From Phycisphaeraceae bacterium (GTDB lineage Bacteria; Planctomycetota; Phycisphaerae; Phycisphaerales; Phycisphaeraceae): DNA of 44,340 nt. Shown in pieces: positions 1-44,340 of this stretch; the stretch's first letter is position 1, and the number at the start of each line of letters is the position of its first letter. Location: NCBI GenBank assembly GCA_020831765.1, contig JAFIFY010000031.1:1-44340 (forward strand), given 5' to 3'. The position numbers and the translations under genes are program-made. A model generated the notes under the pieces. It was not told the origin of the DNA, ran no database searches, and worked only from the letters and a program-made list of their open reading frames with translations.

Positions 1-277
1 CACCATGTTGCAGGTTCTGAGCGTCTCCTTGTTTGAAAAAGTCCCGCTTTTGGAGGCTTTTTCCGCCCAAAGCCACCCAACCGAGATCAGCCAGTCTCAT
101 AAACAGTTGTCATTATTCGACTAATGTTGGGACAGTAGTGATCTCCCCCGTTTTCTTTCTGCATCGTTTCTGCAAGGACCCACTTTGAACATCTTCTGGA
201 TCCGGTGTTCCGGATTAGGTCAGCCTGGCGCATTGCGCTCAGGAGGTTGCTGATCTTCTCGGCCTTCGGGTCCGCGT
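1..277. other. gene-free left edge
   Basis: I find no convincing coding sequence here. The only structure I see is a small perfect hairpin at 200-215 (ATCCGG, TGTT loop, CCGGAT), about 60 bases past the stop of the Res remnant. No T-run follows it, so it is at best a weak transcript end. If the restriction relic belongs to an island, its outer boundary lies beyond the window. Confidence 0.4.
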
Positions 278-2030
278 TCAGGTAACCAGCTCCATGAGCT
301 TCCCGTAGCCATCAATGACCTCGTATCGCACTCGATCAGAGGTGATACCCGCAAAGAACTTCCGAGCACAGTCGATCTTCCGCTGCTCAATCTCCCGAAG
401 CTCCATGCTGGACATCGAGCCCTTTGTCTCAGCGATGAAGTAAACATGCCGGACCTTGTTGTGGTCAAATGCGATTGCCCAGTCCGGATTGTAACCGCCG
501 ACCGGTGTCGGGATCGAGAATCCCCGTGGGAGCTTCGCATACACGACCACCTCGGTGCTCGCGTCAAGCTCTTCGACAAACTGCCGTTCGTTTTTGGAGT
601 CGGTGAAGACGTAGTCGTAGATGTGGCGGTTGGCCTTGAAAGCCTTGCCGAAGCTGCCCTTGGGCTTCTCCTGCGTGAAGATTGCGATGTCGTGGGTTCC
701 TTCGATTGGATCGTAGGACAGTCGCTCAACGATCATCGTGGCCTTCTGCTCATTGACCAGGCGCGTCGTCTCGGCGATGAAGCCCTCCGGATTCGTCTTG
801 TACTGGGCGAATGTCGTTACGTTGATGGAGGTCACGATGGTGGCAACGGTCCGGCGGGTCAGGTCGGTCTGCTCTGCCAGCTTCCCGATGAGGTCATACT
901 TTACGCCGGAGTACACCGACACCCGCTGCGACAGGGTCTTCCTGAGAGTCAGTTCATCGTCACCCGGTTCAGGGAGCCCAAGTAGGTTCTCCTTGTCCTT
1001 GAGAATGAGATCGTATGCGTCGGGATCATCGCTCTCCCCTGCGTTCTCGCCCCGATTCGCGACGCTGGGATCGACAAGCCGCCCCTTCTTCTTGTCAATC
1101 GAGAAATACCCGTTGTGCGTCTTGCCGACATCGATACCCTTGAGGTATTTCAAGTAGTCCGACTCGAACAGCGTCAGCACTTCGTCCAGGTGCTGCCGAT
1201 ACTCGTCCTCGAACATCGTGGCATACTCGCCCGGCTGTTTGCCATTCTCGTCATACTGGCGGTACTTCGCCACCTCATCGATGAAGAACAGGGTGAGCAC
1301 CTTGATGCCCTGTTCGAAGAGTCGCTGTTCCTTCTCGAAGTGGGCCTTGATGGCCTCGCGGATCTGGATCCGCCGGAGCGTTGACTCGTTGACGTCTCCC
1401 GTCGCCTCACCCGCCCGAATCTCGTGCCCGTTGGTGAAGCTGACTGTGTCCGTCCGGGCATCGATGTCTGCGACCACGAAGCCTTTGTACTGACCGAGCC
1501 CATCCGACAAGTCATAAAGATTGGCGTTCTTCCCGACCCGCTTGATGACTCTCTTGATGCCATTGCCCTGCTTGACCTCGATCTCCAGCCTCGCCTCCGG
1601 TGGCTTACTCGGCGAGATGATGACCGATTCCAGGAACAGATAGCTATTCGTCCCGCTTAGTCCCTTCACCGAGATGCCACGCACGGCGATCTTCTTAACG
1701 AGCTTCTGGTTGTAAGCATCCAGGGCATCCAGCCGGTGGATCTTGTTGTGGATCGTCTTGTGCGTCGCCGAGTAGCGCAAGATCATCAGCGGGTTGAACT
1801 CCTTCAGGGAGTCCAGCGTTTTCTTGCCCTCCATCTTCTGCGGCTCGTCGAGGATCATGATCGGGCGATTAGCCTTGATCACGTCGATGGGCTTTCGGGA
1901 CTGGAAGTCGTCCAGCTCTTCGTAGATCCGCCTCGCGTCCTTGCCGGTCGCGTTGAAGGCTTGCACGTTGATGATCATCACGTTGATACCGGCGTCCGAT
2001 GAGAAGCTCTCCAGCTCGTGCAACCTTTTC
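278..2030 (-). pseudogene. type III restriction enzyme Res subunit, 5'-truncated
   Basis: This is the C-terminal two thirds of a type III restriction endonuclease Res subunit, the helicase-nuclease that cuts DNA with Mod. Visible signs are the DEAD-like box [10 protein letters not shown], the helicase motif RYSATHKT, and a normal-looking C-terminus ending in [10 protein letters not shown]. The N-terminal part with the Walker A helicase motif is absent. Recognisable Res sequence begins near [13 protein letters not shown], right where the upstream mod frame breaks off. No start codon or ribosome site belongs to this frame: the first ATG at 2071 lies in mod sequence read out of frame. The remnant therefore cannot make a working Res. 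The C-terminus is intact, so this is loss by internal deletion and not gradual decay. An assembly error at the junction is the main alternative. Confidence 0.85.
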
Positions 2031-3065
2031 CTTCCCCCATGTCCAGCATGTCTTGGTCCCGTCGGGAGCATCAGGAAAGACTTCGTCTGTGTGGGCGGCC
2101 GACCGGGCCAAACCCACAGAACCGTCAGCAGGGTTCACGTACAGCGGGTAATAGAGGTTGGGACGTGTTTCTGGGTTGAACGCCTGGTTCCGATTCCGCA
2201 AGCCAAGCAGTCGGTATTTGCCCCTGCCGTCCACGCGGCCATACTCCTCTAACATGCGGCCAGACTTTTCCAAGCCAGCGAGCGCTCTCGGATTGAGCGC
2301 ATTACGGGCGAATACGACGACATAGTCGTGTGTTGTTGCGATGAAACGATCCAGATGTCGACCCCTAGGATTACACTGAACTGCGAATGTTCCGACAAAG
2401 TTGGCGTCGCCGAACACTTCACTTCCGACCTTGATCAGATTGTGTAGCTCGTGCTCGTCAATGGAAATGAACATAACGCCATCATCAGCGAGGAGCGTTC
2501 GTCCTAAGCGAAGGCGAGGTAACAACATCGAGAGCCAGTCGGAGTGGAAACGGCCATTGGACTCGGTATTGGCGACAAGTCGCTGGCCTTCGGCATCTAG
2601 TTGCTCTGAGCGGAGCAAGTATTCTGAGGCATCGCAGGCGAAGTCGTCGGAGTAGATGAAGTCCTTCCCTGTGTTGTACGGCGGGTCGATGTAGACCATT
2701 TTGACCTTGTTGAGGTAGGTCTCCTGGAGCAGCTTCAGGGCGTCGAGATTGTCCCCTTCGATGAACAGGTTCCGCGTCGTGTCGAAGTCGACGCTCTCCG
2801 CCCGGCACGGGCGGAGTGTTTTGGCGATCGGGGCGTTGGCCGCGAGCAGTGCCTCCCGCTTGCCGGGCCAGTTGAGGTGGTACCGCTCCTGCGGTCCTTC
2901 GACAATTTCGGGGGATAGTTCCTGCCGCAGCAGGTCGAAGTCCACCGCCCTCACCACCTCGTCCTTCTCGTTCCGCGACTCAGTGATGCACCCAGGGAAG
3001 CGGGTGGCGACCCAATCGATGTTGTGGGCGACGAGGTCCGGCGTGTGCATCTTCAGCTTGTTCAT
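2020..3065 (-). pseudogene. type III DNA methyltransferase Mod, 3'-truncated
   Basis: This is the N-terminal half of a type III adenine methyltransferase Mod subunit. The start ATG at 3065 has an AAGGA-like site about 9 bases upstream. The catalytic motif IV, DPPYNTG, is clear about 120 residues in, followed by the SDWLSMLLPRL and DDGVMFISIDE segments typical of the family. Homology continues to about TCWTWGKEK, then the frame runs 40-50 codons through res sequence out of frame to a stop near 1869. The C-terminal part, including the SAM-binding FxGxG motif expected there in beta-class enzymes, is missing. Mod and Res would have formed an operon in the usual order. With both genes cut at the same point, neither modification nor restriction is expected. 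Confidence 0.85.
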
Positions 3066-3096
3066 GGGTTGGTGATTCCTTGCGGATCGGGCTGGG

Positions 3097-3423
3097 TCAG
3101 GCAGTGAGTTCGTCGATCTGGGTTTGGACAGCACGGCCCTCGGCGTTGATCTCGACCTTGCGGTTGAACTGCTTCTCGCGGTTCAGGCGGGCTTCCAGCT
3201 TGGCGTGTTCACGCTGGAGCGACCCGATCCGGTCCAGCCGCTCTGCGTGATCCTTGAGCGATTCGCCCTGCCTGGGCCGGTAGGGCATGAGTCGCCCGAG
3301 TCGCTGCCCGTAAAGCGAGGCCAGATCGAGCGCGACAGGCAGCGGGGACCGGAGCGGACCACTGACCAGAGACGCTGCGTTCGCTTGAGAAACAATCCTG
3401 TAACACAATGGACGATCCGGCAT
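3097..3423 (-). pseudogene. DUF4391-family protein, C-terminal remnant
   Basis: The last 85-90 residues match the C-terminal end of DUF4391 proteins, small proteins commonly encoded next to type III mod genes. The stretch from LPVALDLASLY through the coiled-coil-like EARLNREKQFNRKVEINAE is characteristic. Full members are usually well over 200 residues and this frame is 108, so most of the N-terminal domain is gone. The first 17-20 residues (MPDRPLCYRIVSQANAA) look like chance coding. The gene points the same way as mod and res and ends 31 bases before mod, so it was probably the first gene of the same operon. Its broken end lies about 65 bases from the 3' end of tRNA-Gly. Its role in restriction is not established. 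Confidence 0.6.
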
Positions 3424-3488
3424 CCCGCCTCAGTAGCGACTGGCTTTTCCGGACTAGAATAAGCTCAATTGATAGAGACAGTTACGAA

Positions 3489-3560
3489 AGCGGGTGACCG
3501 GGCTCGAACCGGCAACATTCAGCTTGGGAAGCTGACACTCTACCATTGAGTTACACCCGC
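3489..3560 (-). tRNA. tRNA-Gly (anticodon CCC)
   Basis: Read on the minus strand, the sequence folds as a cloverleaf. Acceptor GCGGGTG pairs with CACCCGC, the anticodon stem TCAGC/GCTGA encloses loop TTCCCAA (anticodon CCC), and a GGTTCGAGCC T-arm is present. The discriminator base is T and no CCA is encoded. The 3' end faces the restriction-modification relic. I found no second copy of the tRNA 3' end in positions 1-3488. Confidence 0.93.
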
Positions 3561-3569
3561 GCTGGAAAT

Positions 3570-3598
3570 ATCGTAACACCCGGCTGCTTGTTGTCCAA
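3570..3598 (-). promoter_or_regulatory. candidate promoter of tRNA-Gly
   Basis: On the minus strand, TTGGAC (3593-3598) and TACGAT (3570-3575) are separated by exactly 17 bases, and the tRNA begins 9 bases past the -10. The match to the housekeeping consensus is partial (3/6 and 4/6), but spacing and position are right. Confidence 0.45.
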
Positions 3599-3851
3599 GT
3601 CGATCGTCCCGGCGGGAACCCGACTGTCCCAATGGCCGATAAGCTCCTGTTTCACAATCCATTAGCCGAAGTGCGGATGATCACTTATATTCAGGATCGG
3701 AACATCGGCATGAGTATCGGCGGTCGAGTCTGGACGTGGAATCGCGTCCGGGTGTCGGGGCTGACATACCGGGATCAGTGCCTTTATTGCTGGCCTGTCG
3801 TGTGTTCGGTGATTCGATCGCTGTCTGTCCAAGGAGTTTGCCGCGAGTACT

Positions 3852-5105
3852 TTGGCCGTCCAACCGTCATTGCCCCGCGAACCCAAGCCGCGCGCGGTGT
3901 TCATCGATGTCGCTCGAGCGGTGGCGGTCTTTCTGGCCATGCTTCCCCATGCACTGGCCACCTTCGTGGCGACCCAGGAGCTGCGGGAGGGTACCGAAGC
4001 CGATGTGGCGATGGAATCCATCGGTCCGCTGGTGAGCGCGCTTCCGACAGCGGGCGTTGAATCGTTTGGTCCCACATGGTCACCCCCTTCCATCATCGCC
4101 GTGGGTTCACTCATCGAGCTGGCCTGGAACGGCATCGTTGTCATGGCGCGCGGTGCGACACCAGCGTTCTTCATCATCTTCGGCATCATGGTCGAAATCG
4201 TCTATGTCAAGCGATGGCAACAGCAGGGCGGACTTTCCGTTGCGCGGCGGCTGGCGACCCGATCATCGCAGTGCTATCTGGGTTATGCTTCGGTCAGCAT
4301 CGCCGGTCTCCTGGCCGGTGGCATGACCATGAGCGAATTCGGACGCTCTCTGCTCGGCCTGGCGCCGAATCATTTCGGTAACATTCTGCTCTTCTATGCC
4401 ATTGCCCTGCTGGCCATGATTCCCCTGCTCAAGATTCGCCTGACCCTGGGAGCCTGGGTTCCCGCGGCCATCATCGTCGCGGTCTGGATCATTGATCCGG
4501 TCCTCGATCTTTTCACCTGGCCAGATCGTCAAGAGCCGATCGCACGCTGGACCGGCATGCTCTTTGGGCGCGGCGAAACCGGCTTCAGCCTGATTCACGG
4601 CATGACGTTCATGATGGCCGGCCTGCTCCTGGGCATGGCGATCAAGCGCTCGATTCACCGGGGAACACTTGGCGCATTCCATCTGGCGAGTCTGGCGATG
4701 ATGCTCGTGGCGGCGCTGGTTACCGCCGGCTTCATTCTCCAGTACGGTCCATCGGAGTTCGCCCGATTGCTCTACTTCGACAATGTCTTTCGCGGAAACC
4801 ATCATCCCGCGTACTACTCGTCGGCCGGGCTGCAGGCGCTGTTGATGATTTCGCTGATGGCGTTGATATTCCCCCTGTCGACCCGGAGCGATGATGTCAA
4901 CGGGTACGGCATCAGCCTTGGTCGATCATCACTGATCGCGTTCGCGGCTGGAAACGCCGGCCTTGCGCTGTTGTTTCCGTTTCAGGCAACCAGCGTCCTG
5001 ATCGGTGGCGTCATGGCCGGAGCATTCATGCTCGCCCTGCCGGCGATCACCAGCGGGATCGCCGCGATGCTTGCACGGCTCAGGCCGATCCCGAAGACTG
5101 GATAA
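3852..5105 (+). CDS. multipass membrane protein, acyltransferase-3/OpgC-like
   Basis: A 417-residue integral membrane protein with roughly ten hydrophobic segments. The first segment reads FIDVARAVAVFLAMLPHAL, with the R/D...H arrangement seen at the start of acyltransferase-3, OpgC and HGSNAT-like (DUF1624) transmembrane acyltransferases. These use a membrane-embedded His to acetylate or succinylate envelope sugars. I cannot identify the substrate, and the match rests mainly on this N-terminal motif and topology. The start is TTG at 3852, since no in-frame ATG lies nearby. An AAGGAG at 3831-3836 is somewhat far (15 bases), so the start is tentative. It converges on marC with a 14-base gap and no visible terminator. 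Confidence 0.6.
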   Translation: MAVQPSLPREPKPRAVFIDVARAVAVFLAMLPHALATFVATQELREGTEADVAMESIGPLVSALPTAGVESFGPTWSPPSIIAVGSLIELAWNGIVVMARGATPAFFIIFGIMVEIVYVKRWQQQGGLSVARRLATRSSQCYLGYASVSIAGLLAGGMTMSEFGRSLLGLAPNHFGNILLFYAIALLAMIPLLKIRLTLGAWVPAAIIVAVWIIDPVLDLFTWPDRQEPIARWTGMLFGRGETGFSLIHGMTFMMAGLLLGMAIKRSIHRGTLGAFHLASLAMMLVAALVTAGFILQYGPSEFARLLYFDNVFRGNHHPAYYSSAGLQALLMISLMALIFPLSTRSDDVNGYGISLGRSSLIAFAAGNAGLALLFPFQATSVLIGGVMAGAFMLALPAITSGIAAMLARLRPIPKTG

Positions 5106-5119
5106 ACAGCCCGCGCCAT

Positions 5120-5710
5120 TCAGTCATGCAGCAGGTTGCCCGCGGCATCGATAAGGGTCTGGGTGGCGATGACCGTCAGAAGCATGCCCATCAGGCGCTG
5201 TGCCGCGCGTAGGCCGCGCTCGCCTAGCAGGCTGACCAGCGGGGATGCGGCCAGGAAGATCGAAAGGCTGGCGGCGCAGGCCAGAGTCAAGGCGAGGAGC
5301 CATGTCCCCATTCGGTCGGGTTCGCGGGTCGCCAGCATGGAGACGATGGCGATCGCGGATGGCCCGGCGATCAGCGGAATCGCCAGCGGAACCACCAGGG
5401 GCTCACCCAGGGATTCCTCGGTGGGGAATATCTGGCGGGGATCGTTGAAGATCATGCGTATGGCGATCAAGAACATCACCACGCCCCCGGCGATGCCGAT
5501 CGCTTCGGGCGACACGCGCATGGAATGGAAGAGCGCCGGCCCGAAAAAGAGGCAACCGGCCAGCACCAGCCAGGCGATCAGGTTCTCGCGGATGATCACC
5601 ACGCGTCGTCGCCTGGCCGACAGCCCGCCGGTAAGGACCATGAATGTCGGCACGTTTCCCAACGCATCCAGAACCAGAAAGAGCGTGATGAATGCGGCCC
5701 ACAGTGTCAT
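5120..5710 (-). CDS. MarC/YhgN-family integral membrane protein
   Basis: A 196-residue inner-membrane protein of normal MarC length with about six transmembrane helices. The N-terminal ITLFLVLDALGNVPTF and the central VVPLAIPLIAGPSAI segments are hallmarks of the MarC family (UPF0056). The family was named after the multiple-antibiotic-resistance locus, but its transport function is unproven and a role in resistance has been withdrawn for E. coli MarC. Start ATG at 5710. It stands alone on the minus strand; an inverted repeat 40 bases upstream may be a control site. The ISAs1 element lies further upstream and has not interrupted the gene. Confidence 0.85.
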   Translation of the reverse strand: MTLWAAFITLFLVLDALGNVPTFMVLTGGLSARRRRVVIIRENLIAWLVLAGCLFFGPALFHSMRVSPEAIGIAGGVVMFLIAIRMIFNDPRQIFPTEESLGEPLVVPLAIPLIAGPSAIAIVSMLATREPDRMGTWLLALTLACAASLSIFLAASPLVSLLGERGLRAAQRLMGMLLTVIATQTLIDAAGNLLHD

Positions 5711-5749
5711 GGCGATCGAACCGGCTCCACTTGCGCAGCACCTCGATAA

Positions 5750-5766
5750 ACAATGCGCCGCATTGT
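5750..5766. promoter_or_regulatory. inverted repeat upstream of marC
   Basis: ACAATGC, GCC spacer, GCATTGT: a perfect 7-bp inverted repeat with A+T-rich flanks that continue the symmetry imperfectly (ATAAA / TATTTAT). On the minus strand it overlaps TACAAT, a possible -10 for marC 40 bases from the ATG, so it could be a repressor operator or a 5' leader hairpin. No good -35 is visible. Confidence 0.35.
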
Positions 5767-5928
5767 ATTTATGCCCATCACCCGGCGGTAGCGTTGACTC
5801 CTCGGCGTCCGATGGCGCCTTGGGGGCGACTTCAGCATCACGCTGGGGGTCACCCCATATTCAGGATACCGTCTTCTCGAATCGGCAGGGATCGAAGGAC
5901 GATTCCCGATCCGGGAAAACGCTTCGCT

Positions 5929-5945
5929 CAGGGCGAACGCATGTA
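5929..5945 (+). repeat. left terminal inverted repeat of the IS
   Basis: CAGGGCGAACGCATGTA; differs from the reverse complement of the right end at one base (G/A at position 7). Confidence 0.85.
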
Positions 5946-6064
5946 GGCCCGGCGCATAAAAGGACTTGATAGTCGTTTGCGCTCCCCGGGCGCATCGGCT
6001 ACACCTCACCTCAGTTACACGCGTGGCCACGCAGCAATACCGCGAACCGACAAAGGAGCGCATC

Positions 6065-7216
6065 ATGGACGATGTGACTCGCGGCGATCTGCTGCGCCCG
6101 TTCGAGCAACTGACCGACCCACGGCGACACAACATCGTGCACCCGCTGCCCAACATCCTCCTGATCGCCATCATGGCCGTGACCTGCGGCGCCAGCGACT
6201 GGGCCGCGGTCCATCGCTGGGCCATGGCCAAGCGTTCATGGCTGGCCACCCTGCTGGACCTGAGCCGGGGCATCCCCAGCCGCGACACGTTCAGCCGCCT
6301 CTTCGCCACCCTGGACCCCGATGCCTTCGAACGCTGCTTCATCGCCTGGACCGCTGAACTGGCGCAACTGAGCGGTGGCGGTGTGGTGGCCATCGACGGC
6401 AAGACCATCCGCCGCTCGTTCGACCGGGCGATGAAGCAGCCGGGGATGCACATCATCAGCGCCTGGTGCGAGCGCAACCGCGTGGTGCTGGGGCAACTGG
6501 CCACCGAGGCCAAGAGCAACGAGATCACCGCCATCCCCAAGCTGCTGCAACTGCTCAGCCTCAAGGGCGCCACGGTGACCATCGATGCCATGGGCTGCCA
6601 GAAGACGATCGCCAGCCAGATCATCAAGTCCGAGGCCGACTACCTGCTGGCGGTCAAGGACAACCACCCCGACCTGCACGAGGACGTGAAGCTGTTCTTC
6701 GCCGATGCGATCGAACAGGGCGATGCGAAGCTGGTCCGGCTCGATCAGCCGCAGGTCGATGGCGACCACGGCCGGATCGAGACCCGTCGCATCTGGGCCA
6801 GCGCGGACGTGGCGTGGCTGAAGCGGCAGGGTCACCATTGGGAGGGTCTGCGGGGCCTGGTGTGCGTGGAAGGCACTCGTGAGACGCTGGGACCCGATGG
6901 CAAGACCGCCGTCGAGCGTCGCTTCTTCATCACCAGCCATGATCCGGGGCAGATCGGCGCCGAGGCGCTCCTGGCGATGGCCCGCGGGCACTGGGGCGTG
7001 GAGAACCGCCTGCACTGGTGCCTGGACGTGAGCTTCAACGAGGATCAGCGCCGCCTGCGCAAGGGCCACGGGGCGGAGAACTTCAGCCGCCTGTGCCGCA
7101 TCGCCTTGAACCTGCTCAAGGCCGAGAAGAGCGAACGGCTGGGCATCGCCAACAAGCGACTGGCCTGCGGCTGGGACCACGACTACCTGCTCAAAGTCCT
7201 GATGAACCTGGGCTGA
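6065..7216 (+). CDS. ISAs1-family DDE transposase
   Basis: A 383-residue transposase that moves the surrounding IS by cut-and-paste chemistry on DNA. The start ATG at 6065 follows AAAGGAG with ideal spacing. An N-terminal DDE_Tnp_1-associated domain (LTDPRRHNIVHPLPNIL) precedes the catalytic core. The core shows AIDGKTIRRS (first Asp), TIDAMGCQKTIA (second Asp), AVKDNHPDL, and WGVENRLHWCLDV with the catalytic Glu, all in the order typical of ISAs1/H-repeat proteins. Length is normal and no frameshift is seen, so it may be active. Codon use is strongly G/C-ending and close to the host genes, so transfer from a distant genome is not suggested. Confidence 0.95.
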   Translation: MDDVTRGDLLRPFEQLTDPRRHNIVHPLPNILLIAIMAVTCGASDWAAVHRWAMAKRSWLATLLDLSRGIPSRDTFSRLFATLDPDAFERCFIAWTAELAQLSGGGVVAIDGKTIRRSFDRAMKQPGMHIISAWCERNRVVLGQLATEAKSNEITAIPKLLQLLSLKGATVTIDAMGCQKTIASQIIKSEADYLLAVKDNHPDLHEDVKLFFADAIEQGDAKLVRLDQPQVDGDHGRIETRRIWASADVAWLKRQGHHWEGLRGLVCVEGTRETLGPDGKTAVERRFFITSHDPGQIGAEALLAMARGHWGVENRLHWCLDVSFNEDQRRLRKGHGAENFSRLCRIALNLLKAEKSERLGIANKRLACGWDHDYLLKVLMNLG

Positions 7217-7410
7217 GCGTCCCCACCCCCGCATGGCGTGGGGCGGAGCACCGGGCAGCGCGATCGGCGCGCGCCGATTCAGGCTGTGCAAGGCCGCTCA
7301 GACCCACCAAGCCGCCCGGATCGGCCCCGCAGCCCCCGGCGCGGGCGTCCTGGCACCCGTCGATGATGCCCGGACTCCCGGCAAACCCCGTGCCGCATCG
7401 CACGCCGAGG

Positions 7411-7427
7411 TACATGCGTTTGCCCTG
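7411..7427 (-). repeat. right terminal inverted repeat of the IS
   Basis: TACATGCGTTTGCCCTG on the plus strand, complementary to the left end at 16 of 17 positions. The 194 bases between the transposase stop and this repeat hold no gene. They contain one GC-rich hairpin just after the stop (CCCCAC ... GTGGGG, 7224-7246). Confidence 0.85.
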
Positions 7428-7574
7428 TGATCGGGCCCGCCCGCCTTGCCCATCGTCGAGTGTGAGCGCATCATATGCGGTGGGCCTCGCGAGTTCGGCC
7501 AGGGGTCAGGGTTGTTCATTGTCGCCGGATGATCCTTCCCGGATCGGGCTCGCGCCCGAGGGATTGTTTGATTC

Positions 7575-9191
7575 ATGCCCATATTGCTTGTGGTCAATCA
7601 GCCTTCACTCTGGCCCGTCGAGATCGCGGGCGTGCGCATCGTCGGTGCCCGCAAGTACGTCACCGATCCGGCCTTCAACGCGATGAAGAACACGCGGGTG
7701 TTCAATCTCTGCCGGTCATACAGCTATCAGAGCCTGGGCTATTACGTCTCATTGTTGGCCGAAGCGCGAGGACATCGGCCGCAACCGGACGTGGTGACCA
7801 TCCAGGACATGAAATCCGGCGGCCTGACGCGCGCGATCGCCGATGAATTGGACCAGTTGATTCAGCGTACGCTCCGGCCGATCAAGAGCGCCCAATTCGG
7901 CTTTGACATTTTCTTCGGCCGCACCACCACCAAACGGGACCGGACGCTGGGCGCGCGTATCTTCGGCCTCTTCAATTCGCCCCTGCTCCGCGTGCAGTTC
8001 CATTGGAAGAACCGCCGGTGGCAGATCCAGAGCGTGCGTCCGATCTCGGCCGGCGATATCCCTGAGCATCACCAGGAGGACCTGCACGAGGCGGCGCGGG
8101 CATTCTTCGCCCGGCGGCAGTGGTCCGGTCCGGCTTCGCGGCCACCGCGCCACAACCTGGCCATTCTGGTCGATCCGACCGAGGAGCAGCCGCCTTCGGA
8201 TGAGGGCGCGATCGCCCGCTTCATTCGCGCCGCCAACCAGGCGGGCATGGCCACCGAACGCATCACGCGCGATGACTTTGGCCGACTGGGCGAATTCGAC
8301 GGGTTGTTCATCCGCGCAACCACGTTCGTCAACCATTACACCTACCGCTTCGCCCGCAGGGCCGCGGCTGAGCGCATGGCCGTGATCGATGATCCGGTCT
8401 CCATCGCCCGCTGCACCAACAAGGTCTACCTCGCCGAGCGCATGGCCCAGCACCGCGTCCGCATCCCGCTGACCATGATCGTCCACCGCGAGAACTTCAA
8501 GCGCGTGCCCGATGAGCTGGGCCTGCCCTGTGTGCTCAAACAGCCGGATTCAGCGTTCTCGCGCGGCGTGGTCAAGGTGTCCACCGTCGAGGAGTATCAC
8601 CATCACGTTGACAAGCTGTTGGATAACTCCGAACTGGTGATCGCCCAGGCGTACATCCCGACCGACTTCGACTGGCGCGTCGGCGTTCTGGATGGCAAGC
8701 CGCTTTATGTCTGCAAGTACTTCATGGCCCACCGGCACTGGCAGATTCAGAAGCGAGCCAGCACGGGCCGGGTGCTCACCGGGCGGTTTGAAACCCTGGA
8801 TATCGAGGATGCGCCGCCGGCGATCGTGCGAACGGCGGTCCGGGCCGCCCGGCTGATCGGTGATGGACTCTATGGTGTGGACCTCAAGCAGATCGGCAAG
8901 ACCGTGCATGTGATCGAGGTCAACGACAATCCGAGCATCGAGGCGGGCATCGAAGACCGCAAGGCCAAGGATTCGCTCTATCAGCGGATCGTGGCGTCGT
9001 TCGTCGAGCGGATCGAGCGGCTGAAATTGAGCCAGCCCAACGGCCAACTTGCCGGCCGCCGCCGCCGCCCGACCGCCGCGCCGATTCCCCCATCGGAGTT
9101 GACCACGCTGATTCCTGATCAATCCATTGAAGAAAATGGCGACGCTGGCGATCACGGCGATGGTGATTCCCACCAGGGCCGTTTGCGTTAA
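7575..9191 (+). CDS. RimK-family ATP-grasp ligase with N-terminal RLAN domain
   Basis: A 538-residue soluble protein in two parts. The first 180 or so residues match the RLAN domain that precedes some RimK-like ligases. Residues from about 200 form a RimK-type ATP-grasp fold: DDPVSIARCTNKVYLAERM, the nucleotide-binding CVLKQPDSAFSRGVVKV, and the Mg-binding VIEVNDNPSIEAG near the end. Such enzymes join a carboxylate to an amine using ATP, adding amino acids to proteins or peptides. The substrate is not known, and here the usual small-molecule partner genes are not adjacent. The last 50 residues (RRRRPTAAPIPP and beyond) are low complexity. The start ATG at 7575 places the first beta strand (PILLVVNQP) directly after it. 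It converges on the response regulator gene. Confidence 0.85.
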   Translation: MPILLVVNQPSLWPVEIAGVRIVGARKYVTDPAFNAMKNTRVFNLCRSYSYQSLGYYVSLLAEARGHRPQPDVVTIQDMKSGGLTRAIADELDQLIQRTLRPIKSAQFGFDIFFGRTTTKRDRTLGARIFGLFNSPLLRVQFHWKNRRWQIQSVRPISAGDIPEHHQEDLHEAARAFFARRQWSGPASRPPRHNLAILVDPTEEQPPSDEGAIARFIRAANQAGMATERITRDDFGRLGEFDGLFIRATTFVNHYTYRFARRAAAERMAVIDDPVSIARCTNKVYLAERMAQHRVRIPLTMIVHRENFKRVPDELGLPCVLKQPDSAFSRGVVKVSTVEEYHHHVDKLLDNSELVIAQAYIPTDFDWRVGVLDGKPLYVCKYFMAHRHWQIQKRASTGRVLTGRFETLDIEDAPPAIVRTAVRAARLIGDGLYGVDLKQIGKTVHVIEVNDNPSIEAGIEDRKAKDSLYQRIVASFVERIERLKLSQPNGQLAGRRRRPTAAPIPPSELTTLIPDQSIEENGDAGDHGDGDSHQGRLR

Positions 9192-9263
9192 ACCGGATGA
9201 TCGCTCCGTTTCGGACGGATGGCCCGGGACCGCCGGTCGCATGGCACCAAGCCCTTGCGAGGC

Positions 9264-10745
9264 TCAATCGTCGCCCAGACCCAGCAGCTTCATTTTCTTA
9301 TAGAGCGTCGTGCGGTTGATGCCCAGTTGCCGGGCGGTTTCCTGCCGATTCCATTGGTTGGCGTTGAGCGCGGCGAGGATGATCTGGCGCTCGGGTTCGA
9401 TGAGGGCTTCGATCAGTGGGACCGGATGCTTGATGTCCCAACCGCCGGCCAGTGCCGGTATATGGACCATGCCCTTGGCCGCGGTGCCGTCGGCCCCGGC
9501 GTGTTCGCCGCGCAATGAGAACGCAGCGCCGTCGGGTTGGAGCGTTTCGGGCAGATCGCTCAGTTCGATCGTGGGACGGCGGCTGAGCACCACGGCCCGT
9601 TCGATGGCGTTTTCAAGTTCGCGGACATTCCCCGGCCAGTTGTGACTGAACATCGCCCGCATCGCCTCCTCGCTGAAGCCCGTGATCACCTTGCCGACTT
9701 CCTTGCTGTGCTTCTCGAGGAAGTATTCGGCCAGGATGGGCACATCACCGCCTCGCTCCCGAAGCGCCGGCATGCGGATATTGACGACGTTGATCCGGTA
9801 GTAAAGGTCCTCGCGGAACTGCCCTTTGCGGACCAGTTCCTCCAGCGATTGATTGCTGGCGAGGATGAACCGTACATCGCAGTGCACCGTTTTCGTCGAT
9901 CCGACCGGCTCGTACTGCTTTTCCTGGAGCACACGAAGCAGCTTCAGTTGCAGCGCCGGCGTTGCGCTGTTGATTTCATCGATGAACAGTGTTCCCCTCT
10001 CGGCCGCGCTGAGCTTACCGGGCTTGTCGCTGTCGGCCCCGGTGAAGGCACCCTTGACATGGCCGAACAACTCTGATTCCAGCAGTGTTTCGGGAATCGC
10101 CCCACAGGCGAAGGTGACGAATCGGCCGGCGGCCTGGTGGCTCATGGTGTGGATCGCCCGTGCGATCATGGACTTGCCTGTTCCCGGCTCGCCGCTGATC
10201 AGCACGGTGGTGCGCGACGGCGCAACGGCTTCCACCAGTTCGTAGACCTTGCGCATCAGGTGGTTCTGACCCACGAGATTGGCCAGCCCGAATCGCTCGG
10301 TGAGTTGGGTGCGCAGCTCGCGATTCTCAGCCAGCAGGGCATGCTGGCGTACGGCCTTGTCTACGGCGATTCGCAGCTCATCATCGACGATCGGCTTGGT
10401 CAGGTAGTCGATCGCGCCCAGGCGGACCGCTTCCACCGCGTTCTCGATGCGGCCGAATCCCGTGATGGCGATGGGCACGAGCGAATCGAAATCTTGCCGC
10501 ACCCGTTTGAGCAGGTCGATGCCCGTGCATCGGGGCATGTTCATATCGGTGATGACCACGCCGAAGCGATTGGCCCGGGCCGCCCGCCGGTCGCCGTTGG
10601 AGCGGCCGGATTCCAACAGATTGATCGCCTCCATGCCGTCGTTCGCCGTGGCGGTGGCGAAACCTTCGCGCTCGAGGAATTCGCCGAGGCTCTCGGCGAC
10701 GATCGGATCATCATCCACGATCAGGACACCGGGGTTCGCGCTCAC
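9264..10745 (-). CDS. NtrC-family sigma-54-dependent response regulator
   Basis: A 493-residue transcription activator with three domains. The receiver domain has acidic residues D11-D13 and probable phosphoacceptor D67 (TDMNMP). The AAA+ domain has Walker A GEPGTGKS, the sigma-54 contact loop GAFTGA, and Walker B TLFIDEINS. The C-terminal Fis-type helix-turn-helix reads RQETARQLGINRTTLYKKM. The receiver carries an extra basic loop (RSNGDRRAARANR) just before D67. The GTG at 10745 is chosen because AAGGAG sits 6 bases before it; an ATG at 10778 overlaps the kinase gene. It lies 26 bases after the kinase stop, so the two form a two-component operon. Targets are unknown. Confidence 0.93.
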   Translation of the reverse strand: MSANPGVLIVDDDPIVAESLGEFLEREGFATATANDGMEAINLLESGRSNGDRRAARANRFGVVITDMNMPRCTGIDLLKRVRQDFDSLVPIAITGFGRIENAVEAVRLGAIDYLTKPIVDDELRIAVDKAVRQHALLAENRELRTQLTERFGLANLVGQNHLMRKVYELVEAVAPSRTTVLISGEPGTGKSMIARAIHTMSHQAAGRFVTFACGAIPETLLESELFGHVKGAFTGADSDKPGKLSAAERGTLFIDEINSATPALQLKLLRVLQEKQYEPVGSTKTVHCDVRFILASNQSLEELVRKGQFREDLYYRINVVNIRMPALRERGGDVPILAEYFLEKHSKEVGKVITGFSEEAMRAMFSHNWPGNVRELENAIERAVVLSRRPTIELSDLPETLQPDGAAFSLRGEHAGADGTAAKGMVHIPALAGGWDIKHPVPLIEALIEPERQIILAALNANQWNRQETARQLGINRTTLYKKMKLLGLGDD

Positions 10746-10771
10746 GGGGGCCTCCTTGCTGGGTGTGCGGA

Positions 10772-11563
10772 TCACCATTCGGTTTCGGATGGGGATAGGG
10801 GATAGGTGAAGAGGATCTCAGTACCGCGCGGCGAAAGATTGCGGGGCCGCAATCGGCCACGGAGCGAGCGCGCGATGTCCATGCTCAGGCTCAACCCCAG
10901 CCCGTGACCGGTCGACTTGGTCGTGCGCCCGAAGCAGAATTCGCCGGCTTCGTTGAACAGCCGCCGGTTCATGCCCGGCCCATTGTCGATGATGCGGAAA
11001 ACCACCCAGTCCTCGAGGCGGCCTTCGATCCGGATTTCACCCGGCGGGGCGGCGCCGGACCGACGTTGCTCCTGTGCGATGGCATCCAGACTGTTGCGCA
11101 CGGCGTTGGCGATCACCGGATAGATCGGCCCTGCCGGCAGTGATGCCAACGACTCATCGATATCCACCTCAACCTTCACCCCCGCCATCTCGGCGGCCGG
11201 GGTGAGCAGGGCGATGGCGTGTCGCACGGTTGTGCCGACATCACGCGTGGAGCGAAACGTCCGCGGTTCGAGATTGCGCGGGCTGTTCAAGGTTCGAATC
11301 AGGTGAGCCATCCGACGCATGGCTTCGTTGACCGATTCGAGTTGTTCGAGGATGGCTGGATCGGCGGGTTTCGCCCCGTCGGCCGGTTGCTCACGGGCCT
11401 GACCACGAAGCTGAAGCATCGTCCGGCTCAGGTTGCGCAGGCCGCCGTCAAGCAGATTGGCCAGCTCATGGGTGAGCTTTTCCTGGGGTTGTGCGATGGC
11501 CTCCGGCCCGGGAGCGGGTCGAATGCTTGGGGATTGGCCGCTGGGTGACCCGGGTTGCACCAT
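10772..11563 (-). CDS. sensorless histidine kinase
   Basis: A 263-residue cytoplasmic histidine kinase, the likely partner of the NtrC-type regulator downstream. Visible parts are the dimerisation helix with phospho-acceptor motif HELANLL (about residue 32), the N box NAVRNSLDAI, G1 DNGPGM, and G2 GHGLGLSL. There is no transmembrane segment, PAS, GAF or other sensor domain, and the first 25 residues are Pro/Gln-rich. Input must come from another protein, or the true start lies elsewhere. No Shine-Dalgarno site is evident before the ATG at 11563, so the N-terminus is uncertain. NtrB-like kinases normally carry a PAS domain, so this is a reduced form. Confidence 0.9.
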   Translation of the reverse strand: MVQPGSPSGQSPSIRPAPGPEAIAQPQEKLTHELANLLDGGLRNLSRTMLQLRGQAREQPADGAKPADPAILEQLESVNEAMRRMAHLIRTLNSPRNLEPRTFRSTRDVGTTVRHAIALLTPAAEMAGVKVEVDIDESLASLPAGPIYPVIANAVRNSLDAIAQEQRRSGAAPPGEIRIEGRLEDWVVFRIIDNGPGMNRRLFNEAGEFCFGRTTKSTGHGLGLSLSMDIARSLRGRLRPRNLSPRGTEILFTYPLSPSETEW

Positions 11564-11711
11564 GACATCACGGATATCGGTTCAGGATGGGATCGACTTG
11601 AGGCTGACGTTGCCTTGAAGCGACGGATTCGGCCGTGGGATGGTGTTCTCGGACGATGCTGATGCCCGGATGCAACATGTGCTGTGTCGATTGCCGAGGC
11701 GTTTTGATGCG

Positions 11712-11758
11712 GCTGAGCGTCATGGGCGGGCGGCCCTCAGCCGGCCATGACGCTCAGC
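11712..11758. terminator. hairpin at the end of the lipid operon
   Basis: GCTGAGCGTCATGG (11712-11725) and CCATGACGCTCAGC (11745-11758) form a perfect 14-bp stem with a 19-base GC-rich loop. The structure spans the stop codon of the last gene (11737). No T-run follows on either strand, so it is not a canonical intrinsic terminator. It may mark or protect the 3' end of the long minus-strand transcript. Confidence 0.5.
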
Positions 11759-13122
11759 GCTCCAATCAAAGCCAGCGAGCCTGTGGCGGCGCACGCGGCC
11801 CCGAGCCAGTGCAGCCGTTCGGGCGCGTGTTCGGCCGACCAGAACCAACGCATGCTCAAGTTGAAGAGCGCTGCGGCCAGAGTGAGGGCAACCAACCCAC
11901 TGACGGCGATCAACAAAGCATCCGAGGCGGTGAACTCGGCGATCCGGGGCGATGGGGCCAGTCTCCAGGCCACGCTTGGGACCAGCAGGGCCGAGGGCAG
12001 AAAGATCAGGATCCACCCCGCCACCGCCCAGAGCCAGGTCAGCAGCCACTGGCTAAGATGCGACCGGCGGGGATCAATCCACGATACGCCGACGAACGCC
12101 AGTTGTCCGGCGAAGACCGTCACATACGCCGCATGGGAGGCCGGCTTGCCGGTTTCGAGGTGGACCAGCATCCAGAACACCGCCGGCGCGGTCACCGCGA
12201 TGATGGTGATCAGGTCGTGCTGATTTCGATTGCGCAGGTTGCGCGGCCAATAAAGCGCATGCATCAGGAACAGCAGCATCGGCGCGGGCAGCCACTGGAT
12301 ATCGGTGATGACCCAGCAGGTGTAACCGAACAGCGTGCCCCCGATCATGGCCGGCACGTTCAACGTCGAGCGGCGCCGCCAGAGCAGGACGAAGACCATC
12401 AGCAGCACCAGGACCACCGCCCGCGCCCGCAACGCATCCACCGGCAGAGGCATCATGGCCTCCAGCAGCGCGTAGGTCAGCAAGGGGATGAAGAGATTAT
12501 CGAGCCCGCGCCAGGATACGGCTTCGATCATCATCACCAGCAGGCCGATGATGATGGCGATCAGCAGAACCTCTTCGCGTCCAATGGTGGTGAACAGCAG
12601 CAGCGGGACATGCGCGCTCAGGAACGCCACGGTGAAGAACGCCACCGAGCCTTCCACGCTCTTGATCCCGTCAAGCCCCGCGTACCGAAGCCGTCCGTAG
12701 CCCACGCCGATCAGCGCCGCCACGGCATCGGCCAGGGTCAGGACCAACATCGGAATCACGAAGCCGAGCAGCTGGCCATCGGCCAGCACATAGAGCGCCG
12801 CCACCGCCGCCGGATAGCACAACTCGCCGAACGACTGGCGGCCCACGGCATGAAGCACTTTGCCGGACCGTTCGTGAATCGCCGGTATCCACCGGATACA
12901 GAGCATCAGCACGATCGCCAGCGCCGCCAACGCCACCACCATCCAGGCCTGGTCCCCGAACGCCCACGGGAAGGGAAGCACCAGCAGCCCCATGCTGACA
13001 TGCATCAGCTTGCGCACCACCTCCGGATGCGGATTGAGCCGTCGCTGCACCTGGCCAAGCAGGACGATCATGCCGCCCAGAGCGCAGATCACGACCAGCA
13101 TGGCGATCGCCTGGTCACTCAC
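11737..13122 (-). CDS. phytol/dolichol kinase-like membrane protein with extra C-terminal membrane domain
   Basis: A 461-residue polytopic membrane protein. The N-terminal 200 residues resemble CTP-dependent polyprenol kinases and CDP-lipid enzymes (dolichol kinase, VTE5 phytol kinase): VRKLMHVSMGLL near the start, LADAVAALIGVGYGR, and KSVEGSVAF. These enzymes phosphorylate a prenyl alcohol in the membrane. The remaining 250 residues add about eight hydrophobic segments that I do not recognise, making it roughly twice the usual length. Start GTG at 13122: AGGAGG lies 8 bases upstream, and the GTGA overlaps the DUF3419 stop. It is the final gene of the HMG-CoA reductase operon, so a prenyl substrate is plausible but inferred. 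Confidence 0.7.
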   Translation of the reverse strand: MSDQAIAMLVVICALGGMIVLLGQVQRRLNPHPEVVRKLMHVSMGLLVLPFPWAFGDQAWMVVALAALAIVLMLCIRWIPAIHERSGKVLHAVGRQSFGELCYPAAVAALYVLADGQLLGFVIPMLVLTLADAVAALIGVGYGRLRYAGLDGIKSVEGSVAFFTVAFLSAHVPLLLFTTIGREEVLLIAIIIGLLVMMIEAVSWRGLDNLFIPLLTYALLEAMMPLPVDALRARAVVLVLLMVFVLLWRRRSTLNVPAMIGGTLFGYTCWVITDIQWLPAPMLLFLMHALYWPRNLRNRNQHDLITIIAVTAPAVFWMLVHLETGKPASHAAYVTVFAGQLAFVGVSWIDPRRSHLSQWLLTWLWAVAGWILIFLPSALLVPSVAWRLAPSPRIAEFTASDALLIAVSGLVALTLAAALFNLSMRWFWSAEHAPERLHWLGAACAATGSLALIGALSVMAG

Positions 13123-14222
13123 CCGGCCACCTCCTCGATGCGCAGGGCACTGTAAAAAAACGCCCGGTCGCGCGATAATAGCCGCGTCGCCGGTTCATCC
13201 AGACTCAGCAGCCGTTCGGCCAGGCGTTGTGGCCGCATGCGCGGGGCGAGCATGTTCCAGTAGACCCATCGAGCGCCGGTTGGGGCAATATCGAGCATTC
13301 GTTCCAGAAGCTGGTGATGCTCGGCCTCGGGCATGTATTCGAAGATGTCGCTCAGGTTGAAGCGTGAACAGCCATCGACGATCCCCGCATCCAGGGCGCT
13401 GGCCAGATCGAGTTGATATGGATCGATGCGATCAAGACCCTGGCGAATGGTTTCAAATGCTTCCGGGCGGAGGGCGGCGGGCAGGGCGGTGCGGTGGTGG
13501 CCGGTCAGAATCCATTGCAGATACGGGTTCTCGCTGGGGTCCAGTGCGGTGAGTGCGTGGGTGGTGCGATCCAGAATCCTTTGGGCGACGGAGCCCTGGA
13601 CGTATCGAAAAAGCGCAGGATCACGACCCAGCCTGCCCATCACCGGTCGGGAAAAGAAGATTCCAAAGATCATGCGCCAGGGCAGGGTGTTCCATGTTCG
13701 ATCGTGGAACCGGCGTCGGGCTTGCGGATCGCGGGGTTCAAGCAGTGATTCCACGGTGCCGCTTCGATGGGCCAGCGGGAGAATCCATTGTCGAAACAGC
13801 CGGAAATATCGCTCGAATCGGCCGACCCCGCCGATGCCCCAGCGCTCGACGGCCGCCATCCTCGCATCCCAGAACATCCGGGCCGCTTGGCCCAGATCGC
13901 CCCGGCAACGGTGGTAGAGCCGAGCGCGGCCGGTTGCCGGGCGCGAGCCGACAAGTTCAAGCAACTCCTGGTGCGTGCAATGGCGATACGCGGCGATTCG
14001 AAGCTCCAGCGCTGCGAGCTGGGCGGGGTTCATGTCGATCGCCACGATCCGTTCCGGCCGTCGAGTGAGCATGGCCAGCGTGTTGTCACCGGCCGAAGCA
14101 ATGGAAAGACACCGATCCCCCGGCTGAATGTCCAGAGCCTCGAGCAGGATGTCGGCATCTTCCCAGCACTGGGCGTAACGGAGCACCGCGCTATCAGCCA
14201 GGACCACCCGTGCGCTTGTCAT
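13119..14222 (-). CDS. DUF3419/BtaA-like S-adenosylmethionine 3-amino-3-carboxypropyltransferase
   Basis: A 367-residue soluble protein of the DUF3419 family, which includes BtaA, the enzyme that moves the 3-amino-3-carboxypropyl group of S-adenosylmethionine to diacylglycerol in betaine-lipid synthesis. Signs are YAQCWEDADILLEAL near the start, the SAM-binding strand CLSIASAGDNTLAML, VAIDMNPAQLAALELR, and near the C-terminus FNLSDIFEYMP. The N-methylating partner BtaB is not in this window, so the product need not be a betaine lipid. The ATG at 14222 overlaps the stop of the preceding gene by 4 bases and the 3' end overlaps the next gene by 4, indicating translational coupling. The acceptor lipid is unknown; the isoprenoid neighbours make a prenyl lipid a fair guess. 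Confidence 0.8.
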   Translation of the reverse strand: MTSARVVLADSAVLRYAQCWEDADILLEALDIQPGDRCLSIASAGDNTLAMLTRRPERIVAIDMNPAQLAALELRIAAYRHCTHQELLELVGSRPATGRARLYHRCRGDLGQAARMFWDARMAAVERWGIGGVGRFERYFRLFRQWILPLAHRSGTVESLLEPRDPQARRRFHDRTWNTLPWRMIFGIFFSRPVMGRLGRDPALFRYVQGSVAQRILDRTTHALTALDPSENPYLQWILTGHHRTALPAALRPEAFETIRQGLDRIDPYQLDLASALDAGIVDGCSRFNLSDIFEYMPEAEHHQLLERMLDIAPTGARWVYWNMLAPRMRPQRLAERLLSLDEPATRLLSRDRAFFYSALRIEEVAG

Positions 14223-16927
14223 GGCTCGGTTCCCCGCTCGCCGGAATCGCCTCGTTGGATCAGCCGCACCCAACCCGCCGCGCCATCGAATTCAACCTCA
14301 TCACCGCTCCGCAGCCAGCCCATCAGGCCGGGAATGCTCACGATGGCGGGAATGCCCATCTCGCGGGCCACGATCGCCGAGTGCGAAAGCAGACTTCCAT
14401 GCTCGACCAGCACGCCCGCGGCGATGGGAAAGAGCATGACCCAGCCCGGATCGGTGCGTGAAGCGACCAGGATTCCGCCCGGCTTCATGACACCGAGGCG
14501 AGGATCGGTGATGACTTCCACCACGCCGCGCACCTGCCCGGGGCAGCAGCCCAGACCGCGCCTCCGGTCGCCTTTGCTTTGAACCTCTCCGGATTCGATG
14601 GTTTGCTTGCCGGTGAAGTGGTTGCCCTGATGCACAGCGCCACGGGTTTCAAAGCGATCATCGGGCGCTGGTGTCGAGCCATCCTGGAACGTGGCGAACC
14701 CCTCCCGCCGCATTCGCGCCAGCGCCGCCAGGCTCGGTGTGGTCAGCGTGCCTTCCACGAATCCGAGCAGTTCATCGATCTGAAGGTGGAAGACATCACG
14801 TGGATCATCGAGCTGCTCCAGTTCGTGCAGTCTCCGCCCGAACTCGACGATGATCCGCCGGACACGGCCGAAAAGCCGTGTTCGCTCGAAGCGAAGGTTC
14901 TCACGATCGCGAACGCGGCGTCCGGCGTGCTTGAGCACCCAGTTGAAAATCGTCCGTCGCAGCGGGCGACGATTAAGATGCTTGTCGATTTCCCGCCGCA
15001 CGCTCAGCGCGACCTGCTCAGCGCTGCTGGCGTGATCCGGGTCCGTATCCTCCTCGGATGCGAGCATCCGCCGCGCCAGCATGCCGACCGATCGCCACAT
15101 CGCCGACGGATCATCATGCAGCGTCGGGCTTTCCAGCTTCAGCTCTTCGAGGCATCGATCGCCGAACTTTTCCAGATACGCTTGGGCCATGCCCGCAAGC
15201 TCGGGCAGGTGTCGCAGTTTCGCGGCCAGTGCCCGCGTATCCTGATGCGCATCGCAGAGCAGGTCGATCAGGTCGGGGTGATGCGCATGGTCGAGTAGCG
15301 CCTGCTGGGCCATGGCTCGGAGCATGCGTGGCGGCTGGGCGCTGATGATGTCGCCCTGCATGGTTGTCAAGGCGCCGGGCAATCGCCGTTCCTGATCGTT
15401 GCACCACTTCTGAGCAAGCGTACCCAACAGCCCGAAGAAGATCATCGCCAGAAAGTCATTGATCAGGGGCGCATCCCAGCGGGTCAGCAGTTTGCGTTCA
15501 AGATCACGGTAATGGTCGCGCAGTTCATCCAGGCGCATCTGGTCGATCGGAACCGACGGCGCGGCCAGGGCTTCATCCAGTCGCGCGTGGAAGCGCCCGA
15601 TGCGCCGGCGAATGGTCCAGTGTGCCGCGATGAGGCGCATGGCCATGCGGGAGAAGCGGCCCATATCCTTCCATCGCGCCGCCCACCGCTGGTCGATCAG
15701 CTCATCGGCGATCGCGTCGGGGAGACCCTCCTTGACGCCCATCATCTGTTCCATGAACCGGCGATTCATGGCGAATCCCGGCAGCATCGCCAGGAGGCGA
15801 TACCAATTGAGCAGGTTGTAGAAAATCCGGCCGCGCACCAGGCCAAGCATGTTGGCGAACACCGTCGCCCGATCCTCGATGATCTCATCGGCCACGCCCA
15901 TCATCCGGCAGAACCGCCGGTAGACGTGCTCATAGACATATCGCGCGAAGCTGAAGGTCATGGGGGTGGTGACGCCGCTGTAGCTCTCGGCGATGTTGCT
16001 GTTGTCCCAGATGTTCAATGCGCCATCAGGATCTGGTAGCCGCCTTAGCGTGGTGATCGGCCGCGACTGAAGCAGATAAAGCGTGTCGCCTTCAGTGGCC
16101 CATTCAATGTCCTGGGGCCGACCGAAGTATCGTGCGGCGCGGCGGGCCAGGTCGGCGACTTCGCGGACCTCATCATCGGACAGCGAGGGTTGACAAGCCC
16201 GCTTGCCGTCCAACGCTTCCGTGACCACGCGGCCCTGATCATCACAGATGCGCAGTTCCTGCTTCGAGGCGATGGAACGGTCCAAGATGCGGCCTTCACG
16301 GTCGATGCGCCAGGTATCGGCGTTGGATGCCCCCTCGACAAGTTGATCGGCCAGTCCGAACACCGCCGAGACGATGCATACGCCGCGCTGCCCCGTGACC
16401 GGATCGGAACTGAACGCCACACCGGCCCGATCGGCCCGTACCATCCTCTGGATGAGCACGGCCGGCGCGACCGGTTCAGTCGAAGCGCCGGTTTCCTGGC
16501 GATAGGCTCCCACTTGTCGGGTTTGGCCGCTGTTCCATACCGATTCGATCGCGGCGTAGAGCGCCTCCCGATCGCGGGCATCCACACCAAGAACACTTTG
16601 AAACTGACCGGCGAAGGAATGGCCCGTGCCATCTTCATCCATCGCACTGGACCGCACCGCCACACGACATCCGGCACGCGAATCATCCACGGCCAGGGCC
16701 TGAATCGCCGCTTGCATGCCCGGCTCGAGGCGCATCAGCGTCGTGCCGCCGTTCGCCTGACTGTCCGCCGCCACTTCAGCTTCGGGCGGGAGGACCACGA
16801 ACCATGGCGGAATCGAAAACCCCGCCTGACCCAGCCTGTAAAGCGCAGCGGCCTTGCCACCCAAAAGCGATGGGTTCTTGACCAAGTCGGGCTGGACGAT
16901 GCATGGGGTCACGATGCGCTCCACCAT
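14219..16927 (-). CDS. PEP-synthase/rifampin-phosphotransferase-like phosphohistidine enzyme
   Basis: A 902-residue three-part enzyme. The N-terminal ATP-binding domain has GGKAAALYRLGQAGF, VAVRSSAMDEDGTGHSFAGQ, SDPVTGQRG and LQSRPIT. A central region of about 400 residues opens with NIAESYSGVTTPMTFSFA. The C-terminal swivelling phosphohistidine domain has SHSAIVAREMGIPAIVS with the carrier His at about residue 849. The order matches rifampin phosphotransferases and PEP-synthase-like proteins. In these, ATP phosphorylates the His, which swings to a substrate held by the middle domain. The PEP/pyruvate-binding barrel of true PEP synthase is not obvious, so a small-molecule or lipid substrate is likely. 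The ATG at 16927 overlaps the UbiA gene by 19 bases; the ribosome site is weak. Drug resistance is not implied by context. Confidence 0.8.
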   Translation of the reverse strand: MVERIVTPCIVQPDLVKNPSLLGGKAAALYRLGQAGFSIPPWFVVLPPEAEVAADSQANGGTTLMRLEPGMQAAIQALAVDDSRAGCRVAVRSSAMDEDGTGHSFAGQFQSVLGVDARDREALYAAIESVWNSGQTRQVGAYRQETGASTEPVAPAVLIQRMVRADRAGVAFSSDPVTGQRGVCIVSAVFGLADQLVEGASNADTWRIDREGRILDRSIASKQELRICDDQGRVVTEALDGKRACQPSLSDDEVREVADLARRAARYFGRPQDIEWATEGDTLYLLQSRPITTLRRLPDPDGALNIWDNSNIAESYSGVTTPMTFSFARYVYEHVYRRFCRMMGVADEIIEDRATVFANMLGLVRGRIFYNLLNWYRLLAMLPGFAMNRRFMEQMMGVKEGLPDAIADELIDQRWAARWKDMGRFSRMAMRLIAAHWTIRRRIGRFHARLDEALAAPSVPIDQMRLDELRDHYRDLERKLLTRWDAPLINDFLAMIFFGLLGTLAQKWCNDQERRLPGALTTMQGDIISAQPPRMLRAMAQQALLDHAHHPDLIDLLCDAHQDTRALAAKLRHLPELAGMAQAYLEKFGDRCLEELKLESPTLHDDPSAMWRSVGMLARRMLASEEDTDPDHASSAEQVALSVRREIDKHLNRRPLRRTIFNWVLKHAGRRVRDRENLRFERTRLFGRVRRIIVEFGRRLHELEQLDDPRDVFHLQIDELLGFVEGTLTTPSLAALARMRREGFATFQDGSTPAPDDRFETRGAVHQGNHFTGKQTIESGEVQSKGDRRRGLGCCPGQVRGVVEVITDPRLGVMKPGGILVASRTDPGWVMLFPIAAGVLVEHGSLLSHSAIVAREMGIPAIVSIPGLMGWLRSGDEVEFDGAAGWVRLIQRGDSGERGTEP

Positions 16928-17889
16928 ATCCACAACATCGGCACGACACCGAGAAACAGGTACAGAACCAGTGTCCATACGCCGCTCATGGTCTCGATCA
17001 TCCTGCCTGAGCCGGGAGCCTGGCTTCGCAGGAACCGTCTGCCCGCCCGGATCGAGAGCAGCAGGACGGCGACCGGCGCTGGCAGAATCCACGCGATGCC
17101 CGCCAGCCACGCGGCGATTCCGGCCAGCACCGCCGTGGCCGCCATCATGCTCAGCCATGTCATGATCGCCGCGCCCCGGCCCCAGAGTGATGAGTACGTC
17201 TCGACGCCGACTTCCTCATCGGCCGGAGCGCGGATTTTGCGGCCGATCTCGATGACCATTCCATTGGTGAAGCTGGCCAGCAGGAACCAGTAAAGCCCCG
17301 AGGGCGCGTGTCCATCCTCGATGCGCCAGTCGCAGGCCGTGGCGTAGAGATCGATCAACGGCATGATGAACATGTGCGAGACCATGTAGATGATCGGCCG
17401 CCCCTTGAGCCACTGGCGAGCGAAAAACTCCTTGCTCATCGCCGCCAGGTAAATCCATGGCAACAAGAGAAGCGGGATCATCTTTGGAGAGAGCCAGAGG
17501 GAGAGAAGCAACTGAAGCACTGCGCCGAGAATGAACACCACGCCAAGCTCGGAGAGCGTGACCAGGCCGCGTGGCACCGCGCGATAGGGACGAAAGCGGC
17601 TGTCCTCATCAAAATCCTTGAACTCATCGGCGATCCGTAACTGCAGAAAGAAGATGAGGCATGTGGCAAACGCCACACCAAGCGCAAGGATGCCCGGTAG
17701 CGTGTCCTCCCCCCGCAGCAGACGTGAATAACACACGGCCGAGGCGCTGAACATCAGGATCAGCGGTCCGTGTTGAAAAAGCGGAAACCGCTCGGCCTGA
17801 TAGGTCCACCACTTGCCCACGAAGCTCGGCGGAGTCGAGGCCGGCGCTGGGCGTTGCTGGGTGTTGGGAGCCTCAGACATGCTCATCAT
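16909..17889 (-). CDS. UbiA-family prenyltransferase
   Basis: A 326-residue membrane enzyme with about eight or nine hydrophobic helices. The first Asp-rich motif IADEFKDFDED (D88, D92, D94) and the second motif EIGRKIRAPADEEVG (about residue 225) bind Mg-diphosphate of a prenyl donor in UbiA-type enzymes. The first motif departs from the common NDxxD form. The family attaches prenyl chains to aromatic rings or, in archaea, to glycerol phosphate ethers. The acceptor cannot be read from sequence. Three near ATGs (17889, 17886, 17880) are possible; all overlap the HMG-CoA reductase stop. It sits between HMG-CoA reductase and the phosphohistidine enzyme. Confidence 0.85.
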   Translation of the reverse strand: MMSMSEAPNTQQRPAPASTPPSFVGKWWTYQAERFPLFQHGPLILMFSASAVCYSRLLRGEDTLPGILALGVAFATCLIFFLQLRIADEFKDFDEDSRFRPYRAVPRGLVTLSELGVVFILGAVLQLLLSLWLSPKMIPLLLLPWIYLAAMSKEFFARQWLKGRPIIYMVSHMFIMPLIDLYATACDWRIEDGHAPSGLYWFLLASFTNGMVIEIGRKIRAPADEEVGVETYSSLWGRGAAIMTWLSMMAATAVLAGIAAWLAGIAWILPAPVAVLLLSIRAGRRFLRSQAPGSGRMIETMSGVWTLVLYLFLGVVPMLWIWWSAS

Positions 17890-19222
17890 CCGGATCGGAT
17901 CGCGCGGCCGAGTCCGCATCGCCCGGTTCAGGGGCCGGCGTCGCGGCGATGCGCTTGCCACGCGCAAGACGCGCGTGGGCGCGGCTGAATTCTCCAGCGG
18001 CCAACGCGCCGATGATCGAAAGCTCGCCCGCCAGGCAGACGCCGCCGCACAACTCGGCGAAGCGATGTCCGTGCGACGCCCCGCTCAAGCCCAGCAACTC
18101 CAGGCAAGCCTTCTGTGATGGTAAGGCGGTGCCGCCGCCGACCGTACCCACCACCATGTTCGGCAGGGTTACCGCGGCGTACAGATCGCCATCCGAAGTC
18201 ACCTCGAATCGCGTCACCCCCACGGCCGCTTCGGCCACACACGCCACATCCTGCCCGCACGCGATGAAGAGCGCTGCCAGCCCGTTGGCATAGTGCCCCT
18301 GCACGCCAATGCCGCCGGACAACACGCCGCCCAACGCGCTCATCTGCCAATAGCGCGACATCTGTTCCGGCGTCGTATGCAGTCGCCGGCGCACCAGGTC
18401 GGCGGTCAGGGTGATCTCGCTGGTGACCTTGCGTCCGCGACCCAGCACCAGGGCCTGCATGGTTGCTTTCTTATCGCCGGATGCGTTGGCCTCGACGTAG
18501 GCCTGGGCGGGCTTGATCGGACAGTTGGCCAGGATGTGATCGAAGATGGCCTGCGTGGCGATGGTGACCATGTTCTGCCCGGCGGCATCGCCGGTTCGAT
18601 ATTCCAGGCTCAAGTAGACATGATTGCCCTCGATCGTCAGGCGGGTCTCGACGAGGGTGCCGTACCGTGTGGTGCCCTCACCGATGCGCTTGAGCTGATC
18701 CATGTTGGCGGTGAGCCAGAGGACGAACCGGCCGACCTGTTCGAGATTGGCGAAGGCAAAGCCCGGCGTCCTCGCCACCCCATCGCCCACCATCATCGAA
18801 GCGCAGCCACCGGCCTCGGTGATCAGTGCTGCGCCACGGCTGTATGAAGCCACCAGCGCCGCCTCCGTCGTGGCCAGCGGGAAGTAGTAGTCGCCCTGAC
18901 CGAACAAGCCGTTGATGCGCAGCGGCCCGGCCAGTCCGATGGGTATCTTGGCCGTCCCGATGTACTGCTCGATGTTGCGTTCAAAGCCCCCGGCGTGCTC
19001 GAGCGCCCAGGAATCGAGGATCGCATCACGGACGCCATCGCCTCGATCGCCCAACAGCGACCAGCGGCGTTCGATGGCCGATGGACTGATGCGCGAACCT
19101 CCGGGCACGCGCGGCGGGACGTTCTCGGTTCGCTGCTCAAGGCGCTTGGCCAGCTCCTCGGGCGTATGGCAGGCCATCAGAGTGGTGATCTGTCTTCTGA
19201 TTCGCTCGATGTCCGTTGCCAT
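17873..19222 (-). CDS. 3-hydroxy-3-methylglutaryl-CoA reductase
   Basis: A 449-residue enzyme that reduces HMG-CoA to mevalonate with NAD(P)H. All catalytic elements are visible: E120 in ATTEAALVAS, GDAAGQN (211-217), the Lys of SGDKK (248-252), Asp325 in CGQDVA, and His416 in FSRAHARL, with GTVGGGT (359-365) in the cofactor domain. The IPIGLAGPL and SGDKK segments resemble the class I (eukaryote/archaea-like) form, without a membrane anchor. The ATG at 19222 has GGAGG 7-8 bases upstream. Most bacteria of this sort make isoprenoids by the MEP route, and no other mevalonate-pathway gene is in the window. The enzyme may therefore serve the specialised pathway of the genes behind it. Confidence 0.92.
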   Translation of the reverse strand: MATDIERIRRQITTLMACHTPEELAKRLEQRTENVPPRVPGGSRISPSAIERRWSLLGDRGDGVRDAILDSWALEHAGGFERNIEQYIGTAKIPIGLAGPLRINGLFGQGDYYFPLATTEAALVASYSRGAALITEAGGCASMMVGDGVARTPGFAFANLEQVGRFVLWLTANMDQLKRIGEGTTRYGTLVETRLTIEGNHVYLSLEYRTGDAAGQNMVTIATQAIFDHILANCPIKPAQAYVEANASGDKKATMQALVLGRGRKVTSEITLTADLVRRRLHTTPEQMSRYWQMSALGGVLSGGIGVQGHYANGLAALFIACGQDVACVAEAAVGVTRFEVTSDGDLYAAVTLPNMVVGTVGGGTALPSQKACLELLGLSGASHGHRFAELCGGVCLAGELSIIGALAAGEFSRAHARLARGKRIAATPAPEPGDADSAARSDPDDEHV

Positions 19223-19273
19223 GAGCCTGCCTCCGGCGCGGGTGTTGGGCGGCTGGGTCCCTTGGTTTTAGCC

Positions 19274-20926
19274 TTATGCCTGGGCCGGTCGGCGGCTGAG
19301 CATGCGTTCGAGGGCGGGATAGTCGATCTTGGCACGATGTCGGGCGTCCACGGGGATCGACCTGACCGGAAGCAAGCGGATGTTGCCGAATCGCTTAAGC
19401 ATACCCTCAAGGTCGCTTGCGATGTCCTGCCGCGAAATCGCCGGGTCCGACTCGACCACCAGCGTCGGCTCGCCCCGGAAATTCACCAATGCACTTCGGA
19501 CCACGCCCGGCACTTCCGAAGCGGCGCATTCCACGGCCAGCGGAAACAGCGTGCCCTGATCCGTCGTCAATCTCGCCTGCCATCGTCCAAGCAGCCAGAG
19601 CCGACTGCGGGCATCGATGTATCCGCCATCGCCGGTGCGATGCCAGATGCGGTGGCCCGCCATGATCTTGCTTTGCGCATCGCCTCGACCGTCCAGATAG
19701 CCGCGCACCACGTGATCGCCCGTAACAATAATCTCCCCCGCCCCCGGAATCGCCCCCGGAAGTCCGGGCTGCGCGCACATGTCTTCCAGTGATTCAAGCG
19801 TCGGAATGTCACGTTCGTGCCCATCGTCGGGTGCCGCGGCGGGCGGCGGCCGCGTCAGAATCCTCACGTTGATCCCCTCGACCGGACAGCCCGCGATCAG
19901 GCCATGGCCCTCAGCGACGGCTTGATGGGTATCGGGCGTGATCTGCTTCCATGCCACGTGCGCGATGGGTTCGGCCTCGGTCGAGCCGTAGACCACCCAG
20001 AGCTCGGCTTCAGGCGCGATGCGCTCGAGCTTGCGCATGACCCGTGGAAAGACGGGCGCGCCTCCGGTGTCGATTCGCCGAACACCGGACAGGTGAATGC
20101 CCTGGCCGATGCAGTGATCGGCCAGTCGCTCAAGAACCGTCGGGGAGGCGACGGTGCGGATGATGTTCTCGGCCTGGATCTGTTGGGCCAATGCGGCCGC
20201 ATTCAGCGCGGCAACATCAAAGCGGAGCCCTTCGGGCAGAACGCTGGTCAAGCCTGACGCGAGATTGGCCAGCAGGAAAATCGGCATCGTCGTCAGGTCG
20301 ATCTGGCCGGCTTCGAGTTTCAGGTCACGTTCCAGAACCCGGTGCTGCGTACTCAGAAAGCCGTGGGTGCGAACGATCGCTTTGGGCTCGCCGGTGCCTC
20401 CGCTGGTGAAGGTGATCAGGGCCGGATGATCGCTGTTGACCGCATGGGGAAGCGATGGGGTGGGGGCCTGATTCATGGCGGCTTGCCAGTTGCCGGCCCA
20501 GGGCAGGGGCATGCCGGTGGTCATGCGAAGACCGACCCTGCGCAACTCCCTGAACAGCGGGGCAAGCAGCAGCAGGCGTGTCGGGGCGATGATCATGCCC
20601 GGTGTTGTCCGGCGAAGCGCTGCGCGAATGGTGGCGAGATTGATCTCCGGTCCGGGGATGACCACGGTGATGGCCGCGCGCCAAGCGCCCAGCAACAGGG
20701 CGTAGAGCGTCGTGGACATCGGAACCAACGGCATCATGCGATCGCCGGGTTGCAGGCCGCGCTGGACCAGCATTCCAGAGATGCGCTGGGCTTGCTGATC
20801 AAGCTCGCGATAGGTGACGGTGCGGCGTCGGCTGCCGACGCCTTTGATGATGGCGGCGCGCTCGGGGTGTTCTTCGGCCCGTTCGTGCAGCCGATGGGCG
20901 AGATTGCGCTGAACGCTTGGGATCAT
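19274..20926 (-). CDS. AMP-dependent acyl synthetase/ligase, OleC-like
   Basis: A 550-residue adenylate-forming enzyme that activates a carboxylic acid with ATP. The phosphate loop TFTSGGTGEPKAI (about residue 175), the nucleotide motif VVYGSTEAEPIAHV, and HRTGDGGYIDARSRLWLLGR are clear. The YGSTEAEPI form and overall layout resemble OleC, the beta-lactone synthetase of long-chain olefin synthesis, more than ordinary fatty acyl-CoA ligases. No OleA, OleB or OleD lies nearby, so the olefin pathway is not supported. A Pro/Gly-rich insert near residues 370-400 is encoded by a C-rich tract (19735-19762). The start ATG at 20926 lies two bases after the stop of the GNAT gene, so the two are coupled. 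HMG-CoA reductase follows after 51 bases. Confidence 0.82.
   Translation of the reverse strand: MIPSVQRNLAHRLHERAEEHPERAAIIKGVGSRRRTVTYRELDQQAQRISGMLVQRGLQPGDRMMPLVPMSTTLYALLLGAWRAAITVVIPGPEINLATIRAALRRTTPGMIIAPTRLLLLAPLFRELRRVGLRMTTGMPLPWAGNWQAAMNQAPTPSLPHAVNSDHPALITFTSGGTGEPKAIVRTHGFLSTQHRVLERDLKLEAGQIDLTTMPIFLLANLASGLTSVLPEGLRFDVAALNAAALAQQIQAENIIRTVASPTVLERLADHCIGQGIHLSGVRRIDTGGAPVFPRVMRKLERIAPEAELWVVYGSTEAEPIAHVAWKQITPDTHQAVAEGHGLIAGCPVEGINVRILTRPPPAAAPDDGHERDIPTLESLEDMCAQPGLPGAIPGAGEIIVTGDHVVRGYLDGRGDAQSKIMAGHRIWHRTGDGGYIDARSRLWLLGRWQARLTTDQGTLFPLAVECAASEVPGVVRSALVNFRGEPTLVVESDPAISRQDIASDLEGMLKRFGNIRLLPVRSIPVDARHRAKIDYPALERMLSRRPAQA
19735..19762. repeat. C-rich low-complexity tract with CCCCCGGAA core
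   Basis: Three C5 runs, two of them as CCCCCGGAA, lie inside the acyl-ligase gene and encode PGAIPGAG on the minus strand. The same core recurs in six other places in the window. Confidence 0.6.
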
Positions 20927-20928
20927 GA

Positions 20929-21924
20929 TCAGTTACCCGGCATCAGATCGCGACGAAAGAGGGCATAGCGGCGGATGATCCGATTTCCGTCGGTGAACAG
21001 ATTGGTCGATCGACTGGATTCGTGCATCAGTGCGTGGATGATGCGCTCAAGATCGAGCTTCGCTCCGGCTTCGTAGACACGGGCGAGCAGGATGCTTCCC
21101 AGGCCGGCCAGGCTGCGTTCAGGCACCACGGCAAGACTCTTGACCACCATGGTCCTGGTCTTGCCGGCTCGACTCCGCTCCAGATGATCGGGAATGGCAA
21201 AGACAAAGCCCACCGGCTCACCTTCCCGCCGCGCCAGCAGAACCAATCGCGGATCCACCAGGCTCCGGATCGGCTCGTAGAGGATCGCGAATACCTTCAG
21301 CTCGATGGGTTGGAAGCGATGGGCATGGCTGAACGCGGCCATGGATATCCGCCAGATCGCTTCCAGTGCGTTCGGCCAGTCCGCCATGTCCAGTGGCTCA
21401 ATGACCAGCCGCTGCTCAAGCAATCGTTGCTCGATGCGAGACAATCGGGCATTCTTCATCGTGGGCGGTTGGATGATTGAGGAATAGTAATTCGCCTCGG
21501 GCCGGAACCTGGCGCGCGTGAAACATTCGACGAAATATCGGGGATGATCCGGCTCCAGGAAGAACGGCGGTTGGTCGCCGCGCTCGACGATGAGCCGGTA
21601 GGTGTGCCAGGTATCGCCATCCATGGGACCGAGCGCCTGCCCGCATCCGTGTTCGGTCAGCAGCCGGCAGGCGTGGTCAAGGATGTCTGCGCCGGATTCG
21701 ACATCATCGGCGTGGAAATGTCCGATGATGCCGGGCTTACCGTCATTCTGGGCGGGGCCAGGCCGCCACCAGAGTGAACAGCGGGCCGACGGTCCGGAAG
21801 GGTTGGTGTTCAGCAACATCAGATCAGGCCGCTGATGATGCAGCGCGTTCCACGCCGGAAGCCGCGTGCCCCAGCGGTCCAGGGCCGCGCGCCAATCGGT
21901 GAACGTTTCCAGTCCGCCGCCCAT
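20929..21924 (-). CDS. YghO-like GNAT-fold acyltransferase
   Basis: A 331-residue protein resembling the YghO group of GNAT-fold proteins. The tell-tale segment is ALGPMDGDTWHTYRLIVE followed by PPFFLEPDHPRYFVECF. A second GNAT half carries VGFVFAIPDHLE and the acetyl-CoA-loop-like VVPERSLAGLGSILLARVYE. GNAT proteins move an acyl group from CoA or a carrier to an amine. The actual reaction of YghO-like proteins is not known. The ATG at 21924 has GGAGG 8 bases upstream. It is 27 bases after corA and 2 bases before the acyl-AMP ligase, suggesting that the ligase activates the acid this protein transfers; that is inference. Confidence 0.72.
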   Translation of the reverse strand: MGGGLETFTDWRAALDRWGTRLPAWNALHHQRPDLMLLNTNPSGPSARCSLWWRPGPAQNDGKPGIIGHFHADDVESGADILDHACRLLTEHGCGQALGPMDGDTWHTYRLIVERGDQPPFFLEPDHPRYFVECFTRARFRPEANYYSSIIQPPTMKNARLSRIEQRLLEQRLVIEPLDMADWPNALEAIWRISMAAFSHAHRFQPIELKVFAILYEPIRSLVDPRLVLLARREGEPVGFVFAIPDHLERSRAGKTRTMVVKSLAVVPERSLAGLGSILLARVYEAGAKLDLERIIHALMHESSRSTNLFTDGNRIIRRYALFRRDLMPGN

Positions 21925-21951
21925 GCGTCGATGCCTCCACGCCGCGTCGCG

Positions 21952-23109
21952 CTACCGGACACCCTGGTCTTCGGCGGCCGTGTCCACATCGGCCGGATCA
22001 TCGCCGCGATTGCGCGATGGTGTGCCAAGCAGTCCCTTGCGCCAGAACACATACAACATGAAAAGGGTCAGCGCCAACATCAAACCCATGATCAAGGGAT
22101 AGCCCCAATACCAGCCCAATTCCGGCATGTTCCAGGGGGAAATTTCGGGGTCGAAGTTCATCCCGTAGATCCCGACGATGAATGTCAGGGGGATGAAGAT
22201 CGTGGCCACGGTAGTCAGCATGCGCATGGTCGAGTTGATGCGGTTGCTGAGGGTGGAAAGATAGACTTCCTGCAGTCCCGATGCCAACTCGCGAAGCATC
22301 TCGGTGTTGTCAATCAACTGGGAAACGTGGTCGTAGCAATCGCGAAGATAGAGTCGGGTGGATTCGGAAATCTGCGGCAGGGGATCGCGCAGAAGTGCGC
22401 TGACCGCATCCCGGGTCGGCCAGAGCGAGCGCCGGAGCCGGAGCAGATCGCGTCGGACCTGGCGAACCTGTGCCAGGGTCTGATGGTCCGGCAGCATCAT
22501 GACCTGATCCTCCAAACCATCAATGCGATCACCGAGTTGCTCCAGCACCGGGTAGTAGGCATCAATCATCGCATCGATCAGCGCGTAGGCGAGATAGTCG
22601 GCTTTCTGGCCGCGTATCCGGCCCGATGCGGCCCTGATGCGCTGGCGCACCGGCTCGAAGCAGTCGCCCCGGCGTTCCTGAAAGGTAATCACCACGTTGC
22701 CGACCAGGAAGAGGCTGATCTGTTCGGCGTTGACGCGCTGATCTTCGAGACTGACCAGGCGCATCACGGTAAAAAGGTGCTCACTGTACGGCTCGACCTT
22801 GGGTCTTTGGGTGACGTTAACCACATCAGCCATGGCCAGCGCGTGCAGCTTGAAGATTTCACCAATGCGACGGACCGTTACTTCGTCACCCAATCCGCAG
22901 ACGTTGATCCAGGTCACCGGCCAGGATTTATCCAGCTTCGCCAGTTCCTCGACCTGCTGGACGGGCCGGGCCTTGGTTGAATCCGGCCCGTAGCAGATGA
23001 TGTCGATCACCGGAGGCGGCGCTTCGGGGTCGATTCGTAGCGTTCCGGGCGGAGAACCAAGCGGCGGTCGTACGCGGCGCGATTTGCGGTGCGAATGATG
23101 GCGAGCCAT
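21952..23109 (-). CDS. corA: CorA-family magnesium/cobalt transporter
   Basis: A 385-residue divalent-cation channel of the inner membrane. Most of the chain is the cytoplasmic domain that senses Mg. Two C-terminal transmembrane helices follow, with the signature selectivity motif YGMNF between TFIVGI and the loop leading to WGYPLIMGLMLAL. The N-terminus begins with a basic stretch (ARHHSHRKSRRVRPP). The ATG at 23109 is preferred because AGGGGA lies 7 bases upstream; an in-frame ATG at 23130 lacks such a site. It follows purD by 47 bases and precedes the GNAT gene by 27, so it is probably in the same transcript, although its role is housekeeping. Confidence 0.95.
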   Translation of the reverse strand: MARHHSHRKSRRVRPPLGSPPGTLRIDPEAPPPVIDIICYGPDSTKARPVQQVEELAKLDKSWPVTWINVCGLGDEVTVRRIGEIFKLHALAMADVVNVTQRPKVEPYSEHLFTVMRLVSLEDQRVNAEQISLFLVGNVVITFQERRGDCFEPVRQRIRAASGRIRGQKADYLAYALIDAMIDAYYPVLEQLGDRIDGLEDQVMMLPDHQTLAQVRQVRRDLLRLRRSLWPTRDAVSALLRDPLPQISESTRLYLRDCYDHVSQLIDNTEMLRELASGLQEVYLSTLSNRINSTMRMLTTVATIFIPLTFIVGIYGMNFDPEISPWNMPELGWYWGYPLIMGLMLALTLFMLYVFWRKGLLGTPSRNRGDDPADVDTAAEDQGVR

Positions 23110-23156
23110 CGTGTATCCCCTGATTGGCATGCCGGGCTGTCCGTGGCCTTCCCCAG

Positions 23157-24455
23157 TCAGACCGAAAGCCTGTTCATCACACGGTGTCCGATGTCCCGGC
23201 GATACCAGCCGCCTTCATAGTCGATCATGGAGCATGCCTCGTTGGCCAGTTCCCGCGCCCCGGCCAGGTCATCGCCCATCGCCGAGACGTTGAGCACCCG
23301 ACCCCCGCTGGTCACCGCGCGCCCGGCGCTGTCGGCCTTGGTGCCGGCATGAAAAACGTATACATCCTTCATCTGCGCGACCTTGTCCAGGCCGCTGATC
23401 ACCCGACCCTTGGAGTAATCGCCAGGATAGCCCTCGCTGGCCATGACCACCGAGCAGCATGCACGCGAATCCCAATCGAATCTCGCTTCTTCCAGCTTGC
23501 CCGTCGCCGTCGCCAGGAGCAGCTCGACCAGGTCGCCTTTCAGGCGCGGCAGGATGGCCTGAATCTCCGGGTCGCCGAACCGACAGTTGAACTCGATCAC
23601 TTTCGGGCCGCCGGGCGTCAGCATCAGGCCGGCGTAGAGCACGCCCCGGTAGGTAATGTTGTCGCGCACCAGCGCATCGACCGTGGGAACCAGAATCGTC
23701 TGCTCGATCTCGCGCATCAGCTCTTCGGTGATGACCGGCGTGGGTGAATAAGCCCCCATGCCGCCGGTGTTGGGCCCCTTGTCACCTTCGTGGGCCTGCT
23801 TATGGTCCTGGGCCGGCTCGAGGATGAGCATGTTACGGCCATCGACCAGGGCCAGAATGGAAACCTCCTGGCCGACCAGTTTTTCTTCGATCACCACCGT
23901 CCGGCCCGCATCGCCGAACTCGAGGTTGAACATGATCCGCCGGACCGCATCGATGGCCTGGGCCTGGCTGCTGGTGACGATGACGCCCTTGCCTTTGGCC
24001 AGTCCCGCGGCTTTGACCACCACCGGCGTTTCGTGATGCTCGACGAACTTCATCGCCGCATCCCGATCGTGGAAGATGCGCGCTTCGGCGGTGGGGATCG
24101 AAACCGAGCGCATGAGCTGCTTGCTCCAGGCCTTGTCCGCCTCGATCCGCGCGGCCACGGCCGATGGTCCGAAGACCACACGTGATGGATGCTTGAGCCG
24201 GTCGGCCAGGCCGGCGGCCAGCGGATCCTCCGGCCCGATCACGATCAGTTCCACCTTGTTGTGGCGGCAGAAGTAATCGATCGCATCGACATGCTTGGTG
24301 ATGACCGGCTCGATGGGCAGGTCCAGGTTTTCGCCGACCTGGGCCGTCCCGAAGTTGCCGGGCGCGAAATAGAGTCGATCGCAAAGCGGCGACTGGCGGA
24401 TTTTCCAGCCCAGGGCGTGCTCCCGCCCGCCCGAGCCGAGGATCAGGATGTTCAT
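23157..24455 (-). CDS. purD: phosphoribosylamine-glycine ligase
   Basis: The GAR synthetase of purine synthesis: it joins 5-phosphoribosylamine and glycine using ATP, in the cytoplasm. The 432-residue length is standard. Visible are the opening MNILILGSGGREHALGWKI, the PGN loop (FAPGNFGT), the ATP-grasp segments VVKAAGLAKGKGVIV and KGPNTGGMGAYSPTPV, and the metal-binding EFNCRFGDPE. The ATG at 24455 is right because the conserved N-terminal strand begins there and GAGG precedes it. A longer open frame upstream is chance. It is the first gene of the nine-gene minus-strand run. Confidence 0.97.
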   Translation of the reverse strand: MNILILGSGGREHALGWKIRQSPLCDRLYFAPGNFGTAQVGENLDLPIEPVITKHVDAIDYFCRHNKVELIVIGPEDPLAAGLADRLKHPSRVVFGPSAVAARIEADKAWSKQLMRSVSIPTAEARIFHDRDAAMKFVEHHETPVVVKAAGLAKGKGVIVTSSQAQAIDAVRRIMFNLEFGDAGRTVVIEEKLVGQEVSILALVDGRNMLILEPAQDHKQAHEGDKGPNTGGMGAYSPTPVITEELMREIEQTILVPTVDALVRDNITYRGVLYAGLMLTPGGPKVIEFNCRFGDPEIQAILPRLKGDLVELLLATATGKLEEARFDWDSRACCSVVMASEGYPGDYSKGRVISGLDKVAQMKDVYVFHAGTKADSAGRAVTSGGRVLNVSAMGDDLAGARELANEACSMIDYEGGWYRRDIGHRVMNRLSV

Positions 24456-24629
24456 GCCTCGAATCATAATGGCCGCAGGCGGTAACCCCAAACCTCGAGC
24501 CCGCGCCAGGGCGGCCCGTCGGCACGCCGGCAAAGGGCCGGCGAACGCCAGTGGCGGACATTTTCGGGGCCGGTTAGAATGCGGGGCTTGAGTCAGCCTC
24601 GGCCCGGGCCGATCAGACTCAGGTTGTCC

Positions 24630-24702
24630 GCCACCCTAGCTCAGTTGGTAGAGCACACCCTTGGTAAGGGTGAGGTCGTGGGTTCAAGTCCCATGGGTGG
24701 CT
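24630..24702 (+). tRNA. tRNA-Thr (anticodon GGT)
   Basis: The acceptor GCCACCC/GGGTGGC, D-arm CTCAGTTGGTAGAG, anticodon stem CACCC/GGGTG with loop TTGGTAA (anticodon GGT), and T-arm GTGGGTTCAAGTCCCAT form a complete cloverleaf. The discriminator is T and no CCA is encoded. An intrinsic terminator follows within 5 bases. Confidence 0.95.
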
Positions 24703-24706
24703 TTGG

Positions 24707-24743
24707 GCCGAAGCGGCTCCCGATGCGCCGCTTCGGCTTTTTT
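24707..24743 (+). terminator. intrinsic terminator after tRNA-Thr
   Basis: GCCGAAGCGGC and GCCGCTTCGGC form a perfect 11-bp stem around a 9-base loop, followed directly by six T residues. This is the clearest Rho-independent terminator in the window. Confidence 0.9.
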
Positions 24744-24857
24744 CTTGGCCCAGCTATAACTGCCGGGTTCGGCCCACCGGTCGATGGGTGGGCGCATCGA
24801 CCAAGGCGATGAGAATTTCCTTGACCCGGATCCCGCTGGCTGGTCATCCGGCTTTGT

Positions 24858-24886
24858 TTGTTTGGCGGGTGGAAGCGCGATAAGAT
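24858..24886 (+). promoter_or_regulatory. weak candidate promoter before the heme region
   Basis: TTGTTT (24858-24863) and TAAGAT (24881-24886) are 17 bases apart, 37 bases before the ATG of the small membrane protein. They match the housekeeping consensus at only 3/6 and 4/6 positions. It would be the first promoter after the tRNA-Thr terminator. Confidence 0.3.
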
Positions 24887-24923
24887 TCGGTCCGTAGGCT
24901 TCCTGACCGAGCCAACATCGCCC

Positions 24924-25469
24924 ATGATCGCGCTTTACGCCAAAACCCGTCAGTTGGCCCGCCGCTGGAATCTCTTGCACTGGTTGATCCGATCGGTGTA
25001 CTTTTTCCTGGCGGCGGTGCATGTCATGCCGATCGTCGCCGTGACCGGGCGAGTGATCGAGCGCGGTTTTCCACTGGCCGAGGCGATCTCGCTTTTGGTA
25101 TTAGTGCTGGTGACGGCAGCATTTGCGCTGAAGGCTGCGGATGCGGCGTGCTTGAGGTTCCGGCGGCCGGGGTTGGGCTTTCTGGTGGTGATGCTGATTG
25201 CCGGCCTGGCTCATCACGACGTGGTGCCGCGTGAGGGCATCCAGCCGCTTCTGGCAGATTCCGGCTCGGTGGTGCTTGTCGCATCGGCGGCTCTGGCCAG
25301 CCGCCGCGTTCGGCAGCGGATTCTCCGGCTATTGGAAAGCCTGGCCACCGGGCTGCAATTGCACATGTGCGGGCTCTGGCTCTGGGCTGGGCCCGCATCC
25401 TTTCACGATCGTCTGTACGGTCACCGCTTCGCCCTCGCGGCCGTGCGCGGCCCGCCCGCCTTGGACTGA
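24924..25469 (+). CDS. small membrane protein of unknown function
   Basis: A 181-residue protein with about four hydrophobic segments (WLIRSVYFFLAAVHVMPIV, ISLLVLVLVTAAFAL, LGFLVVMLIAGLA, SVVLVASAALA) separated by short basic loops. I do not recognise a family. The reading frame has strongly coding-like composition, and no competing frame on either strand is better. The ATG at 24924 is chosen because a hydrophobic-basic N-terminus follows at once, but no Shine-Dalgarno site is visible. It is the first plus-strand gene after the tRNA-Thr terminator and lies about 110 bases before the fused heme gene. A role beside heme synthesis cannot be claimed from position alone. Confidence 0.55.
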   Translation: MIALYAKTRQLARRWNLLHWLIRSVYFFLAAVHVMPIVAVTGRVIERGFPLAEAISLLVLVLVTAAFALKAADAACLRFRRPGLGFLVVMLIAGLAHHDVVPREGIQPLLADSGSVVLVASAALASRRVRQRILRLLESLATGLQLHMCGLWLWAGPASFHDRLYGHRFALAAVRGPPALD

Positions 25470-25578
25470 CTCTCATCGACGTTCGGGAACTTTGCTCGAC
25501 CTGATCGAGGGGAAGCTCGATCCCCGGTATGAAAGTCCCGCCTGATGAACATTGGTTCAAGCATGAAGGCCAATCCCC

Positions 25579-28011
25579 ATGAATCCCATCGCATCAGCGC
25601 CGGTCGGCCCGGCCTGTACGCGCTGCTCGTTTGAGTGCAAGCCCCGCGCCCCCGCCCCCGCCCCCGGAAGTGGCCTCGGAACGGCCCCCGGAAGGGAACG
25701 AGGCGTCAACCCGATCGCAAGTGCGGATTGCCAGGCCGGTTCGGCGTCCGAACACGCTCGAGACTTGGCCGGCGCGGACGCCACAGTGTTCTGCCACTGC
25801 ATTCGGCCTCGCAAACGCGCGGTGCTGCTGCTCAATCTCGGCACGCCCGATTCGACCGAAGCGGCCGATGTTCGGCGGTACCTGCGCGAGTTCCTCTCCG
25901 ATCCGTTCGTGATTAACCTGCCCCAACGCTGGTCGTGGTTCACCCCCATCCTGGGCAGGTTGATTGCCCGTTTCCGCGCCCGCAAGAGCGCTGAAGCCTA
26001 TGCCTCGATCTGGTGGGATGAAGGGTCGCCGCTGAAGGTCATTACCCAGCGACAGGAGCAGGCGCTTGGGCAGTTGCTTGGCGGTGGCTGGCAGGTTTAC
26101 CACGCCATGCGGTACGCCAATCCATCCATCGCCGATACGCTCCGGAGAATCGCCCGGGACATGGTCACCGATCTGGTGGTCATACCGATGTATCCCCAGT
26201 GGGCCGGCCCCACCACGGGCACAGCGCTGGAGGTGCTCTACCGCGAAATGCGGCGGCAGGGGCTGCGCCTGAGCGTGACGGTGCGCGGCGAGTGGTACAA
26301 CGACCGGGCCTATCTGGATGCCCAGGCCAGGCTGATCGCCCGATTCGCCGGTGAGCGCGACCTGAACCCCCGCAACAGCTTCCTTTTGTTTTCCACCCAT
26401 TCGATGCCCGTTTCCTACATCAAGGAAGGCGATCCCTACGAAGGACAGGTGCGGGAATCGGTGGAACTGGTTCGACATCTGCTCAACTGGCCGGCCGATC
26501 GCATGGCCTTGAGCTTTCAGAGCAAGCTCGGGCCCGTGCCCTGGCTCGGACCGGGCACGGACAAGGCGCTTGAGAAACTGGCGGCCGATGGCGAGAAGAA
26601 TGTTCTGGTTTGCCCGATCAGCTTCACGGCCGACTGCCTGGAGACCCTGGAAGAAATCGGAGAGGGCTACGCCCACGAATTCTCCGAGGCCTCCAAGGGT
26701 GGACGGCTCCACCTGATCCCAGCGCTCAACGAGGACGCCTTGTTCATCCGCTGCCTGGAGGGCCTTACGCGTCGGGGCCCGCAGCCGGTTCATCAACGGG
26801 ATATGGCCGCCGGCTCGATCGCCATCGAGCGCCCACCGTCGCTGCCGACGCTTCTGCCTCGCCTGCTGGTGGTGGGCATGGCCACGCCCGGCCAGCTTGA
26901 GACCGACAACCCGCGACACTTCACCGATGCCCAGACCTTGCGCTGTGCCCGACAGAGCAAAGGCGATATCCATCGTTTGCTTCGCCGCATCGGCCGACAC
27001 GCCCTGGTCGATGGCGGCATGATGCTGCACACCTGCCAGCGGAGCGAGGCCATCATTCTGCTTCGCGAGCCGGCTCCGGATGCGTCGGAATGGTCATCCC
27101 TGGTTCGTCTGATCTTCCCGGACCATGCCGATGCCGATCTTCCGGCCCTTCGCACGCTGACCGGTGTCGAGGCGTACCGGCGCCTGCTGCGGACCGCGAT
27201 GGGGCTCAACAGCATCCTGCCCGGCGATGCCGATGTGATCGAGCAGATGCTCTCGGGCGGGCGCATGGCCGAACATGCCGGAACCCTTTCGCCCGGCCTT
27301 GCCGTTCTCCTGAGGCATATCGAGGACACGGTCCGCACCATCAGCCGTCAGTCGGCGTGGGGCGAGTTCATGACCGATTTCTGTCATGCGGCGGTTCACG
27401 ACCTTGGCATTCCGACCGATGCCCAATGCACCGAATCGGTGATCCTGGGCGGATCGGTGACCTGCCGGCAGATTCTCAAGCGTCTGACGCATGATGGGGG
27501 GCGTGGCGGCGATCGGCTGACGTTCGTGCATCGTGGCACGGGCGGCAAGGAACTGCTGCACTTCCTGCGCACCACCGCGCCCAACGCCCGGCAGATACGC
27601 GTGCATCGATACGATGAGCCCTTGGTGCGTGAAGCGATCTCCAATGCCGATGTGGTGTATATCGGGATCGATCGCCGTGAACCGGTGCTTCGGGCCGAGC
27701 ATCTCATCGGGCCGCGCGATTTCGCCCGCCGGCCGCTGCGGATCATTGACTTCAACAGCCACGGTTCGACCGTCGGCATGGATTCGATCGAAGGTGTGGA
27801 GTTGATCACGGCCAAGACGCTGCTCGGCGCGGCGATGCGCTTTGGCGGGCAGGTCATCGAGCGCCCGGGTTTCACCGCGGCGTTCGGGGAGGTTGAACGT
27901 TGGATCGAGGACCTGATCGGTGAACATTCCAGCGAGGTTCCTCCATCGATCGAGCGGGCTTGTTGCCCGGATGCGCGGGAGGCGTCTGAGCTATCGGAGG
28001 TGACGGCATGA
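25579..28011 (+). CDS. ferrochelatase fused to a glutamyl-tRNA-reductase-like domain
   Basis: An 810-residue fusion. Residues 80-400 are ferrochelatase, which inserts ferrous iron into porphyrin: AVLLLNLGTPDS, VIPMYPQWAGPTTG, the catalytic His in LLFSTHSMPVSYIKEGDPY, and FTADCLETLEEIG with the conserved Glu. Residues 430-790 resemble glutamyl-tRNA reductase (HemA), the first enzyme of the C5 route. They include LHTCQRSEAI with the catalytic-type Cys486 (usual form TCNRxE), GLNSILPGDADVIEQM for the GLDSxxxGExQI motif, a Rossmann-like middle, ADVVYIGIDRRE, and LRIIDFNSHG in place of LIDLAxPRD. This half is divergent and may be catalytic or regulatory. The N-terminus is uncertain: ATG 25579 has AAGG upstream, but the first 78 residues include a C-rich-repeat-encoded, Cys-bearing segment. 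GTG 25786 and TTG 25765 are alternatives. Its stop overlaps hemN by 4 bases. Confidence 0.85.
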   Translation: MNPIASAPVGPACTRCSFECKPRAPAPAPGSGLGTAPGRERGVNPIASADCQAGSASEHARDLAGADATVFCHCIRPRKRAVLLLNLGTPDSTEAADVRRYLREFLSDPFVINLPQRWSWFTPILGRLIARFRARKSAEAYASIWWDEGSPLKVITQRQEQALGQLLGGGWQVYHAMRYANPSIADTLRRIARDMVTDLVVIPMYPQWAGPTTGTALEVLYREMRRQGLRLSVTVRGEWYNDRAYLDAQARLIARFAGERDLNPRNSFLLFSTHSMPVSYIKEGDPYEGQVRESVELVRHLLNWPADRMALSFQSKLGPVPWLGPGTDKALEKLAADGEKNVLVCPISFTADCLETLEEIGEGYAHEFSEASKGGRLHLIPALNEDALFIRCLEGLTRRGPQPVHQRDMAAGSIAIERPPSLPTLLPRLLVVGMATPGQLETDNPRHFTDAQTLRCARQSKGDIHRLLRRIGRHALVDGGMMLHTCQRSEAIILLREPAPDASEWSSLVRLIFPDHADADLPALRTLTGVEAYRRLLRTAMGLNSILPGDADVIEQMLSGGRMAEHAGTLSPGLAVLLRHIEDTVRTISRQSAWGEFMTDFCHAAVHDLGIPTDAQCTESVILGGSVTCRQILKRLTHDGGRGGDRLTFVHRGTGGKELLHFLRTTAPNARQIRVHRYDEPLVREAISNADVVYIGIDRREPVLRAEHLIGPRDFARRPLRIIDFNSHGSTVGMDSIEGVELITAKTLLGAAMRFGGQVIERPGFTAAFGEVERWIEDLIGEHSSEVPPSIERACCPDAREASELSEVTA
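25642..25700. repeat. C-rich tract, G-quadruplex-type on the minus strand
   Basis: C4, C5, C5, C5 runs with loops of 3, 1 and 1 bases (25642-25665), then a second CCCCCGGAA near 25692. It lies in the uncertain N-terminal extension of the ferrochelatase fusion and encodes APAPAPG. Confidence 0.6.
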
Positions 28012-29441
28012 GCATGCCCGAAGGCCTGGACCTTGCGACCTTCGACCGCTATGCGGGCCTGAGCCTGCCGCGCCATGTGGCCTATCCCATGCCGACGTGG
28101 TGGCGAACGCTTGAGCCGCGGGAGGCGGATGAACTGCGGAAGTTGACGCTAGTCCCGCGGCGGCCACGCGATCTTTCGCTCTATCTGCACATTCCCTTCT
28201 GCGAGAAGCTCTGCCTGTTCTGCGCCTGCAATCGGAGCATCGTGGCCAAGGGCGGCGAAGGCGGTGCGAGGATGGTGGAGCAGTATGTCGAGGCTCTGAT
28301 CAGCGAACTGCATCGCCGCGCCGGTGAATTCGGCGAAGCTTCGGGTACAGGGCGAGTGTTGCGGCAGATTCACTGGGGTGGGGGCACGCCGACCTATCTG
28401 GATCGCGGCCAGATCGAACGGATCGCCACCACCGTCGCCGAGCTTTACCCCATCGCCGAGGATGCGGAGATCGCCATCGAGATCGATCCGCGTGTGACCA
28501 GCGATGAACAGCTTCGCCTGCTTGGCGAACTTGGATTCAATCGCGTCTCACTTGGCGTGCAGGATTTTGATCCGAAGGTGCAGGAGCACGTTCGGCGCGT
28601 TCAGCCGCTGGAGATGGTGCGGCGAATGGTCGATCGCGTTCGTGAGCTGGGCGTTGGCAGTGTCAATTTCGACCTGATCTACGGCTTGCCCTATCAGACC
28701 GAAGAGGGCGTGAGCCACATGGTGGACCAGACCATCGGGCTTCGACCGGATCGGATCGCGTTCTACCACTATGCGCAGATTCCCGACCGCATCGCCCATC
28801 AGCGCGGTATCAATCATGAAGCGCTGCCCGATTCGCGGCGCAAGCTGGCGATGTTTCTGGATGCCACGGAGCGGTTTGAGGATGCGGGCTACCGGTTCAT
28901 CGGCCTGGATCATTTCGCCCTGCCCGATGAGATGCTCAGCCGCGCCCTGGAGACCGGCAACATCAACCGGTCGTTCCAGGGCATGACCACCGGCGCGGAA
29001 CTTGACCTTGTGGGCGTGGGCTGCTCGGCGATCAGTGTTTTCCCGCGAACCGCCTACATTCAGAATCAGCACGACCAGAAGGCTTACGCGAGCATGGTTT
29101 TGTCGGGCGAGGAGCCGGCGACTCGGGGGCTGCGCTTGAGCGAGGATGATGCGATCCGCCAGGCCGTGCTCATGGAGCTTTACTGCCACAACGCGATCCG
29201 GCCCGAGCGACTCCAATCAAGCTGTGGTGTCGATTATGCCGCGTATTTCGCCGGTGCCCGTCGCGATCTTGAACGGCTGGCCGACGATGGCCTGATCCGT
29301 CTGGATGATGATGGTGGCCTGACGGTCGAACATCCGCTGGGTCGGGTGCTGATGCGCAATATCGCGGCGGTGTTCGATGGATACCTGCAACCCGAGGCGG
29401 CCTGGAAGGGTCAGCCGCAAACATTCTCCGCCAGTGCCTGA
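28008..29441 (+). CDS. hemN: oxygen-independent coproporphyrinogen III dehydrogenase
   Basis: A 477-residue radical-SAM enzyme that decarboxylates coproporphyrinogen III to protoporphyrinogen IX without oxygen. The HIPFCEKLCLFCACN segment gives the [4Fe-4S] ligands C65, C69 and C72, with the additional C74 typical of true HemN. This distinguishes it from HemW-like chaperones. Other signs are WGGGTPTYL, IEIDPRVT, VSLGVQDFDPKVQ, GLPYQT, and the C-terminal HemN domain with MELYCHNAI. The N-terminal strap YPMPTWW is also as in HemN. The ATG at 28008 overlaps the preceding stop by 4 bases (ATGA). hemE follows after 31 bases. Confidence 0.95.
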   Translation: MSMPEGLDLATFDRYAGLSLPRHVAYPMPTWWRTLEPREADELRKLTLVPRRPRDLSLYLHIPFCEKLCLFCACNRSIVAKGGEGGARMVEQYVEALISELHRRAGEFGEASGTGRVLRQIHWGGGTPTYLDRGQIERIATTVAELYPIAEDAEIAIEIDPRVTSDEQLRLLGELGFNRVSLGVQDFDPKVQEHVRRVQPLEMVRRMVDRVRELGVGSVNFDLIYGLPYQTEEGVSHMVDQTIGLRPDRIAFYHYAQIPDRIAHQRGINHEALPDSRRKLAMFLDATERFEDAGYRFIGLDHFALPDEMLSRALETGNINRSFQGMTTGAELDLVGVGCSAISVFPRTAYIQNQHDQKAYASMVLSGEEPATRGLRLSEDDAIRQAVLMELYCHNAIRPERLQSSCGVDYAAYFAGARRDLERLADDGLIRLDDDGGLTVEHPLGRVLMRNIAAVFDGYLQPEAAWKGQPQTFSASA

Positions 29442-29472
29442 TCCCTCACCCAGCGCCGGGAGCAGCAGCGTC

Positions 29473-30561
29473 ATGCCGACCCGAGATGTTCAACATCAGC
29501 CGGAAGCGAACCGGACAAACGCCCCGGCCAATGATCTGCTGCTTGAGGCGCTGGCCGGTCGGGCGACGCCTCGCACACCCATCTGGCTGATGCGACAGGC
29601 CGGGCGATTCGATCCTGAATATCGGGCGCTGCGACAGTCGTGCGGGCTTGAGCTGGAGGAACTCTTCGCCCATCCGGAGTTGGCTGCGCGCATCACAGCG
29701 CTGCCGCTACGTTTTGGTGTTGATGCGGCGATTCTCTTTCAGGACATCCTGACGATCCTGACGCCGATGGGAGCGCCGTTCGTCTTTCGGCCCGGGCCAG
29801 TGACCGAGCATCCGGTTCGAAACGATAAGGATGCCCAGCGGCTGAAAACATTCGATGTCAGGGCGGAACTGAGCTTCATCGCCCGGAGTATCGAGTTAGC
29901 GTTGGACAGGATTCACGGGCGGGTGCCGCTGCTGGGTTTTGCCGGTGCGCCTTTGACCCTGCTGGCTTTTCTGGTCGAGGGGCAAAGCCCCATGAACTCA
30001 CCGGATCGCCTGCGATGGTTTCTGGGCACCTATCCCGAAGCAGCGCATCGTCTGCTGGATCGACTGGCGGGCATGACGGCGGATTACCTGTCGATGCAGA
30101 TCGAGGCGGGCGTTCATGCGGTGCAGCTTTTTGAATCCTGCGCTGACTTGCTCGATGAGCAAAGCTACCGGACGTTCGCGATGCCCTATCAGCGAAAAGC
30201 CCTGGCTCAGCCGGGCCGAAGCGTGCCGTGCATCCTGTTCGCCCGCGATACCCGGCCGGACCTGCTGGCCGAGGCGGGCACCCAGGCGATCAGTATCGGA
30301 TCGGGCTTTGATGTTGGAGAGGCCAGGGAGGTTCCCGGGCCAAAATGTGTGCAGGGCAACATCTGTAATCGACTGCTTCTGGAGGGGCCGGTGTCGGCGA
30401 TCCGAGAGGCCGCGCTGGAGTGTCTGCGTTCCGGGGGAAGCCGGGGGCATGTGCTCAACCTTGGTCACGGGGTGCTCAAGGATACGCCGGTCGAACATGT
30501 ACAGGCGCTGATCGATTGTGCCCATGAGTTCAGGCCCCAGCGTGTGGAGCGTGACGAATGA
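29473..30561 (+). CDS. hemE: uroporphyrinogen III decarboxylase
   Basis: A 362-residue enzyme converting uroporphyrinogen III to coproporphyrinogen III by removing four carboxylates. Key features are the WLMRQAGRFDPEYR substrate-binding loop near residue 40, DILTILTPMGAPF with the catalytic-type Asp region, GFAGAPLTLLAFLVEG, and QLFESCADLL. Length is normal. The ATG at 29473 has GGGAG about 10 bases upstream; frames extending further upstream overlap hemN and look spurious. The 3' end overlaps hemG by the ATGA arrangement. A TTCCGGGGG tract at 30429 falls inside the gene without disturbing the frame. Confidence 0.96.
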   Translation: MPTRDVQHQPEANRTNAPANDLLLEALAGRATPRTPIWLMRQAGRFDPEYRALRQSCGLELEELFAHPELAARITALPLRFGVDAAILFQDILTILTPMGAPFVFRPGPVTEHPVRNDKDAQRLKTFDVRAELSFIARSIELALDRIHGRVPLLGFAGAPLTLLAFLVEGQSPMNSPDRLRWFLGTYPEAAHRLLDRLAGMTADYLSMQIEAGVHAVQLFESCADLLDEQSYRTFAMPYQRKALAQPGRSVPCILFARDTRPDLLAEAGTQAISIGSGFDVGEAREVPGPKCVQGNICNRLLLEGPVSAIREAALECLRSGGSRGHVLNLGHGVLKDTPVEHVQALIDCAHEFRPQRVERDE

Positions 30562-32003
30562 GCCAACGAGCTCAACCCGCTCACATCGTTGTGCTGGGCG
30601 GCGGCATCACCGGCCTGGTCGCTGCGTGGCGACTCGTGCGCTCCGGCGTTCATGTATCCCTGCTGGAGCGGAGTGATCGCCTTGGTGGGGTAATCGAAAC
30701 GCAAGCCCACGAAGGAGCGATTCTCGAGCAGGGCCCGTTCAGTGTTCTGGTGCGCTCACCGGTCTTTGCCGAACTGATCGAGGATGTCGGGCTCGATCCG
30801 ATCATGGCGCGGGGCAAGGGTTCGCGCGGCCGTTACATTCTCAAGAATGACCGACTGCTGGAAGTGCCGGGCGGCCCCGCCGGGCTGCTGACCACGCCGC
30901 TGTTATCCATGCGCGGCCGTTTGAGATTGCTTGGTGGGTTGGTGCGAAGTCGGCCCGCTTCGGGCGACGATGAGTGCTCGATCCATGAGTTCGCATCGCG
31001 TCGACTTGGCGAGGAGGCGGCCGATGTGCTGGCCGGCGCGGCCACGATGGGCATCTTTGCCGCCGAAGCCACCGAGCTTGGCTTCACCGCCTGCATGCCG
31101 CGATTCGCCGAAGCCGACCGGACCCGCCGCTCGGTCATCGGCATGATGAAGGCCATCGCCCGCCCCCGCCCCCGCCCCCGCCCCCGGAGCCAGCGCCCGG
31201 CCATCCGTGGCACCGTCAGCTTCGACGGTGGCTTGCGGTCTTTGATCGAGGCCATCGAGAAGCGGATCATGGGCGAAGCGGGCCCGAGGAAGGATGCTGA
31301 AGGCCGCGCTGAGATTCGTCGGGGCGTGAAGGTTCAGCAGGTCGATCGCGCAGAGGGCGGCTTTCATGTGATCGCTGAGGGTGAGGGGGCATTCGAGGCT
31401 GATGGTGTTCTCAGTGCGCTGCCGCGCCGAGCGACGGCGGCCATCTTCAAGAATCTTCTGCCCGAGATCGCCCTTGACCTGGATCAGATGGATGATGCCG
31501 GGCTGGTGGTGGTTCATGTGGCGATCCATCACCGAGCCCTGGATTCGGTCCCGGAAGGTTTTGGATTCCTGGTTCCACCGGCCGAGCGCCGGTGTCCGCT
31601 GCTGGGCGTGATCTACGCATCCAGTGTTTTTCCGCATCATTTACCCGACGGTTCGGGCCTTGTGCTGCTTCGGGCCATGCTCGGAGGCACGCGCAGTCCG
31701 GATTCGGTGGAATGGGATGATGACCGCATTCGCCGGGCGATACTCCAGACGCTGGATCAGCACTTTGGCCTGCGAGGTGAGCCAGCGTGGGTCACGATTC
31801 GACGTTGGCCCGGGGCGATTCCGGTCTACCGCGTCGGCCATGCGGCCCGGATGCGGCGAATCGCCGAACGGGCGGGCAAGGTGCCGGGCCTTGTCCTGGC
31901 GGGCAACTGGACGGGTGGATTGGGCATCAACGATCGAGTCGAGCAGGCAGCGGAGCAGGCACGGCGGTTGTCAGCGGCTGTGAGCCTTAACACTCCGGCC
32001 TGA
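30558..32003 (+). CDS. hemG: HemY-type protoporphyrinogen/coproporphyrinogen oxidase
   Basis: A 481-residue FAD enzyme that oxidises protoporphyrinogen IX (or coproporphyrinogen III in the coproporphyrin-dependent route). The N-terminal dinucleotide-binding motif VVLGGGITGLVAAWRL with LLERSDRLGGVIET, and the C-terminal FAD segment LVLAGNWTGGLGINDRVEQA, are typical of the oxygen-using HemY type. HemN in the same operon makes protoporphyrinogen, and there is no HemQ here, so the protoporphyrin-dependent route is more likely. An RPRPRPRPR stretch at about residue 205, encoded by the C-rich tract at 31163-31187, is an insertion not expected in the family. The ATG at 30558 overlaps hemE by 4 bases. 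Gene names hemG/hemY are used interchangeably for this enzyme. Confidence 0.92.
   Translation: MSQRAQPAHIVVLGGGITGLVAAWRLVRSGVHVSLLERSDRLGGVIETQAHEGAILEQGPFSVLVRSPVFAELIEDVGLDPIMARGKGSRGRYILKNDRLLEVPGGPAGLLTTPLLSMRGRLRLLGGLVRSRPASGDDECSIHEFASRRLGEEAADVLAGAATMGIFAAEATELGFTACMPRFAEADRTRRSVIGMMKAIARPRPRPRPRSQRPAIRGTVSFDGGLRSLIEAIEKRIMGEAGPRKDAEGRAEIRRGVKVQQVDRAEGGFHVIAEGEGAFEADGVLSALPRRATAAIFKNLLPEIALDLDQMDDAGLVVVHVAIHHRALDSVPEGFGFLVPPAERRCPLLGVIYASSVFPHHLPDGSGLVLLRAMLGGTRSPDSVEWDDDRIRRAILQTLDQHFGLRGEPAWVTIRRWPGAIPVYRVGHAARMRRIAERAGKVPGLVLAGNWTGGLGINDRVEQAAEQARRLSAAVSLNTPA
31163..31187. repeat. four C5 runs with single-base loops
   Basis: CCCCC repeated four times, each separated by one G, and ending GG. 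On the complementary strand this is a textbook G-quadruplex motif with three 1-base loops. It encodes the Arg-Pro repeat in the HemY-type oxidase. Confidence 0.8.
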
Positions 32004-32184
32004 CTCATCGCGACCCCTGGATTGAGTTGCGTGCCATGTTGGCGAATCAAATCACGATGATTGTCAGGATTACGCCAAGCCTTTAGACTGATCCGGTTCG
32101 AATGCCGGCCGTGATGGGCGGTTGCCACGTCTCGGTTCACCCCGCGTTCTTACGGTTGAGAACGCCCGGCGATGGAAATGGTGC

Positions 32185-33090
32185 ATGCCCGATCTGTCCG
32201 TCATCATTCTGACCTTCAATGAGCATCAGCACTTGGAGCGTGCGGTGCGCAGTATCCAGCCGTATTGCCGTGCGATATTCGTCGTGGACAGTTACTCCAC
32301 CGATGGAACGGTGGAGTTGGCCCGGGAGTTGGGCTGCCAGGTGCTTGAGAATGCATGGGTCAATTACGCCACGCAGTTCAACCATGCCATTGATCATTGC
32401 CCGATCAAGACCCGGTGGGTCATGCGCCTTGATGCCGATGAATGGGTCAACGATGAGCTTGGCCGATCACTCACCGAAAAGCTCGATGCATTGCCCGAAG
32501 ATGTGACCGGATTGCGTATCGCCCGCCGGATGGTTTTTCTCGGCCGCTGGATGCGGCGGGGCGGGGTGGGTGAACGGATGATGTTGCGGCTATGGCGATC
32601 GGGTCGGGCAAGGTGCGAACAGCGATGGATGGATGAACACATGATCGTGGATGGAGGCAGGGTCGAAAGCCTTCCGGGCGCGATCGTGGATGAGAATCTC
32701 AACAGCTTGACCTGGTGGACCGGTAAGCACAACAGCTACGCATCGCGCGAGGCGGTGGATGCGCTTTTGCAGGAGCGCGGGCAGGCCGCCGCCGAACCGG
32801 CCGGCTCGGATGTGCCGCTGGAGGGCCAGGCGCGGCGAATCCGATTCTATAAAAAGCATCTGTTCAACCGGCTTCCACCCGTGGTGCGCTCGGGCATGCT
32901 CTTTGGTTTCCGCTATTTCGCGATGCTCGGTTTCCTGGATGGCATCCCCGGGCTTTATTTCCACTTTCTGCAAAGCTTCTGGTATCGTGCCCTGGTCGAT
33001 GCGAAGATTTACGAGGTGAAGAAGGCCATGCGCGAGCGTGGCTTGACGCTCGAGCAGGCGGTGGAGGATCGGCTGGGCATCAAGCTCTAA
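32185..33090 (+). CDS. family 2 glycosyltransferase, WaaE/KdtX-like
   Basis: A 301-residue GT-A glycosyltransferase that transfers a sugar from a nucleotide donor, probably in lipopolysaccharide or other envelope polysaccharide synthesis. The N-terminal LSVIILTFNEHQHLERAV and VVDSYSTDGTVELA are the nucleotide-binding strand. RLDADEW carries the metal-binding DxD, and VDENLNSLTWWTGKHNSYASRE is typical of the WaaE/KdtX subgroup. The C-terminus has an amphipathic Tyr/Phe-rich segment likely to touch the membrane. The ATG at 32185 is used because homology begins at once; an upstream extension to 32122 is unconvincing. It lies 181 bases after hemG and need not be in the heme operon. Confidence 0.88.
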   Translation: MPDLSVIILTFNEHQHLERAVRSIQPYCRAIFVVDSYSTDGTVELARELGCQVLENAWVNYATQFNHAIDHCPIKTRWVMRLDADEWVNDELGRSLTEKLDALPEDVTGLRIARRMVFLGRWMRRGGVGERMMLRLWRSGRARCEQRWMDEHMIVDGGRVESLPGAIVDENLNSLTWWTGKHNSYASREAVDALLQERGQAAAEPAGSDVPLEGQARRIRFYKKHLFNRLPPVVRSGMLFGFRYFAMLGFLDGIPGLYFHFLQSFWYRALVDAKIYEVKKAMRERGLTLEQAVEDRLGIKL

Positions 33091-33145
33091 GCGGTGATCG
33101 GTATGGTCTGGAATCGTCGGGCCCGATCGAACCCACTGAGGTGTT

Positions 33146-33177
33146 GGGGGCCGCGGTCAGGGGTCCGGGGGCCGGGG
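33146..33177 (+). other. candidate G-quadruplex between convergent genes
   Basis: Runs G5, G4, G5 and G4 with loops of 9, 3 and 2 bases lie in the 98-base gap between the glycosyltransferase stop (33090) and the M16 peptidase stop (33189). No ordinary terminator hairpin with a T-run is present in this gap. Confidence 0.55.
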
Positions 33178-33188
33178 TGCGCGGCGGA

Positions 33189-34418
33189 TCACGTCTTGAC
33201 GGTCGGGCCGAGGCGGACGAGGGTACGGGGGGATTCCAGTGTCCTGGCCAGAAGGCCTTCGAGATCACTGGTGGTCACGGCCATGATTTTTTCCAGCTTT
33301 TCTTCGAGCGTGATGTGTCGGCCAAGATAGAGCCATGTACCACCGAGGCTCTGCATCCGGCCCATCGGTCGTTCTTCGGTGAGCATGGCGTGGGTGGCGA
33401 TCTTGCTCTTGGCGCGCTCGACTTCGTCGTCCTTCAAGTCGCCGCGCGCTGAATCGAGTGTGCGGAAAAGCACCGTCTGCGCCTGCTCGGCGCGTGCGGG
33501 CTCGCAGGTGACAAAGCCGATGAACGCGCCGGTGTGGTCGAAGGCCATGTAGCCCAGCTCCGCTTCGTCACACAAGCCCGGATCGACCATGGCCCAGTAA
33601 AGCCGCGAGCCGGTCGCCGCGCCCAGCACTTCGCCGAGCACGGTCGCGGTGTAGCGAAGCTCATCTTCAGCGCCCGGACCCGGCCAGATCGCCGCCAGGT
33701 AGTGCCGGCTGAGCTTGGCATCCTGGAGGCCGACATCGGTATCCCGCAGCACCGGAACCTCGATGTGTCTCTGGACGCCCGATGGTCGCCAGTGGCCGGT
33801 GGCCTCGACGATCTGCCGCTTGACTTTGTCGGCATCGAAGCTGCCGGTCACGGTGACGATGATGCGGTCGGCGGCGTAGCGCTGGTCGAAGTAAGCCCGC
33901 ATCTGCTCGGCGGTCAGGGTGCCGATGGTTTCCTCGGTGCCCAGAATCCGATAAGCCAGGGCATGATCGCGGAAGTGGGATTCGAAGATCGCATCGTGAA
34001 GCCGGGATTGCGGGCGATCGGCGTACATACCGATCTCTTCGAGGATGACGTTCTTCTCCATCGTAAAGTCATCATCGCGCAGCGCAGGACGCAGCATATC
34101 GGCCAGCAGGTCGATGGCCTGATCAAGATACTCCGGCAGAATCTGGGCGTAGTAGACCGTCGCCTCCTGGCTGGTATAGGCGTTGTAGTTGGCCCCGATC
34201 TCATCGAACTGGCGATTGACATCCTCGGCGGTGCGGCGCTGCGAACCCTTGAACATCATGTGTTCGAGGAAATGCGAGACGCCCATGACCACAGGGTTCT
34301 CATCGCGGCTGCCCGCCTTGACGAAAAAACCGACGGCCGCCGAATGGGCCTCATCATCGGTCTCCATGAGCAGGGTCAGCCCGTTGTCCAGAACCTGCGC
34401 ATCAAACTTCCGGGCCAT
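33189..34418 (-). CDS. M16-family zinc metallopeptidase
   Basis: A 409-residue peptidase of the pitrilysin/mitochondrial-processing-peptidase clan. The inverted zinc motif HFLEH gives H49 and H53 as ligands and E52 as catalytic base. The third ligand lies in the NVILEEIGMY segment about 75 residues on. The substrate-contact region TGSRLYWAMVDPGL is also present, so the protein is of the active type. It resembles the single-unit bacterial MPP-like peptidases that degrade peptides or leader sequences. There is no signal peptide, so it is probably cytoplasmic. The ATG at 34418 has AGGAGGG 9 bases upstream. It lies 84 bases after trxA and may share its promoter. Confidence 0.93.
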   Translation of the reverse strand: MARKFDAQVLDNGLTLLMETDDEAHSAAVGFFVKAGSRDENPVVMGVSHFLEHMMFKGSQRRTAEDVNRQFDEIGANYNAYTSQEATVYYAQILPEYLDQAIDLLADMLRPALRDDDFTMEKNVILEEIGMYADRPQSRLHDAIFESHFRDHALAYRILGTEETIGTLTAEQMRAYFDQRYAADRIIVTVTGSFDADKVKRQIVEATGHWRPSGVQRHIEVPVLRDTDVGLQDAKLSRHYLAAIWPGPGAEDELRYTATVLGEVLGAATGSRLYWAMVDPGLCDEAELGYMAFDHTGAFIGFVTCEPARAEQAQTVLFRTLDSARGDLKDDEVERAKSKIATHAMLTEERPMGRMQSLGGTWLYLGRHITLEEKLEKIMAVTTSDLEGLLARTLESPRTLVRLGPTVKT

Positions 34419-34502
34419 ATGGCAAGCCCTCCTGATATACCGGAGCGTCATTCATCCCCGGACGGATGGAGTGAACTGACATGTGAACTCAAGGGCCAAG
34501 GC

Positions 34503-34838
34503 TCAGTCGGCCACGAGCTTGTCCAGTTCCTCGGCCAGTTCCTTCTTGCGTGAAGCGCCGACCTTGATCTGCTTGACTTCGCCGCCTTTGTAGAAGACCA
34601 CGGTCGGGATCGACTGGATGTTCAGATCGGTGGCGATCTTCCGGTCGGAATCGATATTCACCTTTCCGATCTTGGCCCGGCCATGGTACTCCTCGGCCAG
34701 TTCATCGATGATCGGGGCCAGAAAGCGGCAGGGCCCGCACCATTCGGCCCAGAAATCGACCAGCACAGGTTGGTCGGAATCGAGGACTTCAGATTGGAAA
34801 TTATCGTCGGTGAACTCAAGTACGGCTTTGCCGGCCAT
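34503..34838 (-). CDS. trxA: thioredoxin
   Basis: A 111-residue classical thioredoxin, a cytoplasmic dithiol reductant. The active site FWAEWCGPC gives redox cysteines C34 and C37. The buried Asp (LVDFW, D28) and cis-Pro loop (SIPTVVFYKGGE) are as expected. The C-terminal helix is Lys/Glu-rich. The ATG at 34838 has AGGAG 7 bases upstream, and a good promoter lies 45-73 bases upstream. It is transcribed divergently from the addB-like gene. Confidence 0.97.
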   Translation of the reverse strand: MAGKAVLEFTDDNFQSEVLDSDQPVLVDFWAEWCGPCRFLAPIIDELAEEYHGRAKIGKVNIDSDRKIATDLNIQSIPTVVFYKGGEVKQIKVGASRKKELAEELDKLVAD

Positions 34839-34882
34839 AAAACTCTCCTGAATTAATGGGAACACGCGAAGCGGAGCCGTCT

Positions 34883-34911
34883 ATTGTAGACGCGCAACCG
34901 GACGCCATCAA
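34883..34911 (-). promoter_or_regulatory. trxA promoter
   Basis: On the minus strand, TTGATG (34906-34911) and TACAAT (34883-34888) are 17 bases apart, matching the housekeeping consensus at 4/6 and 5/6. The -10 lies 44 bases before the trxA ATG, leaving room for a short leader with the AGGAG site. Confidence 0.6.
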
Positions 34912-34932
34912 CGGCGGGGTATACTGGCTGGC

Positions 34933-37881
34933 ATGGCGATCGAGCGGCACTTTCTGGGTCGTAAGGAACCGTTGCTCCATGCGGCGGTTCGTTGGCTGTC
35001 CGATCAGGCGCCTCCGGACAAATCGCGTGGGGTATGGGATTTGTCCGACTGGATGCTGGTGACCGCCGGGTCGCGTGCGGGCCGTCGGCTGCAGGAGCTG
35101 CTGGCCGACCAGTCCCGGGAGATGGTTCTCCTGCCGCCGCGCGTGATGACGGTGGGGCGGCTTCCGGAGCGGCTCTATGAGCCCGGGTTACCGGTTATTG
35201 ACGATCTGGGCGCGATGATGCTCTGGATCGAGGTTTTCCAGGAAGCCTCAAGCGATTGCTTTGAAGGTTTGGGTCTGCGGCCGGAGTCGGTTCACCGCTT
35301 TGATGAATCGCTGGACCTGGCCAAGGAGATCATCCGGCTTCGGCAGGAACTGGGCGGCGAGGGCTTGAGCATCGAGTCGGTCGGGCTTGCATTGGCGACA
35401 TCATCGGATGACCGGGAAGTGGCCAGATGGCAGGCGCTTGCCGAACTGGATGAGCGTTGGACGGCGAAACTGGCCTCGCTGGGCTATTCGAATCTTGAAC
35501 AGGCGCGGCAGGATGCGATGGAACAAGGCACGCTTCGTTGCGAAGCGACGATCGTGCTGATCGGTACGCTTGATCTGCCCGGCGTGCATCGACGGATGCT
35601 CGAGCACATGGATTCGGCGATCCATGCCCTGATCGCCGCGCCGATCGAGGAGGCCGATCAATACGACACGGTGGGTGGTATCCGCCCTGATGCCGCTGAA
35701 TCGATATTCATCGAGCTATCGGAAGAATCGATCGCCATGGTCGATCAGCCCCAGCATCAGGCCGAGTGGGTCGCCAACCGGTTGACCTGCGCCTCGGGTG
35801 ATCGGCCCGCGCTGCTCGAGCAGGCCACGCCGGAGCAGGTGACGATCGGGCTTGGCGATGGCGAATCGGGACCAATGGTGTTGCGGCATCTGGAAGCGCA
35901 CGGCGTGCGAGGCCGCCTGCCGACCATGGGCGCATACCGCGATATGGGGCCGGCGGTGCTTCTGGAACGGATCGGAGCATGGCTGAGCCATGCCGGCCGC
36001 GAAGCGTTCACGCTGCTGATCCGCCATCCAGACCTGGGCGACTATCTGCGCCACCATCAACCACCCCCGGAATCAACACCACCCCCGCCCCCGGAAGCCC
36101 CGACCCCGGAAGCACCCCCGGAAGCACCCCCGGAAGCTCCGACCTCGGAAGCGGGCGACGCGGCGGCTGACGGCACTTCAGCTTCAAGCGATTTTCTCGC
36201 CCAGGTCGATGCCTATGTGGCCGAACATCTGCCGGTGGCCTTCGGGCCACCGTGGCCGGATCGGGTCAGCGGCCCCCATAGGCTCCAAGCCATCTGGGAC
36301 CGCATGAGGGAACTGGCGGGAGCCGAGCACACGCCACCCGTGGAGACGCTCCGCCCGCTAGGAGAATGGAGCCGCCGGTTTCTGGAGATTCTCGACCGGG
36401 TTTATGGTCCTCGGGAGCTGGACCTCAACGATCCGAATGATGCCCGCTTCGCTCAGGCGCTGTCGGCCATGCGCGATCGGTTGGTCGAACAGATACCCGA
36501 AATCAGCCAGACGTTGGAAAGTCCGCCGATCACGATCATGCAGGCGGTCAGCCTGACCCTGGGGCGACTGGGGCAGGATGGCCCGGCTTCACCCGGCGAT
36601 CCGCAAGCGGTGGAACTGCTGGGCTGGCTGGAACTGCCCCTTGATGATGCGACATTCCTGTTGGTGACCGGGTTCAATGAAGGCTTGATTCCCGAAGCGG
36701 TCAGTCGGGATTCGTTTCTGCCCGAGTCGCTTCGCGCGCGGCTGGGCATTCAACACGATCAGCGGCGACTGGCGCGCGACCTTGCTTCGATGCGGGTGTT
36801 GCTTTCTCCCTGGCGAACCTGTTACTGGATCGCCGGGCGACGGGATGCCGATTTGAATCCGCTGGCGCCCTCGCGCCTGATGCTTCGCTTGGCGGGCGAG
36901 GCGCTGGCACGCCGGGTCGTCAAGTTTTATGGCCATGAGCAATGGGCGGATTCGGGGTCGGCCGTCATGGAGCCGCCAGCGTCCACGCCCCGGCCATTGT
37001 TGAACCTGGGACCGGACAATCAAACACCGCTGCCCGAATCGCTTGGCGCAACGGCGTTTCGGGATTATCTAGCGTGTCCGTTTCAGTTCTATCTGACTCA
37101 TATCCTCGGCCTTGAGATGCCCGACGATCAGGCGGTGGAAATGGACCCGCTTCAGTTCGGCACGTTCGCCCATGCCGTGCTGGATGCGATCGCCAAGGTT
37201 GAACGATCGCAGTTGGGCGAATCGGATGATCTCCTGGCGCATCTGGACGCCTTCAGCCGCCGCTGGCTTGAGCGGCAGTATGGAAAGCCCGTTCCCGTGG
37301 CACTGGAACTGCAGCGAGCGCATCTGATGGGAAGGCTGCATGCGCCGGTGCGTTGGCAGTGGAAGCAATGGCAGGAAGGGTGGGAAATCCGGCATGCGGA
37401 GTTGTCGGTCCAGCGCAAGCTTGAGGTGGAGAACGGCACGCTGGTGGTGCGCGGCCGGGTGGACCGGGTGGATGCGCATCCCGATGGTCGTTGGCGGGTG
37501 ATTGATTTCAAGACCGGTGACAAGGCCATTTCGCCCGAGAAAGCCCATCGGGGCGAATCACCGGTGTTGGAAGGGGATTGGATCGACCTTCAATTGCCGC
37601 TGTATGACTGGATGCTGCGGGGTCAGATCGTCCCGGTCGATGCCGAGATCGAGCTGGGCTATTACAGCGTGCCATCCAAGGCCGCGGAAGCGGGTTGGGT
37701 TCCGGTCGAGTGGACGATGGATGATCTGGGCGATGCCCTCATCATGGCCGAGCGTGTCGCTGAAGCCGTCCTGGCTCGGCGTTTCTGGCCGCCGGTGAGC
37801 GTGAAGCGCGGCCGGATGGTGGACCTGCCCGGGCTGATGAGCGAATGGGCGCTGGGTTCGAAGCAGGGGGTGGTTCGATGA
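34933..37881 (+). CDS. AddB/RexB-like nuclease subunit
   Basis: A 982-residue partner of the AddA-like helicase-nuclease downstream; together such pairs resect double-strand breaks for RecA recombination. The N-terminus has a degenerate helicase fold (TAGSRAGRRL in place of Walker A). The C-terminal PD-(D/E)XK nuclease is clear: ATAFRDYLACPFQFYL, GRVDRVD, and VIDFKTGD with the catalytic Asp and Lys near residue 857. Only the first of the four iron-sulfur cysteines of classical AddB is present (LACPF); the C-terminal cysteine cluster is absent. A Pro/Glu-rich linker (residues 376-415) is encoded by a C-rich tandem repeat. No Shine-Dalgarno site precedes ATG 34933. A TATACT ends eight bases before it, so a leaderless transcript is possible. 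The stop overlaps the next gene (ATGA). Confidence 0.85.
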   Translation: MAIERHFLGRKEPLLHAAVRWLSDQAPPDKSRGVWDLSDWMLVTAGSRAGRRLQELLADQSREMVLLPPRVMTVGRLPERLYEPGLPVIDDLGAMMLWIEVFQEASSDCFEGLGLRPESVHRFDESLDLAKEIIRLRQELGGEGLSIESVGLALATSSDDREVARWQALAELDERWTAKLASLGYSNLEQARQDAMEQGTLRCEATIVLIGTLDLPGVHRRMLEHMDSAIHALIAAPIEEADQYDTVGGIRPDAAESIFIELSEESIAMVDQPQHQAEWVANRLTCASGDRPALLEQATPEQVTIGLGDGESGPMVLRHLEAHGVRGRLPTMGAYRDMGPAVLLERIGAWLSHAGREAFTLLIRHPDLGDYLRHHQPPPESTPPPPPEAPTPEAPPEAPPEAPTSEAGDAAADGTSASSDFLAQVDAYVAEHLPVAFGPPWPDRVSGPHRLQAIWDRMRELAGAEHTPPVETLRPLGEWSRRFLEILDRVYGPRELDLNDPNDARFAQALSAMRDRLVEQIPEISQTLESPPITIMQAVSLTLGRLGQDGPASPGDPQAVELLGWLELPLDDATFLLVTGFNEGLIPEAVSRDSFLPESLRARLGIQHDQRRLARDLASMRVLLSPWRTCYWIAGRRDADLNPLAPSRLMLRLAGEALARRVVKFYGHEQWADSGSAVMEPPASTPRPLLNLGPDNQTPLPESLGATAFRDYLACPFQFYLTHILGLEMPDDQAVEMDPLQFGTFAHAVLDAIAKVERSQLGESDDLLAHLDAFSRRWLERQYGKPVPVALELQRAHLMGRLHAPVRWQWKQWQEGWEIRHAELSVQRKLEVENGTLVVRGRVDRVDAHPDGRWRVIDFKTGDKAISPEKAHRGESPVLEGDWIDLQLPLYDWMLRGQIVPVDAEIELGYYSVPSKAAEAGWVPVEWTMDDLGDALIMAERVAEAVLARRFWPPVSVKRGRMVDLPGLMSEWALGSKQGVVR
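36063..36135. repeat. C-rich imperfect tandem repeat in the addB-like gene
   Basis: Repeated CCCCCGGAA units, including two exact adjacent copies of GCACCCCCGGAA (36112-36135), encode a PPPPEAPTPEAPPEAP-like linker. Copy number could vary between strains without a frameshift, since the unit is 12 bases. Confidence 0.7.
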
Positions 37882-40800
37882 ACAGGCACACCGACGAGAC
37901 CCAGCCGGACACGCCACATCGCATCATCCGGGCCTCGGCGGGCACGGGCAAGACGTATACCCTTTCCGGTCAGTACGTCTCGCTGCTGAACCGTCAGGTC
38001 AAACCATCGCAGATTCTCGTGACCACGTTCACACGAAAGGCCGCGGGGCAGATTCTGGGCCGCATCCTGCTGCGCCTGGCCGAGGCCGGACTCGATTCGA
38101 AGGCGGCCAAGCGCCTTGGCGGTGAGATCGGGGACGGCACGTTCAACCCGAAGCGCGGCGGCGAGTTGCTCGAACAGTTGGCCCGATCGATTCATCGACT
38201 GAACATCGGCACGCTGGACAGCTTCTTTTATTCCATCGTGCGGATGTTCCGGCTTGAACTGGGATTGCCCGGCCAGGTTCGCATTATGGAGCCGGATGAC
38301 CCCACCGCACGCGCGATCCGCACCGAGGCCATCGGCCTGATGCTCGGCGGACAGAAGCGCGATGTTCTGATGCACCTGATGCAAAGACTGTTTCACGGCG
38401 CGACGAATCGGGGGATCAGTTGGAAGATTGATCAATGGGTCGTGGAAACCGGCCGACTGTTCATCGAAGCGCCCCAGGAGGAGTACTGGACCCGCTATCC
38501 CAGCGAGCCGGAGCAATTCGAGACGACGATCGAACAGCTCAAGCACGCCATCGAGTCGCAGGCATCGAACGTGGATGATGGCCGGTTGGCAAAGGCGTTG
38601 AACAAACTGGCCGAGAGGGTCGAACAGGGGGACTGGGTCGCCCTGATGGACGATGGCCTGATGAAGAAGGCCGGCGCCGGCGATTGGACCTACCACCGCA
38701 AACCGTTGCCCAAGCCGATTGTCGAGTCGCTTGGCGATCTGCATGACCTCGTGGCGCGATATGAACTGGCCGGGGTCGGACGGCGCGTGCATGCGATGTG
38801 GGAACTGCTTGGATGGACGCAGGCTCAGATCGATCGCCTGCACCTGGGGCGCGGGGTACTGGAATTCGAGGACCTGCTGCGGTTGCTTGCCGAGCGGTGG
38901 ACCGGCCTGGAACACCGATTGGACGATCTTTCGTACCGCCTTGATTCACGGATTCGCCATCTGCTTCTTGATGAGTTCCAGGATACGAGCGTGCCGCAGT
39001 GGCGGGTGCTTGCGCCGATCGCCGAGGAGATCACCTCCGGGGAATCCCAAGGCGATCCGGTTCCACGGACGCTGTTTGCCGTGGGCGACATGAAACAGGC
39101 GATCTACGGCTGGCGGGGCGGGTGCGCGGCGATCTTCGATCATCTGGAGTCATCGCTTCACCTTCCGGCATCCGTCAGGGAATCGCTGGTCAAGTGCTTT
39201 CGCTGTTCGCCGGTGGTGCTCAGTGCCGTGGATGCCCTGTTCAAGGATCTGCCTGAGAATGCGGGCATTCGCGAGGCCTCCCTGCCTCTGTTCGAGGCGT
39301 GGTCGAAGGCCTTCGAGCCGCACCAGGCCGCGGATGAGCATCAGCCCGGTTATGTGCATCTGTGTACCAGTCCGGTCGTTGATGAGGAAGAAACCAGCGG
39401 CGAATCCGGCGGACCCGAGGTCCAGGGTGGTGGTTCGGAGGAGGTCGATGACCATCTGGAGTTCGCGGCCGGGTACATCGCCAAGCTGGCCGCCGCGCAT
39501 CCGTATCGTTCGATCGGTGTGCTGGTGAATCGGAATGAGATGGCCAAGGACCTGATCGTTGCGCTTCGCCGCCGGGATATCGCGGCCAGCGGTGAATCCG
39601 GCTCATCGGTGGGGGATGACCCGGCCGTGCAACTGGTGCTGTCGGTGTTTCGCCTGGCCGAACATCCCGGCGATACGGCTTCGGCGTGGCTATTGATGCG
39701 AAGTGCGATGGCGGATTGGGTTGGACTGGAGGCCGCTCCGGGGCGCTCGCTTCCCGGTCGCCGCCGGATCGAGTCGGTCTCACGCAGGCTCCGCGACCGA
39801 ATCGGCCGCCAGGGTGCCGCGGAAGTCGCGGCTGATTTCATCATCGAGCTTCGCAAGCGATGCGAGCCACGCTCGCTGACACGACTGGACCAGGTGCTCA
39901 CCATGATCGAGCGGTATTCAGCACGGGGGGATACCCGGCTGATGCAACTGGTGGAGTATCTGGAAAACGCCGCCGTCGAGGAAGGCAGCGCGGCCATGCT
40001 GCGGGTGATGACGATTCATAAGGCCAAGGGTCTTGAGTTTGATATCGTCGTGCTGCCCGAGCTTCAGCGGAAGATCACCTATATGTCCCAGGTCGGCCTG
40101 CTGGCCGATCGCCCGGACCCGACCGGGCCGATTCGCGGAATATACGATGCCTCCAACGCCCCGTTGCGCGCGGCGTTCGAGCCCGCGGAACGGGCCTACC
40201 AGCAGCAGCTTGAATCGCGCGTGCGCGACAGTCTTTGCGCCCTTTATGTCGCGATGACACGGGCGCGCTACGCACTGCACATGTTGATCAAGCCGATCAT
40301 GCACACCAAGACGGGCATCTCGGCCATCGGCTGGTCCGATGATTCATCGGCGGCACTGCTGCGAAGGCGGTTTTCCACCTGGGCCGAGGATGAGCCGCCG
40401 GACGGCGATTGCGTCTTGTGGACATTGGGTGATCCGAACTGGGATCAATCGGCCGGATCATCGATCGATGGCCTCACCGCCGCGCCGGCCACGCTTGAGC
40501 GCATCGATCCGAAAAGCTTCCGCAAATCGGACAACCGGCGGCGACGTCGAGGTCTTGATTTTCTCAGCCCCTCACGCATGGAAGGCAAGGGGCGGCGAAC
40601 CGGTGGCGACCTGTTGGCCGTGTCGCGGGGAGGCATGGAATACGGCACGATTCTGCATCGCTGGTTCGAGATGATCGAGTTCTACGATGGCCCGACTTCA
40701 CTTCCGGCTCGTGAAGCGCTGCTGGCGGAGGCTGCGCGATTGGGCCTGGGTCGAAGCGCTGACGAGCTCGAGTCGATGGTCGAGCACTTCCATGCATGTT

Positions 40801-41186
40801 TCGAATCGCCCGCCGTTCAGCAGGCCTTTGGCGCTCCGGATGGTGAACATGAACTCTGGCGCGAGCGGCTGTTCGTCGTGATGCTGCCCGGCGGGTCCGG
40901 TGGCACGGGAGCCGGGAGCCGTCTTGTCCGTGGGCAGTTCGATCGAGTCGTGCTGGAACGGGCGGGCGGGCGCTGGCATCGGGCCACGATCATGGATTTC
41001 AAGACCGACCGCATCGGAACGCGGGGAGTCGGTCCCGTGGTCGAACACTATCGGCCACAGATGCAAAGCTATATCGATTGCGTTCGCCGGCTGGCCCCAT
41101 CAGATAGCACCCAGAAATTGAAGATCGTGGCGCGTCTGCTCTTTACCTCGACGGGCGAACTGGTGGATGCCCATCGCGATGGCTGA
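37878..41186 (+). CDS. addA: AddA-like UvrD/Rep helicase-nuclease
   Basis: A 1102-residue superfamily 1 helicase with a C-terminal nuclease, forming a recombination nuclease with the AddB-like subunit. Motifs in order: Walker A ASAGTGKTYT (19-28), TTFTRKAA (Ia), LLLDEFQDTSVPQW (II, about 362), GDMKQAIYGWRGG (III), RVMTIHKAKGLEFD (V), and LYVAMTRARYAL (VI). The PD-(D/E)XK nuclease at the end has GQFDRVVLE and IMDFKTDR (about 1037), then HYRPQMQSYID. All catalytic residues are present. The ATG at 37878 overlaps the addB-like stop by four bases, ensuring balanced synthesis. Such a pair usually replaces RecBCD. It converges on the PhyH-family gene. Confidence 0.93.
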   Translation: MNRHTDETQPDTPHRIIRASAGTGKTYTLSGQYVSLLNRQVKPSQILVTTFTRKAAGQILGRILLRLAEAGLDSKAAKRLGGEIGDGTFNPKRGGELLEQLARSIHRLNIGTLDSFFYSIVRMFRLELGLPGQVRIMEPDDPTARAIRTEAIGLMLGGQKRDVLMHLMQRLFHGATNRGISWKIDQWVVETGRLFIEAPQEEYWTRYPSEPEQFETTIEQLKHAIESQASNVDDGRLAKALNKLAERVEQGDWVALMDDGLMKKAGAGDWTYHRKPLPKPIVESLGDLHDLVARYELAGVGRRVHAMWELLGWTQAQIDRLHLGRGVLEFEDLLRLLAERWTGLEHRLDDLSYRLDSRIRHLLLDEFQDTSVPQWRVLAPIAEEITSGESQGDPVPRTLFAVGDMKQAIYGWRGGCAAIFDHLESSLHLPASVRESLVKCFRCSPVVLSAVDALFKDLPENAGIREASLPLFEAWSKAFEPHQAADEHQPGYVHLCTSPVVDEEETSGESGGPEVQGGGSEEVDDHLEFAAGYIAKLAAAHPYRSIGVLVNRNEMAKDLIVALRRRDIAASGESGSSVGDDPAVQLVLSVFRLAEHPGDTASAWLLMRSAMADWVGLEAAPGRSLPGRRRIESVSRRLRDRIGRQGAAEVAADFIIELRKRCEPRSLTRLDQVLTMIERYSARGDTRLMQLVEYLENAAVEEGSAAMLRVMTIHKAKGLEFDIVVLPELQRKITYMSQVGLLADRPDPTGPIRGIYDASNAPLRAAFEPAERAYQQQLESRVRDSLCALYVAMTRARYALHMLIKPIMHTKTGISAIGWSDDSSAALLRRRFSTWAEDEPPDGDCVLWTLGDPNWDQSAGSSIDGLTAAPATLERIDPKSFRKSDNRRRRRGLDFLSPSRMEGKGRRTGGDLLAVSRGGMEYGTILHRWFEMIEFYDGPTSLPAREALLAEAARLGLGRSADELESMVEHFHACFESPAVQQAFGAPDGEHELWRERLFVVMLPGGSGGTGAGSRLVRGQFDRVVLERAGGRWHRATIMDFKTDRIGTRGVGPVVEHYRPQMQSYIDCVRRLAPSDSTQKLKIVARLLFTSTGELVDAHRDG

Positions 41187-41189
41187 TCC

Positions 41190-41212
41190 GGTTGGTCGCA
41201 GGCCGACCAATC
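41190..41212 (+). terminator. hairpin after addA
   Basis: GGTTGGTCG, loop CAGGC, CGACCAATC: a 9-bp stem with one G-T pair, starting three bases after the addA stop. No T-run follows, so it is a tentative terminator in the convergent gap. Confidence 0.4.
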
Positions 41213-41293
41213 AGGGTCAAGGATCGCGCTTCGCTGCTGGTTCGCGCATTGGATGTTGGCGGGCACCGCACATCGGATCGCGGGGACCATGGC

Positions 41294-42115
41294 TCAGTAC
41301 GCCGCGCGGGCCAGGTCCTGCTCGGTCAGTTCCTTGCCGTCCCACGCAAAGAGATTGTCGAAAAGCGCCTGAACGCGGGCGGACAGCTTGCCCTCGAGGC
41401 CCAGTTGGCGATACCACTGGCGATGTTCATCGACGATACCCTGACGCACGGGCTTTTCCGCGGCGGAGAGCGTGTAGTGAAAACTGCGCCGATTGGAGGT
41501 CGGATCGGCCTTGCCGCGATGCAGCGCCCGGCTGTGCATGAACAGGACATCGCCCGGCTCCAGGGGGCAGACCAGCTCGCCCGGCAGCGGGCCGACGCCG
41601 CGGCGGCAGGCTTCCAGTTCCACATCGTTCAGCGGTCGGCGGTGGGTTCCCGGAACGATGCGAAAGCTGCTGTCCGGGTTCAGCGCGGCGTTGAATTGAA
41701 GATAGTCCTGCGTTCCATCGGGCACGTACTGGTCCGTACGTCCATCACGGTGCCAATGCAGATCGTAGGTCAAGGTCAGGGGCGACCAGAGAATCTTCAA
41801 TCCACCGATGCGCAGGTTCGGCCCGACGATGCTCTGCACCGAAGTCAGCAATCGTTCGTTGTCCAGAAAATCGGTGTAGACCGGCTGGTAAAGGTCCGGG
41901 TGCAGCATGGAATTGCTTCGCCAGGGTTCCTTCTTGCCTTCGGAGCCATGAACGAAGCCGACGCCGTATTCTTCCTTCGGGTTGGCGCGGCAGACTTCGA
42001 CGGTGCGCTCGAACTCGACACGAAAGCGGCCCAGTTCCGATTCGGGCATGACGCCCTTGAGAACGACGTAGCCATCTTCAACAAATTGCTTCATTTCCTG
42101 GGCACTAAGCGGCAT
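41294..42115 (-). CDS. PhyH-family Fe(II)/2-oxoglutarate dioxygenase
   Basis: A 273-residue non-heme iron oxygenase of the phytanoyl-CoA dioxygenase family. Such enzymes hydroxylate lipids, halogenated or secondary metabolites while oxidising 2-oxoglutarate to succinate. The HxD iron ligands are in LHWHRDGRTD, the distal His is in SRALHRGKADP, and the Arg of NRRSFHYTLS is the probable 2-oxoglutarate anchor. The N-terminal FVEDGYVVLKGVMP is also typical. The substrate cannot be predicted. The ATG at 42115 has AAGGAG 8 bases upstream. No biosynthetic neighbours surround it, and nothing visible ties it to the prenyl-lipid genes elsewhere in the window. Confidence 0.9.
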   Translation of the reverse strand: MPLSAQEMKQFVEDGYVVLKGVMPESELGRFRVEFERTVEVCRANPKEEYGVGFVHGSEGKKEPWRSNSMLHPDLYQPVYTDFLDNERLLTSVQSIVGPNLRIGGLKILWSPLTLTYDLHWHRDGRTDQYVPDGTQDYLQFNAALNPDSSFRIVPGTHRRPLNDVELEACRRGVGPLPGELVCPLEPGDVLFMHSRALHRGKADPTSNRRSFHYTLSAAEKPVRQGIVDEHRQWYRQLGLEGKLSARVQALFDNLFAWDGKELTEQDLARAAY

Positions 42116-42474
42116 CGATCTGCTCCTTGATTATCTTGCGGTCGGTTCTCAGGTTGGTTTGGGGTTTGGCCGGGTTCGGGCATTGGGCCGGGGCTTCGAC
42201 TCCGGACCGATGGACACGCGGGGCAGGCCCACGTCACCCGATGCGGGTTGGTAATCGGTCTGTAAGTCCAGCGAGGCCGGTCGCCGACGGATTGCATGCC
42301 GGAATAACAGGATAGCGTCCCGATACTGAACGTTCCCGCCATTGTGGTAAAAAGCCGCGATTGGCAGACCGGCTTAAGGATTTTGCGCTCTGGAGCGGAC
42401 ACTCGACCGCATGGGAAGGCGGATTTTCGCTCTTGATCAGATCCAAAAGCGAGATTCAGGATCCGGGACACGGC
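42116..42474. other. 359-base intergenic region between phyH-like and HIT genes
   Basis: Both flanking genes are on the minus strand. Apart from the ribosome site of the dioxygenase gene (42123-42128, CTCCTT on the plus strand) I see no gene, RNA fold, repeat or clear promoter. Open frames on either strand lack coding character. Confidence 0.4.
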
Positions 42475-42897
42475 TTAGAGGGCATCGACAATGGATTGGC
42501 GAAGTTCGGCGGCTTCGGCGGGCTCCAGCTTTCCCGCGGGCCATTGAATTACAAGTCCGGCGTCGGATGAAGGCTTGGGGATCAGGTGGAAATGCACATG
42601 GCCGACGACCTGGTGCGCGGCCTTGCCGTTGTTCTGCAGGATGTTGTAGTCGCTCGTGCCGGTCACCCGGATCACGGCCCGCGCCAGGCGAGGCAGCACC
42701 GAAGCGCACGCCGCGGCATCCTCATCCGAAAGTTCTTCCAGTCGCGTTGCATGATTGAGGGGAATCACCAGCAGATGGCCGCGCGATAGCGGGCCGATAT
42801 CCAGGAAGGCCAGAACGCGATGGTCACGGTAAACCTCGTGACACGGGATATCGCCGGCGATGATCTTGCAGAAGAGGCAATCGGGGCTGCTGACCAT
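42475..42897 (-). CDS. HIT-family nucleotide hydrolase
   Basis: A 140-residue histidine-triad protein. The catalytic triad HVHFHLIPK lies about 40 residues from the C-terminus, preceded by the nucleotide-binding NNGKAAHQVVGH. The start carries CLFCKIIAGDIP, the common zinc-binding-type opening of HIT proteins. Members hydrolyse adenosine phosphoramidates or dinucleoside polyphosphates in the cytoplasm. The ATG at 42897 places the conserved CLFCKI six residues in; an upstream start at 42933 is possible but adds non-conserved residues. It diverges from the small membrane protein gene. Confidence 0.93.
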   Translation of the reverse strand: MVSSPDCLFCKIIAGDIPCHEVYRDHRVLAFLDIGPLSRGHLLVIPLNHATRLEELSDEDAAACASVLPRLARAVIRVTGTSDYNILQNNGKAAHQVVGHVHFHLIPKPSSDAGLVIQWPAGKLEPAEAAELRQSIVDAL

Positions 42898-42992
42898 GTT
42901 CAACAGGCTAGCTCTTGGGCAAGCGGAGAGCAATCCGGCCCACCGCCGATCTGACGGCGGCTGGCGGCCTTTGGGGATATGATTTGTGGCCT

Positions 42993-43262
42993 ATGGATGA
43001 CCTCCTGCTTCCTTTTAGCGTCTTCGGCCTGATCCTGCTGATCGTGCTGTTGGGCATGCTGGGGATGATCATGCTGGGCTTGCTCTTCAAGAGCTGGCGG
43101 CGCGGTCTTGGCGGCCCGAAGGTTCCGGATGAGCCGACCGCTGGCGCGGCCGATCCGTGGCAGGAAGCCGGGCGTCGGCTGGCCGCACCGGATTCTGAGA
43201 GCCTCGAAGACGAGCGTGGTGATGGAAATCCCCGGGGTTCCGGGGATTCCGGGGGGCGTTGA
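42993..43262 (+). CDS. small single-pass membrane protein
   Basis: An 89-residue protein with one long hydrophobic helix (residues 7-30, LLPFSVFGLILLIVLLGMLGM) followed by a basic anchor KSWRRG and a polar, disordered tail. No family is recognised. The ATG at 42993 directly precedes the helix. The last dozen codons are built on a TTCCGGGG repeat (GNPRGSGDSGGR). It may be a real small envelope protein; the evidence is composition and the helix only. Confidence 0.45.
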   Translation: MDDLLLPFSVFGLILLIVLLGMLGMIMLGLLFKSWRRGLGGPKVPDEPTAGAADPWQEAGRRLAAPDSESLEDERGDGNPRGSGDSGGR

Positions 43263-43399
43263 TCGGCCGCGCAAAACCGAATGTATGAGGGGCCGAATCG
43301 GGAAGAACGCCCAACGTGTCACCACTCCGGGGGTGCAAGCGCAACCTGAAACCGCCGACGACGGCCATATCTGTGCTGTAAACAGTTATCAAATAAGTG

Positions 43400-43440
43400 T
43401 TTGCGCATCTCTAACGCAAATCTAACAATCGCCGTATACT
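43400..43440 (+). promoter_or_regulatory. porin promoter with 11-bp direct repeats
   Basis: TATACT (43435-43440) is a good -10 about 95 bases before the porin start, but no -35 hexamer lies at the right distance. In its place are two TCTAAC copies (43410-43415 and 43421-43426) exactly 11 bases apart, the second ending 8 bases before the -10. An overlapping inverted repeat, TTTGCG ... CGCAAA (43400-43420), is also present. The 11-base period upstream of a -10 without a -35 is the layout of Pho-box promoters. Confidence 0.4.
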
Positions 43441-43535
43441 GCCCGGCCTAGATCGCCTGGCGATGGGTGTTCGGCCGCTGGGCGATATCGGTTTTCGGTT
43501 CCCGGCTCCCATGCCCAGGTTGCAGGAGAATGTCC

Positions 43536-44340
43536 GTGCCCAGAAGAGTTGCGTCCATGGCCCTAAGTGCATTTTTGTGCATGGCATTTCAGTCCAGTGG
43601 GGCTGCGGCATCCACGGCGGATGATGAGATCGAGTCACTTCGGCAGCGGATCGAGCAACTCGAAAAGCGCCTTGAGCAACTGACGGCGGAGAATGATCAC
43701 TGGCTGAGCGCCCGTCGGGCCGAAGACATTCGCGCGCTGGTGGATGAAGTCCTGGCCGACGCGGCGACGCGCCCGGCGCTATCCGACGGCGGATTCAGCG
43801 CGGGTCACGATGGCAGAAACTTTTTCCTGCGCGGCGGCGACAGCGTCCTTCGCCTGACCGGCCAGATACAAGCTCGTAGTGTGACCAGCTTCCGGGAGAG
43901 CGGCCCGACGACGACCGATCCCCGTTCGGCGGCCATCACGCATGGCAATGAAATCCGCCGTATGAAGCTGGGCTTTCGCGGCACGATTGATCTCGGACAG
44001 AAATTCGATTTCAACGTGGTGCTGGCACATGACCGCGCTACGGGCATCGCATTCCTCGAAGAGGCCAATGTCGCCACATCGATTTTCGATTCTCTGACGA
44101 TCTATGCCGGACGGATCAAGGCGCCCTTCGCCAAGGAAGAGTTGATCAGTTCCAGCCGACAGATGGCCGTGGATCGCAGCGCAGCGCTCAATACGTTTAC
44201 GGTGGGCTGGGTCGAAGGTATCGGGGCGCGGATCACGATTCCGGACGTGGATGCGGTCCGTTTCAACGTGATGGTCCATGATGGTCACGCGTCGGGCGCG
44301 GCGGGGCCCTCGGACAGCTCGCCGGGCCTGCGCGCCGACA
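43536..44340 (+). CDS. OprP/OprO-type porin, N-terminal part
   Basis: The frame is open to the window's end: 268 residues of an outer-membrane porin, incomplete at the 3' side. A signal peptide (basic PRRVAS, hydrophobic MALSAFLCMAF, cleavage near GAAA-ST) precedes a coiled-coil segment (IESLRQRIEQLEKRLEQL, about residues 30-55). The barrel then begins with SAGHDGRNFFLRGGDSVLRL, RRMKLGFRGTID, and FAKEELISSSRQMAVDRS, typical of the Porin_O_P (phosphate-selective porin) family. The N-terminal coiled coil is common in planctomycete and other diderm porins and probably trimerises or contacts peptidoglycan. GTG at 43536 is chosen because AGGAG lies 7 bases before it; ATG at 43530 is only one base from that site. 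Specificity for phosphate is not proven. Confidence 0.85.
   Translation, partial: MPRRVASMALSAFLCMAFQSSGAAASTADDEIESLRQRIEQLEKRLEQLTAENDHWLSARRAEDIRALVDEVLADAATRPALSDGGFSAGHDGRNFFLRGGDSVLRLTGQIQARSVTSFRESGPTTTDPRSAAITHGNEIRRMKLGFRGTIDLGQKFDFNVVLAHDRATGIAFLEEANVATSIFDSLTIYAGRIKAPFAKEELISSSRQMAVDRSAALNTFTVGWVEGIGARITIPDVDAVRFNVMVHDGHASGAAGPSDSSPGLRAD

Follow-up and report, generated by a model that had tools for sequence, protein, structure and literature searches.

A seven-gene block conserved across bacterial phyla and its possible role in building an aminolipid from fatty alcohols

FcrA is a fatty-acyl-CoA reductase with the fold of HMG-CoA reductase (HMGR) and a role in wax synthesis (Grossi et al. 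2025, PMC11948995). Three changes mark it—Ser684 to Glu, a conserved lysine (printed as Lys795) to a small residue, and Leu862 to a bulky residue—and the single FcrA assayed does not reduce HMG-CoA, according to the accessible parts of that description (PMC11948995). The same parts mention no gene block of the kind that we describe here. A second point of comparison is the Myxococcus elb ether-lipid operon (ElbD; PMC9131029): fatty-acyl activation and reduction would be common to elb and the block, and the product that we infer for the block may be an ether lipid, too. In the accessible parts of its description, elb differs in that a single protein combines FAR1-like, ACS, ACP and AGPAT domains, and UbiA, DUF3419 and dikinase proteins are not named (PMC9131029). 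Reports from a number of environments describe ether lipids that are not isoprenoid and have acyl/alkyl or dialkyl glycerol cores (PMC8343106, PMC10667739).

The block lies in a window of 44,340 nucleotides from a Phycisphaeraceae bacterium, where it forms a minus-strand operon of seven genes, 11737–21924 (Table 1). A preliminary description had recognized five of these, from the reductase gene onward; each is at the place and on the strand given, but the unit is larger. The AMP-ligase gene lies 51 nt before the reductase gene and the GNAT gene 2 nt beyond that, and both are members of the conserved block. Overlaps of 4–19 bases between the five genes were borne out when re-read from the ORF coordinates: 4 bases between the last gene and the DUF3419 gene (GTG 13122; stop ending 13119), 4 between the DUF3419 and dikinase genes (ATG 14222; 14219), 19 between the dikinase and UbiA genes (ATG 16927; 16909), and 8, 14 or 17 between the UbiA and reductase genes (ATG 17880, 17886 or 17889; 17873). 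Three other genes were tried as members and rejected: CorA, the next gene upstream, matched 0 loci in L003–L085, the histidine kinase matched none of the loci, and the sigma-54 regulator gave only scattered matches.

Table 1. Features of the seven-gene operon and its 3' end in the window
Feature	Coordinates	Strand	Basis
Tandem-GNAT protein, 331 aa, candidate (N-)acyltransferase	20929..21924	-	PF00583; model and Foldseek
AMP-ligase, OleC-like / PRK09274-like, candidate for fatty-acyl activation	19274..20926	-	PF00501; NF006754
FcrA-like class-I HMGR homologue, candidate alcohol-forming fatty-acyl-CoA reductase	17873..19222	-	PF00368; FcrA substitutions
UbiA-superfamily membrane transferase, start ATG 17889, 17886 or 17880	16909..17889	-	PF01040; 6m31; 7bpu
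Three-part phosphohistidine dikinase, rifampin-phosphotransferase/PigC-like, ATG 16927	14219..16927	-	PPDK_N; PEP-utilizers; 5fbs/5hv1
DUF3419 protein, BtaA sister clade, candidate 3-amino-3-carboxypropyl transferase	13119..14222	-	PF11899; tree
CTP_transf_1-like membrane protein, GTG start	11737..13122	-	Alignment; PF01148 in relatives
Inverted repeat, operon end	11712..11758	.	Inverted-repeat search

The hairpin said to end the operon, given earlier as 14 bp, is present with 18-nt arms (11712–11729 and 11741–11758; 94% complementary, 11-nt spacer). Because it runs into the region of the last gene's stop codon, and is not listed in a terminator scan of the window, a terminator is not established.

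Conservation of the block across phyla is well supported. In 28 of 82 loci found by way of the reductase, one or more other block genes are present; 22 of the loci have four or more, and 16 have all six. Gene order varies, the commonest being HMGR-UbiA-dikinase-DUF3419-CTP_transf-GNAT-ligase. Hosts with several block genes occur in Bacteroidota, Gammaproteobacteria (L006, L009), Rokuibacteriota (L027), Tritonobacter/Auribacterota (L010), Planctomycetaceae (L016, L024) and a PVC bin (L018), and in a WOR-3 genome five block genes are consecutive (L093). The families were defined by tblastn, since Louvain clustering of genes had lost some, the window's last gene included, to false ORFs called on the opposite strand of high-GC loci. 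The five genes first described are co-conserved, so the scattering that would speak against a unit did not appear. Inside the blocks of L006 and L009 lies a gene for an MMPL-family transporter, which may point to a context of lipid export.

The genes are also inherited jointly. Distance matrices correlate for all 21 gene pairs (r 0.51–0.96, with 0 of 999 permutations as high); over-long starts in some members, those of the last gene above all, add noise. Over 50 genomes, picked by FcrA and phylogenetically uneven, the block-type UbiA and DUF3419 genes occur together in 26, UbiA alone in one, DUF3419 alone in three, and neither in 20 (Fisher p 7e-10, kinship not corrected for). The linkage is looser seen from single genes: FcrA stands without the block in 54 of the 82 loci, and it occurs in two of 198 genomes of the class, a patchy distribution rather than a phylum-wide absence. 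When 16 more genomes of the phylum were picked by DUF3419, nine had no other block gene on the fetched stretch, some of these stretches being short, and six had no block-type UbiA match genome-wide, four of the six belonging to one genus. In the literature accessible to us, which leaves most subscription journals outside, searches for the cluster or for ether betaine lipids brought up FcrA and no such cluster; this agrees with the initial impression that no pathway with this set of genes has been described.

The window reductase (PF00368, 346 bits) makes a strong case, judged from its residues, for being an FcrA-like fatty-acyl-CoA reductase. At the columns of Ser684, Lys735 (our number for the conserved lysine, which we take to be the residue published as Lys795) and Leu862 it has E, S and F, all three of the FcrA substitutions. 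In the 27 block-linked reductases the first column is E in 26 and D in one, the second S in 24 and A in three, and the third F in all. The Ser and Lys that bind the HMG carboxylate are replaced, then, in the window protein and its block-linked relatives, and the catalytic tetrad Glu/Lys/Asp/His is intact in 27 of 27. IspG, of the MEP pathway, was found in both genomes searched, the host and G119, and HMG-CoA synthase in neither, by a search that was positive in four of 14 controls. Given these substitutions, IspG and the undetected synthase, the complete active site, from which a functional reductase had been argued, is evidence for an HMGR-fold reductase and not for HMG-CoA as substrate. The protein resembles FcrA in its class-I fold, tetrad and three pocket substitutions, and the host resembles FcrA's host, as far as the latter is described in the accessible text, in having no detected HMG-CoA synthase. 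Unlike FcrA, which sits beside a wax synthase, it belongs to a seven-gene block, and its activity is a predicted one.

The DUF3419 protein (PF11899, 221.9 bits) has, like BtaA, the Pfam domain at full length, and is best regarded as a member of a BtaA sister clade and a candidate aminocarboxypropyl transferase. In the tree, the block clade (support 100/98) and BtaA are split by a 100/100 branch, with 30 block-group rows on one side and five BtaA rows, from btaAB pairs, on the other. Seventeen positions are strictly common to the 30 rows and six of BtaA type, and 13 more are fixed differently in the two. One row of the block group, L098, stands alone in the tree. Unlike BtaA/BtaB, the block has no gene for a BtaB-like methyltransferase, by its genes and Pfam; adjacent methyltransferase domains were found in four of five reference btaAB pairs. 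On the strength of the separate clade and the partner missing from the block, a plain BtaA was rejected. The DUF3419 profile matched nothing in the PDB up to E 1.

The AMP-ligase (PF00501, 158.7 bits), a block gene in 17 of the 82 loci, scores 349.7 bits with its best NCBIfam model, NF006754, under the cut-off of 478, and misses those of the OleC olefin beta-lactone synthetases as well (202.9 versus 900 and 161.4 versus 850 bits). The GNAT protein (PF00583, 27.1 bits; cut-off 20.7), present in 20 loci, has an AlphaFold2 model (pLDDT 87.9) whose best Foldseek match is the tandem GNAT MAB_4324 (7q3a, E 1.9e-12). The last gene's protein, with an N-terminal CTP_transf_1-like part of ~220 aa and a C-terminal part of ~240 aa, appears to be a weak CTP_transf_1 relative. 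Five of 15 aligned proteins, itself among the 15, match PF01148 (best E 2.5e-5), and E34, R37, K38, H41, D132, G158, E200, D208 and N209 are invariant. A kinase assignment would draw on this weak superfamily match; the window protein itself, earlier named polyprenol-kinase-like, has no Pfam, NCBIfam or PDB match. The likeness to dolichol and phytol kinases we presume from the motif. The other domains first reported (PF00368, PF01040, PPDK_N with PEP-utilizers, and DUF3419) all exceed their Pfam cut-offs.

We judge it an evenly balanced proposition that the seven genes form a self-contained route that leads from fatty acid through fatty alcohol to an aminolipid with an alkyl chain, which may carry an ether bond and an N-acyl group; the product is probably built from fatty alcohols, not isoprenoids. 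The AMP-ligase, by its family, would convert fatty acid to acyl-CoA, and the FcrA-like enzyme, as its diagnostic residues strongly suggest, would reduce this to the alcohol with NADPH. The CTP_transf_1-like protein, and possibly the dikinase too, may phosphorylate the alcohol. The UbiA-type enzyme might then transfer the alkyl chain in the membrane, probably to a glycerol-phosphate-like acceptor, forming an ether; this is the weakest step. The DUF3419 protein, by analogy with BtaA, would add 3-amino-3-carboxypropyl from SAM, and because a tandem GNAT is encoded in the block and a BtaB-like methyltransferase is not, the amine is likelier to be acylated than methylated. One lipid-directed functional unit, with BtaA-like chemistry and an ATP-driven phosphotransferase, was a sound part of the preliminary description.

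The UbiA step invites another reading. UbiA enzymes ionise allylic diphosphates, and it would be unusual for one to take a saturated alkyl diphosphate as donor. PF01040 is found in 14 of 16 aligned members, and both the profile (6m31, E 1e-5) and the model (pLDDT 91.3; Foldseek 7bpu, E 1.7e-4) place archaeal DGGGP synthase as the nearest solved relative. The two are 15% identical in structural alignment and differ at the second Asp motif, which reads DMEGD in 6m31 and is not kept here: in its place all 16 members have E..RK......E (E211, R214, K215, E222). The first motif is altered but retained, with D85, E86, D89 and D93 invariant. The fold of a prenyltransferase is present, then, and its pair of Asp-rich diphosphate-binding motifs incomplete. 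The enzyme might nevertheless take a prenyl diphosphate from the host's MEP pathway, as IspG and the first motif would allow, the other genes building the acceptor and FcrA giving a separate fatty-alcohol part. The prenylated aminolipid first guessed at lives on in this mixed alkyl/prenyl lipid, which we think unlikely: the second motif is lost, the block has no prenyl diphosphate synthase, and nothing in it calls for prenyl transfer. Quite unlikely, in our estimate, is a variant that would keep the chemistry and change the chain. The FcrA-like enzyme would reduce trans-2-enoyl-CoA to an allylic alcohol, two kinases would make of it a diphosphate mimicking a prenyl diphosphate, the DGGGPS-like UbiA protein would ionise this and form the ether on glycerol phosphate, and DUF3419 and GNAT would add an N-acylated aminocarboxypropyl headgroup. 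If true, this would be archaeal-style logic with fatty chains, and ether lipids without AGPS or plasmalogen reductases.

The dikinase (PPDK_N 190.5 bits, PEP-utilizers 73.6 bits), at first called PEP-synthase-like, is by its domains a rifampin-phosphotransferase/PigC-like dikinase; its best solved relatives are 5fbs/5hv1 (E 3e-50). Like that family, it has an N-terminal ATP and a C-terminal phosphohistidine domain and no match to the PEP-binding C-terminal domain, which, with 206.5 bits against a TIGR01418 cut-off of 739.75, speaks against PEP synthase. Unlike the family, its middle domain is divergent and it scores below every cut-off listed: RedH 284.2 (1350), PigC 273.0 (1300) and rifampin phosphotransferase (RPH) 258.3 bits (999). 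Since RedH and PigC match almost its full length and outscore RPH and PEP_synth, it could be a condensing enzyme of their type, the product being a small molecule or pigment and not a membrane lipid. We consider this distinctly improbable: the scores are far under the cut-offs, the block has no pyrrole genes, and the MMPL transporters of two blocks suggest a lipid.

That the reductase supplies mevalonate for prenyl chains, as first proposed, is highly improbable, its PF00368 score and whole tetrad notwithstanding: the HMG-binding residues are replaced in 27 of 27, HMG-CoA synthase was detected in neither genome and IspG in both, which together speak against a mevalonate/isoprenoid operon and against the rest of that pathway in the host, and the assayed FcrA, in the accessible text, does not reduce HMG-CoA (PMC11948995). 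Equally improbable is wax-ester storage with unrelated neighbours, FcrA's published role as far as the text is accessible (PMC11948995): wax synthase is above cut-off in eight of 52 genomes, five with block-type UbiA, where the alcohol may therefore have other uses, but is unmatched in the host and G119, and the neighbours are co-inherited.

An ether-lipid route of AGPS type in block genomes was rejected, the one match at E <= 1e-40 among 52 genomes being in the query's own genome; a distant AGPS could escape such a search. In L037, a Legionella bin, an FAD-oxidase (PF01565 and PF02913), presumably of the alkylglycerone-phosphate-synthase type, and an SDR precede an FcrA gene, followed by a PlsC-type acyltransferase: a likely fatty-alcohol ether-lipid context for an FcrA relative.

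Several bacterial phyla share a conserved seven-gene pathway that appears to make a lipid without prior assignment, and the block is a concrete candidate for the genes behind some of the non-isoprenoid ether lipids. It would extend FcrA, known from wax esters, to an aminolipid context; within DUF3419 it sets a second clade apart from BtaA, and it gives annotators grounds for not labelling block genomes as mevalonate users.

Two earlier claims about this stretch can be taken together. The minus-strand run of five genes, with stops and starts that overlap, is borne out, but as the last five of seven genes (see table); and of the hairpin said to end it, the inverted repeat is present but absent from the terminator scan's list. 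The host genome is 4.71 Mb long in 193 contigs and 98.38% complete, the window being contig C193. The GNAT protein has a tandem GNAT fold by structure comparison. The last protein has a short form of about 220 aa, in Bacteroidota, and a long one of about 460 aa, in the window, in G119 (a second genome of the class with the block), and in L010, L018 and L024 (loci fetched, like all L-numbers, from other genomes). The extra length of the long form is an added C-terminal membrane part.

Features by coordinates, in the window and in loci from other genomes
Source	Position	Strand	Feature
Window	5966-7216		DDE transposase with DDE_Tnp_1-associated domain
Window	11712-11758		Inverted repeat
Window	11737-13122	minus	Last block gene, ~460-aa form
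Window	21924 to 11737	minus	Block, as transcribed: tandem GNAT, AMP-ligase, HMGR homologue, UbiA homologue, phosphohistidine dikinase, DUF3419 protein, CTP_transf_1-like membrane protein
Window	25579-30561	plus	Haem biosynthesis cluster: first gene, ferrochelatase fused to glutamyl-tRNA reductase N-terminal domain; uroporphyrinogen decarboxylase further on
Window	34933-41186		PD-(D/E)XK nuclease gene adjoining UvrD-type helicase-nuclease gene; AddB/AddA-like by order
L036	17235-17813		190-aa protein
L037 (Legionella bin)	6408-11074		FAD oxidase (PF01565 + PF02913), SDR, FcrA relative, PlsC-type acyltransferase, in a row
L044	10760-11524		DUF374 acyltransferase-like gene
L088	3231-4301		Third DUF3419 type, 356 aa
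L125	near 9018-10088		Block-type DUF3419
L126	near 1670-2725		Block-type DUF3419
L127	near 9231-10301		Block-type DUF3419

Among 198 genomes of the class the HMGR homologue was found in two, the host and G119; in G119 all seven genes lie in the window's order on a single contig. Scanned against named species genomes, the reductase gave 413 matching stretches, of which 232 counted as relatives; the best 80 of these, with G119 and the window, make a set of 82 loci, in whose fetched stretches a block gene was counted at 65 tblastn bits or more. The preliminary description proposed searching for conservation of the five genes; they proved co-conserved, within the larger seven-gene unit. None of the other six genes was counted in 54 loci, at least one in 28, at least four in 22 and all six in 16, several of the shorter counts being due to contig ends. 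Usually the genes run reductase, UbiA, dikinase, DUF3419, CTP_transf, GNAT, ligase; one rotation of this order occurs in the window and G119 and another in L027, and L009, L010 and L018 are rearranged. Distances between the seven proteins correlate pairwise over 16–22 loci (r 0.51–0.96, a level reached by 0 of 999 permutations), the pattern to be expected of a block that travels as a unit. In four Saprospiraceae blocks (L034, L036, L041, L048) a 190-aa protein, SRPBCC-like by eye and with no Pfam match, lies between GNAT and ligase.

The same coherence appears genome by genome. Block-type UbiA is present in 27, and block-type DUF3419 (E <= 1e-58) in 29, of 50 genomes taken from the 80 selected by FcrA, the HMGR-fold fatty-acyl-CoA reductase: both in 26, UbiA only in 1, DUF3419 only in 3 and neither in 20 (Fisher p 7e-10, with no kinship correction). 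Where a fetched FcrA locus lacks the rest of the block, the rest is often on another contig (L093, L094, L095, L097, L099, L100): in L093, a WOR-3 genome, UbiA, dikinase, CTP_transf, GNAT and ligase lie in a row with DUF3419 3 kb on, and in L094 ligase, UbiA and dikinase were found.

An independent search, by DUF3419 alone, found 18 of 392 genomes of the phylum at E <= 1e-50, the host and G119 among them. Seven of the other 16 have more block genes on the fetched stretch (L119–L124, and L128, with UbiA and ligase some 7 kb off) and nine have none; ten have block-type UbiA somewhere in the genome. Of the six that lack it, four come from a single genus, in which the DUF3419 protein stands alone (45–54% identical, best match); the subfamily thus has at least one role outside the block, a point against the block reading. 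L125, L126 and L127, of one genus of the window's phylum, have block-type DUF3419 without the remaining block, and a gene resembling ferrochelatase by eye is close to it in L125 and L127.

The reductase was aligned with the archaeal 6hr7 and plant 8ecg enzymes; residue numbers follow human HMGR. The catalytic tetrad (E, K, D, H) is retained, and Ser684 is replaced by Glu, Lys735 by Ser and Leu862 by Phe. In 27 block-linked reductases these columns read E 26, D 1; S 24, A 3; and F 27. In 55 others they read E 54, R 1; A 19, C 12, S 11, G 11, L 1, N 1; and F 53, gap 2; at the catalytic His one of the 55 has Gln and two have gaps. By these residues the window's enzyme is FcrA-like. IspG was found in the host and G119, and HMG-CoA synthase had no match in either. 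Block-linked FcrA are interleaved with others in the reductase tree, so block membership is not a trait of one clade. In statin-bound HMGR work the HMG-binding lysine is named Lys735. PMC11948995 (section 19) prints Lys795, possibly a misprint. Some labels also look doubtful. The almost identical FcrA genes of L007 ('Proteobacteria' bin) and L008 (WOR-3 bin) suggest mis-binning, and the Klebsiella pneumoniae label of L061 and L068 is probably wrong: their FcrA and neighbours are like those of uncultured Steroidobacteraceae, and L061 groups with a UBA964 bin.

What does the block make? We give an even chance to a fatty-alcohol aminolipid. By protein family, candidate steps would be fatty-acid activation, alcohol formation and aminocarboxypropyl addition, with phosphorylation and UbiA transfer as more tentative steps before the last of these. 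A prenyl variant seems unlikely. The UbiA model's top Foldseek match is DGGGP synthase (E 1.7e-4, TM 0.59/0.66) and D85, E86, K88, D89 and D93 of motif one are invariant in the alignment, but the second metal motif is not kept (E..RK......E, versus KDFEDMEGD in 6m31), which weakens the UbiA step. A PigC-like product is less probable still, the dikinase scoring below cut-off with each of five NCBIfam models (RedH 284 bits, PigC 273, RPH 258, PEP_synth 206, and NF004881, 'PEP synthase', 755). Among solved structures 5fbs and 5hv1 match it best; both are rifampin phosphotransferase, although the PDB table calls them PEP synthase.

The DUF3419 tree separates 30 block-group proteins—one, L098, not next to block genes—from 5 BtaA of betaine-lipid btaAB pairs by a 100/100 branch. 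Methyltransferase domains were confirmed in four of the five BtaA partners, the fifth, L089, being a near-copy of L087. The third DUF3419 type, on a long branch, is in a Microscilla genome that also carries the block, flanked by Rieske-like and SDR-like genes (named by eye).

Some gene contexts point to lipids: MMPL-family transporter genes within the block in L006 and L009; the L037 row, a candidate compact ether-lipid operon with a FAD oxidase of the AGPS type (no close AGPS was found in genomes other than the query's own); and a gene family, DUF374 by its one scanned member, that follows FcrA relatives nearby at nine gammaproteobacterial loci, L044 and eight more. All block proteins belong to known superfamilies, FcrA is already published, and searches of open-licence papers turned up neither the gene combination nor its conservation; we therefore regard the block as a lipid biosynthesis cluster with a putative product.
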